NCBI GenBank assembly: GCA_025355875.1
Contig: JANXYV010000152.1
Coordinates: forward strand, 1-45,838
Length of the DNA: 45,838 nucleotides
Origin: Prolixibacteraceae bacterium
GTDB taxonomy: Bacteria > Bacteroidota > Bacteroidia > Bacteroidales > Prolixibacteraceae
Direction of reading: 5' to 3'
The notes beneath the pieces were generated by a model, which was not told the origin of the DNA, ran no database searches, and saw only the letters and a list, made by a program, of their open reading frames with translations. The position numbers and the translations under genes were made by a program. Shown here piece by piece: positions 1-45,838 of the stretch (its first letter is position 1; every line of letters begins with the position of its first letter).

Positions 1-132
1 ATACTAAGCCTTAATATTAAAAATGTAGAAACCAGAAACTACTTGAAAAACGGGCCTGCCCTGTTCAGGCATCATTAACAGGGGCGTTTCCGAAAAGCCT
101 TATGAGTAGGACAATTCTTAAAACCTTAAAAA
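1..132. other. Leader region before the first gene
   Basis: No gene is visible in these bases. The only structure seen is a weak hairpin: GCCCTGTT (58-65) can pair with AACAGGGGC (77-85) with one bulge, and GCCTG/CAGGC lies partly inside it. It could be the end of an upstream transcript or part of the leader of the gene at 133. No clear TAnnTTTG promoter box is present. Confidence 0.3.
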
Positions 133-1662
133 ATGAAAAAACTACTACTCTTCGTGATTCTTGCATTATCAATTAATGCGTTTGCACAAAGCAATCAACC
201 TGCCCTTCACCCTAAACATTCAACCCTAAATTCGAAGGAAAATGCTGATGTCAGGATGATGGATGTTTTATCGAAAAAATCCGGGATGAATCTGTTGCAA
301 TCTATCCAGTTTCCAATGGAAACGGAACTCTCCTCATTCCAAAAGTTGGATAGTCTCTATACGTGGAATTGGGATCAAGGCATCACAGGATGGAAGCTTA
401 AATCAAAAATAGCCCAAGTTAAATACAATGCCAGTAATTATGTGATAAGCTATAAAGAGCAAAGCCTAAACGGCAGCGACTGGGTCGATACCCTCCAATA
501 TGCCTATACATACAATGCACATAATGATTGGTTAACATTAACAATGCAAAGATGGAGCGGCTATGCCTGGGTTAACGCAATACAACAAGTCCAGACATTC
601 GATATAAACTTTAAAGGGACAAGTATTGCGTATCAAAATTGGAATGGCAGCGCATGGGTAGATTACTCAGCGACCATCAATACATATGTAAATAATAACC
701 TGACAAGTACCGTAAGGCAATCGGACGGAGTGAATACCTCAAAATATATGTGGGAATATGATCTGCAAAATAATAGGAAAAGTGAAGTATCCCAAATGTG
801 GAATGCAGGCAATTGGGAAAATAAAACAAAATCCAACTTTATCTATGATACAAATAAAAATATTGTCAGTGATACGAGCAAAATCTGGAATTCCACCACA
901 AGTGCTTGGGAAAGTAAATCCGTATACATTTATACCTACAATTCGAAAAATAAGCAATTATCTGAAACAGATTATAATTGGAACATCTATGGTGGTATAG
1001 GCCAATGGGAAAATGACTCAAGGTTAACCTTCAAATACGATATAAATGATAATATTACTGAGAGAATTTGGGCACATTGGGATGGCAGCAACTGGAATGA
1101 TTCCTCGCGACAAACATATACTTACGATCCGAATAACAATAAGACAGGAGAATTAGATGCGGATTACGACGGAACCCAATGGGTGAATTCATGGCGGGCG
1201 ATCTATACCTACGATGCAAAAAACAATGCAACAAGTACATTGAACCAAAATTGGAACGGGTCATCCTGGTTGAATGCTTATCTTGACCTGACTGCTTATG
1301 ATGCAAATAGTGTCGAAAAGGCCTATTCTTCTAAATTCTGGTATGATAACGGTACCCAAATTGAGATTTCAGGTGATAGTATTAACTATTATTTCCATAC
1401 GGTGGTTGGAATATCTGACTTTTTGGAGGTAGGCTTAAGTGTTTATCCCAATCCAACTGATGGGATGTTTACAATAAGCAGCAATAGTGCTGTTAGTGCC
1501 ATTGAAATTTACAATCTTTCCGGGAAACGGGTTTACTCTGATTATAATTTCAGCCGACAAACTTCGAAGAAAATAGATTTATCAAGCTCTGCAAAAGGGA
1601 TCTATCTGGTAAAAATTAGTAACGGAACGAAAAGTTTCAGCAGAAAAGTTGTAGTTCAGTAA
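133..1662 (+). CDS. T9SS-secreted protein made of 29-residue W-N-G repeats
   Basis: Secreted repeat protein of unknown function. A signal peptide covers about residues 1-19 (ending AFAQ). Residues 98-421 form about eleven tandem units. Most are exactly 29 residues long, start with Y-D or Y-N and have a W-N-G-x-x-W core; unit 4 is short (24) and units 6, 7 and 11 are longer (31, 33, 33). The layout recalls YD/RHS-type repeats, but I cannot assign the family. From about residue 437 (VYPNPTDGMF) to the end (KVVVQ) there is a type A T9SS sorting domain, which in known systems directs passage across the outer membrane and surface attachment. A spot count of one line (961-1020) gives 22 of 60 G+C. 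It stands apart from the next gene by 166 bases that contain a long hairpin. Confidence 0.85.
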   Translation: MKKLLLFVILALSINAFAQSNQPALHPKHSTLNSKENADVRMMDVLSKKSGMNLLQSIQFPMETELSSFQKLDSLYTWNWDQGITGWKLKSKIAQVKYNASNYVISYKEQSLNGSDWVDTLQYAYTYNAHNDWLTLTMQRWSGYAWVNAIQQVQTFDINFKGTSIAYQNWNGSAWVDYSATINTYVNNNLTSTVRQSDGVNTSKYMWEYDLQNNRKSEVSQMWNAGNWENKTKSNFIYDTNKNIVSDTSKIWNSTTSAWESKSVYIYTYNSKNKQLSETDYNWNIYGGIGQWENDSRLTFKYDINDNITERIWAHWDGSNWNDSSRQTYTYDPNNNKTGELDADYDGTQWVNSWRAIYTYDAKNNATSTLNQNWNGSSWLNAYLDLTAYDANSVEKAYSSKFWYDNGTQIEISGDSINYYFHTVVGISDFLEVGLSVYPNPTDGMFTISSNSAVSAIEIYNLSGKRVYSDYNFSRQTSKKIDLSSSAKGIYLVKISNGTKSFSRKVVVQ

Positions 1663-1752
1663 AAATGGGTGAGAGTCAACCTGTCGCACCCAACGATACA
1701 CCTGTAAACAAGGCGCTGAACTGCAGGGTTGAATTTATCAAGCAGTAAAATC

Positions 1753-1797
1753 TTTGAGAAGGCAGGCGCTCTATTTTGGAGAACCTACCTTCTCAAA
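1753..1797 (+). terminator. Long hairpin between first and second genes
   Basis: Arms 1753-1766 and 1784-1797 pair over 14 bases with one mismatch (TTTGAGAAGG on the left, CCTTCTCAAA on the right), with a 17-base loop. The 3' side runs into A-rich and then T-rich sequence (TTTTTTAA at 1803-1810). It could terminate the first gene or be a leader element of the gene starting at 1829. No strict U-tract follows directly, so the terminator call is tentative. Confidence 0.45.
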
Positions 1798-1828
1798 AAC
1801 GTCTTTTTTAATCCTTAAATCGAAAGAA

Positions 1829-2866
1829 ATGAAGACAAGTCTGATCACATGCTTATTGTGTTGCCTGTTTTGTTTTTCAAATGCCCAAACCATGCCTGAG
1901 ACATTCATGGGGATGTTGCCAAGTCCTCCCGGAGGAATTTGTAGCGAAGGTGAAAATGATGCTAAATCGACTTTTATTGAGAAGGTTGGTGAGGTTCGGG
2001 CAAAACTGAACGACGAAATTTCGCGAAGAACGGAGAAAATTGAAAACCACATGGAAGCCAACAAGGAAAAAATGGCGCAACACGCAATGGCTCGCACAGG
2101 CGTGTCGCCCGAGTTGATGCAACAAATGATGGCTCTGGAAAAAGCAAGCAAAGGCGCCACCGGCGATCAGGCGAAAGCTTATAAGGAACAGAAAAAAGCA
2201 TTGGCTGATCAGATGATGCAGCAAAGCACAAACATTTCGATGGCCGAAATGGAAAACCTGAAAAATATGGACAAAGCCGGAAAGACCGCATGGGCTGAAG
2301 CTTATGCCACCGAAAAAAAAGCGGAAGTGATGGCCGACCCCAAAGCCTATCAGGACAAAAACGCAAAAATGATGAAAGATTATAAACTGGTTGAAAAACA
2401 AAGGCTGCTGGCTGATAGTTTGGGGGCCCAGATGGTCAAATTCGGAAAGCAAATTCAGGATCTGGAAACCAGCCAGGAAGCAATTGCTATGCAAACTCAA
2501 ATCGCTGAAAAGGAAGCCAAATTGAATGAAGAATATAAGAAGGATAACAGACAGAATGATAATGAAATAAAGTCTTTAAGCAATTCGATCAGAAATGCCC
2601 AGATCAGTTACTGCAACATGCAAAGCCCAAAGTACCTGAACATTTTGTCGAGGTACAAAACCTTTGTGCAAGCCTCGCTTACGCCCTATTACCGGCTCGA
2701 AAAGCTGACCAATCAGGTCAATGCCATCCAAACCGGTGTTGAAATAAATACGGAGCTCGGAATGATGGGGCTTCAGGCAATCAGCTCTTATTTGGGCCGG
2801 TTAAGCGATGTTTACCGATACAACCATATCAATCCGGAATATGTGGGTTATATAGGCGCTGAGTAA
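1829..2866 (+). CDS. Secreted coiled-coil protein, unknown function
   Basis: Protein of 345 residues, not recognised. The ATG at 1829 was chosen because it begins directly with a signal peptide (MKTSLITCLLCCLF, cleavage after SNAQ); an in-frame TTG at 1754 would only add an unlikely N-terminal extension that covers a hairpin. The middle (about residues 40-250) is very rich in K, E, A, Q and M with no prolines over long stretches, as expected of a long helical coiled coil. The last third is more hydrophobic and ends in G-Y-I-G-A-E. It is the first gene of a run of same-strand genes for exported proteins, 42 bases before the LRR gene. It probably acts in the periplasm or at the outer membrane; a structural or scaffold role would be a guess. 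Confidence 0.75.
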   Translation: MKTSLITCLLCCLFCFSNAQTMPETFMGMLPSPPGGICSEGENDAKSTFIEKVGEVRAKLNDEISRRTEKIENHMEANKEKMAQHAMARTGVSPELMQQMMALEKASKGATGDQAKAYKEQKKALADQMMQQSTNISMAEMENLKNMDKAGKTAWAEAYATEKKAEVMADPKAYQDKNAKMMKDYKLVEKQRLLADSLGAQMVKFGKQIQDLETSQEAIAMQTQIAEKEAKLNEEYKKDNRQNDNEIKSLSNSIRNAQISYCNMQSPKYLNILSRYKTFVQASLTPYYRLEKLTNQVNAIQTGVEINTELGMMGLQAISSYLGRLSDVYRYNHINPEYVGYIGAE

Positions 2867-2908
2867 GATAGATCGATATTATGGGTTCATCCATTTAATA
2901 CCAACTCA

Positions 2909-3814
2909 ATGAAACAAATTCAAATCCTGTTTCTTTTTCTGGTTATCTGCTTTTCGGTTGTGGCCCAAAACACAGGCAACGATGCAGCTTCCATTCGCGC
3001 CCAAATATCGGCCATCCGGAAAAGCACAAACTGGAGCGATGCGGCAGCAGCTAAAACAGCCAATGCCAAAATTCAGGAACTGGCTGGTAAATTAACACAG
3101 GCGCTTCGTCAGGGTAAACCACAAACCCCACCACCGGGGAGTGAAGGCATAAAACCCGAGGAAGCAGCAAAAATCCAGCAGGACAACGACGATTACAGCA
3201 ACAAGTTGTGGAACCAGATGATGAAAATCGTCAGCGAAGGAGGAAAAGGAAAATGGGATTTAGCCGAACCACTGCGCGAAGAAATTGTGGAGGAATACAA
3301 GGAAGACGAATCGCTGAAAGTGGCATGCCCTGAATTTTTGGAGGAGATGACCTATCTGTGCATTAATATGTCGATGCCCGGAGTACAGATGGTCATCGAC
3401 CAGATGGAAAATTACAAATCAATAAAAATACTGGTGATTACCGGGGGAAAGGCCGGAGCGCCAGTCGATCTTGAAACGATTATTGCCAAAGCTGCCAACT
3501 ATCCTTTACAGCAGTTGTGTATCATCAATTTCAGGAATTTTGTAACAAACATTCCGAAATCTGTTGGTAATTTTCCGAAACTGACAAGTTTGATGCTTTA
3601 TAATAATCAGATCAGGCAATTGCCTCCCGAACTAAGTTCACTCAATTCCCTCAAAAAATTTTGTGTGGACATTAATCCACTTGTTTCGTTAACACCCACC
3701 ATTGACAAACTGAACAAGCTTGATACACTTGGGATAGCCAAAACACAAATCACTGAAGCTGAGATCAACCGAATAAAACTAGAGTTGCCAAATTGTAAAA
3801 TCTTACTCAAATGA
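2909..3814 (+). CDS. Secreted leucine-rich-repeat protein
   Basis: Protein of 301 residues with a signal peptide at about 1-19 (ending SVVAQ). Residues 30-130 are helical and charged. From about residue 160 to 300 there are four to five leucine-rich repeats of the L-x-x-L-x-L-x-x-N-x-I kind (for example LTSLMLYNNQIRQLPPEL), the fold normally used for protein-protein contact. No sorting domain or lipobox is seen, so it is predicted to be periplasmic. Its stop overlaps the next ATG by 4 bases (ATGA at 3811), so translation of the two is likely coupled. Which partner the repeats bind is unknown; the neighbouring exported proteins are natural candidates. Confidence 0.8.
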   Translation: MKQIQILFLFLVICFSVVAQNTGNDAASIRAQISAIRKSTNWSDAAAAKTANAKIQELAGKLTQALRQGKPQTPPPGSEGIKPEEAAKIQQDNDDYSNKLWNQMMKIVSEGGKGKWDLAEPLREEIVEEYKEDESLKVACPEFLEEMTYLCINMSMPGVQMVIDQMENYKSIKILVITGGKAGAPVDLETIIAKAANYPLQQLCIINFRNFVTNIPKSVGNFPKLTSLMLYNNQIRQLPPELSSLNSLKKFCVDINPLVSLTPTIDKLNKLDTLGIAKTQITEAEINRIKLELPNCKILLK

Positions 3815-4950
3815 GAAAGGTAATTTCGATAGTTTTTCTCTTGCTGTTTTCAGGAACAATTCTTACTAAGGCAGCAAACAAGAAATTTTTTATAACCACA
3901 TCGGGGAACAACAAAGAGGCAGGCGCTTATTTGCCCTATTTCGAATCAAGAGTGTTCAATGAACTGAAAAAGAACTTTCCCTGTGCAGAAATCAATAGCC
4001 TTTCGTCTGTGGCCTCACTTCTTGATTTTGAACGCCAAAAACAACTTTTAGGAGCAGGCGACGATGAAGCTTTAAACAACATTGCACAGTCCATCGGCTG
4101 CGATTATCTGGTTTGCCTGAAAGTAAATGTCTATGGAGGAACTGCTGTAATTGACGCCTTTTGTGCGGATTCCAGAAAAGCAAAAGTAATTTCAAGAGCA
4201 GCCTCGAGCGTTCCTCATGGCGATGCAGGAGTTGATGCAGTAATAAAAGTTGCTCAGGAAGTGGTTGATGGATTAAAAAATATTGAGATATGCGCTTTCG
4301 TTGGGCCGGTTTCAATAACCATAAATTCCGATCTGGATTCTACCCATGTTGAAGATTACGGCGTTTACTGCAACGAAAGCGACCAGCGGTATCACAAGGA
4401 AACGGTCATCAAAAACCACACTTTCAGCGATTGGAAACTTCAGCGTAAAGGCATTCCGTGGACCGATGGAACCATGACTTTTTACACGGATGAACTATCG
4501 AAAACAATCGAAGAAGATGGCTGCCACAAATGTAAATCGGGGAAACGCGAAGGTGGATTGGTCACCACGATTACAAGTTCGATGAAGGCAAAAGGTATTG
4601 GCATCTCTCACGATAGCTTTCGTGAAGGCAAATCTCAGGACGACACCCGCATTGAACTCAATTTTTTGGAAAATGGCCAATACCTGGTTGTTGCAAAAGG
4701 AACTTCGCAGGCGGTCACTGGCGAAGACAAAGTGCTTACTCAGGCTGAAGGAACTTGCGATAATCAGCCCCGGGAAACCAAGATTGTTCCGAGGGATATC
4801 AGAATTCCGCTGCGGGTAATCTTTGGACCTTATTCAGGTAAAACATCCGATAAATTCCTTCAGGAAAAGGATACCAAAGTAGTAAAAGATCCGTCAACGA
4901 ATGAAAAACAGACCATAACCATTGATTTTAACCTTCAACAAAAAGACTGA
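3811..4950 (+). CDS. Exported protein with a possible CsgG/TolB-N-like domain
   Basis: Protein of 379 residues with an N-terminal signal peptide (about 1-21, ending LTKAA). Residues about 25-160 alternate helices and strands around a segment with I-G-C-D-Y-L-V-C-L-K, followed by further strands and a helix. This pattern resembles the TolB-N/CsgG-type fold, in which the phrase 'G.dyli.g.v' is typical; this is an inference from pattern, not a confident family call. The second half (about 165-379) is a cysteine-containing, beta-rich region that includes C-H-K-C, and it is not recognised. It overlaps the LRR gene by 4 bases upstream and the MORN-variant gene by 1 base downstream (TGATG), so the three are very likely one translationally coupled unit. 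Confidence 0.7.
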   Translation: MRKVISIVFLLLFSGTILTKAANKKFFITTSGNNKEAGAYLPYFESRVFNELKKNFPCAEINSLSSVASLLDFERQKQLLGAGDDEALNNIAQSIGCDYLVCLKVNVYGGTAVIDAFCADSRKAKVISRAASSVPHGDAGVDAVIKVAQEVVDGLKNIEICAFVGPVSITINSDLDSTHVEDYGVYCNESDQRYHKETVIKNHTFSDWKLQRKGIPWTDGTMTFYTDELSKTIEEDGCHKCKSGKREGGLVTTITSSMKAKGIGISHDSFREGKSQDDTRIELNFLENGQYLVVAKGTSQAVTGEDKVLTQAEGTCDNQPRETKIVPRDIRIPLRVIFGPYSGKTSDKFLQEKDTKVVKDPSTNEKQTITIDFNLQQKD

Positions 4951-5588
4951 TGGAAACAAAATATACCTTCATCATTGGTTTATTTCTGATGTTAACTTCA
5001 TCGACATTCTCCCGTGAACTCCCGTTGCCAGATGAAATACGGGTAACTTTTGCTACAAGTTCAAGCGTTTTGGAACAAGATAACGATCCGTTGAATGGCC
5101 CTAAAAAAAAGTATTATCCCAATGGCAAAATCATGAATGAGTATAGCCTCAAGGATGGTAAACTCGATGGTTCTTATAAAACCTACAATGAATCGGGACA
5201 TTTGTTAACTGATCAAAATTTTCGGGATGGGATGCCAAACGGTTATTACAGAACGTATTATGAAAATGGTCAGTTGCGCTCCGAGTCAAACATGAAAAAT
5301 GGTCAATTGGATTGTCCATCAAAAGAGTATTACGAAAATGGAAATCTGAAACAAGAAAGTAATTTAACCGGAGAGCCTTTTCAACAAAGTGGTAAAACCA
5401 TCTTGAACTATGAAAATGGCAAACTCTGGAAAGAGATTACTATTTCCGAAGGTAAACTCGTTTTTTCAATTACATACGATAAGGAAGGACGCGTGTCATT
5501 TGAAGAGAAGCCAGGGCAGAGTATTTCGTATTATTATGACCGTGATGGCAAACAACATGTTTCGATCAACGGCGTTTCGCAAGATTAA
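4950..5588 (+). CDS. Secreted MORN-variant (YwqK-like) repeat protein
   Basis: Protein of 212 residues with a signal peptide (about 1-22). Residues 52-175 contain repeated Y-Y-E-N-G-x-L/K units (YYPNGKI, YYENGQLRSE, YYENGNLKQE, NYENGKLWKE), the MORN-variant repeat of the YwqK family. In databases that family is often labelled an antitoxin; here the exported location and lack of a toxin partner argue against that role. These repeats form short beta-hairpins that probably serve as binding surfaces. Its ATG overlaps the upstream stop by one base, which ties it to the two genes before. A 147-base gap follows, holding a G-rich palindromic repeat. Confidence 0.8.
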   Translation: METKYTFIIGLFLMLTSSTFSRELPLPDEIRVTFATSSSVLEQDNDPLNGPKKKYYPNGKIMNEYSLKDGKLDGSYKTYNESGHLLTDQNFRDGMPNGYYRTYYENGQLRSESNMKNGQLDCPSKEYYENGNLKQESNLTGEPFQQSGKTILNYENGKLWKEITISEGKLVFSITYDKEGRVSFEEKPGQSISYYYDRDGKQHVSINGVSQD

Positions 5589-5682
5589 TCATTTTCAGAA
5601 ACAATATTAGATGAACTTCCATGACAAAATTTTGACACACAGGAGGATGATTATAAAACCAAAAATAAAGACATTGCTTTTT

Positions 5683-5721
5683 TAAAGCCTCACCCTTCGG
5701 GGGAGGTTTTGAGGGGGCTTA
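5683..5721 (+). repeat. G-rich palindromic repeat, copy A
   Basis: A short hairpin (CCTCACCCTTCGGGGGAGG) is followed by TTTT and GAGGGGGCTTA. The same layout, hairpin then GAGGGGGCTT, recurs at 20072-20107 (reverse), 20155-20190 and 44107-44145 (reverse). Such G-rich elements are dispersed in Bacteroidota genomes. This copy ends 15 bases before the ATG at 5736 and so lies in the leader of that gene. Confidence 0.7.
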
Positions 5722-5735
5722 AAATTACAAACACA

Positions 5736-6758
5736 ATGAAAACAAAACTGATCATTCTCATCATTCTTACTGTTGGGCTGCGATTAAATGCCCAGGATTA
5801 CCCGCTCATTTTGGATCATCCGGGAACTTTCAAACTCATCGACTGGGGCGTTTACACCCATTACAATTGTGGTTTCACCAAGGCTGAAACTTCGGCCAAT
5901 TATCAGAAAATTATCGGGATTACCGATGTGGTACGCAAAAATCCGGTTCTTGCCGATCAGAAAGGATTTGACTGCGAGACCTACGTGTTTACCCGGAATT
6001 GTCCTGATAAAAATGGTTATGGAATTCCAAGTGAGTTGAGTTTTGGGTTTGAAGATTGGTTTATGAACAAAGGAAAGGAAGGTAAATACAAAGTGGAACC
6101 ACCAAGCTGGAAAATGCAGGTAAACCATTTTGGCGGTTTTACAGGTAGTTCCTGTGGCCTTGGCGCCTCAAAACCTTCAGAAAAACCAAAGGATGGTTTT
6201 AATTTCGAAAAATGGAAAAGCGTGAATGAGAAACTTCAGGAATGCTTCAGTATTCCGGGGCAAAAGGAAGAACTTGGAAATGGGATCGACCGATACGACA
6301 GCGAATTGATTGTAGTTTACAATCCGGAGCGGCCACCCTATTACCTTCCTGTGAAATTCAGGGAATTGGCTGAATGGAAAATCGAATATTGGAAACTCCA
6401 TCCTGATAAGATCCAATCGGATATGATTACAAAAATTCTGGAAGACGAATATGCCAAAATCCCGGAAGCCGAACGCGATGGCTGGGCTTACAATAATACT
6501 TATGACGAACGCCTCCCCATTTTGCATATTACGCCCAGATCCGGTCCGCAGCTGGTTGTTCGTTTAAATCCGGAATACTGGAACAAAAAGCTTCCACGCT
6601 CAGCCATCCAGGTTCTGACTTTTAACCGATTGACCAGTACCAGTATATATACCAATGAAAAAGAAGATTGGCTTAAACACAACGCTGCCGGATACAGTCT
6701 CGACCGGTTTATGGAAGCGTTGGATATTAATACTTTTACCGGATTGATTGAGAAATAG
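5736..6758 (+). CDS. Exported protein, paralogue 1 of an unrecognised 340-residue family
   Basis: Protein of 340 residues with a signal peptide (about 1-20, ending LNAQ). The ATG at 5736 is preferred over an in-frame TTG at 5709 because it starts the signal peptide, and the extension would translate the G-rich repeat. It is a paralogue of the gene at 8040-9062, which has exactly the same length. Shared blocks include NGIDRY, YNPER-x-PY, NP-x-YWNK-x-LPRSAIQ and RF-x-EALDINT near the C-terminus. I do not recognise the family or any catalytic motif. The two copies are separated by a lipocalin-like and a FISUMP gene. Expected location is the periplasm or cell surface. Confidence 0.8.
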   Translation: MKTKLIILIILTVGLRLNAQDYPLILDHPGTFKLIDWGVYTHYNCGFTKAETSANYQKIIGITDVVRKNPVLADQKGFDCETYVFTRNCPDKNGYGIPSELSFGFEDWFMNKGKEGKYKVEPPSWKMQVNHFGGFTGSSCGLGASKPSEKPKDGFNFEKWKSVNEKLQECFSIPGQKEELGNGIDRYDSELIVVYNPERPPYYLPVKFRELAEWKIEYWKLHPDKIQSDMITKILEDEYAKIPEAERDGWAYNNTYDERLPILHITPRSGPQLVVRLNPEYWNKKLPRSAIQVLTFNRLTSTSIYTNEKEDWLKHNAAGYSLDRFMEALDINTFTGLIEK

Positions 6759-6813
6759 GTAAAGAATGTTGGATCAAAAATATATCATATAAATTGATAA
6801 AACACCTTTTACA

Positions 6814-7332
6814 ATGAAACGCACCCAGCTTCCGAAATTAGCAGATTGTTTAGTTTACGCCTGTTTGCTTATTTTTGCCATGGTTTTGTGTTCTCCATTA
6901 TCAATCGCTCAAACTCCGACAAATTTTTCAGGGAAATGGGTTTTTGATCGGTCAAAAAGTGATCCGGGGAAGGGAAGTTCTTTTATGTACGATGATTTAA
7001 TTCGCAATATCATCCAGAATTCGGCATCCATTTCAATTGAGGAAACTGTCAAAATCCCGGGAGGTGAAACTGTTTCAGATACCCAAAAGTTCAGCCTCGA
7101 TGGGAAAGAAACCGTTGAAAAGACCGATATGGGAACCATCAGAAAAATCGCAAAATGGTCGGAAAATAAAGAGATTCTCACTTTGACAACCATCATGCAG
7201 ATAGATTCGAGTGATTACCGCGGTGATTCATCCTACAAACTTTCGGGCGACGGCCTTATATTGACTATTCGATCAGAGTTTATGAATCCCAATGGAGCAT
7301 CTACGGTCATTGAGGTCTTCAATAAAAAATGA
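6814..7332 (+). CDS. Small exported lipocalin-like protein
   Basis: Protein of 172 residues. A long hydrophobic N-terminal segment (about 14-33, ending SIAQ) looks like a signal peptide. The mature part begins with NFSGKWVFDRSKSDPGKG. The G-K-W opening followed by alternating beta strands ending in V-I-E-V-F-N-K-K is typical of small secreted 'SGxW' beta-barrel proteins related to lipocalins. No ligand can be proposed. It lies between the paralogue at 5736-6758 and the FISUMP gene, with 55 and 93 bases on either side, all on the same strand. Confidence 0.65.
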   Translation: MKRTQLPKLADCLVYACLLIFAMVLCSPLSIAQTPTNFSGKWVFDRSKSDPGKGSSFMYDDLIRNIIQNSASISIEETVKIPGGETVSDTQKFSLDGKETVEKTDMGTIRKIAKWSENKEILTLTTIMQIDSSDYRGDSSYKLSGDGLILTIRSEFMNPNGASTVIEVFNKK

Positions 7333-7425
7333 AATCACAACCGGATGATTGGGAACAGATAGCTACAAGTGCAAAAAACCAAAGAGTAACGGACAAAATG
7401 TTTATTCACCTTAAAATTGAGAAAA

Positions 7426-8025
7426 ATGAAAAACAAATCTCTCTTCCTGACGATGGCAGTTTTACTTGCCGGAATGACTTTGCTGGCGCAGGTAACCGGA
7501 ACTTTTACCGATTCGCGCGATGGCAAAGTGTATAAAACCGTAACGATAGGCGCTCAAACCTGGATGGCTGAAAACCTTGCCTTCAAAGCGAAGAGCGGCT
7601 GCTGGGCATACAACAACGATGCTGACAATGTAAAAACCTACGGGTACCTTTATACATGGGAAACCGCGAAAAAAGCATGTCCTGCCGGTTGGCATCTGGC
7701 TTCTAAAGATGAATGGTCAGCATTAGCGACTTTCCTGGGTGGCCAGGAATCGGCGGCCGAAAAATTAAAGGAAGCCGGCACAAATCACTGGATGAAGCCG
7801 GTTTCAGCAGCTACAAATTCATCGGGATTTACCTGCCTTCCGGGAGGTTTCCGAAATGAAAATGGTGACTTCTACAACCTTGGGTTAATGTGCTTCTGTT
7901 GGTGTTCGACAGAACAAGATTCCAAGCAGGCAAATCAGGTAATTATTTACTCTCACACCAAACATGTGGAAATCAGCTATATTGAAAAAAGCAATGGATT
8001 TTCAGCACGTTGCGTTAAAGATTGA
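7426..8025 (+). CDS. Secreted FISUMP-domain protein
   Basis: Protein of 199 residues with a signal peptide (about 1-22, ending LLAQ). The ATG at 7426 was chosen over a TTG at 7417 because the peptide starts there. The mature protein matches the Fibrobacter succinogenes major paralogous (FISUMP) domain from end to end. It has D-G-K-V-Y-K-T-V-T-I-G, Q-T-W-M-A-E-N-L, Y-G-Y-L-Y-T-W-E-T-A, C-P-A-G-W-H-L-A-S, G-G-F-R and a final F-S-A-R-C-V-K-D. The domain is common in surface lipoproteins and secreted proteins of Bacteroidota and Fibrobacter; its biochemical role is not established. The four cysteines are at positions typical of the family. It is 14 bases upstream of the second 340-residue paralogue. 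Confidence 0.9.
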   Translation: MKNKSLFLTMAVLLAGMTLLAQVTGTFTDSRDGKVYKTVTIGAQTWMAENLAFKAKSGCWAYNNDADNVKTYGYLYTWETAKKACPAGWHLASKDEWSALATFLGGQESAAEKLKEAGTNHWMKPVSAATNSSGFTCLPGGFRNENGDFYNLGLMCFCWCSTEQDSKQANQVIIYSHTKHVEISYIEKSNGFSARCVKD

Positions 8026-8039
8026 ATAAAAATAAGGAA

Positions 8040-9062
8040 ATGAAAACTGTTAAATTACTGGTTCTTATTCTGATTTGTTGCCATTCATTTCTGAAGGCTC
8101 AATACGGGCCGCTCCTCCTTGATAAACCCGGAATTTTTAAGGTTGTGAATGGCAGCGTTTATGGTATAAGTGATAATAAATTCACGAAAACGGAGACTGA
8201 TGCCAATTACAAAAAACTCTGTTCAGTCGCCGAAGTTATCCATAAAAGCCCGGCGATGAGCAATCTGAAAGGATTTGATTGTGATGCAACTTTGATTGGA
8301 AGTACTCTGGAAAAAATAAACGGATACGGAATTCCATGCTTTTTGGAATTTATGTTTCGTGTTTGGTTTAATCAGGATGGGAAGGAAGTTCGATGGAACG
8401 TCGAGGCGCCACATTGGGATATGAATATCAATAGGTTGAGGCCACTGAACGATGGGAAAATTTTTGATTTCCGTACGCATTACGCTTCAGTAAAGACCAA
8501 TCCAAATTATACTCCCGAAAAATGGGAAAAGGCTGCCGAAAATTTGCGCGAAATATTTCAGGTTCCGAAAATGAAGGAGAATCTTGGAAATGGAATTGAC
8601 CGGTACAACGGAGAAACAGTCGTTATTTATAATCCTGAACGTGAACCTTACTGGATTCCTGTGACCGTCGGCGAAGCTTTTGATTTGCTCCTGGGCTTCC
8701 TGAAATTGGATCCGAATCAGGCCGGTGTTGATTTTACCGCGAAAATGGTGGAATTCGAGTATGCAAGCTTTTCGGAATCAGAACGCAATATGAATGCCTA
8801 CGTTTCAAGCCAGAGCCGACCAATGTCGAAAATAGGAAATGACCCGAATGGAGACCCGATCATGCGGGCAAATCCGGCGTATTGGAACAAAAGCCTGCCA
8901 CGCTCAGCCATCCAGATTTTATCACTCTCCTATCCGGCTGACCGCGATTTTCTCAGGAAGGAAAAAGAAAGGCAGCTAAAAGACAATAATGGCGAATATC
9001 ACATCAGCCGTTTTGTTGAGGCGCTGGATATAAATACCTTGGTTCAGCTTATCGACAGATGA
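8040..9062 (+). CDS. Exported protein, paralogue 2 of an unrecognised 340-residue family
   Basis: Protein of 340 residues with a signal peptide (about 1-20, ending LKAQ). The start is the ATG at 8040; an in-frame TTG at 8022 overlaps the FISUMP stop and would only add six residues. It is a paralogue of the gene at 5736-6758, the same length and collinear along its whole length. NGIDRY, YNPER-x-PY, a K-S-L-P-R-S-A-I-Q block and RF-V-EALDINT are all conserved. The region after residue about 110 differs most: copy 1 has a glycine- and cysteine-rich loop, while copy 2 has an arginine-rich one. Unknown function. The same strand and 34-base gap to the next gene suggest one operon. Confidence 0.8.
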   Translation: MKTVKLLVLILICCHSFLKAQYGPLLLDKPGIFKVVNGSVYGISDNKFTKTETDANYKKLCSVAEVIHKSPAMSNLKGFDCDATLIGSTLEKINGYGIPCFLEFMFRVWFNQDGKEVRWNVEAPHWDMNINRLRPLNDGKIFDFRTHYASVKTNPNYTPEKWEKAAENLREIFQVPKMKENLGNGIDRYNGETVVIYNPEREPYWIPVTVGEAFDLLLGFLKLDPNQAGVDFTAKMVEFEYASFSESERNMNAYVSSQSRPMSKIGNDPNGDPIMRANPAYWNKSLPRSAIQILSLSYPADRDFLRKEKERQLKDNNGEYHISRFVEALDINTLVQLIDR

Positions 9063-9096
9063 ACTCAAAAAAACAGATCTTCTAAAAATCCTGAAA

Positions 9097-11031
9097 ATGA
9101 AAACTTCACTGATTGTTGTTTCGCTAATTCTGTTCCGGATAGTTTCCTTTTCACAAACCTGCAACGAATGCCCGCATCCCAGAGTGGCGTTTTACGATGG
9201 CGATGTGCAGGTTTCGCTTCCTGCCAGCGCCGATTCTGCGGCCAACTGGTACAACTTGTTTTGGGCAGCGGCCTCGGCCAACGAATACATGAATACCATC
9301 GATCCGACGACTGATTGCCTTTATAAACTCGACCGGTCGTTTATCAAGACTTCTGATTTGCAGAAATCGGGTCTGTCATTCGGTCCGGAGCAGGCGAGCC
9401 TTGCGCCAATAGGTTCAACCTATTCGACTGATTATCTGATCCACAGCACAGTCACCGGATCGCAGGGAAACTTTTCATTTAGTCTGACTCTCGAAACCGG
9501 ACCGACCCGAGAACTGGTAAAAAGTGTCAGTTTTCCGTTTACCCCAAACCTTGAAAGTGCCAAAGCGGCTGGCCTGAAAGCCGCAACGGCAGTGTCGCCA
9601 CTTTTGGATATCATCCGTGAATTCGAAATAAATAAGCGAAACACCGATCCCGATATTTCAGTCCGGTATTACTGGAAGCAGGGTTCTCCGGACGAAATTA
9701 CAGTCACGCCCGAAAAAGCTGTGCTCGATACGGGGGAAATCATAAAAGTCAATATCAAAATGCTCGATTGCGATGGGGTTCCTCTTGGGAACCGAAAAAT
9801 TACATTTAAAGATTTTTCGATGCTGGTGAACGATAGCAAAATGCCTTTGCCTTTTGAAGGAACCAGGGGTGGAGTGATTATTCCGGAGGAAGCAAGCACC
9901 GATGAAGCCGGAAATGCAACCGTTGAATTTAAGGCTGGAAGAATTGCCGGACCTGGGAAAATCATGGCATACTACCCGCATCACGCGCCCTGCGGCAAAT
10001 CGGCATTGATGCAGGGAACAGCTATGGTTCAGATTAAGGCGCCGCCGCCAAAGTTTTGGTTATTGAAAGCTGACATGATGAAAATATACACCCTGAACAG
10101 TGACACAGTAAAGATTTTCGACCTGGGTGGCCATTCGATTACCGACGAATATTCGGCAATTGTTGATTTACAAACCAAAGGGAAATTGACTGCCGTGATC
10201 GAAAATCTGGCGGAAGACCCTGTAAACGATTTCTCATACAGTACCGATGCAGTCGAACCCCTGATCCTCATGGTTTCAGGAGAAGGTTTTATGGACGAAT
10301 ACGGCCAGTATCGCGAAACGGTCGACGGTGATCTTACCAGTGCTAATATTCGTAGTGATAATGTTTCCGGAGCCGCCGGATCGGGCGCGGATATTCAATT
10401 TGATTATTCCAAAGACTCCAAATACTTTGGTATTAGCGTTGGTATCCGGGCGGTAGGTTCGTATCATGGCCGAATGTACGGACCACATGGGAACCTGAAT
10501 GAATGGTGGGATTACGGCGGAGATTACGACGGGTATTATCTTTCGGCCGGAGGGGGCGGTGATCCCCGGGACACTACCAATCATCAACTTTGCTGGATCG
10601 ATAAAACACCGACAGGCTATTCCGCATTCTGGTCCATTTATAATAAGGAACTGAAAAGTTCGTTCGACGGAACCCAGCGCATCACGACCAAGGCTTATGT
10701 GAAAGTGACACTTGATCCATACAATCCGGGCGAATTGGCGGATGTGGAGCGAAATCAACTGTTTCCGGATGAATTCATTCTCAAACAAAATGTTCCCAAT
10801 CCTTTCCGGTCGGCCACAAGCATCAGCTTTCAGATTCATAAACGGGAACCGGTCAGCCTGAGAATCCTGAACAGTTTTGGTGAAACCGTTGCAATTCTTG
10901 CAAAAGGAGACTATCCGCAAGGAACCTACACCTTTTCCTGGAACGCTGAAAATCTTCCGGAAGGTATCTATTTCTGTCGAATGCAGGCCGGGCCGGTTCT
11001 TGAAACCAGGAAAATGATTTTGCTGAAATGA
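9097..11031 (+). CDS. Large T9SS-secreted protein with a TolB-like N-terminus and Ig-like domain
   Basis: Protein of 644 residues with a signal peptide (about 1-20, ending SFSQ). Residues 22-180 include a C-N-E-C-P start and a part with alternating strands and helices (about 105-180) that may resemble the TolB-N/CsgG type, as suspected for the gene at 3811-4950; this is weak. Residues about 200-315 look like an invasin/Big-type immunoglobulin-like domain (ITVTPEKAVLDTGE, then TDEAGNATVEFKAG). A glycine- and tyrosine-rich stretch lies at about 450-500. The last 80 residues (NVPNPF, then W-N-A-E-N-L-P-E-G-I-Y-F, ending KMILLK) form a FlgD-like or type A T9SS sorting domain. It ends the left-hand gene run. 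A spot count of line 10561-10620 gives 29 of 60 G+C. Confidence 0.8.
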   Translation: MKTSLIVVSLILFRIVSFSQTCNECPHPRVAFYDGDVQVSLPASADSAANWYNLFWAAASANEYMNTIDPTTDCLYKLDRSFIKTSDLQKSGLSFGPEQASLAPIGSTYSTDYLIHSTVTGSQGNFSFSLTLETGPTRELVKSVSFPFTPNLESAKAAGLKAATAVSPLLDIIREFEINKRNTDPDISVRYYWKQGSPDEITVTPEKAVLDTGEIIKVNIKMLDCDGVPLGNRKITFKDFSMLVNDSKMPLPFEGTRGGVIIPEEASTDEAGNATVEFKAGRIAGPGKIMAYYPHHAPCGKSALMQGTAMVQIKAPPPKFWLLKADMMKIYTLNSDTVKIFDLGGHSITDEYSAIVDLQTKGKLTAVIENLAEDPVNDFSYSTDAVEPLILMVSGEGFMDEYGQYRETVDGDLTSANIRSDNVSGAAGSGADIQFDYSKDSKYFGISVGIRAVGSYHGRMYGPHGNLNEWWDYGGDYDGYYLSAGGGGDPRDTTNHQLCWIDKTPTGYSAFWSIYNKELKSSFDGTQRITTKAYVKVTLDPYNPGELADVERNQLFPDEFILKQNVPNPFRSATSISFQIHKREPVSLRILNSFGETVAILAKGDYPQGTYTFSWNAENLPEGIYFCRMQAGPVLETRKMILLK

Positions 11032-11047
11032 TTATCTTTCCTTTTTC

Positions 11048-11162
11048 CTAAATAAACTTCTCCCTCTTCTGCAGATTAAACAATCCGTAAAGCACAAAAA
11101 GCATGGAGCCTACGGCCAGGAAAATGCGGTTTTTCATGGTAATTTCCTGCCATACCATTTCG
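11048..11162 (-). pseudogene. Duplicated 3' fragment of the ABC-2 permease gene (direct repeat copy 1)
   Basis: These 115 bases match 14512-14626, the last 37 codons plus stop of the ABC-2 permease gene, at 113 of 115 positions and in the same orientation. Both differences (GTA/GTG for Val and CTT/CTG for Leu on the - strand) are synonymous, so the fragment still encodes the same permease C-terminus and stop. Similarity may extend a few bases further (CTTTCC near 11036 and 14501) with an indel. No start or upstream part of a permease is attached, so it cannot be a functional gene. It is the left boundary of the AT-rich segment carrying the C10 protease. Confidence 0.95.
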
Positions 11163-11351
11163 AATCCCAAGGTTGTTATTTATATGAACTCTAAATTAGA
11201 ACAAACCTCGAATAGTCTGGGAAACATATATAAAAATGTTCTATTATTGCGCTGCAATAATGATTCTGAAAAATTTCAATTGATAATCTAGGTTAAAATT
11301 GGGGCAAATAATTTATCTTATTGAGATTAAACACGACATCTTAATTATTCT
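11163..11351. other. AT-rich leader of the C10 protease gene with a perfect hairpin
   Basis: No gene is seen in these bases. A perfect hairpin lies at 11243-11261 (ATTATTGC, loop GCT, GCAATAAT); it lacks a T-tract, so it is more likely an operator or leader structure than a terminator. The sequence is clearly AT-richer than the DNA left of the 115-base repeat. Confidence 0.5.
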
Positions 11352-13958
11352 ATGAAACAACTTTCCATCCTTTTAATTAGTGTTTTATTCATAAACACTT
11401 TATTTGCCAATCCAATTGATGAGAAAAAAGCTTTAAATGTAGCTGCAAAATATGTTCAGATAAACTTTCCTGGCAGTTTAAAATCAGCATCTGAATTGTC
11501 CCTGGTTTACAAATGCACTTCCAAACAAACAAGCACGCTTAAATCAGCAAATGCTGGAGCCTATTACTATGTATTTAATAGTGGAAATAGTGGTTTCATC
11601 ATTGTAGCTGGCGACGATTCCTCATTGCCAATTCTGGGTTATTCAACTGAAAGTGATTTTGACCCAAACAAAATCCCATCCAACATCGCAAAATGGCTGG
11701 AAGGATATAAAGAACAAATTCGCTTTATTTCAGAAAATAAAATTGAAGCAGATGAAACAATCCAAACCGAATGGAATAAGATTTTAAGTGGGCAGCCCAA
11801 TTTGAAATCTGCTCAAAATAGTGTTGCACCTTTAATTCAGACAAAGTGGAATCAATCACCATTTTTCAACGATTTCTGTCCAGTTGACTACAACTACAAT
11901 GAAAGAACAGTAACTGGGTGCCCTGCCACAGCAATGGCACAAATTATGAAATATTGGAAATACCCACAAAAGGGATTTGGCTTTCATTCATATAAAAGTG
12001 ACAAATATGGTACTTTGTCAGCAAACTTCAGTTCTGCATTCTACGATTGGGATAAAATGCCCAACATTCTAAATGAAGCTAATGAATCAATAGCTACATT
12101 AATGTATCATTGTGGAGTAGCAGTTGAAATGGACTATGGTGTTGATGGTAGCTCAGGATATGTTATTGAAAGTAAATCTCCCAAAAAACATTGTGTTGAA
12201 TATGCTTTAAAGACCTATTTTGGATATGCCTCAACAATACAAGGCATCACAAGATCATCTTTTTCTGATAGTCAATGGATACTAAAATTAAAAGCAGAAT
12301 TAGATGCTGGTAGACCAATTCAATATGCAGGTTTTGGGCAAGGCGGCCATACTTTCGTTTGTGACGGATACGATAATAACAACTTCTTTCATATGAATTG
12401 GGGTTGGGGTGGAGAGTATGATGGTTATTATAATCTTAATGCTTTAAATCCAGGAACTGGAGGTACTGGTGCAGGTGCAGGAGAATATAACAGTGGACAA
12501 CAAGCTTTAATAGGAATTAAACCGCCAGATGCGAGCCAGTCGTATGATATGAAAATCTACAAGGATGTTGTCTCTAGTAAATCAACTATTAATTACGGAG
12601 ATGAATTTACAATTACAACTGACATTTTGAATGATGGAAAGAATGCTTTCACGGGTGATTTTTGTGCAGCCGCCTTCGATGAAAACAATACCTTTATTGA
12701 TTACATAGAAACGAAGTCGAATTGGAATTTGGGACCTGCTTATCATTACTCTAATGGAATTTCATTTACAACAAAAGGTCTTTTGACCCTCCTGCCTGGC
12801 ACATATAAAGTTTATGTTTTTTATCGGCCCACAGGTGGAAACTGGATAGGGTTGAAATCTGGCTGGTTGGATTTATTCACCAAGGACTATACTACAATCA
12901 AAATTTCCAATGCAAATGATTTTCGGTTGTATGCCCCTATTGTAACTAATCCAAGCTCAAACATTTATAAGGGGCAACCATTTTCTGTTTGGGTGGATGT
13001 TGCAAATTTCTTTAACGAAAAGTTTACTGGAACAGTGGATGTTTCATTATACACACTTGAAGGAGATTCGGTAAAAACGATTGAAACGAAAACCGGTCTG
13101 TCTCTCGATGCGAATAGCCATTATTCAAATGGGTTAACCTTTTCAACAAACAATCTTAATGTGGAACCCGGCACCTACCTACTAGCAGTCATGCATCAAT
13201 GGGATGGTTATGGCCCTGAACTTACTGGTTCTACTGCTGATTATCTAAATCCAATAAAAATAATAGTTCAGGAATCACCACTTCAACCAGATCAGTATGA
13301 GAATAATGATGTACAAAGCCAGGCTTATGATCTAAACCCTATCTTTTCAGGAAATATAGCTGAAAGAAAAACTACCGGGTCGAATATACATGTAGGAACA
13401 GATTACGACTACTATAAATTTTCGCTCGAGCCTGGTTTTGACTACACAATTAGCGCTATGCTACAAGATGCATATGGGAATTCTGATGGACAAACCTATT
13501 CATTGGACGGATTATTCTCCTATTCAACTGATGGTATTAACTGGTCGGATGCTTTTGATAATACCTTACCCTCAGCCATTTCAGTTAAAGGTGCCAATAC
13601 CATTTATTTTTGGGTTTCTCCCTATTTTACAGGGGAAACGGGTACTTATCAGCTTGATTTAGCAATTACACGAACTCCAGCAACTGCAATCTCTGACATT
13701 TCTGATAACTCTGATGTCATAAATGTTTATCCAAATCCAGCATCAGACTTTGTTATTGTTGACATGAATAAGTCTCAAAACTCTATCAAAAGCATCCATA
13801 TCACTGATCTCTTGAATCGATCAGTATACGCTAATTTCAATATTAATTTGAAACAGATTACTATTCCGTTATCAATTTTCAAAAGTGGGTTGTACGTATT
13901 GTCATTAATGGATGATTACGGCAATAAGTTAACTAAAAAGTTAATCGTAAAAAAATGA
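11352..13958 (+). CDS. T9SS-exported C10-family cysteine protease (streptopain type)
   Basis: Protein of 868 residues. A signal peptide (about 1-19) is followed by a Spi/inhibitor-I69-type propeptide at about 21-130 (A-L-N-V-A-A-K-Y-V, then FIIVAGDDSSLPILGYS). The C10 catalytic domain spans about 155-395. The nucleophile is Cys190 in T-G-C-P-A-T-A-M-A-Q, the histidine is His333 in G-G-H-T-F-V-C-D-G-Y, and the W-G-W-G-G motif follows at about 350-355. Next come two CARDB-like beta domains (about 395-640), a pre-peptidase C-terminal domain (about 645-770, starting D-Q-Y-E-N-N-D) and a type A T9SS sorting domain (VYPNPASDF to KKLIVKK). All catalytic residues are present, so it should be a secreted zymogen activated by propeptide removal. 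It overlaps the following lipoprotein gene by 4 bases. One line (12061-12120) counts 19 of 60 G+C, unlike its neighbours. Confidence 0.93.
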   Translation: MKQLSILLISVLFINTLFANPIDEKKALNVAAKYVQINFPGSLKSASELSLVYKCTSKQTSTLKSANAGAYYYVFNSGNSGFIIVAGDDSSLPILGYSTESDFDPNKIPSNIAKWLEGYKEQIRFISENKIEADETIQTEWNKILSGQPNLKSAQNSVAPLIQTKWNQSPFFNDFCPVDYNYNERTVTGCPATAMAQIMKYWKYPQKGFGFHSYKSDKYGTLSANFSSAFYDWDKMPNILNEANESIATLMYHCGVAVEMDYGVDGSSGYVIESKSPKKHCVEYALKTYFGYASTIQGITRSSFSDSQWILKLKAELDAGRPIQYAGFGQGGHTFVCDGYDNNNFFHMNWGWGGEYDGYYNLNALNPGTGGTGAGAGEYNSGQQALIGIKPPDASQSYDMKIYKDVVSSKSTINYGDEFTITTDILNDGKNAFTGDFCAAAFDENNTFIDYIETKSNWNLGPAYHYSNGISFTTKGLLTLLPGTYKVYVFYRPTGGNWIGLKSGWLDLFTKDYTTIKISNANDFRLYAPIVTNPSSNIYKGQPFSVWVDVANFFNEKFTGTVDVSLYTLEGDSVKTIETKTGLSLDANSHYSNGLTFSTNNLNVEPGTYLLAVMHQWDGYGPELTGSTADYLNPIKIIVQESPLQPDQYENNDVQSQAYDLNPIFSGNIAERKTTGSNIHVGTDYDYYKFSLEPGFDYTISAMLQDAYGNSDGQTYSLDGLFSYSTDGINWSDAFDNTLPSAISVKGANTIYFWVSPYFTGETGTYQLDLAITRTPATAISDISDNSDVINVYPNPASDFVIVDMNKSQNSIKSIHITDLLNRSVYANFNINLKQITIPLSIFKSGLYVLSLMDDYGNKLTKKLIVKK

Positions 13959-14440
13959 AAACACTAGTATTAATAATAGTTCTCTGTCTGTTTTACAGTT
14001 GCAATTCATCTAAACAAATGAAAAATAACCAATTAAATAGTCCGAGTCCTCACATTTTTATATACAAAACTAAGGGCGATTACTATTTAAAAGTTCCAAT
14101 CTTACTTGCTGAGAACAAAGTGGATATAGTTTCATATCCTGCCCCAACTGACTTAATTATAAAAGAGAAGCTAAGTTTGCCTACAAAGTTATTGGATGGA
14201 TATTATCTTGACAATAGAGGGATTAACGTAAATGTTGCCTTTATCCAATTGAAGTATTCCGAGTATTCAAAATTGAGTCATCCCCCAAAAATAGATGACC
14301 TAAAACAGATGATAATTGACAATGATCCTCTTGTCGAATTATATGATTGCGGAGTACGTACAAAATATAAAAACATCGAAGAAGAACTCAATAAAATAAT
14401 TAACAAAGGAAATCTAACTTGCTTTAAACGAATAAAATAA
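13955..14440 (+). CDS. Small lipoprotein coupled to the C10 protease
   Basis: Protein of 161 residues, family not named with confidence. The N-terminus is a lipoprotein signal (hydrophobic run, lipobox L-F-Y-S-C with Cys16) followed by S, K and N residues. The mature part has K-G-D-Y-Y-L-K-V-P-I, V-S-Y-P-A-P-T-D-L and L-D-N-R-G-I-N segments, then a helical C-terminus with two cysteines. Its ATG overlaps the protease stop (ATGA), which implies coupled translation. In streptopain and related C10 systems an inhibitor is often encoded next to the protease, so a protective inhibitor or accessory role is a reasonable hypothesis, but I see no clear Spi- or staphostatin-like sequence. It shares the AT-rich composition of the protease gene. 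Confidence 0.75.
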   Translation: MKTLVLIIVLCLFYSCNSSKQMKNNQLNSPSPHIFIYKTKGDYYLKVPILLAENKVDIVSYPAPTDLIIKEKLSLPTKLLDGYYLDNRGINVNVAFIQLKYSEYSKLSHPPKIDDLKQMIIDNDPLVELYDCGVRTKYKNIEEELNKIINKGNLTCFKRIK

Positions 14441-14511
14441 CTAAAATTGCCAGATATAAATGGGATTCCTTCGTTAAAAACCGATAGAATTCCTTTTCCC
14501 CTTTCCTTTCG

Positions 14512-14626
14512 CTAAATAAACTTCTCCCTCTTCTGCAGATTAAACAATCCGTAAAGCACAAACAGCATGGAGCCTACGGCCAGGAAAATGCGGTTTTTCA
14601 TGGTAATTTCCTGCCACACCATTTCG
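14512..14626. repeat. 115-base direct repeat, copy 2 (intact permease 3' end)
   Basis: This is the partner of 11048-11162, with 113 of 115 identical bases in direct orientation. The two copies are 3464 bases apart start to start and bracket the protease-lipoprotein segment. This copy is the true 3' end of the permease gene. Confidence 0.95.
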
Positions 14627-15231
14627 TTGAGTCGGTTCGGAATATTAAAAGGATTCAGGAAAATATTCCACATGCTGTTATTCTGGTTGCCTGAAATGAT
14701 GAGCAGCAAAACACCGATAATCACCATCACGACCGCGGTTCCGTTTCCATTCCGGATGATGGTGGAGAACATGAAAGCCATCGTACCCAGGAAATAAATC
14801 GGGAACATCACATTCCAGGTCAGATCAAAAATACCAACCGGGGAAAGCAGGAAATAACTCATCGTGGTTATTCCAAACATCATCAGGAAGACCAGCACAA
14901 AAACAAGAACCAGGCGCACCAGCCATACTTTGTAACGATAGTCGGGGATTCCGAACAATATTTCCAGAATTCCGGTATCCAGATCGTTCTGTATTCCAAA
15001 GGTCATCGGGTAGAAAATAAGAAGGATCCCCGGCATGATCTGAAGTCCATAGATAAATCCTTCGTCAATCTGGGCGTTATCCAAAATCCGGGTAATGGAA
15101 ATGAAAAAGTAGAAAGCCAGGGCCGCCACCAGAAACCAGACAAACCGGTTGCCAAAAATGACCTTCAGGTTGTATTTCACCATTTTCCGGAACAAGGTCC
15201 AAATATTGGCGATTGAGATTGTTGATTGCAT
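14512..15231 (-). CDS. ABC-2 type transporter permease
   Basis: Integral membrane protein of 239 residues with about six hydrophobic helices (near 29-46, 62-80, 102-124, 137-157, 165-182 and 208-226). A cytoplasmic-type loop N-D-L-D-T-G-I-L-E-I-L-F after the second helix is typical of ABC-2 permeases (compare E-K-x-x-G-T-L-E). It carries no ATP-binding domain. The nearest one is the ABC ATPase fused to the RND pump, whose gene ends 117 bases upstream in transcription order, so the two probably form one ABC exporter. The last 115 bases of the gene are duplicated at 11048-11162. It is the last gene of the seven-gene export locus. Confidence 0.88.
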   Translation of the reverse strand: MQSTISIANIWTLFRKMVKYNLKVIFGNRFVWFLVAALAFYFFISITRILDNAQIDEGFIYGLQIMPGILLIFYPMTFGIQNDLDTGILEILFGIPDYRYKVWLVRLVLVFVLVFLMMFGITTMSYFLLSPVGIFDLTWNVMFPIYFLGTMAFMFSTIIRNGNGTAVVMVIIGVLLLIISGNQNNSMWNIFLNPFNIPNRLNEMVWQEITMKNRIFLAVGSMLFVLYGLFNLQKREKFI

Positions 15232-15263
15232 TGCTGTATTATTTTATTTCGATTTTAGATGAA

Positions 15264-15337
15264 CAATCAACGATTGGAGATTACGAAGCAGCACAAAAGC
15301 TCTTCTTTCGGTAATCGTTAATCAACCATCGTTAATC
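15264..15337. repeat. Imperfect inverted repeat in operon gap
   Basis: The 117-base gap between the RND-ABC fusion and the last permease gene holds an imperfect palindrome. The left arm at 15264-15284 contains TCAACGATTGG and GATTAC; the right arm at 15311-15337 reads, on the opposite strand, GATTAACGATGG then TTGATTAACGATTAC. It looks like a dispersed repeat of the kind found in other gaps of this locus. Confidence 0.5.
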
Positions 15338-15348
15338 TTTAATTTCTT

Positions 15349-18300
15349 CTACTTCAAATCTTTAATCAAACACAAATACGCGTCTTCGAGAACCGGATTG
15401 GCCATGATGGCATCTTCGGTCGGTTTTTTCTTCGCCAGGAACCGCACCCTGATTTGGTCGCCCTGCCTCATGTGATGGGTAATCAGTTGTTTGTTTTCCA
15501 TCAGCTCGAATTCGGCCACCGACAAATCAAACTGCCAAACCATATTTTTGGCCAGATGTACCATGTCGGCAGGCGTTCCGTGGTATTTGACCTGTCCTCG
15601 GTTGATAACGGCCACTTGGTTGCACGAGCTTGAAATATCTTCGATGATGTGGGTCGAGAAAATCACAATCCGGTCACGGCTCAGTTCCACCAGTAAATTC
15701 CGGAAACGGATCCGTTCGCGGGGATCCAACCCGGCGGTTGGTTCATCAACCACCATGATTTTGGGCAGATGAAGCAGGATTTGTGCAATTCCGATGCGTT
15801 GTTTCATCCCTCCGGAGAAAGAACCGATTTTGTCGGCACGTTTTTCCCAGAGATGCACGGCTTTCAGCACATATTCAATTCTTTTTGACCGTTCTTCCTG
15901 ATCGGTCAGTCCTTTCAGGATCGCCTGATAATCGAGAAAATCTTCAGCGGGCATATTTTCGTAGGTTCCAAATTCCTGAGGGAGATAGCCGATCAGTCCC
16001 TGCAATTCCTCCCGTTTTTCCTGGGTATCGATACCGTTGATCCAGATCTTGCCGTAACTCTGTTCCAAAATGCCGCAAATGATGCGCATCATGGTCGATT
16101 TCCCGGCGCCGTTGGGACCAAGCAATCCAAACATTCCGGTTCCGATTTCAAGCGAGACCCCGTTCAAAGCTTTGAATGGCTGATGTTTCTTTCCAATAAG
16201 CGGTATTTGTTTCACCAAACGGAGCAGGCCACGCCGCATGGTTCCAAAACGTCCGGCGATGCGGTCGATGTTGATTTTTTCCTGATACAGTTTTTTAGAG
16301 GTCACCGAAATGACCAGCGCCAGGTACCACAAAATACCAAACGTGATGACCAGTCCGATGGTTTTATCGATCCTCCAAACCACCAGGATTTCGATCAGTG
16401 GTAAAATCCAGAACAGGAAAGTGCGCACCGATCTGTAAATTCTGGGTGGTCGTGCTTTTCCGATCGTTTCAGCCCTGAAATTCAGGAATAAGCCAAACGG
16501 TTTCCAGATGCTCAGGGCAAATTGTACGATCCCAACCGAAAGCCAAAGCGACCAAAAAGCCGAATGCAAATAGAAAAAGCTGAAATAATCCAAAAAGCCC
16601 AGGACCGGGATTTGCCAGATCAGGTAATCGAATTCGGACAAAGTATGATATTGCTTTTCGAGACCTGCTCTTCGACGGATTTTTTTACCCGATTCCCATT
16701 CACGGGCAAAACGGCTTTCGCGATCGTATATTTTTACCAGGTTCTGGATGCGTATATGGAGTACCTCTTCGTCGGCGATGAGCTTGGTTCCGGCTTTCCG
16801 CAAACTGTTGAGCACAAACCAGGTAGAACCGGGCACCATGATCACCACCAAAATAAAGTCGAGCATCTTCCACAATCCCGAATCCACTTTGAAGTAAATT
16901 AGTGCAAAAGAAGCGGCCATCAGGGCAATCATCGAAAGCCGGATGCGCAGTTTTTGTTCATGAAACCAATCGATGGCATTCTCCAATCCGGAATAAAAAG
17001 TTGGAATGAAAACCAGGGTCAGCAAGGTGCTCAAAGCCAGACCACCAATCACCACGATGGCAAACGGAGCGCCGATGGCACTCACATATTCGGCATCGCC
17101 CATAGCCAGAGGCAGCATCCCAACTATAGTTGTAATGGCCGTGATAAGGATCGGGCGGACCCTTGAGAGTCCGGCGGTCATCAGGGCGCGCGAACGCCGG
17201 AAGCCACGTTTTCGCAAAATATTGGTGTAATCAATCAGGATAATCCCGTTGTTGACCACGACGCCGATCAGGATCAGGAAACCGGTCAGGGTATTGGCAT
17301 TGAGCAGGCTGTTGTTGGTTACAATCAACGCCAAAAGCGATCCGATAGCTGCAAGCGGTATAGAGAACAGAAGTACGAAAGGTGTCGAAATGGATTCAAA
17401 AACCGCAGCCATGATCATAAATATCAGCAAGATCGAAGCTCCGATCATGAAATAAAATTCAGAAAAATCGGTTTCCTCATGAACCACTTCGGCGGCCACT
17501 CCCGATGGCAAATTGTAGTTGGCTACCAGTTCGTCAATTTCGTAGCGGTAGGCAGCCAGCAATTCTTTCGAATCGGCGGCCTCGCTCACAAAACGGTAAT
17601 TAATCTCAATCTGTTTTTCCTGATTCACACGATTGATTCCGGCCAGGCCGCTGGCATAAACAATGTTGGTGAAATCCTGCAGATCGTGAATGCCACCGTT
17701 GGCATCGTTCACCTGAAGCATTTTCAACTCGTCCATGGTGCGATCCAGCTTTTGCTTTTCGCCAACAACCGGTTCCTTTTGGGTGATGATAATTTCGTAA
17801 TTGTCAATCCCCTGTTTATATTGGATTCCGGTAGCAATTTCTTTGGAGAATGAATTGACTTCGGATAAAATATTGCTGAGAGTAATGTTGTATTGGCTCA
17901 TCAGCAAAGGATTGAAGTACAAATGAACCTCAGGGCGGTTGTCCGAAATATTCAGGTTAACCGACTGCACCGACTGCATCTGGTCGATGAAATATTTCAG
18001 GTCTTCGCCAACCGCCTGCATCTTTTTAAAATCTTGTCCTTTGAGTACAATTTTTTCCTGATCGGTCCCAATTCCCATCATTTTCTGGAAAGCCCCGCCC
18101 ATGTCGCGGCCACCTCCCTGAAAATTCCGGGTGCTCTGGGTTTGGGTAAACGAGATCGATGAAGCTTTAATTCCTTTGGTCCGGTCGCTGATATCTGATT
18201 TCACCTGGGCAAAACCCCGGTCGCCTACTTTTTCAAATTTTTCTTTCAGTTTGATGGTAACCACCGCCTCTTCCGCTTCAATTTTGCTGATCACATCGAG

Positions 18301-20061
18301 CTTTTCGGGCAAATCCTCCAGTTTCTTCTCTACTTCCTGAACGGTTTGATCAGTCGAGGCGAGCGATGATCCTGAAGGCATAGTCACATATAGGCGGATT
18401 TCCTTGTTTTCGACTTCCTGAAGCGAACTGATACTGACCGCAAGACTGATAAAAATGGCCAGAAAGAATAACACAATTCCGCCAATGATGGTGGTGGCCG
18501 GAGAACGCATGCACGATTTCAGGAAGACCAGATAGACCTGAACCATGCGCATATTGGTGGTTACCTTTTCATAGAAAATATTTTTGGCAACACGGCGCCG
18601 GAGCAGTGCATACGAGGCCATCGGAACCAGAAGCAGCGCAACGGCCAGCGAAACCAGGATCGTAGAAATGATTGAAATTCCTACATTAAACCCCAGCATT
18701 TCGACCATGAAATTCTTCGAAAACAGAAAAGGGACAAAAACAACAATGGTAGTCAGGGTGGAGGCCAGAATCGACCGCCAGACTTCTGTGGTTCCCTGTA
18801 CCACGGCTTGCAACGGGGCATACCCTTTCCCTGCAAGCCGGTAAATATTCTCGAGCACCACCACACTGTTGTCGAGCAGCATCCCGATGGCCAGTGCCAT
18901 TCCAACTAAAGTGAGGCTGTTAATGCTGATGTTGAACGCATAAAACAGGTTGAAGGAGGTGAAGATGGAAATAGGAATAGCCAAGGCGATGAACGAAACA
19001 ATGCGAAGGTTTTTCAGGAAAATCCATAACACAAAAATGGCCAGGATACCTCCAAGCAATGCCAGTTCCATTATCTGATTGATGTTCTTTTCCATCTGAT
19101 CGGCCGAGTTGCTGATTTCAGCAATCTCAATATCCTTGGTGGCCATTTTCTCGTTCAGTTTTTTCACAATTTTACGTGTCGCTGCCGAAAGTCGGATCTG
19201 GTTGGCTTGCGAATCGTTGACAAGCAAAATGGTTACCGCATCTTTTCCGTTCACCCGGCTGTACGAGGTTTCCTCTTTCACCCCAAACCTTACTTCAGCC
19301 ACATCTTTCAGCAAGATCGGACCGCCGGCAACCACCAGGTTTTCCAGGTCTTCCACTTTGGTATATTCGGCGGTGACATGCACAAAAAACTGTACCGATT
19401 TTTCCTTCAGGTTACCTACATAGGTTCGCAAACTGGAGTTTTGCGAAAGCAGTGACCGGATTCTTCCGGGAGTAACATGGTAAGCTTCGCAGGCTTTGGT
19501 GTCCAGAATAATTTCGATCGATTTTTGTTTTCCGCCATACACATTCACTGCAGCAATTCCGTCAATGTTTTCCAGATCCGGCTTGATATCCTGATCAACG
19601 ATGGTACGAACCCGGTCAATTCCACCTTCGCCGCGAGCCTGCAGCTCCATAAACTGGCTGTTCATCTGTTTCAGGTCGACCTTGGCCACGATCACCCTGA
19701 CATTGGCCGGCATCTTCGATTGGATCTCGGTAATTTTTTCCTGAAGTTTCAGGTAGGCATATTTGAAGTTAACCCCCTTTTTATAATACACCACAATGGT
19801 GGCTTGCCGCGAATTGATGTTTGACTCAATGGATTCGATGCCTTCGAGTGTGCCTATGGCACCTTCGAGAGGAACAACCACCTGATTTTCCATGTATTCA
19901 GGAGCCATTTCAGTGGCCGAATTGGCCTGAACGAACAGGAACGGAAGTTCGGCATTTGGCAACAATTCCACCGGCAGCTGTTTGTAGGAGACGTAACCCA
20001 AAACGGTCAGTCCCAGAAACAACATGCTGATCAGTATTTTTCGCTGTATGATGAATTTCAT
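15349..20061 (-). CDS. RND efflux pump fused to an ABC-transporter ATPase
   Basis: A single 1570-residue reading frame. The ATG at 20061 starts directly with the first RND helix (K-F-I-I-Q-R-K-I-L-I-S-M-L-F); a TTG at 20097 would add a stretch encoded by a G-rich repeat. Residues 1 to about 1020 are a complete HAE1-type RND permease with two helix bundles, two periplasmic porter regions, the helix-4 motif G-M-L-L-D-N-S-V-V-V (D-N, not D-D) and V-V-N-N-G-I-I-L-I-D in helix 10. About six further hydrophobic helices follow (about 1030-1270). The C-terminus (about 1280-1570) is a full ABC ATPase: Walker A GPNGAGKS at about 1315, signature F-S-G-G-M-K-Q-R, Walker B I-M-V-V-D-E-P, switch histidine in S-T-H-I-I-E-D. 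The ATPase closely resembles the separate one at 29378-30271. It probably serves the permease at 14512-15231. Confidence 0.95.
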   Translation of the reverse strand: MKFIIQRKILISMLFLGLTVLGYVSYKQLPVELLPNAELPFLFVQANSATEMAPEYMENQVVVPLEGAIGTLEGIESIESNINSRQATIVVYYKKGVNFKYAYLKLQEKITEIQSKMPANVRVIVAKVDLKQMNSQFMELQARGEGGIDRVRTIVDQDIKPDLENIDGIAAVNVYGGKQKSIEIILDTKACEAYHVTPGRIRSLLSQNSSLRTYVGNLKEKSVQFFVHVTAEYTKVEDLENLVVAGGPILLKDVAEVRFGVKEETSYSRVNGKDAVTILLVNDSQANQIRLSAATRKIVKKLNEKMATKDIEIAEISNSADQMEKNINQIMELALLGGILAIFVLWIFLKNLRIVSFIALAIPISIFTSFNLFYAFNISINSLTLVGMALAIGMLLDNSVVVLENIYRLAGKGYAPLQAVVQGTTEVWRSILASTLTTIVVFVPFLFSKNFMVEMLGFNVGISIISTILVSLAVALLLVPMASYALLRRRVAKNIFYEKVTTNMRMVQVYLVFLKSCMRSPATTIIGGIVLFFLAIFISLAVSISSLQEVENKEIRLYVTMPSGSSLASTDQTVQEVEKKLEDLPEKLDVISKIEAEEAVVTIKLKEKFEKVGDRGFAQVKSDISDRTKGIKASSISFTQTQSTRNFQGGGRDMGGAFQKMMGIGTDQEKIVLKGQDFKKMQAVGEDLKYFIDQMQSVQSVNLNISDNRPEVHLYFNPLLMSQYNITLSNILSEVNSFSKEIATGIQYKQGIDNYEIIITQKEPVVGEKQKLDRTMDELKMLQVNDANGGIHDLQDFTNIVYASGLAGINRVNQEKQIEINYRFVSEAADSKELLAAYRYEIDELVANYNLPSGVAAEVVHEETDFSEFYFMIGASILLIFMIMAAVFESISTPFVLLFSIPLAAIGSLLALIVTNNSLLNANTLTGFLILIGVVVNNGIILIDYTNILRKRGFRRSRALMTAGLSRVRPILITAITTIVGMLPLAMGDAEYVSAIGAPFAIVVIGGLALSTLLTLVFIPTFYSGLENAIDWFHEQKLRIRLSMIALMAASFALIYFKVDSGLWKMLDFILVVIMVPGSTWFVLNSLRKAGTKLIADEEVLHIRIQNLVKIYDRESRFAREWESGKKIRRRAGLEKQYHTLSEFDYLIWQIPVLGFLDYFSFFYLHSAFWSLWLSVGIVQFALSIWKPFGLFLNFRAETIGKARPPRIYRSVRTFLFWILPLIEILVVWRIDKTIGLVITFGILWYLALVISVTSKKLYQEKINIDRIAGRFGTMRRGLLRLVKQIPLIGKKHQPFKALNGVSLEIGTGMFGLLGPNGAGKSTMMRIICGILEQSYGKIWINGIDTQEKREELQGLIGYLPQEFGTYENMPAEDFLDYQAILKGLTDQEERSKRIEYVLKAVHLWEKRADKIGSFSGGMKQRIGIAQILLHLPKIMVVDEPTAGLDPRERIRFRNLLVELSRDRIVIFSTHIIEDISSSCNQVAVINRGQVKYHGTPADMVHLAKNMVWQFDLSVAEFELMENKQLITHHMRQGDQIRVRFLAKKKPTEDAIMANPVLEDAYLCLIKDLK

Positions 20062-20071
20062 TGTCAAAAAA

Positions 20072-20107
20072 TATAAGCCCCCTTCTAATTCCCCCAAGGG
20101 GGAAAGT
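20072..20107 (-). repeat. G-rich palindromic repeat, copy B
   Basis: Read on the - strand it is TTTCCCCCTTGGGGGAA, then TTAGA, then AGGGGGCTTA. It lies just 5' of the ATG of the RND-ABC fusion and faces copy C at 20155-20190 in the opposite orientation. AAGCCCC of this copy can pair with GGGGCTT of copy C, enclosing the whole gap. Confidence 0.75.
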
Positions 20108-20154
20108 TTGGAAGCACTTTTATTAGAATAATCTCAACTCAAAACGGACAATTT

Positions 20155-20190
20155 TTAAGCCTCCACTTCGGGGAGGTTTGGAGGGGCTTG
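20155..20190 (+). repeat. G-rich palindromic repeat, copy C (inside a coding end)
   Basis: GCCTCCACTTCGGGGAGG, then TTTG, then GAGGGGCTT: the same layout as copy A. On the - strand it is read as the last codons and stop of the RND gene at 20155-23253, giving the tail Q-A-P-P-N-L-P-E-V-E-A. Confidence 0.75.
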
Positions 20191-23100
20191 GGGTTTTCTC
20201 AGCCCATCTAAAACATCGAACACGCATGGAATCACAATCAGCGACATAATGGTCGATGTGATCAATCCACCGATCACCGCAATGGCCATAGGCGAACGCA
20301 GCGAAACGCTGTCGCCGAACCCAAATGTGAGCGGAAGCATCGCGAGGATGGTGGTCAGTTTGGTCATTAAAATCGGACGGATACGCTGTTGCCCGGCCTG
20401 CTTAATAGCTTCAATCCGCGGAACTCCTTCCCGCTGAATTTGCAGGATCCTGTCAACCAAAATGATGGAGTTGTTCACCGCGATCCCAACTAGCATGATG
20501 ATTCCGATAATTGCCATGATGTTCAACGTCTTTCCCAGAATAAAGAAAATCAGGATTGACCCAACAATGGCAAATGGAATGGTGGTAAGGATCGTGAACG
20601 GATGGAGCAGCGACTCAAATTCAGCTGCCAGCACCATAAACACAAGCACAATCGACAGAAGTAAAGCAAAGCTGAGCGCATCCATCGATTCTTTGCGCTT
20701 TTCTTCCTCTCCGGTGATCTTGATTTTATAATCGGGTGGAAGAGCGATATCTGCAATGGCCAGGTTCACTTTTTGAACCATTTTATCCAATGCAATGTCC
20801 TTGTTCATGTAACCGGTAATTTTACCAATTCTGACCTGGTTTCTGCGGAATATTTCCTTGGGCGAAGTTCCTTGACGGACATCTGCAATTTCGTTGATCC
20901 GGATCACCTGTGTTCCGTTTTTGACGATGAGGTCTGACAAATCGGCCAAACCTTTATCGGGCAGGCGCAACAGGATGTCCTGCATTTCTCCTCCTTTTTC
21001 AACCGTTCCGACCGTTTTGCCGGTGAGTTGGTCTTTGATCTGGCTCACCACATTTGCCACGCTGAGATTGAAAATTCCGGCGCGCAAACGGTCAACCACG
21101 ATTTCGACTTCCGGCGCACCACCTTCCATCGAAGCATCGAGGTTATAGACTTCAGGAATGGTTTGTACCGAATTTTTAACCTGGTCTGATAAATCCTGAA
21201 TGATTTTCAGATCCTGTCCCTGAATTTCGATCACCAAAGGAGCTTCGTCGGTACCCATCAATCCGCCCAAAGCCGTTTGGTCCTGAACAAATTTGGTTTC
21301 CATATCCGGAAATTCGCCCAATGCCTGCGAAATGGATTGAATGGCCAGCGTGGAGCCAAACTTGCCATCGGGTTTCAGAATGATTTTTATACTGGCAGTA
21401 TTTTCGCCCTGAAACAGTGCGTCCTGACTGGCCAGCATCCCGGTTGACGGGCCGACCTGACTGTAGAGGGTTTCCAGGTGGTCGCCCAATACCTCCCGGA
21501 GCATGTTTTCCATATTTTCGACCGCTGCATTGGTGCGCATCAGGCGGGTTCCTTCCTGCATCTTCAGATTCAGAGTAAATTGCCGGGTTTCGGATTTCGG
21601 CATGAACTCAGTTCCTATATAAGGAACCAACAGAACCGATGAACAAAGCAATATCAGGGCTGAAATGATGACAATCCATTTGTGCTGAAGCACTTTCCCC
21701 AGGAACCTTCCGTATCCTTTTACCTGGACCGTATTTGCTGCCCCTGTTTTTGTACTGTTTTTGAAGAAATAATTATACAACATCGGGATCAGCAAAATGG
21801 CTGCGACCAGCGACGAAAGCAGGGAGAAGGTGATGGTCCATGCCTGATCGCGGAAAAGCGCGCCCGATGCGCCATGCAGATATACAATCGGTAAAAATAC
21901 AATGATGGTGGTAATGGTCGATGAGGTGATGGCACCGCTGACCTGGGAGGTTCCCTGAATAGCCGCATCTTTGACCGACATTCCGGTTTCGCGCAGCCGG
22001 AAAATATTCTCCATCACCACGATGGCATTGTCGACCAGCATGCCCGCACCGAGCGCCAGTCCACCTAGGGTCATGATATTCAGGCTGAGTCCGTTGAAAT
22101 ACATCAGGTTGAAAGTAGCGATGATCGAAACCGGCATTGAAACGCTGATGATCATGGTTGTTCCGATGCGGCGCAGAAAAACAAAAACGACAATGATGGC
22201 CAGAACCATACCAATCATCGAAGTATCTTCCACCTCGCTGATCGCATTGCTGATAAAGATGCCTTGATTGGAAACCACTTTGAACTGGTAGCCAGGCAGG
22301 GCTTTTTCCATCTCAACCAATGCTTTCGAAATTTCCTTCACCGCCTTCACGGTGTTGAAACTTGTTTCCTTATAAATGGACAATCCCAGACAACGAACCC
22401 CATTCATCCGGACAATGTTTTCCGGATCCTTGTTTTTGAAACTGACTTTTGCCACTTCGCGCAGGTAAATTGGCGCTTTTTGAGCCGTCAGATCTCCTGA
22501 AGTCACCGCTTTGTAGCCCACAATGGTATTCTCGAAATCGCTCAGGTCGGTAAGCAAGCTAACTCCTTTCACCACATATTTCAGGCCCATCTCGGTAATC
22601 GATCCTCCCGAAATACTTTGGTTGAAGCTTTGAATACGGGTGTTCAGTTCGTCCATAGTCAGGCCGAACGCATCGAGCATGTATTGATCGGTTTCGATCA
22701 GGACTTCATTTTTTTCAGATCCCGAAACCTCCACATCGGCGACTCCTTCTAGCCGTACCAACTCGTTTCGGATATAGTTTTCGGCAACCTTCCGAAGTTC
22801 GTTCATGTCGGTGATGGTTTCATGCGAAAGGCTAACCACCATGACTGGCGCGGTATTCGGGTCATGCTGGGTAATGTTGATCTGGTCGATAGTCTGGTTT
22901 TGAGCAAAAGCGCTCGAAGCTTTCTGAAGGTCGAGAAAAGCTTCGTCCATATCCTTGGTCCATGCATATTCCACGGTAATTTGTGCCGTTCCCACTTTTG
23001 AAACCGACGAAACCTGCAGGACGCCCGATTGCCTGATAGCCAAGGCTTCCAGGTTTTCGACAAACTGTTTTTCCATTTCTTCCGGTGGACGTTCGCCCGA

Positions 23101-23253
23101 TTTAATCTCAATGAACAAACGCGGGTTGTTGATCTGTGGGAACAGATCGATGCCCAGCTTACTGAAGGAAATGTACCCCAGCAAAACTACGGCAAGTACC
23201 AGCATCAGAATGGTAACCGGATAGTTGACCGCAAATTGTGTTAACTTCTTCAT
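20155..23253 (-). CDS. RND efflux pump inner-membrane permease
   Basis: A 1032-residue HAE1-type RND permease of normal length. It exchanges protons for substrate and works with an adaptor and a TolC channel to export drugs, lipids or metabolites from the inner membrane and periplasm. The first helix (about 10-30) is followed by a porter domain, helices 2-6 (about 335-500) with the helix-4 motif G-M-L-V-D-N-A-I-V-V near residue 400, a second porter domain and helices 8-12 with G-I-A-V-N-N-S-I-I-L-V-D. The second helix-4 aspartate of AcrB is Asn here, as in many Bacteroidota pumps. The last 11 or so residues are encoded by a G-rich repeat. It is adjacent to one adaptor and to a second RND protein, as in MdtABC-type systems with two different RND subunits. 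Confidence 0.95.
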   Translation of the reverse strand: MKKLTQFAVNYPVTILMLVLAVVLLGYISFSKLGIDLFPQINNPRLFIEIKSGERPPEEMEKQFVENLEALAIRQSGVLQVSSVSKVGTAQITVEYAWTKDMDEAFLDLQKASSAFAQNQTIDQINITQHDPNTAPVMVVSLSHETITDMNELRKVAENYIRNELVRLEGVADVEVSGSEKNEVLIETDQYMLDAFGLTMDELNTRIQSFNQSISGGSITEMGLKYVVKGVSLLTDLSDFENTIVGYKAVTSGDLTAQKAPIYLREVAKVSFKNKDPENIVRMNGVRCLGLSIYKETSFNTVKAVKEISKALVEMEKALPGYQFKVVSNQGIFISNAISEVEDTSMIGMVLAIIVVFVFLRRIGTTMIISVSMPVSIIATFNLMYFNGLSLNIMTLGGLALGAGMLVDNAIVVMENIFRLRETGMSVKDAAIQGTSQVSGAITSSTITTIIVFLPIVYLHGASGALFRDQAWTITFSLLSSLVAAILLIPMLYNYFFKNSTKTGAANTVQVKGYGRFLGKVLQHKWIVIISALILLCSSVLLVPYIGTEFMPKSETRQFTLNLKMQEGTRLMRTNAAVENMENMLREVLGDHLETLYSQVGPSTGMLASQDALFQGENTASIKIILKPDGKFGSTLAIQSISQALGEFPDMETKFVQDQTALGGLMGTDEAPLVIEIQGQDLKIIQDLSDQVKNSVQTIPEVYNLDASMEGGAPEVEIVVDRLRAGIFNLSVANVVSQIKDQLTGKTVGTVEKGGEMQDILLRLPDKGLADLSDLIVKNGTQVIRINEIADVRQGTSPKEIFRRNQVRIGKITGYMNKDIALDKMVQKVNLAIADIALPPDYKIKITGEEEKRKESMDALSFALLLSIVLVFMVLAAEFESLLHPFTILTTIPFAIVGSILIFFILGKTLNIMAIIGIIMLVGIAVNNSIILVDRILQIQREGVPRIEAIKQAGQQRIRPILMTKLTTILAMLPLTFGFGDSVSLRSPMAIAVIGGLITSTIMSLIVIPCVFDVLDGLRKPQAPPNLPEVEA

Positions 23254-23269
23254 TTGCTATTAATTAATT

Positions 23270-23334
23270 GAGTTCGGAGTGTCTAAAGTCCGGAGTGCCT
23301 GGAGTTAACTCCGAACTTTAGGCACTCCAAACTC
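23270..23334. repeat. Palindromic repeat between RND and adaptor genes
   Basis: Arms 23270-23295 and 23309-23334 are inverted copies matching at 23 of 26 positions (GGAGTGCCTAAAGTTCGGAG on the opposite strand of the right arm). A perfect 12-base palindrome GGAGTTAACTCC lies at 23301-23312. It fills most of the 89-base gap between the adaptor and RND genes and could form a stable hairpin in the polycistronic RNA. Confidence 0.8.
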
Positions 23335-23342
23335 GCAACTTC

Positions 23343-24401
23343 TTATTTCACGATCTTCACCTTTGAGCGGTTTTTCAGGGTCTCAAATCCTTTGATCACC
23401 AACCGGTCATTCTTTTTTAATCCGGAAGTTATTTCAGCCGTATTTTGATTCTCGAAGCCAATGGTGATGCGCTTTTCAGTGGCTGTGCCGTTATCCACGA
23501 TGAACACCGATTTCCCTCGCTGGCCCGAAATGATGATGTTTTTGGGGATCACAATCACACTGTCGTGTTTGGCCAGAACAATGTCGGCTTTGGCAAACAT
23601 ACCCGGACGAAGCTTCAGTTCGGGATTTCCTACTTCGATTACGCCTTTAAAAGTGCGCGTTTCGATGCTGATTGCCGGGGAGAGTTCCTTCACTTTTCCG
23701 GTCAGGGTATCGTTCGGAAGGGTATAATTCATGATCCGCACTGCCTGATCTATCTGAACATCACTGATGTATTTCTCCGGAAGATTCACTTCGACGGTCA
23801 TGATACTGTAATCCATCAGGCTAGCCACTGAACTGCCGGTGGCTAACTGGGTTTCGTTGGTAATGGCAGGAATATCAGTAATTACGCCTTTGAAAGGTGA
23901 CCGGACCTGCATCTTTGCCAGCAGGAGATTGGCCCGTTCAAAAGCATCTTTAGCATTGGTATAGTTTACTTCCGAATTCCGGTAATCGAGTTGCGTAACC
24001 CCACCTTTTTCGAACAACGACTGTTGTTTCTTCATGGTTTGGTCCGTTATTTCGAGGTTCAGCTTTTTGCTTTCGAGACCAATACTGTTCACATATTCGG
24101 CATCTTCCAGCTGAATGATTACCTGACCGGATTCAACTCCATCGCCCAGGGCAAATGGTCGCCTGGTTTTGGGATTGATCAGCAACTTGTATTTACCGGT
24201 CATCTCGGTCTTCAGAACTGTTGTTTTGGTGGCGTTGAGCGTACCGGTGGTATTGATGATTTTTTCGATCGAACCGGGCTTGATGTCGTTTACTGAAACA
24301 GGTACAGCCAATTCGGCGGTTGTTGAAGCTGGCTGGTTGTTACACGCTGTGGTCGCCCCAATCAGGGCGATCAAAGCAATCAATTGGTGAAATGTTTTCA
24401 T
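23343..24401 (-). CDS. RND periplasmic adaptor (membrane fusion lipoprotein)
   Basis: A 352-residue HlyD/AcrA-type adaptor that bridges the inner-membrane pump and the TolC channel. The lipobox A-T-T-A-C puts the lipid-anchored cysteine at residue 20. Then come a beta-barrel/lipoyl half (about 40-115, with D-G-V-E-S-G-Q-V-I-I-Q-L-E), a short helical hairpin (about 118-165), the second lipoyl half (V-R-S-P-F-K-G-V-I-T-D) and a beta-barrel with the typical R-P-G-M-F-A-K-A-D-I. The membrane-proximal end (I-V-I-P-K-N) closes the protein. It is the only adaptor in the locus and would have to serve both RND proteins. It starts 14 bases after the TolC gene. Confidence 0.93.
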   Translation of the reverse strand: MKTFHQLIALIALIGATTACNNQPASTTAELAVPVSVNDIKPGSIEKIINTTGTLNATKTTVLKTEMTGKYKLLINPKTRRPFALGDGVESGQVIIQLEDAEYVNSIGLESKKLNLEITDQTMKKQQSLFEKGGVTQLDYRNSEVNYTNAKDAFERANLLLAKMQVRSPFKGVITDIPAITNETQLATGSSVASLMDYSIMTVEVNLPEKYISDVQIDQAVRIMNYTLPNDTLTGKVKELSPAISIETRTFKGVIEVGNPELKLRPGMFAKADIVLAKHDSVIVIPKNIIISGQRGKSVFIVDNGTATEKRITIGFENQNTAEITSGLKKNDRLVIKGFETLKNRSKVKIVK

Positions 24402-24415
24402 AGTATGGTTTGTTT

Positions 24416-25900
24416 TTACTTTTTAAGCATGTATTCAGGTATGATGGGCTGATTTTTCTCAAAATCGTAAAGCGATTGGATTTTCAGGTTGAGTAACTCA
24501 ATTTTATAATCAATCAGCGACTGGGCATACGACATTTTCTTTTGTGAAAGCTGGGTCTGGAACAGGTTCATGTCCATGCTGGTGAGGTCGCCGTTGGCAT
24601 ACCGTTCAAGGTTGATCTCGTAGGTTAACTGTGCATTCTTTTCATTCTGGGTGGCAATTTCAATCTGGTTCACCAGGTTTTTGAGGTTGCGGTAAACTTT
24701 CCGGATATCGACAGTGATTTGTTTCTTCTGTTCATCCAGATTCAGGTCCTGAGTCTTGATTACCGCTTCCTGGGCTTTGATGCGGGCTTTCTTTTCGCCC
24801 CAGTCGTAAAGCGGCACATTAAACGAAACGGCCACCCTTGGGTTGTTGGTTGGATTTTGGTAAATATTCTCAAGGAGTGGATCGTCGCCACTGATACCCA
24901 CCGACAAACTGATATCTCCCCTGAATTCGTTGATCGCCTTGGTTCGGATCAGGTCGAACTGCGAAGTTTCGATGCTGATCTGACGCTGGCGCAGTTCCAT
25001 TCTTGAATTCAGTCCATACTCGATGGCTTTTGTTACATCGACCACCACCGGGTTCATGGCCACATCGGTCATCACGGTAATTTCGTCCATGATATTCATC
25101 CCGATGTACTGTTTGAACAAATCTTTGTTGTTGTCCAGATTGACCTGAGCATTCTCCAGGGTTGATTTGGCCGTGGCGAAGTTTAATTCAGCCTGGTAGA
25201 GTTCTTCTTTGGCCGAAATTCCGGCAGTTACTTTATTTTGGGTGATCTCGTAACTTTTTTGGGTATTGGCAAATTCGTCCTGCGAAATATTCAGGCTCAT
25301 TTGCGACAGGTAAACATTGTAAAACAATTGAGTCACCTGCTTTTCAAGGTTGAGTTTTTGCATGGAATAATTCAATTGAGCATTCTCCAGGTTCAACTCC
25401 AGTTGTTTCAGCTGAAGTTTGGTCCGGTTGTAGGTGAAAATGGGCTGGGTTACACTCAGTGAAAGATAATTGGTGAATGCAGTGCTGTTCTGGCTGCTGG
25501 TACCCTGGATGCTCGATTTGTCCTGCCACCCAAACCGGTTCACCAGGCTGATAGTTCCATCAGTAGGGAGAATGGGTTGGGAAACGGTGAACGTTCCGAA
25601 GGATTGGGTAGTCTGGCTGGTGAACCATTTCGCATTGTAATTATCGAACGACCGGGTCTGATCGTAACTAAACGGAGTAACATTCAGCGAAAAATTCGAT
25701 TTGAGCGCGGCGTTTTGCGCTTTCAGCGTTTCTTCAGAATTCTCCAGATTCAGCAAGGAGCGCCGGATGTCGGGACTGTTGTTGCTGGCAATATCCAACG
25801 CACGTTCCAGCGTCAGTATTTGCTGGGCATTTGCCGAAAGCAAAGCCGGACCGAATATGAACAAGAGAAGTCCCCTTTGGATCAGGTTTTTTAATCGCAT
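24416..25900 (-). CDS. TolC-family outer-membrane efflux channel
   Basis: A 494-residue outer-membrane factor. The start at 25900 is chosen because it begins a clean signal peptide (M-R-L-K-N-L-I-Q-R-G then a hydrophobic run ending LSANAQ); an earlier in-frame start at 25969 would translate part of a palindromic repeat. Two outer-membrane-efflux repeats are visible, each with long alpha-helical segments (helix starts such as L-T-L-E-R-A-L-D-I-A and N-S-R-M-E-L-R-Q-R-Q) and beta segments. Three such chains form the tunnel that carries substrate out of the cell. It is followed 14 bases later by the adaptor gene, so the two are surely cotranscribed. Confidence 0.92.
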   Translation of the reverse strand: MRLKNLIQRGLLLFIFGPALLSANAQQILTLERALDIASNNSPDIRRSLLNLENSEETLKAQNAALKSNFSLNVTPFSYDQTRSFDNYNAKWFTSQTTQSFGTFTVSQPILPTDGTISLVNRFGWQDKSSIQGTSSQNSTAFTNYLSLSVTQPIFTYNRTKLQLKQLELNLENAQLNYSMQKLNLEKQVTQLFYNVYLSQMSLNISQDEFANTQKSYEITQNKVTAGISAKEELYQAELNFATAKSTLENAQVNLDNNKDLFKQYIGMNIMDEITVMTDVAMNPVVVDVTKAIEYGLNSRMELRQRQISIETSQFDLIRTKAINEFRGDISLSVGISGDDPLLENIYQNPTNNPRVAVSFNVPLYDWGEKKARIKAQEAVIKTQDLNLDEQKKQITVDIRKVYRNLKNLVNQIEIATQNEKNAQLTYEINLERYANGDLTSMDMNLFQTQLSQKKMSYAQSLIDYKIELLNLKIQSLYDFEKNQPIIPEYMLKK

Positions 25901-25937
25901 ATCGAATATCATATTAGGTATATATTTCCAGTTTCTG

Positions 25938-26031
25938 TCATTAATGTTCATTAGGTCATTTATCGTCATTGATTGCTGATTTGCTCAGTATAATGACAAA
26001 CAATGACGTGAAACAAATGACAATTAATGAC
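25938..26031. repeat. Palindromic CAATGACG repeat 5' of the TolC gene
   Basis: Imperfect inverted repeat. GTCATTAATG...GTCATTTATCGTCATTG (25938-25971) faces CAATGACGTG...AATGACAATTAATGAC (26001-26031). It fills the gap between the permease/peptidase-like gene and the TolC gene. Elements with the same AATGAC/GTCATT theme are familiar from Bacteroidota intergenic DNA. Confidence 0.65.
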
Positions 26032-26038
26032 TATGTTT

Positions 26039-29000
26039 TTACTGTTTCACCAGCTTCACTGCATCGGCCACAACCACCTGAGCCGCCGACTTATTCCCCA
26101 GTTCCACTTTTACCGTATCGCCCGTAAAATAGAATGAGCCGAGACTGTTCCAGCCATCATCGGCGGTTTTCAAGTCAACCACTACTTCTTCCTTTCCTTG
26201 ACCGTGATTGATGGTATACGTGTATTCGCCACTGGTTTCCTGATTATCGCGGCGACCGCGCCGGTTTTTTGCAATATAACTGAATACTTCATAGGTTCCG
26301 TCGCCTTTGATAGGTATGCTCCAGGTCACTTTCTTCTTGCCGTCGCCCGAGCGAATGTAATGTGCAGAGCGAATAAACTTTCCAAAATAGCTGCTGTTGG
26401 TAGTTGCACGCCAGGTGCGCGGAGCATGCCAGGTATTCATCCCGATGAAACGGTCCTTGCTTTGATCTTCCTTCAGAAGTATCCTTTGTAAAAGACTGTA
26501 ATCTTCGGTCACCGAAAAACGGAAGGTGGAATCTTCATCATCCGATATAAATTCCCCGACTTCAGCCAAACGCACCGGGCTATCCGATATTTTTTCACCT
26601 TCATAAGGGATTGCCTTGGTATCCTGTTCAATATTATCGAGCGGAAGCCTGAGTTCAGAAGGAATATTCCTGGAAGCCAGCGTGTTTATTGAAATATTTC
26701 GCGGAGTTCCGTCGAGAAGGTAACTCACTTCCTTGGTTTGTCCGCCTTCGAGATACAGCAACTTGTTAATGGTTTCCATATTGGCACCACCGCCGGCAAA
26801 TCTTCCACGTCCCGGACCACCGCCTTCTCCCAGCCTGAACTGAACCGAAACAATGCCTTCGGCTTTCTCGGTATTCGAAATTTTGAATTTGACCATAGTT
26901 TTGAGCCTGTCGCCATCGAGAACATTCACTGCTTTTACCCCACCAATCAGATATCCGGGCAATTCTTTGCTCCGGAACCATTTTTCCATGAATGGAAGCA
27001 AATCGGTATTGAATTGCTGTTTGATACGGCTATTAAAATCTTCGATCGTAGTCGAACCAAATTTGATGCTTTTCAGGAATTTGAACATGAAATCGTTGAA
27101 TGCCTCGTCGCCCGCCTTTTTCTTGATAATTGAGAACAGGGATTGTCCTTTCAGTTGAATCACATTATCTATGATTTGCGTTTTCGAAGGGTCGTCGAGC
27201 AATTCTGCAAACGAAAAATCGAGCAGTGCCAGGTTGGCCTGTTCATTTTCGGTCATTCCCTGCATATCCCGCATCCAGCCCTGAGCGCCCGACTCTGCCG
27301 ACTGCTTTAGGTAGGCTTCAAAAATACGATCAGTAATCGGCCATTTATCGGATTCAATAAAATAGGCATGATTGTAAAACAACGGGAAACAGTACAAAGG
27401 ATTTGCCTTCTCAGTAACCTGACCCTGATTGAAATCGGGCCGGGCTGTTGCCTGAGTAAACAAAGCCAGAAAATTATTCACAACCATTATCTTTTTCTCC
27501 TGAGGGGTCATTTGTGCATCGTTTCCCCTTCCACCCCAGCGATCCATCCGTTTGATACTCCCTTCAAAATCAGCTTCCTGAATGGTCAGACCTTTCTCGG
27601 AAAAAAGTACGGTTTCGGGCTGAACCTGTTCTCGTTCGCCCATCAGGGTTCGCGGATAGGAATAAAACTGTGCCGGAACTTCAATTAGGTTAAACCGCTG
27701 GAAAGGATAAAACAAGTCGATTTTGCGCTCATAATCTTTGAGCGCGGTTTTAATCAGATCTGGAATGGTATCCTTGACCGGCTCGAGAAATTTGCTGAAA
27801 TAATCGTGTTTCGGGTGTAGGTACAAACTGAAAACCAGACCATCGATCGTATCCGTTTTTTGAATGTAGTTCCCAATGACCAAAGAAATCTGTGGCAAAT
27901 TTCGCTTGTTCGTAAAGCTGAAAACTCCATCTTTTTGTTCCACCTTGCCTTGTGAAATGGCGGTCAGTCCAGGTTTGGTCTTTACCGAAACCTCGAAACT
28001 GCTAAACTGTTTCTGTATCCATTGCTTGTTTTGCTTCCCAAAGCTGGCGCCGGCGATCGGGTACCAGTTGCATTCGCGGGTTAGCAAGACGAAATCGGGC
28101 GAAACAATGGCCGAGCGTTTGTCGATTTTGTACATGAATGACTGATTGGGCTCCTGAAGCGTTTTATCGTCGATATCCAAAAAACTGGCCGCATCGTTCA
28201 GGCTTCCACGATAGCTGAACTCAATATCGGCAGTTTCGCCCGGGCCGAGTTTGTTTCCCGAAAATTCAATCAGCTGAAGTTCCCGTTTTGGATTCGTTTC
28301 TTGTCCGTTGAAAGTGACTTTGGTCAATTCCAGACCGGGATTCAGGCTGAAAACAAAATGATCTACCTGATCCTGATGAGGATTGGTCACTTTCAGTTTT
28401 GCAGTTACCTCCAGAATACTTCCCTTATGATCGACCTCGATCTGGTAAGATCCGACTTTTAACCGGGGAGTATTCATATTTGCATCGTTCAGGGCACGGA
28501 TATTTTCTCTCAACTTCTGGTTTCTAATGAAGGAAGAAACATGTATATCGCCCAGCCAAATTCCGGCAGCAAAAAACAGCAAAGCAGGAATCAAAGTAAC
28601 GGTATTGCTGAAAGGGCTTTGCGGCAGGCGCTTCAGAAGTGAAATTGTCAGGAAGATAAAGGCAGTACCGAAACAGACGTACATTCCGCGGTGAATGATA
28701 ATTGTATGAAGGTTGCCAAACCCAATAAAATCGGATTTCAGCAACGGAATGCTGTAAGCCATGTAATCGAACAGAAAATAGTATTTTGTATTGAGGTAAA
28801 AAATGGTAATGGCCACATATCCAAGAAGGAGAATAAAAGTGATTGCCTGATTTTTCAGGATACTCATGATAAAAAACGAAAGTCCGAGAATAAAAATCAG
28901 GGTCGGCAAACTGATGATCAGGAAATAACTCACATAAGCCATCCAATCGACGGCAACCCCTTCAGCAATCAGATTGAAAATCAGCGCTTCCGATAATACG

Positions 29001-29365
29001 ATCAGGTTCAGGATCATAAAAACAACCAGGTTCCCGATGGTTTTGCCGGCCACATATTCCCCGTTCGACATCGAGCGGATATAAATTACGTCGGTAGTGT
29101 CCAGTTTTTTGTCGCGCTTCAGGAAGTCAGATGCCAGGAAAATGGCAATGATGGCCTGAACGGTATTCAGTATCAAAAGGTTGACATAAGGAATAACCGA
29201 TGGAATGGCTTTCATCTCCCAGTTTCCGTTGATAATGAGTGTTCCCAGATTGAAGAAGAACAAAAAAAACATAGCCAGAAAAGCAAAAATCCGGAAAAAC
29301 CAGGAACGAAGCAGCGTGGTTATTTCGTATTTGGCAATAGAAGTTATGTTGTGGACAGATATCAT
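26039..29365 (-). CDS. ABC-2 permease fused to an inactive-looking M1 aminopeptidase domain and a golvesin-like tail
   Basis: A 1108-residue, three-part protein. Residues 1 to about 280 hold about seven membrane helices with the K-K-L-D-T-T-D-V-I-Y loop typical of ABC-2 permeases. Residues about 300-850 resemble M1 aminopeptidases: a beta N-domain, R-E-C-N-W-Y-P-I, then F-N-L-I-E-V-P-A-Q-F-Y-S-Y, where the exopeptidase region is expected. I find no HEXXH zinc motif in the stretch after it (about 590-720), so catalysis is unlikely. The last 140 residues (about 970-1108) match the golvesin C-terminal-like domain (D-G-T-Y-E-V-F-S-Y, W-N-S-L-G-S-F-Y-F, V-V-V-A-D-A-V-K-L-V). The permease-M1 fusion is an architecture I know from Bacteroidota; the missing motif and the tail are what is odd. 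The ATPase gene lies 12 bases upstream in the same transcript. Confidence 0.88.
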   Translation of the reverse strand: MISVHNITSIAKYEITTLLRSWFFRIFAFLAMFFLFFFNLGTLIINGNWEMKAIPSVIPYVNLLILNTVQAIIAIFLASDFLKRDKKLDTTDVIYIRSMSNGEYVAGKTIGNLVVFMILNLIVLSEALIFNLIAEGVAVDWMAYVSYFLIISLPTLIFILGLSFFIMSILKNQAITFILLLGYVAITIFYLNTKYYFLFDYMAYSIPLLKSDFIGFGNLHTIIIHRGMYVCFGTAFIFLTISLLKRLPQSPFSNTVTLIPALLFFAAGIWLGDIHVSSFIRNQKLRENIRALNDANMNTPRLKVGSYQIEVDHKGSILEVTAKLKVTNPHQDQVDHFVFSLNPGLELTKVTFNGQETNPKRELQLIEFSGNKLGPGETADIEFSYRGSLNDAASFLDIDDKTLQEPNQSFMYKIDKRSAIVSPDFVLLTRECNWYPIAGASFGKQNKQWIQKQFSSFEVSVKTKPGLTAISQGKVEQKDGVFSFTNKRNLPQISLVIGNYIQKTDTIDGLVFSLYLHPKHDYFSKFLEPVKDTIPDLIKTALKDYERKIDLFYPFQRFNLIEVPAQFYSYPRTLMGEREQVQPETVLFSEKGLTIQEADFEGSIKRMDRWGGRGNDAQMTPQEKKIMVVNNFLALFTQATARPDFNQGQVTEKANPLYCFPLFYNHAYFIESDKWPITDRIFEAYLKQSAESGAQGWMRDMQGMTENEQANLALLDFSFAELLDDPSKTQIIDNVIQLKGQSLFSIIKKKAGDEAFNDFMFKFLKSIKFGSTTIEDFNSRIKQQFNTDLLPFMEKWFRSKELPGYLIGGVKAVNVLDGDRLKTMVKFKISNTEKAEGIVSVQFRLGEGGGPGRGRFAGGGANMETINKLLYLEGGQTKEVSYLLDGTPRNISINTLASRNIPSELRLPLDNIEQDTKAIPYEGEKISDSPVRLAEVGEFISDDEDSTFRFSVTEDYSLLQRILLKEDQSKDRFIGMNTWHAPRTWRATTNSSYFGKFIRSAHYIRSGDGKKKVTWSIPIKGDGTYEVFSYIAKNRRGRRDNQETSGEYTYTINHGQGKEEVVVDLKTADDGWNSLGSFYFTGDTVKVELGNKSAAQVVVADAVKLVKQ

Positions 29366-29377
29366 AGCGGTTGCGGT

Positions 29378-30271
29378 TTATATGGCTGTCCACTGGTTTA
29401 AGTTATTTTCCATAAAATACACGTAGGCGTGTTCGAGATTAGGAGCGATATTTTGCCCGCTATAGCCATTTATTGAATCGGCCACCACCTGGATTTCCCA
29501 ACCCTCGCTGGTGGGCACATTGGAGATTACCGGATATTTTTCATTGATTTCAAGGTATTCAGTCTCACTTGCCTCGATGAGCCACACTTTCCCTTCAGCC
29601 TTGGTGACCAGTTCATCGGGCGAACCTGTGAAAGCCAGACCTCCCTGATTGAGAAGCGCCATATCGGTACATGAACTGGAAATGTCGCCCACGATGTGAG
29701 TCGAAAGTATGATAATGACGTCCTGAGTAGATATGGTGGAAAGTAGATTCCTGAAACGGATGCGTTCTTCGGGGTCGAGACCGGTAGTTGGTTCATCAAC
29801 GATGATGATTTTAGGTTCGTTGATCAGGGCCTGGGCAATTCCAAGGCGCCGCTTCATTCCTCCTGAAAGTTTGTTGGCCTGGCGATCGCGGGCTTCGAAC
29901 AAACCCACTTCCTCAAGCATTTTATCAACAGCCAGTCTGCGTTTTTTCGTATCTTTCATTCCGGCCAAACGGGCTGCATAGTCCAGGAATTCGTAGGTTT
30001 TAAGATGTGAGAAGAAGCGAAAATCCTGTGGAAGATATCCCAGCATTTCACGAATTTTATCGCGGTCTTTGCTCAGGTCAAATCCATTCATGATTACTTT
30101 TCCTGAAGAAGGCTGCATCAGGGTCACCAAAATGCGCATCAGGCTCGACTTTCCTGCTCCGTTGGGTCCAAGCAAACCGAACATCCCGTTATTAATTTCC
30201 AGATTGACATCTTTCAGGGCGTGATTGCCATTAGGATAGACTTTGTTCAGGTTTTCGATGGTTATCTGCAC
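29378..30271 (-). CDS. ABC transporter ATP-binding protein
   Basis: A 297-residue ABC ATPase. Walker A is GPNGAGKS (about 37-44), the Q-loop is Y-L-P-Q-D, the signature is L-S-G-G-M-K-R-R, Walker B is I-I-I-V-D-E-P-T-T-G-L-D and the switch histidine lies in L-S-T-H-I-V-G-D. All catalytic elements are intact. The C-terminal 80 residues form the extra domain usual for ATPases that serve ABC-2 permeases. The start codon is GTG (30269-30271 read on the - strand); no ATG of suitable position is present. It is the first gene of the seven-gene locus and its partner permease is the next gene. The R-F-R-N-L-L and D-I-S-S-S-C segments are shared with the ATPase fused to the RND pump, showing that the two are paralogues. 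Confidence 0.95.
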   Translation of the reverse strand: MQITIENLNKVYPNGNHALKDVNLEINNGMFGLLGPNGAGKSSLMRILVTLMQPSSGKVIMNGFDLSKDRDKIREMLGYLPQDFRFFSHLKTYEFLDYAARLAGMKDTKKRRLAVDKMLEEVGLFEARDRQANKLSGGMKRRLGIAQALINEPKIIIVDEPTTGLDPEERIRFRNLLSTISTQDVIIILSTHIVGDISSSCTDMALLNQGGLAFTGSPDELVTKAEGKVWLIEASETEYLEINEKYPVISNVPTSEGWEIQVVADSINGYSGQNIAPNLEHAYVYFMENNLNQWTAI

Positions 30272-30622
30272 GGGGAAAAAATTAGGTCACGGAATGTCAG
30301 ACTGAATTTCGGTCAATAGGTTTAATCGCGTTAACGACTCATTGTTACTAAAATGAGCCTGACAAGGACTTTTATTCAACAGATATAGCTTTTCCACCGG
30401 CCAATAAACGAATTTGGCAAGAAAACATTGGAAGAAATACTTCTTCTTCCTTTTATCCTCATCATTTCTACCAATTTCCGAACATCGGCTAACCAGATTA
30501 AAATTTCCTTCCAGAAATTTGCATAAATCAAAAACATTGATTCTATTTGTAACCTAAAGGTTATATAAAGATAACTAAAGGTTATATATTGCAAATTCAA
30601 GTTTAAACTAAAACATCACATT
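30272..30622. promoter_or_regulatory. Divergent control region between export locus and HTH pair
   Basis: 351 bases without a convincing gene (short - strand reading frame at 30376-30600 rejected). It must hold the promoter of the - strand export locus and that of the + strand membrane/HTH pair. Seen here: the tandem dyads at 30550-30588 and a weak inverted repeat CTCAT/ATGAG at 30338-30357. I find no good TAnnTTTG box for the export locus. Confidence 0.6.
30550..30588 (+). promoter_or_regulatory. Tandem operator-like dyads
   Basis: A perfect 14-base direct repeat, CTAAAGGTTATATA, occurs at 30554-30567 and 30575-30588, exactly 21 bases apart (two helical turns). Each copy is also the right half of a dyad: TAACC-TAAA-GGTTA at 30550-30563 and ATAAC-TAAAG-GTTAT at 30571-30585. 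The pair ends 34 bases before the ATG at 30623, where a repressor could block the promoter. The likely binder is the HTH protein encoded at 31057-31269, which would make the pair autoregulated. Confidence 0.6.
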
Positions 30623-31057
30623 ATGGGAACTTCAATGATCGAAAAATTGGAAAAATCGAGGTACAATCTGCTGAAATGGACAACTATTGGTTGGGGAATC
30701 TGGTATGGAACTTTCATTTTAAAAGATGTGATCCACAATACCACAATCATTACTATTGCGTTATGTGTTGGATTTATCGGATTGATCATCTTCATGGTTA
30801 ACCTGGTTAAGGTACTCAAGTTACAGAGTGATCTTAAATTGGATAAAAAAGCAAGGGAAGCACTGAATGACGAATTGCACCAGCTCAATTTGCATAAGTC
30901 TTACCAGTTCGGATTTTGGATGGTACTGTCGGTTACGACTGTGTTCGTCGCTTTAACTCCATTTATACAGATTTCAGCACAACTGGTCTCTAAAATAATC
31001 TTGTATTTCGCCGTTCTTTCATACCTCATTGCAGGACTAATTTACACCCGCGACTAA
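30623..31057 (+). CDS. Four-helix inner-membrane protein, partner of HTH regulator
   Basis: A 144-residue membrane protein, family not named. Four hydrophobic helices are seen (about 18-35, 41-62, 97-115 and 121-140), with a charged, mostly helical loop of about 30 residues between helices 2 and 3 (K-L-Q-S-D-L-K-L-D-K-K). No signal peptide cleavage site or catalytic motif is visible. The stop overlaps the start of the HTH gene by one base (TAATG), so the two are coupled. Small membrane proteins paired with a 65-70-residue HTH protein are a common arrangement in Firmicutes and Bacteroidota; a role in sensing the envelope or in controlling the regulator is inferred only. A second possible start (ATG at 30635) would remove four residues. 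Confidence 0.75.
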   Translation: MGTSMIEKLEKSRYNLLKWTTIGWGIWYGTFILKDVIHNTTIITIALCVGFIGLIIFMVNLVKVLKLQSDLKLDKKAREALNDELHQLNLHKSYQFGFWMVLSVTTVFVALTPFIQISAQLVSKIILYFAVLSYLIAGLIYTRD

Positions 31058-31269
31058 TGGAAAATCAGGAATTAACCAACCAGATCAAAGTCCAACGGGC
31101 AATGAAAAACATCACCCAGGAGGAACTTGCTGCCCAAATAGGTGTGACCCGAAAAACAATCAATACGATTGAAACCGGCAGGTTTATCCCTTCAACCATC
31201 CTGGCCATCAAACTGGCCCGATATTTCGGGATAAAAGTGGAGGAGTTGTTTATTCTTATTGAAAAATGA
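31057..31269 (+). CDS. Small XRE-family HTH transcriptional regulator
   Basis: A 70-residue protein that is almost entirely one helix-turn-helix domain. I-T-Q-E-E-L-A-A-Q-I-G-V is helix 2 and the turn, and T-R-K-T-I-N-T-I-E-T-G is the recognition helix. Then come the usual P-S-T-I-L-A-I-K-L-A-R-Y-F and V-E-E-L-F, as in the YgzD-type regulators. It has no ligand-binding domain, so activity may be set by its membrane partner encoded just upstream (one-base overlap). Likely targets are the dyads at 30550-30588, and possibly the divergent export locus. Confidence 0.9.
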   Translation: MENQELTNQIKVQRAMKNITQEELAAQIGVTRKTINTIETGRFIPSTILAIKLARYFGIKVEELFILIEK

Positions 31270-31395
31270 ACATCAGATTTTACTCCTTATGCCTTGCGGC
31301 AAACTCCTTGGAAGAATAATGGTCTTTCCGGCCATATCAGGCCCTATAAGAAACGCAAGCCCCTAAAAAAAAGGCAACTTGAAATACCAAATGAA

Positions 31396-32913
31396 TTACT
31401 TGATTGGCTTAAATTGGACATAATCCCAAAAAATCATACCGTAGAAATAATTTTCAAGTCTGATGGTATGCCGTGCAGTTGTTTTAAAATCGACTTCCGC
31501 AACCTTCTGCAGACCACCCGCTCCCCCAGTCCGGGCCCCTAGATACTTAATCGGACAAATCACATCATCAATGTAGACATTACATGAGGTAACATCTCCC
31601 CAATTTGGCTGATAAATTCCGACTTCCCACTTCCCTTTCATCACTTTTGGAAAAGTAACAGAGAGCGAAAACCAGCCTATCATTTGCAAACAATCATCAT
31701 TGATCAGAACGCCTCCTGTTCCATTTGCTTTCCAATGGTATTGCATGTAATCACCTACCCAATGGATATTGGCAAAGCCATTTACCCCATCTGAAAATTT
31801 CTCGTATTGTTTATCATACCAATATCCCTGCTTGAAATCAAAAAAATCGGTGGTTTCAAAAATAATGGTAGTAGGTTCAGGTTGAATCACAGGCAATAAA
31901 CCATTGATAGAATGGATTGAACCATTTTTTGCCGGAACATTTGAGGAAGGAATGATGAAGGCGGTGTATTTTTGGGTTTTTGGAAAGAGATTGATTTTAT
32001 AGTCGGTGTCAATGTTCATTGAGACATTGTTATCAGAAGATAAAATTGGATACAATGTCGACTCAAAAGTATTCAAATAATAGGTACCGATCAGACAATG
32101 ATATTCCATGTACCTGTAAAACGGATTATTCAGGTAGGTCAGACTGTCGGGATTGGCTCCGGTGAATTTAATCAGATCGCCAACATTGTTAATTCCATTT
32201 CGTTTATAAACTGAATCCGGAACTGCCAGCATCGTGAAGCGGGTCCGGGCCGTGGTTTTACCGTATGGAAATGTAATTACCTGTAGGGTATCCTTTATCC
32301 CGGAAATTTTTAACCCTTCAGCAAATATTTTATAGGAAGGATCTTCAGCTAACAAGGTGTATACGTCTTTGGTAACTGGCTCAATGACCCGATCGATAAC
32401 CTGGGCATATCCATTGGCCAGACGAACATCCCGGTTAATAATTTTTGATTTCTTATTCATAATAATATCCGATCCCTGAAATTCGGTAACCAGATAATCA
32501 CCAATTGCATTGGTATCACGAATCGCACCGAGGCCTATGTCTGATGTTGATATTTCATTGGTTATCAAATGATTTCGAACCAGAGTATTTCTGAATTTTT
32601 CATCGAGTTCTGATACTGAAGTTACACCTTTTTCCTTGTAGTAGGCAAACATGGCATCGTTGGTAGGTAGCATAACGGTGTAAGGGCCACGAATTCCCAA
32701 CAAAGGTTCCAGTCCGGTAAGTTCTACCAGTTTCTGAAATTCAGAGAACTCAGGATTGCTTTTGATATAATCGCTTGCTACCTGGTCGGTGGAATTAACT
32801 TTCCATAGCTGAGGCTCTTGTTTGCAAAAAGTAAAAAGAAAGTTGGCGGAAACCATTATAAGCAATGCAAATACCGGAAACTTTACAGTTTCGCACGAGA
32901 AAAGATTTTTCAT
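31396..32913 (-). CDS. Fasciclin-domain lipoprotein
   Basis: A 505-residue exported protein. The N-terminus is hydrophobic and ends F-T-F-C-K-Q, a likely though imperfect lipobox (Cys30). A fasciclin (FAS1) domain spans about 45-185, with the two typical motifs Y-T-V-M-L-P-T-N-D-A-M-F and N-G-Y-A-Q-V-I-D-R-V-I-E-P. A second, more divergent fasciclin-like unit covers about 190-345 (F-T-M-L-A-V-P-D-S-V, then N-G-S-I-H-S-I-N-G-L-L-P). The C-terminal 150 residues are beta-rich and not recognised; they may bind a ligand such as a glycan. Similar FAS1 lipoproteins often sit beside SusC/SusD pairs, but none is in this window. The gene is monocistronic and convergent with the HTH pair. Confidence 0.85.
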   Translation of the reverse strand: MKNLFSCETVKFPVFALLIMVSANFLFTFCKQEPQLWKVNSTDQVASDYIKSNPEFSEFQKLVELTGLEPLLGIRGPYTVMLPTNDAMFAYYKEKGVTSVSELDEKFRNTLVRNHLITNEISTSDIGLGAIRDTNAIGDYLVTEFQGSDIIMNKKSKIINRDVRLANGYAQVIDRVIEPVTKDVYTLLAEDPSYKIFAEGLKISGIKDTLQVITFPYGKTTARTRFTMLAVPDSVYKRNGINNVGDLIKFTGANPDSLTYLNNPFYRYMEYHCLIGTYYLNTFESTLYPILSSDNNVSMNIDTDYKINLFPKTQKYTAFIIPSSNVPAKNGSIHSINGLLPVIQPEPTTIIFETTDFFDFKQGYWYDKQYEKFSDGVNGFANIHWVGDYMQYHWKANGTGGVLINDDCLQMIGWFSLSVTFPKVMKGKWEVGIYQPNWGDVTSCNVYIDDVICPIKYLGARTGGAGGLQKVAEVDFKTTARHTIRLENYFYGMIFWDYVQFKPIK

Positions 32914-33146
32914 AGGTTAAGTATGTTCTTGTTAGTCTGTCATTTAATTCTTTCAATCAGGCAGAAAAGAGAGAATCTACCGGAAATTCCGGCACTAAGA
33001 TCATAAATATATTGATATGCCGATCAATTAAGAGACAAAATATCGTACCAAAGTGACATCAAAATCCCTTTTCAAATCAAATAAGCTGTTAATTTTACCA
33101 TCTCAACCAGGATAACATTGACTCAGGTTTTTCGGTCGGCAAAGAA

Positions 33147-34250
33147 ATGAACAAAACTGAAATGAATAGCAATTGCCCGGTAATACTGAATTCGCAACCC
33201 GTTTCTGTCCGTGAAATTTCGGATTGGTGTGAAAGGAGAATCCCTGACCCTTCCGTTCCTGAATGGGAGAAAGAATTGTTTTCATTTCTGAATGAATGGT
33301 TCTCGGATGCTGATTTTGTATTGGCACAAACTTCAGGAAGTACCGGCGAACCCAAACCTGTTGAATTGCCCAAATCGCTCATGTGCAAGAGTGCAGAACG
33401 AACCATCGGATATTTCGGACTGAAAAAAGGTGACCACATTTTACTCAGTTTGCCTTGCCGGTATATCGCCGGAAAAATGATGGTGGTCCGCACAATTGTT
33501 GGGCGAATGAATCTGATAACGGCAGATCCGGCTGGCAATTTTGATTTTTTGAAGAACGAAACGTTCGATTTTGGCGCGATGGTTCCCAACCAGATTTTCA
33601 AAATTCTTGAAAAGCCTTCGGGAATGGAAATCCTGCAAAAAATTCGAAATTTACTGGTTGGAGGTTCCGCAATTTCTTCCTCACTGGAAGCACAAATCGC
33701 TCCGCTTTCAAACCGGGTATTTTCAACTTACGGAATGACCGAAACCGCCTCGCACATTGCCATCCGGGAACTTTCGGGAGCGCAAAGATCAGATTTCTAC
33801 CAGTGTTTGCACGGAATTTCGGTGAGCGTCAATGAAAATAATTGCCTTCGGATTCACCTCCCGGAACTGGCAGAACCTTTGCAAACCAACGATCTGGCGG
33901 AACTTCAGTCGGAAACAAGTTTCAAAATTCTGGGCCGGGCCGATTCGGTTATCATTTCCGGAGGAATAAAATATTCGCCGGAAATAATTGAGAAAAAATT
34001 GGAAGGATTATTTGCCCAACGGTTTATCATTTCATCGCTTCCGGATGAAAAGCTGGGCGAAAAACTGGTGCTGGTCATCGAAGGCAATGACTCTCCTACC
34101 CAATCCGTAAAGGAAAAGCTTGAAACGATTCTACCGTCATTCGAACTGCCCAAATCCATTCTTTTTTTGGAACAGTTTCCTGAAACATCCTCTGGAAAAA
34201 TAATTCGTGGCGAAGTCCAATTGGCTTTGAAAAGTGCAGGAAATATTTGA
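33147..34250 (+). CDS. menE: AMP-binding ligase, probably o-succinylbenzoate-CoA ligase
   Basis: A 367-residue adenylate-forming enzyme, much shorter than the usual 500 residues but in line with short MenE proteins of Bacteroidota. The phosphate-binding loop T-S-G-S-T-G-E-P-K is at about 62-70. S-T-Y-G-M-T-E-T-A-S (motif A5) is near 195-204, G-R-A-D-S-V-I-I-S-G-G-I-K-Y (A8) near 262-275, and the C-terminal lysine lies in S-S-G-K-I-I-R. All elements needed for adenylation are present. MenE attaches CoA to o-succinylbenzoate in menaquinone synthesis; no other men gene is in this window, so the substrate is inferred from size and pattern. A second start (ATG at 33162) is possible. It is followed 83 bases later by metG. 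Confidence 0.75.
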   Translation: MNKTEMNSNCPVILNSQPVSVREISDWCERRIPDPSVPEWEKELFSFLNEWFSDADFVLAQTSGSTGEPKPVELPKSLMCKSAERTIGYFGLKKGDHILLSLPCRYIAGKMMVVRTIVGRMNLITADPAGNFDFLKNETFDFGAMVPNQIFKILEKPSGMEILQKIRNLLVGGSAISSSLEAQIAPLSNRVFSTYGMTETASHIAIRELSGAQRSDFYQCLHGISVSVNENNCLRIHLPELAEPLQTNDLAELQSETSFKILGRADSVIISGGIKYSPEIIEKKLEGLFAQRFIISSLPDEKLGEKLVLVIEGNDSPTQSVKEKLETILPSFELPKSILFLEQFPETSSGKIIRGEVQLALKSAGNI

Positions 34251-34301
34251 ATCTGCCACCCACTGACGCTTCCACTTTTCCGTTCAACTCAAAAAATCGA
34301 C

Positions 34302-34309
34302 TATCTTTG
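34302..34309 (+). promoter_or_regulatory. Promoter -7 box for metG
   Basis: TATCTTTG fits the Bacteroidota TAnnTTTG -7 consensus and lies 24 bases before the metG ATG. The expected TTTG at about -33 is poor (TTTTC around 34276-34280), so this is a partial match. It suggests metG can be transcribed independently of the upstream menE. Confidence 0.5.
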
Positions 34310-34333
34310 TGACCCTCAGTAAAACCTTTTTCA

Positions 34334-36367
34334 ATGACTGAATTTAAACGTACCCTCATTACTTCGGCTTTGCCTTATGCCAATGGTCCGGTTCACATCG
34401 GACACCTTGCAGGCGTATATGTTCCGGCCGACATTTATGCCAGATACCTCCGTATGAATGGCGAAGAAGTGGCTTTTATCGGTGGTTCCGACGAACATGG
34501 TGTGCCAATTACCCTCAAAGCTAAAAATGAAGGAGTTACTCCGCAGGATATCGTGGATAAATACCACGGCATGATCAAAGATTCGTTTAAACGCTTCGGA
34601 ATTTCGTTCGATATTTATGCCCGGACCAGCGATCCAATTCATTATCAGACTGCTTCCGAAATATTCCTGAAGCTTTATCAGGATGGAAAGTTCGTTGAAA
34701 AAACATCTGAACAATATTACGACGCTGAAAACAAACAGTTTTTGGCCGACCGTTACATAACCGGAACTTGTCCGAAATGTGGATTCGAAAAAGCATATGG
34801 CGACCAGTGTGAAAGCTGCGGAAGTGCATTGAGTCCGAACGAACTGATCAATCCGAAATCGATGATCAGCGGAAATGTTCCGGAATTGAAAGAAACCAAA
34901 CACTGGTATTTGCCGCTTGATCAATACGAAGGCTGGCTAAAGGAATGGATTCTGGCAGGTCACAAAGAATGGAAATCGAATGTTTATGGACAGTGTAAAT
35001 CATGGATCGATGGTGGTTTGCAGCCACGTGCCGTAACCCGAGACCTGGATTGGGGCATTCCGGTTCCATTGGAAGGAGCTGACGGAAAGGTACTTTACGT
35101 TTGGTTCGATGCGCCGATTGGTTACATATCGGCCACCAAGGAATGGACTCTGGAATGGGAAAAGTGGTGGAAAGATCCGGAAACCAAACTGGTACATTTT
35201 ATTGGCAAGGACAACATCGTTTTTCATTGCATCATTTTCCCGATCATCCTGAAAGCTGAAGGTTCCTATATTTTGCCCGAAAATGTTCCGGCCAATGAAT
35301 TCCTGAATCTGGAAGGCGATAAAATCTCCACTTCGCGCAACTGGGCCGTCTGGCTGCATGAATACCTGGAAGAATTTCCGGGAAAGGAAGATGTGCTGAA
35401 ATATGTGCTCACCGCCAATGCTCCTGAAACCAAAGACAATGATTTTACCTGGAAAGATTTTCAGGCACGAAACAACAATGAACTGGTTGCCGTGCTTGGT
35501 AACTTTGTAAACCGTGCGCTGGTCCTGACCCAAAAATATTACGACGGAAAAGTTCCGGCGGCCGGAGTCCTTTCTGAGGCGGATGTTTCTGCTTTGGTTG
35601 AAATATCATTGATTAAAGCTGATGTGGAAAAAAGTATTTCGCAATACCGTTTCCGCGAAGCCTTGAAATTCGCCATGGACCTGGCCCGTTTGGGAAACAA
35701 GTACCTTGCCGATGCCGAGCCATGGAAAGTGGTGAAAACCGATCCGCTTCGGGTTGAAACCATCATGAACGTGTGTTTGCAGATTACCGCCAACCTGACC
35801 ATTATTCTCGCACCATTCCTTCCGTTCAGCATGGATAAGCTTCGCATTTTTCTGAATATCGACGAACTGAACTGGAGCAATCTGGGCCGTTCCGACCTGT
35901 TGAAAGTTGGTCATCAAACCAATACTCCGGAATTGCTTTTCGAGAAGATTGAAGACGAGGTGATCGAATTTCAGGTGAACAAACTGCTGGCTACCAAAAA
36001 AGCAAACGAAGCGGCCAATGCTCAAGCCGCGCCAGCCAAAGAAAACTGCACGTTCGATGATTTTAACAAGATGGACATCCGAACCGGGACCATTCTGGAA
36101 GCAGAACGGGTACCCAAAACGAAGAAATTACTGAAATTGACCATTGACACCGGAATCGACCAGCGAACCGTGGTTTCAGGAATCGCCGAATATTACAATC
36201 CAGAGGAGATTATTGGTCAGCAGGTAAGCATACTTGTCAACCTTGAACCTAAGGAATTGAAAGGAATCCAGTCGCAGGGAATGATCCTGATGGCGCAGGA
36301 TGCCGATGGTTCGCTGAAATTTGTTACCCCGGTATCGCCCGTTAAAAACGGATCGGAGATAAAATGA
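34334..36367 (+). CDS. metG: Methionine-tRNA ligase
   Basis: A 677-residue cytoplasmic enzyme that charges tRNA-Met for initiation and elongation. The HIGH motif is intact at residues 21-24. A zinc knuckle with C-P-K-C and C-E-S-C lies at about 145-163. The second ATP motif is K-I-S-T-S at 330-334, the form often seen in place of KMSKS in this phylum. The anticodon-binding helical domain follows (about 385-545). The C-terminal tRNA-binding (EMAP/Trbp111-type) domain covers about 574-677, starting [12 protein letters not shown]. Length and domain order are normal. A strong terminator follows at 36509-36537. Confidence 0.98.
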
Positions 36368-36429
36368 CCATTTATTGTTGTAGAGACTCACAATCGTTTG
36401 TCTCCATATACCATCAAAATATAACCGAG

Positions 36430-36493
36430 CCAACAAAATGTTGGTTTGGTTTTCGTAAGCCTCAGTACCGCTTTCGGCGGGTCGGTTGCTTAC
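36430..36493 (+). other. Two hairpins in the metG 3' region
   Basis: CCAACA-AAA-TGTTGG (36430-36444) is a perfect 6-base stem followed by a T-rich run. Directly after it, GTAAGC (36455-36460) pairs with GCTTAC (36488-36493), with CCGC/GCGG pairing possible inside. With the terminator at 36509 there are three successive hairpins after metG. They may be processing or stability elements, or a small structured RNA. Confidence 0.5.
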
Positions 36494-36508
36494 CCTCTAT
36501 AAATCGAG

Positions 36509-36537
36509 ACCGCTTTCCCAAGGGAAGGCGGTTTTTT
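36509..36537 (+). terminator. Rho-independent terminator after metG
   Basis: ACCGCTTTCCC pairs with GGGAAGGCGGT through an AA turn: 11 pairs with one T-G wobble, followed directly by a run of T. It is the clearest intrinsic terminator in the window. It separates metG from the toxin-antitoxin pair. Confidence 0.9.
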
Positions 36538-36603
36538 CATTTCAACATTCCTTCTTTCTCCAAAAAGGACAGAATCGCTGATCCATACATGGTAAATAAA
36601 TAC

Positions 36604-36611
36604 TAATTTTG
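36604..36611 (+). promoter_or_regulatory. -7 box for the antitoxin gene
   Basis: TAATTTTG matches TAnnTTTG and lies 16 bases before the ATG at 36628. No TTG is seen at the proper -33 distance, so the match is partial. Confidence 0.4.
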
Positions 36612-36627
36612 CTAAAAAACAGTGCTT

Positions 36628-36873
36628 ATGAATTCGCTGGAACTCAAAAATAAAATCATCAAACAAATTGATAATCTGAATGAATCAGAGTTTGAAAGAG
36701 TTTACCATCAGTTACTGGAAATTCTTAAATCGGCAAACTACTATAAATTGTCCGAAGAAGAAAATGAAGCCATTGATTCGGCTTTGAAAGTAAGTGAAGA
36801 AGGAGAAACATACACCCATAATGAAGTAAGCTCCGAAGCCAGAAATAAATTTCCAAACCTGAAGTTCAAATGA
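36628..36873 (+). CDS. Antitoxin of a ParE/RelE-type pair
   Basis: An 81-residue, highly acidic protein (L-S-E-E-E-N-E-A-I-D-S-A-L, then S-E-E-G-E-T-Y-T-H-N-E-V). It lies directly before a RelE/ParE-type toxin frame and overlaps it by 4 bases (ATGA at 36870). The N-terminal half (about 1-45) is helical; the acidic C-terminal part is the type that wraps and neutralises the toxin. It begins at ATG 36628; a GTG at 36622 is less likely. I do not see a classical ribbon-helix-helix start, so DNA binding is uncertain. The call rests mainly on size, charge and context. The gene is intact although the toxin is frameshifted. Confidence 0.75.
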   Translation: MNSLELKNKIIKQIDNLNESEFERVYHQLLEILKSANYYKLSEEENEAIDSALKVSEEGETYTHNEVSSEARNKFPNLKFK

Positions 36874-37162
36874 GAACCGTTCGCTGGAACAAACTTGCGA
36901 GGCTTGATTACTATCAAAACATCAGCTACTTACTGCAAAACTGGTCGGAAAAAGAGGCTCAGAACTTTATCGACAAAGTATTTGAAATCGAATCCATCCT
37001 AAAAAAAGCAATATCGAATTTCAGAATACCGATCGAGTGGACATAAAGCGTTGCGTGATTAACAAACAGATTTCATTGTTTTACAGGGTAATTAACGGGA
37101 AGAAGATCGAACTTCTTCGATTTTGGAACAATAACCAGAATTTGAAAAATCTAAATCTTTGA
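36870..37162 (+). pseudogene. ParE/RelE-type toxin, frameshifted at an A7 tract
   Basis: From ATG 36870 the frame reads M-R-T-V-R-W-N-K-L-A-R-L-D-Y-Y, typical of ParE/RelE toxins, up to I-L-K-K, and then stops early at about 37046. After the A7 tract at 37001-37007 the frame two positions over continues the same family: N-I-E-F-Q-N-T-D-R-V-D-I-K-R-C-V-I-N-K-Q, then I-S-L-F-Y-R-V-I-N-G-K-K and I-E-L-L-R-F-W-N-N, ending with TGA at 37160-37162. One added base in or beside the A tract restores an about 97-residue toxin. It is therefore a recently broken gene, a phase-variable gene or a sequence error. Confidence 0.88.
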
Positions 37163-37498
37163 ACGATTGTCAACTACAGACATTTCATCTGGAACTCCTT
37201 TCGTGCGGGAAGATGACTTGCCAGATACAAAAATTAAATTGCCCTAACTTTGTGCCAAGATTTGACGAAAATTACCCTAACTATGTGACAGATAATTTTC
37301 CTATAAATTAAGTTATGGGCTTTGAGAAATTCTGTATTTTTTGCAATCTTTCTGGAATATCAGGTGATACCTTAATGATGATCAGCCAAACTTTCCAGGT
37401 CAGAATTCTTTTCGTAGTCGATTATTATGAGATTAAACACGGAAGTTAATTCCGTAATTCCTTTTCTTAACATTTGTATCGCTTTAAAACACAAATAT
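37163..37498. other. Gene-free stretch with duplicated promoter-like segment
   Basis: I see no gene in these 336 bases. They hold a near-perfect direct repeat: AAATTGCCCTAACTTTGTG at 37236-37254 and AAATTACCCTAACTATGTG at 37269-37287, each followed by AGAT a few bases later (offset 33 bases). The first contains TAACTTTG (37245-37252), a good Bacteroidota -7 box; the nearest upstream TTG (37218-37220) is 24 bases away, slightly too far. It may be the promoter of the ABM-like gene, with a long leader. Confidence 0.5.
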
Positions 37499-37792
37499 AT
37501 GTTTCAGGTTATCTGGGAATTGAAAGTAAAATTCAAGGAACGCGAAAAGTTCGAGCAGTTCTATGATGTAAAGGGTGAATGGGTGAAATTTTTCACCAAG
37601 TCTCCTGAATTTCTGGGAACAGATGTGCTGGAGAGCGGCGAAGGTGACGGAATTTTCCTGGTGATCGACGAATGGAATTCGGAAGAGAACTTTCAGGAAT
37701 TTGTGAAAAGCCGAAAAACTGAATATGAGTCGCTGGAAGAAAAAGCCAAATCGGCCAGCCGCACCAAGAAGCGAATTTGGATTTCAGCTTAA
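37499..37792 (+). CDS. Small ABM-like (dimeric alpha-beta barrel) protein
   Basis: A 97-residue cytoplasmic protein. The ATG at 37499 starts the conserved domain directly (M-F-Q-V-I-W-E-L-K-V); an in-frame ATG at 37427 would add a poor extension. The pattern is strand V-I-W-E-L-K-V-K, helix E-R-E-K-F-E-Q-F-Y, a G-T-D-V-L strand, F-L-V-I-D-E-W and a final helix. It resembles the antibiotic-biosynthesis-monooxygenase-like ferredoxin fold. Members are often heme- or quinone-related enzymes or of unknown role. No substrate can be named. It is followed after 10 bases by the DNA glycosylase gene, likely cotranscribed. Confidence 0.6.
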   Translation: MFQVIWELKVKFKEREKFEQFYDVKGEWVKFFTKSPEFLGTDVLESGEGDGIFLVIDEWNSEENFQEFVKSRKTEYESLEEKAKSASRTKKRIWISA

Positions 37793-37802
37793 ACTGAATG
37801 CC

Positions 37803-38441
37803 ATGAACCCGATGCAAATTTTCAAAAACAAGAATATTGTCAATACTGAAGATATCTCGGATTTGATCAGAAAGGACAGCATCTTTGCCGGTATCAGCGA
37901 AAAATATGGAAGTCCACCAAACTGGTCCCGGCCGCATGGATTCATTTCCTTATCCAGAATGATCCTCGAACAGCAGGTGAGTTTAGCTTCTGCCAATGCC
38001 CATTTTCTAAAACTCAATAACTATCTGGAGGAGTTTTCTCCTGAAAACATTCTCAGGCTCAACGATGAGGAAATGAGAACTTGTCAGATCAGCCGGCAAA
38101 AGGCAAATTATCTGCGCGCTTTCTCACATGCAATTCTAAGCGGCGAAATTGATGTGGAAGAACTTCCGGATTTAGACGAAACCGAAGTTCGGAAACAACT
38201 GACAGGCATCAAGGGAATTGGCCATTGGACCGCCGATGTTTATCTGATGTTTTGCCTTCAATCGAAAGATATTTTTCCGGTTGGTGATGTAGCGCTGGTC
38301 AATACCGTCAAAGAATTAAGTGATGCAGTCACGAAAGAAGAAATTGTTTTGCTGGCTGAAAAGTGGAAGCCTTTCCGATCACTGGCAAGCTATTTTTTGT
38401 GGCACTACTATCTGAAAAAACGAAACCGATTTTCAGAGTAA
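37803..38441 (+). CDS. DNA-3-methyladenine glycosylase II-like (HhH-GPD) protein
   Basis: A 212-residue base-excision-repair glycosylase of the HhH-GPD superfamily, AlkA-like. R-M-I-L-E-Q-Q-V-S-L-A-S-A is the usual start of the helical core. The helix-hairpin-helix is L-T-G-I-K-G-I-G-H-W-T-A-D-V at about 136-149, and the catalytic aspartate is expected at Asp162 in F-P-V-G-D-V-A-L. P-F-R-S-L-A-S-Y-F-L-W-H near the C-terminus is also typical. It lacks the N-terminal TBP-like domain of E. coli AlkA, as do many short homologues. The start at ATG 37803 was preferred over an in-frame start at 37725 that overlaps the previous gene. It would remove alkylated bases from DNA. Confidence 0.9.
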   Translation: MNPMQIFKNKNIVNTEDISDLIRKDSIFAGISEKYGSPPNWSRPHGFISLSRMILEQQVSLASANAHFLKLNNYLEEFSPENILRLNDEEMRTCQISRQKANYLRAFSHAILSGEIDVEELPDLDETEVRKQLTGIKGIGHWTADVYLMFCLQSKDIFPVGDVALVNTVKELSDAVTKEEIVLLAEKWKPFRSLASYFLWHYYLKKRNRFSE

Positions 38442-38477
38442 ATTGTATTTCCTGTCAAATCCTGAATTCTATTTTTT

Positions 38478-39131
38478 ATGCCCAACTTTTCTCACATTCT
38501 TTTCGACCTCGACGGAACACTAACCAATCCCCGCCTGGGAATAGGCAATTCCCTGAAATATGCTCTCAGTCAGATGCAGATTGACGATTACTCCGACGAG
38601 ATCCTGGAACGTTTTGTAGGTCCGCCGCTTCAGGAAAGTTTTAAAAACTTGTTCGCGTTAAACGACCGAAATACTCAACTGGCGGTGGAGCATTTCAGGA
38701 ACTATTTTGGCGAAAAAGGTTTGTACGAAAACGAACCTTATCCGGGAATCGGCGAATTGCTTCACAAATTACATCTCTCGGGCAAACGCGTCTATGTGGT
38801 AACTTCAAAATTGGAGAAATACTCCCAAATGATCATCCGGCATTTTGAGTTCGACAGGTATATCGATGATTTGATCGGCGCCGAACCCAGCGGAAAACAT
38901 TCAGGAAAAGGACAATTGATCGCTGAACTAATGGAACGAAACCAAATTCTGCCGTCAAGTTCGGTAGTCATGATCGGCGATACACATTACGACCTGATTG
39001 GGGCAAAAGAGAACGGGATTTCGTGCATTGCAGTAACTTATGGCTTCGGAAAACAAGAAACCCTGAAAAGCTGCAATCCCGATTTTCTGGTTGAATCGGT
39101 TGATGAACTGGCTGAACTTTTGCTGGGATGA
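38478..39131 (+). CDS. HAD-family phosphatase (phosphoglycolate phosphatase-like)
   Basis: A 217-residue haloacid dehalogenase-type hydrolase. Motif I is F-D-L-D-G-T-L (nucleophile Asp10, acid Asp12). Motif II is the threonine or serine in Y-V-V-T-S-K near 108-110, motif III the lysine near S-G-K-H-S-G-K, and motif IV M-I-G-D-T-H-Y-D. The small helical cap between motifs I and II (about 15-85) places it with PGP/Gph-like phosphatases. Substrates range from phosphoglycolate to nucleotides, so the exact one is open. It lies 36 bases after the glycosylase gene on the same strand. Confidence 0.87.
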   Translation: MPNFSHILFDLDGTLTNPRLGIGNSLKYALSQMQIDDYSDEILERFVGPPLQESFKNLFALNDRNTQLAVEHFRNYFGEKGLYENEPYPGIGELLHKLHLSGKRVYVVTSKLEKYSQMIIRHFEFDRYIDDLIGAEPSGKHSGKGQLIAELMERNQILPSSSVVMIGDTHYDLIGAKENGISCIAVTYGFGKQETLKSCNPDFLVESVDELAELLLG

Positions 39132-39173
39132 ATTCCTGTTCTATTTTGTATTTCCCATTTTCTTTTTCCTGAA

Positions 39174-39185
39174 CACTGAGACTGA
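39174..39185 (+). repeat. CACTGAGACTGA element, copy 1
   Basis: The 12 bases CACTGAGACTGA in the gap before the lipid kinase gene recur exactly at 42039-42050. In both gaps they are accompanied by T-rich runs (CCCATTTTCTTTTTCC here, CCATTTTCCATTTTCC there). This looks like a low-complexity dispersed intergenic element of Bacteroidota. Confidence 0.5.
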
Positions 39186-39260
39186 CAACTGATCACTTTT
39201 CACTACTTTTTTCTGAATCCTTTTTTTCCTATCTTGAGCTAGAATTTAAAGGCCATCCAA

Positions 39261-40223
39261 ATGGAAAATCCGCTGCAAAAAGATTGTTGGTTTGTCATTT
39301 TAAATCCACATGCTGGTTCGGGACGTGGGAAAAAAGACCAGCCGCAAATAATCAGGAGCCTCACCAAATCAGGATTGCCCTTTGAATTTGGGGTTTCCGA
39401 CTTTCCAAAACACACCATACAGCTAACGATACAGGCTATTGCCGATGGGTATCGCAAAATAATCGTCGCAGGTGGCGACGGAACCTTGAATGAAGCTGTA
39501 AACGGCATCTTTTTGCAAACTGTTTGTCCCATTGAAGAAATCACCATTGGCGTAATTCCGGTTGGAACCGGAAACGACTGGATAAAAACCTTCGGCATTC
39601 CCAATGAATACAATGCCGCGGTCGAAACAATCAAAAATGCAAAAACAATGCATCAGGATGTTGGACAAATCACCTTTGCTGAAAACACGGTTCAACGAAT
39701 CTGGTACTTTGCCAATATGGCCGGTTTTGGATTCGATGCCATGGTTGCCGGCAAAACAAACCTATTTAAAAACCAGGGGAAAAGCGGAATTTCGCTGTAT
39801 TTGAAAGCGCTTGGCTCAAGTTTTCTGAATTATCAGACAGATAATATCCGCCTAATCCTCGACAACCAGATCCTCGACGAAGCAATTTTCTCAGTCAGCA
39901 TTGGTATTGGAAAATACAATGGCGGAGGGATGATGCAGGCTCCGGGAGCAATTCCTGATAAAGGACTGTTCCAGGTAACCGTCATCCGGAAGATCGGATT
40001 GTTTGGAATACTTCGGAATCTGGTGGGCTTGTATTCCGGAGAATTCATCAAGGACCGCCGCGTTTCCACCCATTTTGCAAGCCATATCTCGATCAGTGCT
40101 GCTAAAAACATTGCAGGAGAAGCCGATGGCGAAATTCTCGGTGATAATAAATTTAAGGTAAGTATGTATTCACAAAAATTAAACGTTATTTTTAATCCTG
40201 AAAAATATTTGAAATTTTCGTAG
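39261..40223 (+). CDS. Diacylglycerol/lipid kinase family protein (YegS/DgkB-like)
   Basis: A 320-residue soluble kinase. The N-terminal domain opens with N-P-H-A-G-S-G-R-G, and the nucleotide-binding G-G-D-G-T-L-N-E motif is at about 72-79, followed by V-I-P-V-G-T-G-N-D-W. The C-terminal beta domain contains G-F-G-F-D-A and the conserved G-E-A-D-G-E segment near 285-291. These are the signatures of the DAGK catalytic family that phosphorylates diacylglycerol, sphingosine or related lipids with ATP. No membrane helix is present, so it is membrane-associated at most. It is followed 33 bases later by mscL. Confidence 0.9.
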   Translation: MENPLQKDCWFVILNPHAGSGRGKKDQPQIIRSLTKSGLPFEFGVSDFPKHTIQLTIQAIADGYRKIIVAGGDGTLNEAVNGIFLQTVCPIEEITIGVIPVGTGNDWIKTFGIPNEYNAAVETIKNAKTMHQDVGQITFAENTVQRIWYFANMAGFGFDAMVAGKTNLFKNQGKSGISLYLKALGSSFLNYQTDNIRLILDNQILDEAIFSVSIGIGKYNGGGMMQAPGAIPDKGLFQVTVIRKIGLFGILRNLVGLYSGEFIKDRRVSTHFASHISISAAKNIAGEADGEILGDNKFKVSMYSQKLNVIFNPEKYLKFS

Positions 40224-40256
40224 TTCATCTTTTGTCAAACTAAAACATTAAAGATT

Positions 40257-40679
40257 ATGAAGTTAGTTGATGAGTTTAAAGCATTTGCCATGCGCGGTAA
40301 CGTGGTTGACATGGCGGTAGGTATCATTATTGGAGGCGCATTCGGGAAAATCATAAGTTCGGTGGTTGCCGATGTAATTATGCCACCAATCGGTCTCCTG
40401 ATGGGTGGCGTGAGTTTTACCGATCTGAAAATCATTATGAAAGATCCGGTGATGGATGCAGCCGGAAAAATTACTAAACAGGCCGTTTCGATTAATTATG
40501 GAAACTTCATTCAAACGACAGTCGATTTCCTGATTATTGCTTTTGCCATTTTCATGATGATCAAAGCTATGAACAGCCTGAAGAAAAAGGATGAGGCACC
40601 GGTTGAAGCACCTGCTCCGCCGCCATCGAATGAAGAAGTTTTGTTGTCCGAAATCAGGGATTTGCTTAAAAATAAATAA
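40257..40679 (+). CDS. mscL: Large-conductance mechanosensitive channel
   Basis: A 140-residue MscL, the inner-membrane pore that opens under high tension to release solutes during hypo-osmotic shock. The N-terminal helix and gate helix are [20 protein letters not shown] followed by [15 protein letters not shown]. The second membrane helix is at about 78-102, and a charged C-terminal helix ([12 protein letters not shown]) ends the protein. A proline- and alanine-rich linker (about 113-124) is present. Length and order are normal. It is followed by the LD-carboxypeptidase gene after 7 bases. Confidence 0.97.
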
Positions 40680-40686
40680 GAACCTG

Positions 40687-41592
40687 ATGGTCATTCCTCC
40701 TTTCCTCATGACCGGCGACCGCATCCGGATTGTTTCGCCTGCCGGAAAAGTGCAGAAGGACAAAGTGCTTCAGAGTATTGAATTGCTTCAGGATGAAGGC
40801 TTTGAAGTGGTGATCGGCAAGCATGTTTTCGACAACCATTTTCAATATTCCGGAAGAGATCAGCAGCGGGCGTCTGATTTGGAGGAAGCGATTCATGATT
40901 CGCAAACCAAGGCAATTATTTGTGCCCGCGGAGGATATGGAACTGTTCGAATCATTGAAAAGACTGACTTTTCGCCACTGATAAAAAACCCGAAATGGCT
41001 GGTTGGTTTCAGTGATGTGACGGTTATTCATTCTGCCTTGAACAAGCTGGGAATTGCCAGTATTCACGGTGCGATGCCCGGATTTTTCATCGAGGACAAA
41101 AAGCCAACACAAAGTTTTTTCAGCCTGATGGAAATCCTCACTTCAGGAAAATCGCAGTTCCAAATTCCAGGTAATCCACTCAACCGTGCCGGAACTTGTT
41201 CAGGAGAGCTGGTTGGTGGAAACCTCTCCATGATTTATAGTCTTCAGGGAACGCCCTGGCAACTCGAAACTTCAGGCAAGATTCTAATTCTTGAAGATCT
41301 GTCGGAATATCTGTATCACCTCGACCGGATGATGCAAAACCTCCGTTTAGCCGGACAGCTGAAAAACCTGGCCGGACTGGTTGTAGGCGGGTTTACCGAC
41401 ATGAAAGACAATGAAAGTCCGTTTGGAAAGTCGGCGTACGAAATTATTCTGGAAGCGGTTCAGGATGATCACTTTCCAGTCTGTTTCGACTTTCCGGCGG
41501 GGCATATTCCAAAAAACCTGGCGTTGATGCTGGGAAGCAACTATCATCTGGAAGTTTCTGAAAACTCACAGTTAACCCGTCAAACGAAATGA
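40687..41592 (+). CDS. ldcA: LD-carboxypeptidase (muramoyltetrapeptide carboxypeptidase, S66)
   Basis: A 301-residue serine peptidase that removes the terminal D-alanine from tetrapeptides during murein recycling. The start is ATG 40687, which directly gives M-V-I-P-P-F-L-M-T-G-D-R-I-R-I-V-S-P-A-G; an earlier in-frame ATG at 40591 lies inside mscL and is rejected. C-A-R-G-G-Y-G-T and the nucleophile serine in G-F-S-D-V-T are at about 80-105. The catalytic glutamate is expected in S-G-E-L-V-G-G-N and the histidine in P-A-G-H-I-P-K-N near the C-terminus. No signal peptide, as expected for the cytoplasmic family. It overlaps yraN by 4 bases. Confidence 0.93.
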   Translation: MVIPPFLMTGDRIRIVSPAGKVQKDKVLQSIELLQDEGFEVVIGKHVFDNHFQYSGRDQQRASDLEEAIHDSQTKAIICARGGYGTVRIIEKTDFSPLIKNPKWLVGFSDVTVIHSALNKLGIASIHGAMPGFFIEDKKPTQSFFSLMEILTSGKSQFQIPGNPLNRAGTCSGELVGGNLSMIYSLQGTPWQLETSGKILILEDLSEYLYHLDRMMQNLRLAGQLKNLAGLVVGGFTDMKDNESPFGKSAYEIILEAVQDDHFPVCFDFPAGHIPKNLALMLGSNYHLEVSENSQLTRQTK

Positions 41593-41954
41593 GCCTGGCA
41601 TTCGAATTGGGCCGGAAAGGTGAAGAACTTGCTGTTGAGCATTTAAAATCGATCGGATACCAGATTCTGGACCTGAACTGGTTTTCGAACCACCTCGAGC
41701 TTGACATCATAGCCAAAGATGGTGATGAACTCGTCATTGTTGAGGTAAAAGCCCGTGGAAGCGATTCGTATGAACATCCTTCGGAGGCCGTTTCAAACAA
41801 GAAGATCCGGTTTTTGGTCAATGCCGCCGAAGCATATATTTTGGAGAAAGACCTGAATTGTGATACCCGTTTTGATGTAATATCAATCATCTTCAAAGGA
41901 AAAACCACTGAACTGGAACACTTTATCAATGCCTTTTATCCGCCTGTAAACTGA
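41589..41954 (+). CDS. yraN: YraN/UPF0102-family nuclease-like protein
   Basis: A 121-residue protein of the UPF0102 family, with a restriction-endonuclease-like fold. G-R-K-G-E-E-L-A-V-E-H-L and the core E-L-D-I-I-A-K-D-G-D-E-L-V-I-V-E-V-K-A-R (E/D-x(n)-E-x-K active-site pattern) are intact. The family's role is poorly known; a link with Holliday-junction or DNA processing is suggested only by the fold. The ATG overlaps the LD-carboxypeptidase stop (ATGA at 41589). It ends the mscL-ldcA-yraN unit and is convergent with the M3 peptidase gene. Confidence 0.92.
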   Translation: MSLAFELGRKGEELAVEHLKSIGYQILDLNWFSNHLELDIIAKDGDELVIVEVKARGSDSYEHPSEAVSNKKIRFLVNAAEAYILEKDLNCDTRFDVISIIFKGKTTELEHFINAFYPPVN

Positions 41955-42038
41955 AAATAGAAAAGAGGAAAAAGTCAAAAGTCATCAGGGAATTATTAAA
42001 AAGTCGCAGCGACTATTTCTCAATGAACTGCAACTATC

Positions 42039-42050
42039 CACTGAGACTGA
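42039..42050 (+). repeat. CACTGAGACTGA element, copy 2
   Basis: Exact copy of 39174-39185, in the 127-base convergent gap between yraN and the M3 peptidase gene. The gap also contains AGTCGC-A-GCGACT (42001-42014), a perfect short palindrome, and T-rich runs. Confidence 0.5.
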
Positions 42051-42081
42051 TTACTTTTTCCATTTTCCATTTTCCTTGATT

Positions 42082-44175
42082 TTAGGCCATCCCGTTCCGT
42101 TTCAGCAAAGCCGCTGTCGTTGGCTCCTGTCCGCGAAAAGCTTTGTACAAAATCATCGGATGTTCGCTTCCACCTTTTTCAAGTATGTTTCTTCGAAACG
42201 AATCAGCCGTTTCACGGTCAAAAATCCCTTTTTCTTGAAACACCGAAAATGCGTCGGCATCCAGCACCTCGGCCCATTTATAACTGTAATAACCGGCATC
42301 GTACCCTCCGGCGAAAATGTGGGAAAATGAGCTGCTTTGCAAACTTCCTTCCACCGGCTCAAACAAATCCGTGGAGGCGACGGCATTCATTTCAAATTCC
42401 TTCAAATCGGTATCAACCGGGCTTTCACGATGGTGATAGGCCATATCAAGCATGCCAAAACTCAGCTGGCGTTCCATCATGTAGGCTACCTGAAAATGCT
42501 GTGCTTGTTGAATTTTTTTGATTAATTCTTCCGGAAGTTTCTCACCGGTTTGATAATGAACAGCAAACTGGTCGAGCCATTCCTTTTCGTAGGCCCAGTT
42601 TTCGTGTATCTGCGACGGAAGTTCAACAAAGTCCCAATACACACTGGTTCCTGAAGTTCCGGGGAACTGGCACTGCGAAAGCATGCCGTGCAATCCATGC
42701 CCGAATTCGTGTAGGAAAGTAGTGACCTCGTCGAAAGTTAAAAGTGAAGGAGTATTTTCAGTGGATTTCGAGAAATTAGTGACGAGCGATATGTGCGGCC
42801 GGATGGACTTTCCATGTACATTCGATTGCGGGCGAAAATCGGTCATCCAGGCTCCAGATCGTTTGCTCTCGCGTGGAAAAAAGTCGAGGTAAAGTACCGC
42901 AATGAATTGGTCCGACTCATCAAAAACCTCATAAGCTGTCACTTCCGGATGGTAAACCTCCATGCTCGAATTTTCCTGAAGCCGAAGTCCGTAAAGCTTC
43001 GAGGCCAGAGTGAAAACCCCATCAATTACCTTTTCGAGCTGCAAATAGGGTTTGACTTCCTCTTCCGTGAAATTGTATCTCTCCGATTTCAGTTTTTCGG
43101 AATAATACGTCCAATCCCAACGCTGAATAATACCTGAAAAACCAAGGCTTTCAGCATATTGCTGAACTTCATTGAATTCCTTCACTGCAAAAGGCTTCGA
43201 TTCCAAATGCAACTCATTTAGAAACCCAACGACTTTTTCCGGAGTTTCGGCCATTCGTTCCACCAGTTTATATTCTGCATGAGTTCGGAATCCGAGCAGC
43301 CGGGCTTTTTCAAGCCTCAATTCAACAATCCTCCGAATGTTCGCCTGATTGTCATTCTCGTTTCCATGATTCGCCCTCGAACTGGAAGCCCTGAAAATTT
43401 GTTCACGCAACTCCCGGTTGTCGGCATATTTCAGGAAAGGACCATAACTCGGATGTTGGAGGTTAAAAAGCCAGCCTTCTTTTTCCTTCGATTGAGCAGT
43501 TTGGGCAGCCATTTCGACAATCGAATCCGGAAGTCCGCTCAGGTCTTTCTGATCGGTTATCAGCAATTCATACGCATTGGTTTCGGCCAGAACATTTTGC
43601 TGATATTTTAGCCCGAGTTGAGAAAGCTCTTTGGTAATTTCCCGGTATTTCGCCTTATCTGTTTCGTTCAGGTTAGCGCCACTGCGCACAAAACGACGAT
43701 AGGTCTTTTCGAGCAGTGTGATCTCTTCGGCATTCATGACCAATTTTTTGCGTCGGAGGAAAACGTCCTTTATCCGGGCAAAAAGTTCCGGATTCAGGGA
43801 AATGTCGTTCCCGAAATCAGAAAGTTTAGGAGCAATTTCCTGGGCAATTTCCTGCATCTGGTCCGAAGTTTCAGCCGAATTAAGGTTGAAAAATATCGAC
43901 TTGATCCGACCGAGTTTTTCCCCTGCCAGATCAAGTGCAACAATGGTATTCTCAAAATTCGGAGAAGAAGGATTATCAATGATTTCCTGAATTTCTTTTC
44001 TGGCTTCCTCCATCGACACCTCAAATGCAGGAAGGTAATGTTCCGTTTTTATTGAATGGAATGGTCCCGTTTGATGAATTCCCAGAAACGGTTGGAGTAA
44101 TGGATTAGCCTCCCCCAACCCCCTCCCAGGGAGGGTACTTTGGGAATCTATATGCGGAGTTTCTTTTTTTGACAT
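42082..44175 (-). CDS. M3-family oligopeptidase (Dcp/OpdA-like)
   Basis: A 697-residue zinc metallopeptidase that degrades short peptides, with no signal peptide and so probably cytoplasmic. The HEXXH motif is H-E-F-G-H-G-L-H at residues 489-493, and the third zinc ligand is expected in W-D-F-V-E-L-P-S-Q about 25 residues later. Y-D-A-G-Y-Y-S-Y near the C-terminus is also typical. The body from N-P-L-L-Q-P-F (residue 24) onward aligns with Dcp-type enzymes. Residues about 12-23 (Q-S-T-L-P-G-R-G-L-G-E-A) are encoded by a G-rich repeat sitting between the start codon and the conserved sequence, an N-terminal insertion. No other methionine is available to start after it. Confidence 0.95.
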   Translation of the reverse strand: MSKKETPHIDSQSTLPGRGLGEANPLLQPFLGIHQTGPFHSIKTEHYLPAFEVSMEEARKEIQEIIDNPSSPNFENTIVALDLAGEKLGRIKSIFFNLNSAETSDQMQEIAQEIAPKLSDFGNDISLNPELFARIKDVFLRRKKLVMNAEEITLLEKTYRRFVRSGANLNETDKAKYREITKELSQLGLKYQQNVLAETNAYELLITDQKDLSGLPDSIVEMAAQTAQSKEKEGWLFNLQHPSYGPFLKYADNRELREQIFRASSSRANHGNENDNQANIRRIVELRLEKARLLGFRTHAEYKLVERMAETPEKVVGFLNELHLESKPFAVKEFNEVQQYAESLGFSGIIQRWDWTYYSEKLKSERYNFTEEEVKPYLQLEKVIDGVFTLASKLYGLRLQENSSMEVYHPEVTAYEVFDESDQFIAVLYLDFFPRESKRSGAWMTDFRPQSNVHGKSIRPHISLVTNFSKSTENTPSLLTFDEVTTFLHEFGHGLHGMLSQCQFPGTSGTSVYWDFVELPSQIHENWAYEKEWLDQFAVHYQTGEKLPEELIKKIQQAQHFQVAYMMERQLSFGMLDMAYHHRESPVDTDLKEFEMNAVASTDLFEPVEGSLQSSSFSHIFAGGYDAGYYSYKWAEVLDADAFSVFQEKGIFDRETADSFRRNILEKGGSEHPMILYKAFRGQEPTTAALLKRNGMA
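44107..44145 (-). repeat. G-rich palindromic repeat, copy D (inside a gene)
   Basis: On the - strand: ACCCTCCCTGGGAGGG, then GGTTG, then GGGGAGGCT. It has the same hairpin-plus-G-run layout as copies A-C but lies in frame inside the N-terminal coding part of the M3 peptidase gene. Confidence 0.7.
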
Positions 44176-44223
44176 ATTTAGTTTGTTTTAATTATCTTTT
44201 AAATTCGGTAGTCTCATCCCATC

Positions 44224-44796
44224 TTACTTTTTCTTCTTCTCCACCGACCAGCCAAATTTACCGATCGGATCGCCCATTTTGAAATAATGACCATGCGAAT
44301 AAATCAGTGGATTGGCCTTCTTCAGGCTAAAGGCTCCTGTTATGGGATCAATGTAACTGTCATCGGCAATGACATTGACCACTTCAGAAATGAACATGTG
44401 ATGAACACCCAGTTCGATGATTTGTTTCACTTTGCATTCGATGCTGATGGGTGCCTCAGCCAAAATGGGCGCTTTGACAATGCTTGCCAGAGCGGGAGTT
44501 AATCCCATTTCTTTCCATTTATTGTATTTCGCTCCTGATCGAACTCCGCACCAATCGGTGGCCCGGGCCAGTTCTTCGGTGGTCAGGTTGATCACGTACT
44601 CACCGGTCCGTTTGATGATTTCATACGAATGGCGAGATGGCCTGACCGAAATGTAACACATCGGAGGATCGCTGCTGATGGTTCCTGTCCATGCGATGGT
44701 GATCAGGTTATATTCTTCGGGAGTTTCGCCACAGGTAACCAATACCGCCGGAAGCGGATAAATCATTGTTCCGGGTTTCCAATTAATTTTTGCCAT
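44224..44796 (-). CDS. Flavin reductase-like FMN-binding split-barrel protein
   Basis: A 190-residue protein of the flavin reductase/flavoredoxin type. P-L-P-A-V-L-V-T-C opens the barrel, and then come N-L-I-T-I-A-W-T-G-T-I-S-S-D-P-P-M, Y-I-S-V-R-P-S-R-H-S-Y and Y-V-I-N-L-T-T, which form the FMN-binding surface in this family. E-C-K-V-K-Q-I-I-E-L-G-V-H-H-M-F and S-E-V-V-N-V are later barrel strands. It would bind FMN and pass electrons to an unknown partner. The stop is followed by an outer-membrane protein gene on the same strand only 10 bases upstream in transcription order, so the two are cotranscribed. Confidence 0.88.
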   Translation of the reverse strand: MAKINWKPGTMIYPLPAVLVTCGETPEEYNLITIAWTGTISSDPPMCYISVRPSRHSYEIIKRTGEYVINLTTEELARATDWCGVRSGAKYNKWKEMGLTPALASIVKAPILAEAPISIECKVKQIIELGVHHMFISEVVNVIADDSYIDPITGAFSLKKANPLIYSHGHYFKMGDPIGKFGWSVEKKKK

Positions 44797-44806
44797 TTTC
44801 TTTTAC

Positions 44807-45505
44807 TTAGAAAGCTAATCCGGTGCCAAAAATAACAAAACTCTGTTTGGTATATGGATTTGTGATGAAGGAAAGGATCAGAGGTATGGAGAACGGCAGT
44901 TTCAGCTTAAGTTCTTTGCCAAATGTCACCCCTAAGTTAACCACTGCCGGACCATCGGCGTAGTAGCCCCGAAAAGGAGTCAATCCAATCAATGGAATGG
45001 TCTCAATTCCCAAAGCGGTGAAGGGATATCTGATTTCGAGATAGGTAGAAAAATAAGGTTTGTCGGTTTCTTCGTTCTTATCGCCCAACAAAAATGTGCC
45101 AACCAGCCATTTCAGTTTCTGTTTTTCATTCGAATAATTATCCATGCACAGTTCGAGCGAGTGACGGCTCTCTCCTTTCTGGAAGTTCAGGTATGAATTA
45201 TCTTCGCCGGGAACCGGATTATAATAGTCAAACAAGGTAACCGAAAACGGATCGAAATGGTACGACGGCACCAGGTCAAGCTCCGAATAGCTGTTGTTCA
45301 GGGTAAATGCTGCCCAGGTATTGAAACTGAACCTACTGGCAGTAAAAGTAAGCGACGGTTCGATCGTCGGAGTAGTTCCCATCTTTTGTCCTCGCCAGAC
45401 ATGCTGGCTTTGAACAAGCACTTCGGCCTCAGAAAACCGAAACTGACTCTGCGCCTGACTGGCAAACAGCAGAAAAGCAATCAAAAACAGCAGTTTATAC
45501 ATCAT
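44807..45505 (-). CDS. Predicted outer-membrane beta-barrel protein
   Basis: A 232-residue exported protein with a signal peptide (about 1-20, ending S-Q-A-Q-S-Q). The rest is made of alternating amphipathic strands separated by short loops, with aromatic ends, and the last residue is Phe after a strand (S-F-V-I-F-G-T-G-L-A-F), as expected for BAM-inserted barrels. About ten strands can be drawn. No pore or enzyme motif is recognised. The first codon may be either of two adjacent ATGs (45505 or 45502). A good promoter lies just upstream (45520-45550). It is cotranscribed with the flavin reductase-like gene. Confidence 0.75.
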   Translation of the reverse strand: MMYKLLFLIAFLLFASQAQSQFRFSEAEVLVQSQHVWRGQKMGTTPTIEPSLTFTASRFSFNTWAAFTLNNSYSELDLVPSYHFDPFSVTLFDYYNPVPGEDNSYLNFQKGESRHSLELCMDNYSNEKQKLKWLVGTFLLGDKNEETDKPYFSTYLEIRYPFTALGIETIPLIGLTPFRGYYADGPAVVNLGVTFGKELKLKLPFSIPLILSFITNPYTKQSFVIFGTGLAF

Positions 45506-45519
45506 TCATTCTTTTGAAT

Positions 45520-45550
45520 CAAATCTAATGTTTTGATTAGTTATAACAAT
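45520..45550 (-). promoter_or_regulatory. Promoter of the outer-membrane protein gene, with dyad
   Basis: On the - strand ATTG (45547-45550) is followed after exactly 19 bases by TAGATTTG (45520-45527), a match to the Bacteroidota TTTG-N19-21-TAnnTTTG promoter with one weak base. The inverted repeat AATCAAA (45517-45523) and TTTGATT (45532-45538) overlaps the -7 box and could be an operator. Confidence 0.7.
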
Positions 45551-45578
45551 GCCAATCAGCTAGATACTTCAAAATTTA

Positions 45579-45611
45579 TTTGACAAAATGAACCGATACA
45601 CTTTACTTTTG
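45579..45611 (+). promoter_or_regulatory. Promoter of the DUF2147-like gene
   Basis: TTTG (45579-45582), 21 bases, then TACTTTTG (45604-45611): a full match to the Bacteroidota consensus. The start site would fall near 45618, giving a leader of about 60 bases before the ATG at 45677. It is divergent from the promoter at 45520-45550. Confidence 0.75.
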
Positions 45612-45676
45612 AACCGGAAATCTGAGTTGTTTCAAATCCGAAAAAAAATTCTAACTTTCTGAAAAAAAATAAGCTT

Positions 45677-45838
45677 ATGAAACGATTTGGTTTGGTTATC
45701 ATGCTGGCCTTGATGATGTCAGCAGCATTCGCCCAGGATGCACAGAAAATTGCAGGCATTTGGTGGAACGAAGAAAAAACCTCGAAAGTTGAGGTCAGAG
45801 AAGAAAACGGAAAGTTCTATGGAACCGTAATCTCTATT
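45677..45838 (+). CDS. DUF2147-like secreted protein, cut by the window end
   Basis: Only the first 54 residues are in the window. M-K-R-F-G-L-V-I-M-L-A-L-M-M is a signal peptide ending S-A-A-F-A-Q. The mature part begins I-A-G-I-W-W-N-E-E-K-T-S-K-V-E-V, followed by E-N-G-K-F-Y-G-T-V. The G-x-W, S-K-V-E-V and G-K-F-Y-G pattern is that of DUF2147, small periplasmic proteins of unknown role. The gene continues past base 45838, so length and end cannot be judged. Confidence 0.75.
   Translation, partial: MKRFGLVIMLALMMSAAFAQDAQKIAGIWWNEEKTSKVEVREENGKFYGTVISI

Follow-up and report, generated by a model that had tools for sequence, protein, structure and literature searches.

The stretch of DNA analyzed in this work (the window) comprises 45,838 nucleotides and is one of the 230 contigs (C87) in the draft genome of a Prolixibacteraceae bacterium. 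On its reverse strand, the window carries a cluster of seven genes, arranged in the order NBD1, PERM_M1, OMF, MFP, RND1, RND2-NBD2 and PERM2, and separated by intergenic gaps of 12 to 117 bases. The first gene (29378..30271) encodes NBD1, a stand-alone ABC ATPase recognized by Pfam in which the catalytic motifs are present. It is followed by PERM_M1 (26039..29365), with an ABC-2-like membrane domain, a degenerate M1-peptidase-like domain and a Golvesin_C domain; by the gene of a TolC-like outer membrane efflux protein (OMF, 24416..25969), identified with Pfam; by the gene of a periplasmic adaptor (MFP, 23343..24401), whose match to TIGR01730 is above the cut-off; and by RND1 (20155..23253), a permease of 1032 aa assigned with Pfam and by comparison of the clusters. 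The last two genes encode the RND2-NBD2 fusion protein (15349..20061), an uninterrupted open frame of 1570 aa, and PERM2 (14512..15231), an ABC-2-like permease of 239 aa assigned with AlphaFold2 and Foldseek. ATPases, ABC-2-like half-permeases and RND subunits are thus each encoded twice in the cluster, and the adaptor and the channel once each; with its adaptor and TolC-like genes, the cluster includes the parts of an RND tripartite pump. This seven-gene cluster, with the second ATPase and the second ABC-2-like permease, had not been part of the original prediction for this DNA.

The region that flanks PERM2 has features of its own. A direct repeat of 125 nt, 95% identical, occurs at positions 11038-11162 and 14502-14626 of the window; the second copy spans the 3' end of PERM2, and the first lies beyond a gene for a C10 family peptidase (11352-13958; according to Pfam, with a Spi-type inhibitor domain and a Por_Secre_tail sorting domain) and a small frame (13955-14440). 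The arrangement looks as if the peptidase gene and the small frame had been inserted beside the cluster, duplicating the end of PERM2.

An RND permease and an ABC ATPase in a single polypeptide

It had been claimed that the gene at 15349..20061 encodes an RND permease and an ABC ATPase in one polypeptide, and this was borne out. The frame opens with an ATG at 20061 and runs without a stop through 1570 aa; a TTG at 20097 is a possible alternative start. Pfam detects ACR_tran across residues 2-1024 (16990..20058, reverse strand) with 561 bits, against a cut-off of 28, so that the protein has a full-length RND domain of the HAE1 type, and ABC_tran at residues 1299-1443 with 96 bits, also above the cut-off. 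None of the subfamily cut-offs of NCBIfam was reached among the best 25 of 190 matches, and models of this type may therefore misname the fusion family. Among these best 25 matches, the top RND model scores 461.9 against a cut-off of 1250, and the best models for the ATPase part, GldA and DrrA, are both below their cut-offs; for GldA (TIGR03522) the score is 184.4 and the curated cut-off 402.6.

Family-averaged hydropathy, with overlapping peaks grouped, reveals six TM-like regions between the RND domain and the ATPase, at about residues 1045-1253, and AlphaFold2 also places helices in this region, in agreement with the about six extra membrane helices that had been anticipated. The only match of this linker in Pfam is FxsA (E 0.056), below the cut-off. 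The linker is poorly conserved in comparison with the ATPase, with a mean column identity of 44% and 8 invariant columns in a query of 261 residues. To evaluate the ATPase we used a set of 29 sequences, the window protein and 28 relatives, which are related to one another and hence are not independent samples. In this set the Walker A residues K1321 and T1323, Q1362, the signature residues S1416 and G1418, D1439, E1440 and H1471 are identical in 29/29. The intact Walker A, signature, Walker B and switch histidine noticed earlier are thus conserved throughout and, judged by sequence, the domain has the complete motif set of an ABC ATPase, including the Q-loop and the catalytic glutamate.

Membrane helices are predicted within the fold of the ATPase

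A conserved motif with the consensus I-x-I-x-x-L-V-K-I-Y is found between the second and the third TM-like regions. It ends in Tyr1112, identical in 29/29, which we take to be the A-loop position of the ATPase and presumably the residue that stacks on adenine. In NBD1, the counterpart motif ITIENLNKVY is, by its position, the N-terminal strand, and the Walker A region lies at most about 25 residues downstream. In a splice test, the ATPase part of each fusion (residues 1293-1560) was scored against a profile built from 13 full-length NBD1 proteins after every 20-residue segment of the same protein's linker had in turn been joined to its N-terminal end. The piece that ends at the tyrosine of the motif completed the ATPase best in 29/29, with a gain of 11.2-18.2 bits; pieces lying more than 15 residues from the expected place gained 2.6-9.3 bits at most.

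An AlphaFold2 model of residues 1000-1570, made with 28 relatives, reached a mean pLDDT of 81.2 and a pTM of 0.64. In this model two helices, a and b, come first; helix a covers residues 1038-1058 (16888..16950; helix 39-59 of the model, also indicated by hydropathy) and helix b residues 1062-1091 (16789..16878; hydropathy and AlphaFold2). They are followed by the strand 1103-1112 (16726..16755), which ends in Tyr1112 and is identified as the first strand of the ABC ATPase by conservation, AlphaFold2 and the splice test. Then come a helix at 1117-1131 and helices c-f, within residues 1147-1260 (16282..16623; hydropathy, AlphaFold2 and splice test), and the ATPase resumes at about residue 1296. 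The rest of this ATPase, NBD2, extends over residues 1296-1570 (15352..16176; Pfam, conservation and AlphaFold2) and contains all the catalytic motifs; all these segments are encoded on the reverse strand. The segment 1103-1112 is the sole strand ahead of residue 1296, and therefore, in the model, the partner that DSSP assigns to it has to belong to the ATPase. A Foldseek search with the model retrieved ABC ATPases, with 4yer as the best match (E 3e-20).

From sequence scoring and the model, four helices are predicted to be inserted in the ATPase between its first and second strands, two helices precede it, and NBD2 does not appear to have a continuous ATPase fold. To our knowledge, it is in itself unusual for membrane helices to interrupt the fold of an ABC ATPase. 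The earlier placement of the ATPase at about 1280-1570 holds for the motifs and has to be corrected for the start, which moves to the strand at 1103-1112 with four helices intervening. It had also been left open whether the extra helices are a transmembrane domain of their own or a tether; the description as a link applies to the two helices that join the RND domain to the ATPase, and the remaining four lie within the ATPase as an insert. The helices were also considered as an ABC-2 domain, and this was discarded given that they show no kinship to the neighbouring permease (hhalign probability 0.4%).

The reading frame is continuous in related genomes

An assembly join or a missed stop can be ruled out as the origin of the fusion, since the frame is unbroken in independent genomes and also in isolates. 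When 8 candidates were scored per genome, residues 1-1570 were matched in a single open frame in 18/22 genomes of the same genus. One further genome (G017) matched residues 49-1570 in a frame of 1576 aa, another (G007) showed only a match of 182 residues at the start of a contig, and in a third (G008) the fusion is in two pieces on two contigs. In genome G003 (G003:C52:39418-44141) the fusion appears as two overlapping frames with a break near residue 325, which is either a pseudogene or a sequencing error. Genome G016 has a full copy (84%) and in addition, on its contigs C84 and C1, two pieces with an identity of about 59% whose protein ranges overlap; the piece on C84 extends to the end of its contig, and the pieces perhaps represent one or two further divergent copies. 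In the same family, 11/14 genomes matched from residue 1 to at least residue 1567 within one frame and two (G026 and G029) gave partial matches; for G033, a single contig that is 99% complete, there was no match at E 1e-60 among the 8 of 63 candidates scored.

Using only the linker as the query (residues 1030-1290), and counting the genome of the window in both cases, we found it in 40/295 genomes of the order and in 6/395 genomes sampled from the phylum. In the order, 32/40 carriers have it in frames of 1515-1640 aa and 8 in shorter frames, and each of these eight (in G684, G702, G564, G706, G516, G686, G047 and G058) reaches the end of a contig. Neither the linker nor the linker plus the ATPase was seen as a separate gene in the searches of the order and the phylum, in which the linker occurred only in fusions or in frames cut by the contig. 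G050 was considered as an unfused ancestor and rejected, its contig stopping within the gene.

Conservation of the cluster and distribution of the fusion

A scan of genome contigs yielded at least 588 stretches with at least 581 relatives, from which the best 80 loci were kept. Among the matches listed, 28 of the 36 loci examined in detail (L099-L134) contain fused copies. Of the other eight, L125 is a member of the same cluster cut by the contig, and seven loci (L127 and L129-L134) have the RND domain without the linker. In the remaining 44 of the best 80 loci, the matches are confined to RND residues, up to 1050. Among the matches listed, the closest relative is a Prolixibacteraceae MAG with 87% identity, with the records of the own genome possibly outside the scan, and the fusion is carried by Draconibacterium mangrovi, Prolixibacter bellariivorans, Maribellus maritimus, Parabacteroides massiliensis, Bacteroides sp. 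224 and Marivirga sericea. The genera Draconibacterium, Prolixibacter, Marivirga and Parabacteroides are represented by isolates, and records of the family bear the names of gut genera (Parabacteroides, Bacteroides, Odoribacter) as well as of environmental ones. The fusion is also found in MAGs labelled as other phyla, Krumholzibacteriota, Zixiibacteriota and Latescibacterota. For the last of these, 2/16 genomes of its phylum match, the Latescibacterota MAG itself included, which makes a binning error less likely there; the second copy starts at the beginning of its locus. None of the best 5000 plasmid records covers 80% of the C-terminal query, and the ten plasmid matches listed are to the ATPase part alone, with at most a few residues ahead of it.

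In 21/28 fused loci all seven genes are at least partly visible, with constant order and strand, and the other 7/28 are cut by the end of the contig or of the flank inside the cluster, the visible genes being in the same order. In one locus (L123) the sequence covers the fusion itself alone; PERM_M1 is split into several frames in L107 and L116, and in L107 this also applies to OMF. The same gene order was found in further genome stretches. The conserved cluster gives the impression of a single machine that combines two exporter types.

The gene next to the fusion had been described as an ABC-2 permease. The AlphaFold2 model of PERM2 (pLDDT 85.7) does resemble one, with long helices and a short helix between the second and the third, and its 18 best Foldseek matches are ABC transporters (PmtCD, ABCG2, NosDFY/NosFY, ABCG25 and ABCA7 chains). 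PERM2 has no Pfam match at 0.001, and the Foldseek E-values are weak: probabilities of up to 1.00 go along with a best E of 0.0095, none reaching 0.001, and unrelated membrane proteins appear from rank 19. On the basis of the model, PERM2 is probably an ABC-2 permease. PERM_M1 matches ABC2_membrane_2 weakly (E 0.011); in Pfam, its Peptidase_M1 match is below the cut-off and that of Golvesin_C, at the end of the protein, above it. The motif HExxH, which we take to be the active-site motif of M1 peptidases, is present in 0/23 full-length copies, and PERM_M1 could have a role in binding instead of acting as a peptidase. Along with this absence, many residues of PERM_M1 are conserved.

NBD1 is the closest ATPase relative of NBD2 in the genome (44% identical; the next one, 35%). 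A tree of 54 rows (22 of NBD1, 29 of NBD2 and three of the outgroup) separates NBD1 and NBD2 by one branch with a support of 96/87, and the fork of NBD2, rooted on the three outgroup rows, has a support of 85/94. Because each group is on its own side of the branch, the pair is old.

Proton relay residues of the RND domain

The positions of the Asp-Asp-Lys relay of AcrB are occupied in the fusion by D397 (29/29), N398 (26/29) and N937 (29/29); the counterpart residues are visible in the alignments of MdtB and CmeB. Judged from these residues, the fusion does not appear to have a relay of the AcrB type, with Asp-Asp in TM4 and Lys in TM10. The same pattern extends to other RND proteins: in the 8 RND rows outside the 28 fused loci, one of which (L125) is the cluster member cut by the contig, so that 7 lie truly outside, Asn occupies the two TM10 positions in 8/8 and 7/8, and the RND1-type rows have D in 34/34 and N in 32/34 in TM4. 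Given that the pattern is common to RND proteins without a fused ATPase, it is no evidence that the fusion caused a loss of proton drive. Another RND protein of the same genome (L001) retains Asp-Asp and Lys. A further RND permease of this genome (L003, on contig C115) lies in a frame of 1488 aa, about 450 aa beyond the usual length.

Discussion

Starting from the fusion, the ATPase split according to sequence scoring and the model, the cluster and the conserved catalytic residues, all of which were established above, we propose, with somewhat more confidence than doubt, that the fusion protein is the linking subunit of a hybrid exporter that spans the envelope, in which a heterodimeric ABC-2 transporter is bolted to an RND-adaptor-TolC pump via NBD2. 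NBD2 would pair with the stand-alone NBD1 beneath the half-permeases PERM_M1 and PERM2 to give one heterodimeric ABC exporter, an assembly that suits the gene content and is the simplest way to read the cluster. RND1 and RND2 together would make up a mixed trimer that joins the adaptor and the TolC-like channel. This trimer may contain two RND1 and one RND2, a ratio that we take over by analogy from MdtBC; a single NBD2 would thus meet a single NBD1, and the trimeric state of the pump would be reconciled with the dimeric state of the ABC transporter. Driven by ATP, the ABC-2 part would take the substrate from the cytoplasm or the inner membrane and bring it to the periplasmic side; the RND pump, covalently joined to this transporter, would then hand it on through the adaptor and the channel. 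By way of the helices, the nucleotide site of NBD2 would be anchored to the membrane, and motion may be passed between the parts. The substrate could be a peptide, a lipid or a small molecule; which of them cannot be told. It is also possible, although we put this forward only tentatively, that the ABC-2 transporter and the RND pump are mechanically coupled through the shared polypeptide into one exporter with two energy sources, the helices threaded beside the nucleotide site physically linking the ATP cycle to that of the RND pump.

Other explanations have to be weighed against a linking subunit. The ABC-2 exporter and the RND pump could work independently, each with its own energy source, the fusion providing proximity or subunit dosage and the helices inserted in NBD2 acting as a passive anchor. 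In its favour, the components of an ordinary tripartite RND pump are encoded in the cluster and so, to the degree that the weak permease matches indicate, are those of an ABC-2 exporter; the poor conservation of the linker relative to the ATPase also suits this idea. However, the insertion point right after Tyr1112 is fixed in 29/29, and no relative with a separate linker was seen, while a mere tether is expected to be lost or moved at times; we consider this explanation rather unlikely. The question also arises of which partner NBD2 would serve. If it energized the RND domain directly, with the helices as a coupling device, ATP would replace the proton gradient or act beside it, an idea that finds some backing in a relay that reads D397/N398/N937 instead of Asp-Asp-Lys while L001 keeps the canonical residues.

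We judge an ATP-driven RND pump improbable, given that RND proteins without a fused ATPase have the same relay pattern, and that PERM2 and PERM_M1 require ATPases, of which the cluster holds exactly two. An ATPase for the ABC-2 permeases is more likely, because both an additional ATPase and an additional ABC-2-like permease are found in the cluster, even if a homodimer of PERM2 could in principle be served by NBD1 alone. NBD2 might instead sense ATP and regulate the RND pump by gating it, without driving transport, in line with membrane helices that lead directly into the nucleotide-binding strand, but this is very improbable, since Glu1440, His1471 and the signature are strictly conserved, as in the motor of an exporter that hydrolyzes ATP.

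Comparison with known systems

A published description of a fusion between an RND permease and an ABC ATPase was not found in the open-access literature, which was covered in part and included few subscription papers; within this coverage, the earlier claim that the architecture is undescribed stands, and it is plausible that the fusion represents a new kind of machine. Among the closest known systems, MdtABC-TolC has two RND genes, and HAE1-type tripartite pumps of this kind share with the cluster the ACR_tran domain, the adaptor and TolC-like genes and the two RND subunits; the best sequence match of the fusion in the PDB is MdtB. In contrast with MdtABC-TolC, here an ABC ATPase is fused to one of the RND proteins, the Asp-Asp-Lys relay is not conserved, and the cluster also encodes a further ATPase along with two ABC-2-like permeases. 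In ArsA-ArsB, a secondary-type carrier can be joined by an ATPase, but the families are unrelated and there is no RND-ABC fusion in that system.

MacAB-TolC also couples an ABC motor to a TolC-type exit. According to two published accounts, MacB, an ABC permease whose ATPase is N-terminal, is unrelated to RND (PMC8277102, PMC5673888); the fusion differs from MacB in that its ATPase is C-terminal and interrupted by helices and its membrane part is ACR_tran. Exporters in which ABC-2 is fused to an M1 peptidase form the family TC 3.A.1.145, for instance Q1D520, as described in PMC3924187. As in Q1D520, PERM_M1 unites ABC-2-like and M1-like domains, whereas it lacks HExxH (0/23), has an additional Golvesin_C domain in the window protein and is linked to an RND pump. 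For the PERM2 model, the first ranks went to ABC-2 exporters of the NosFY, PmtCD and ABCG type, with weak E-values; unlike in these exporters, one ATPase is free here and the other is fused to RND.

ABC and RND exporters are regarded as alternative motors for a shared adaptor-TolC exit. A protein with both motors, in a cluster that seemingly holds the full set of parts of each, would represent a third exporter design, and such a fusion offers a natural test of how an ATP cycle and a proton-type cycle can be coordinated.
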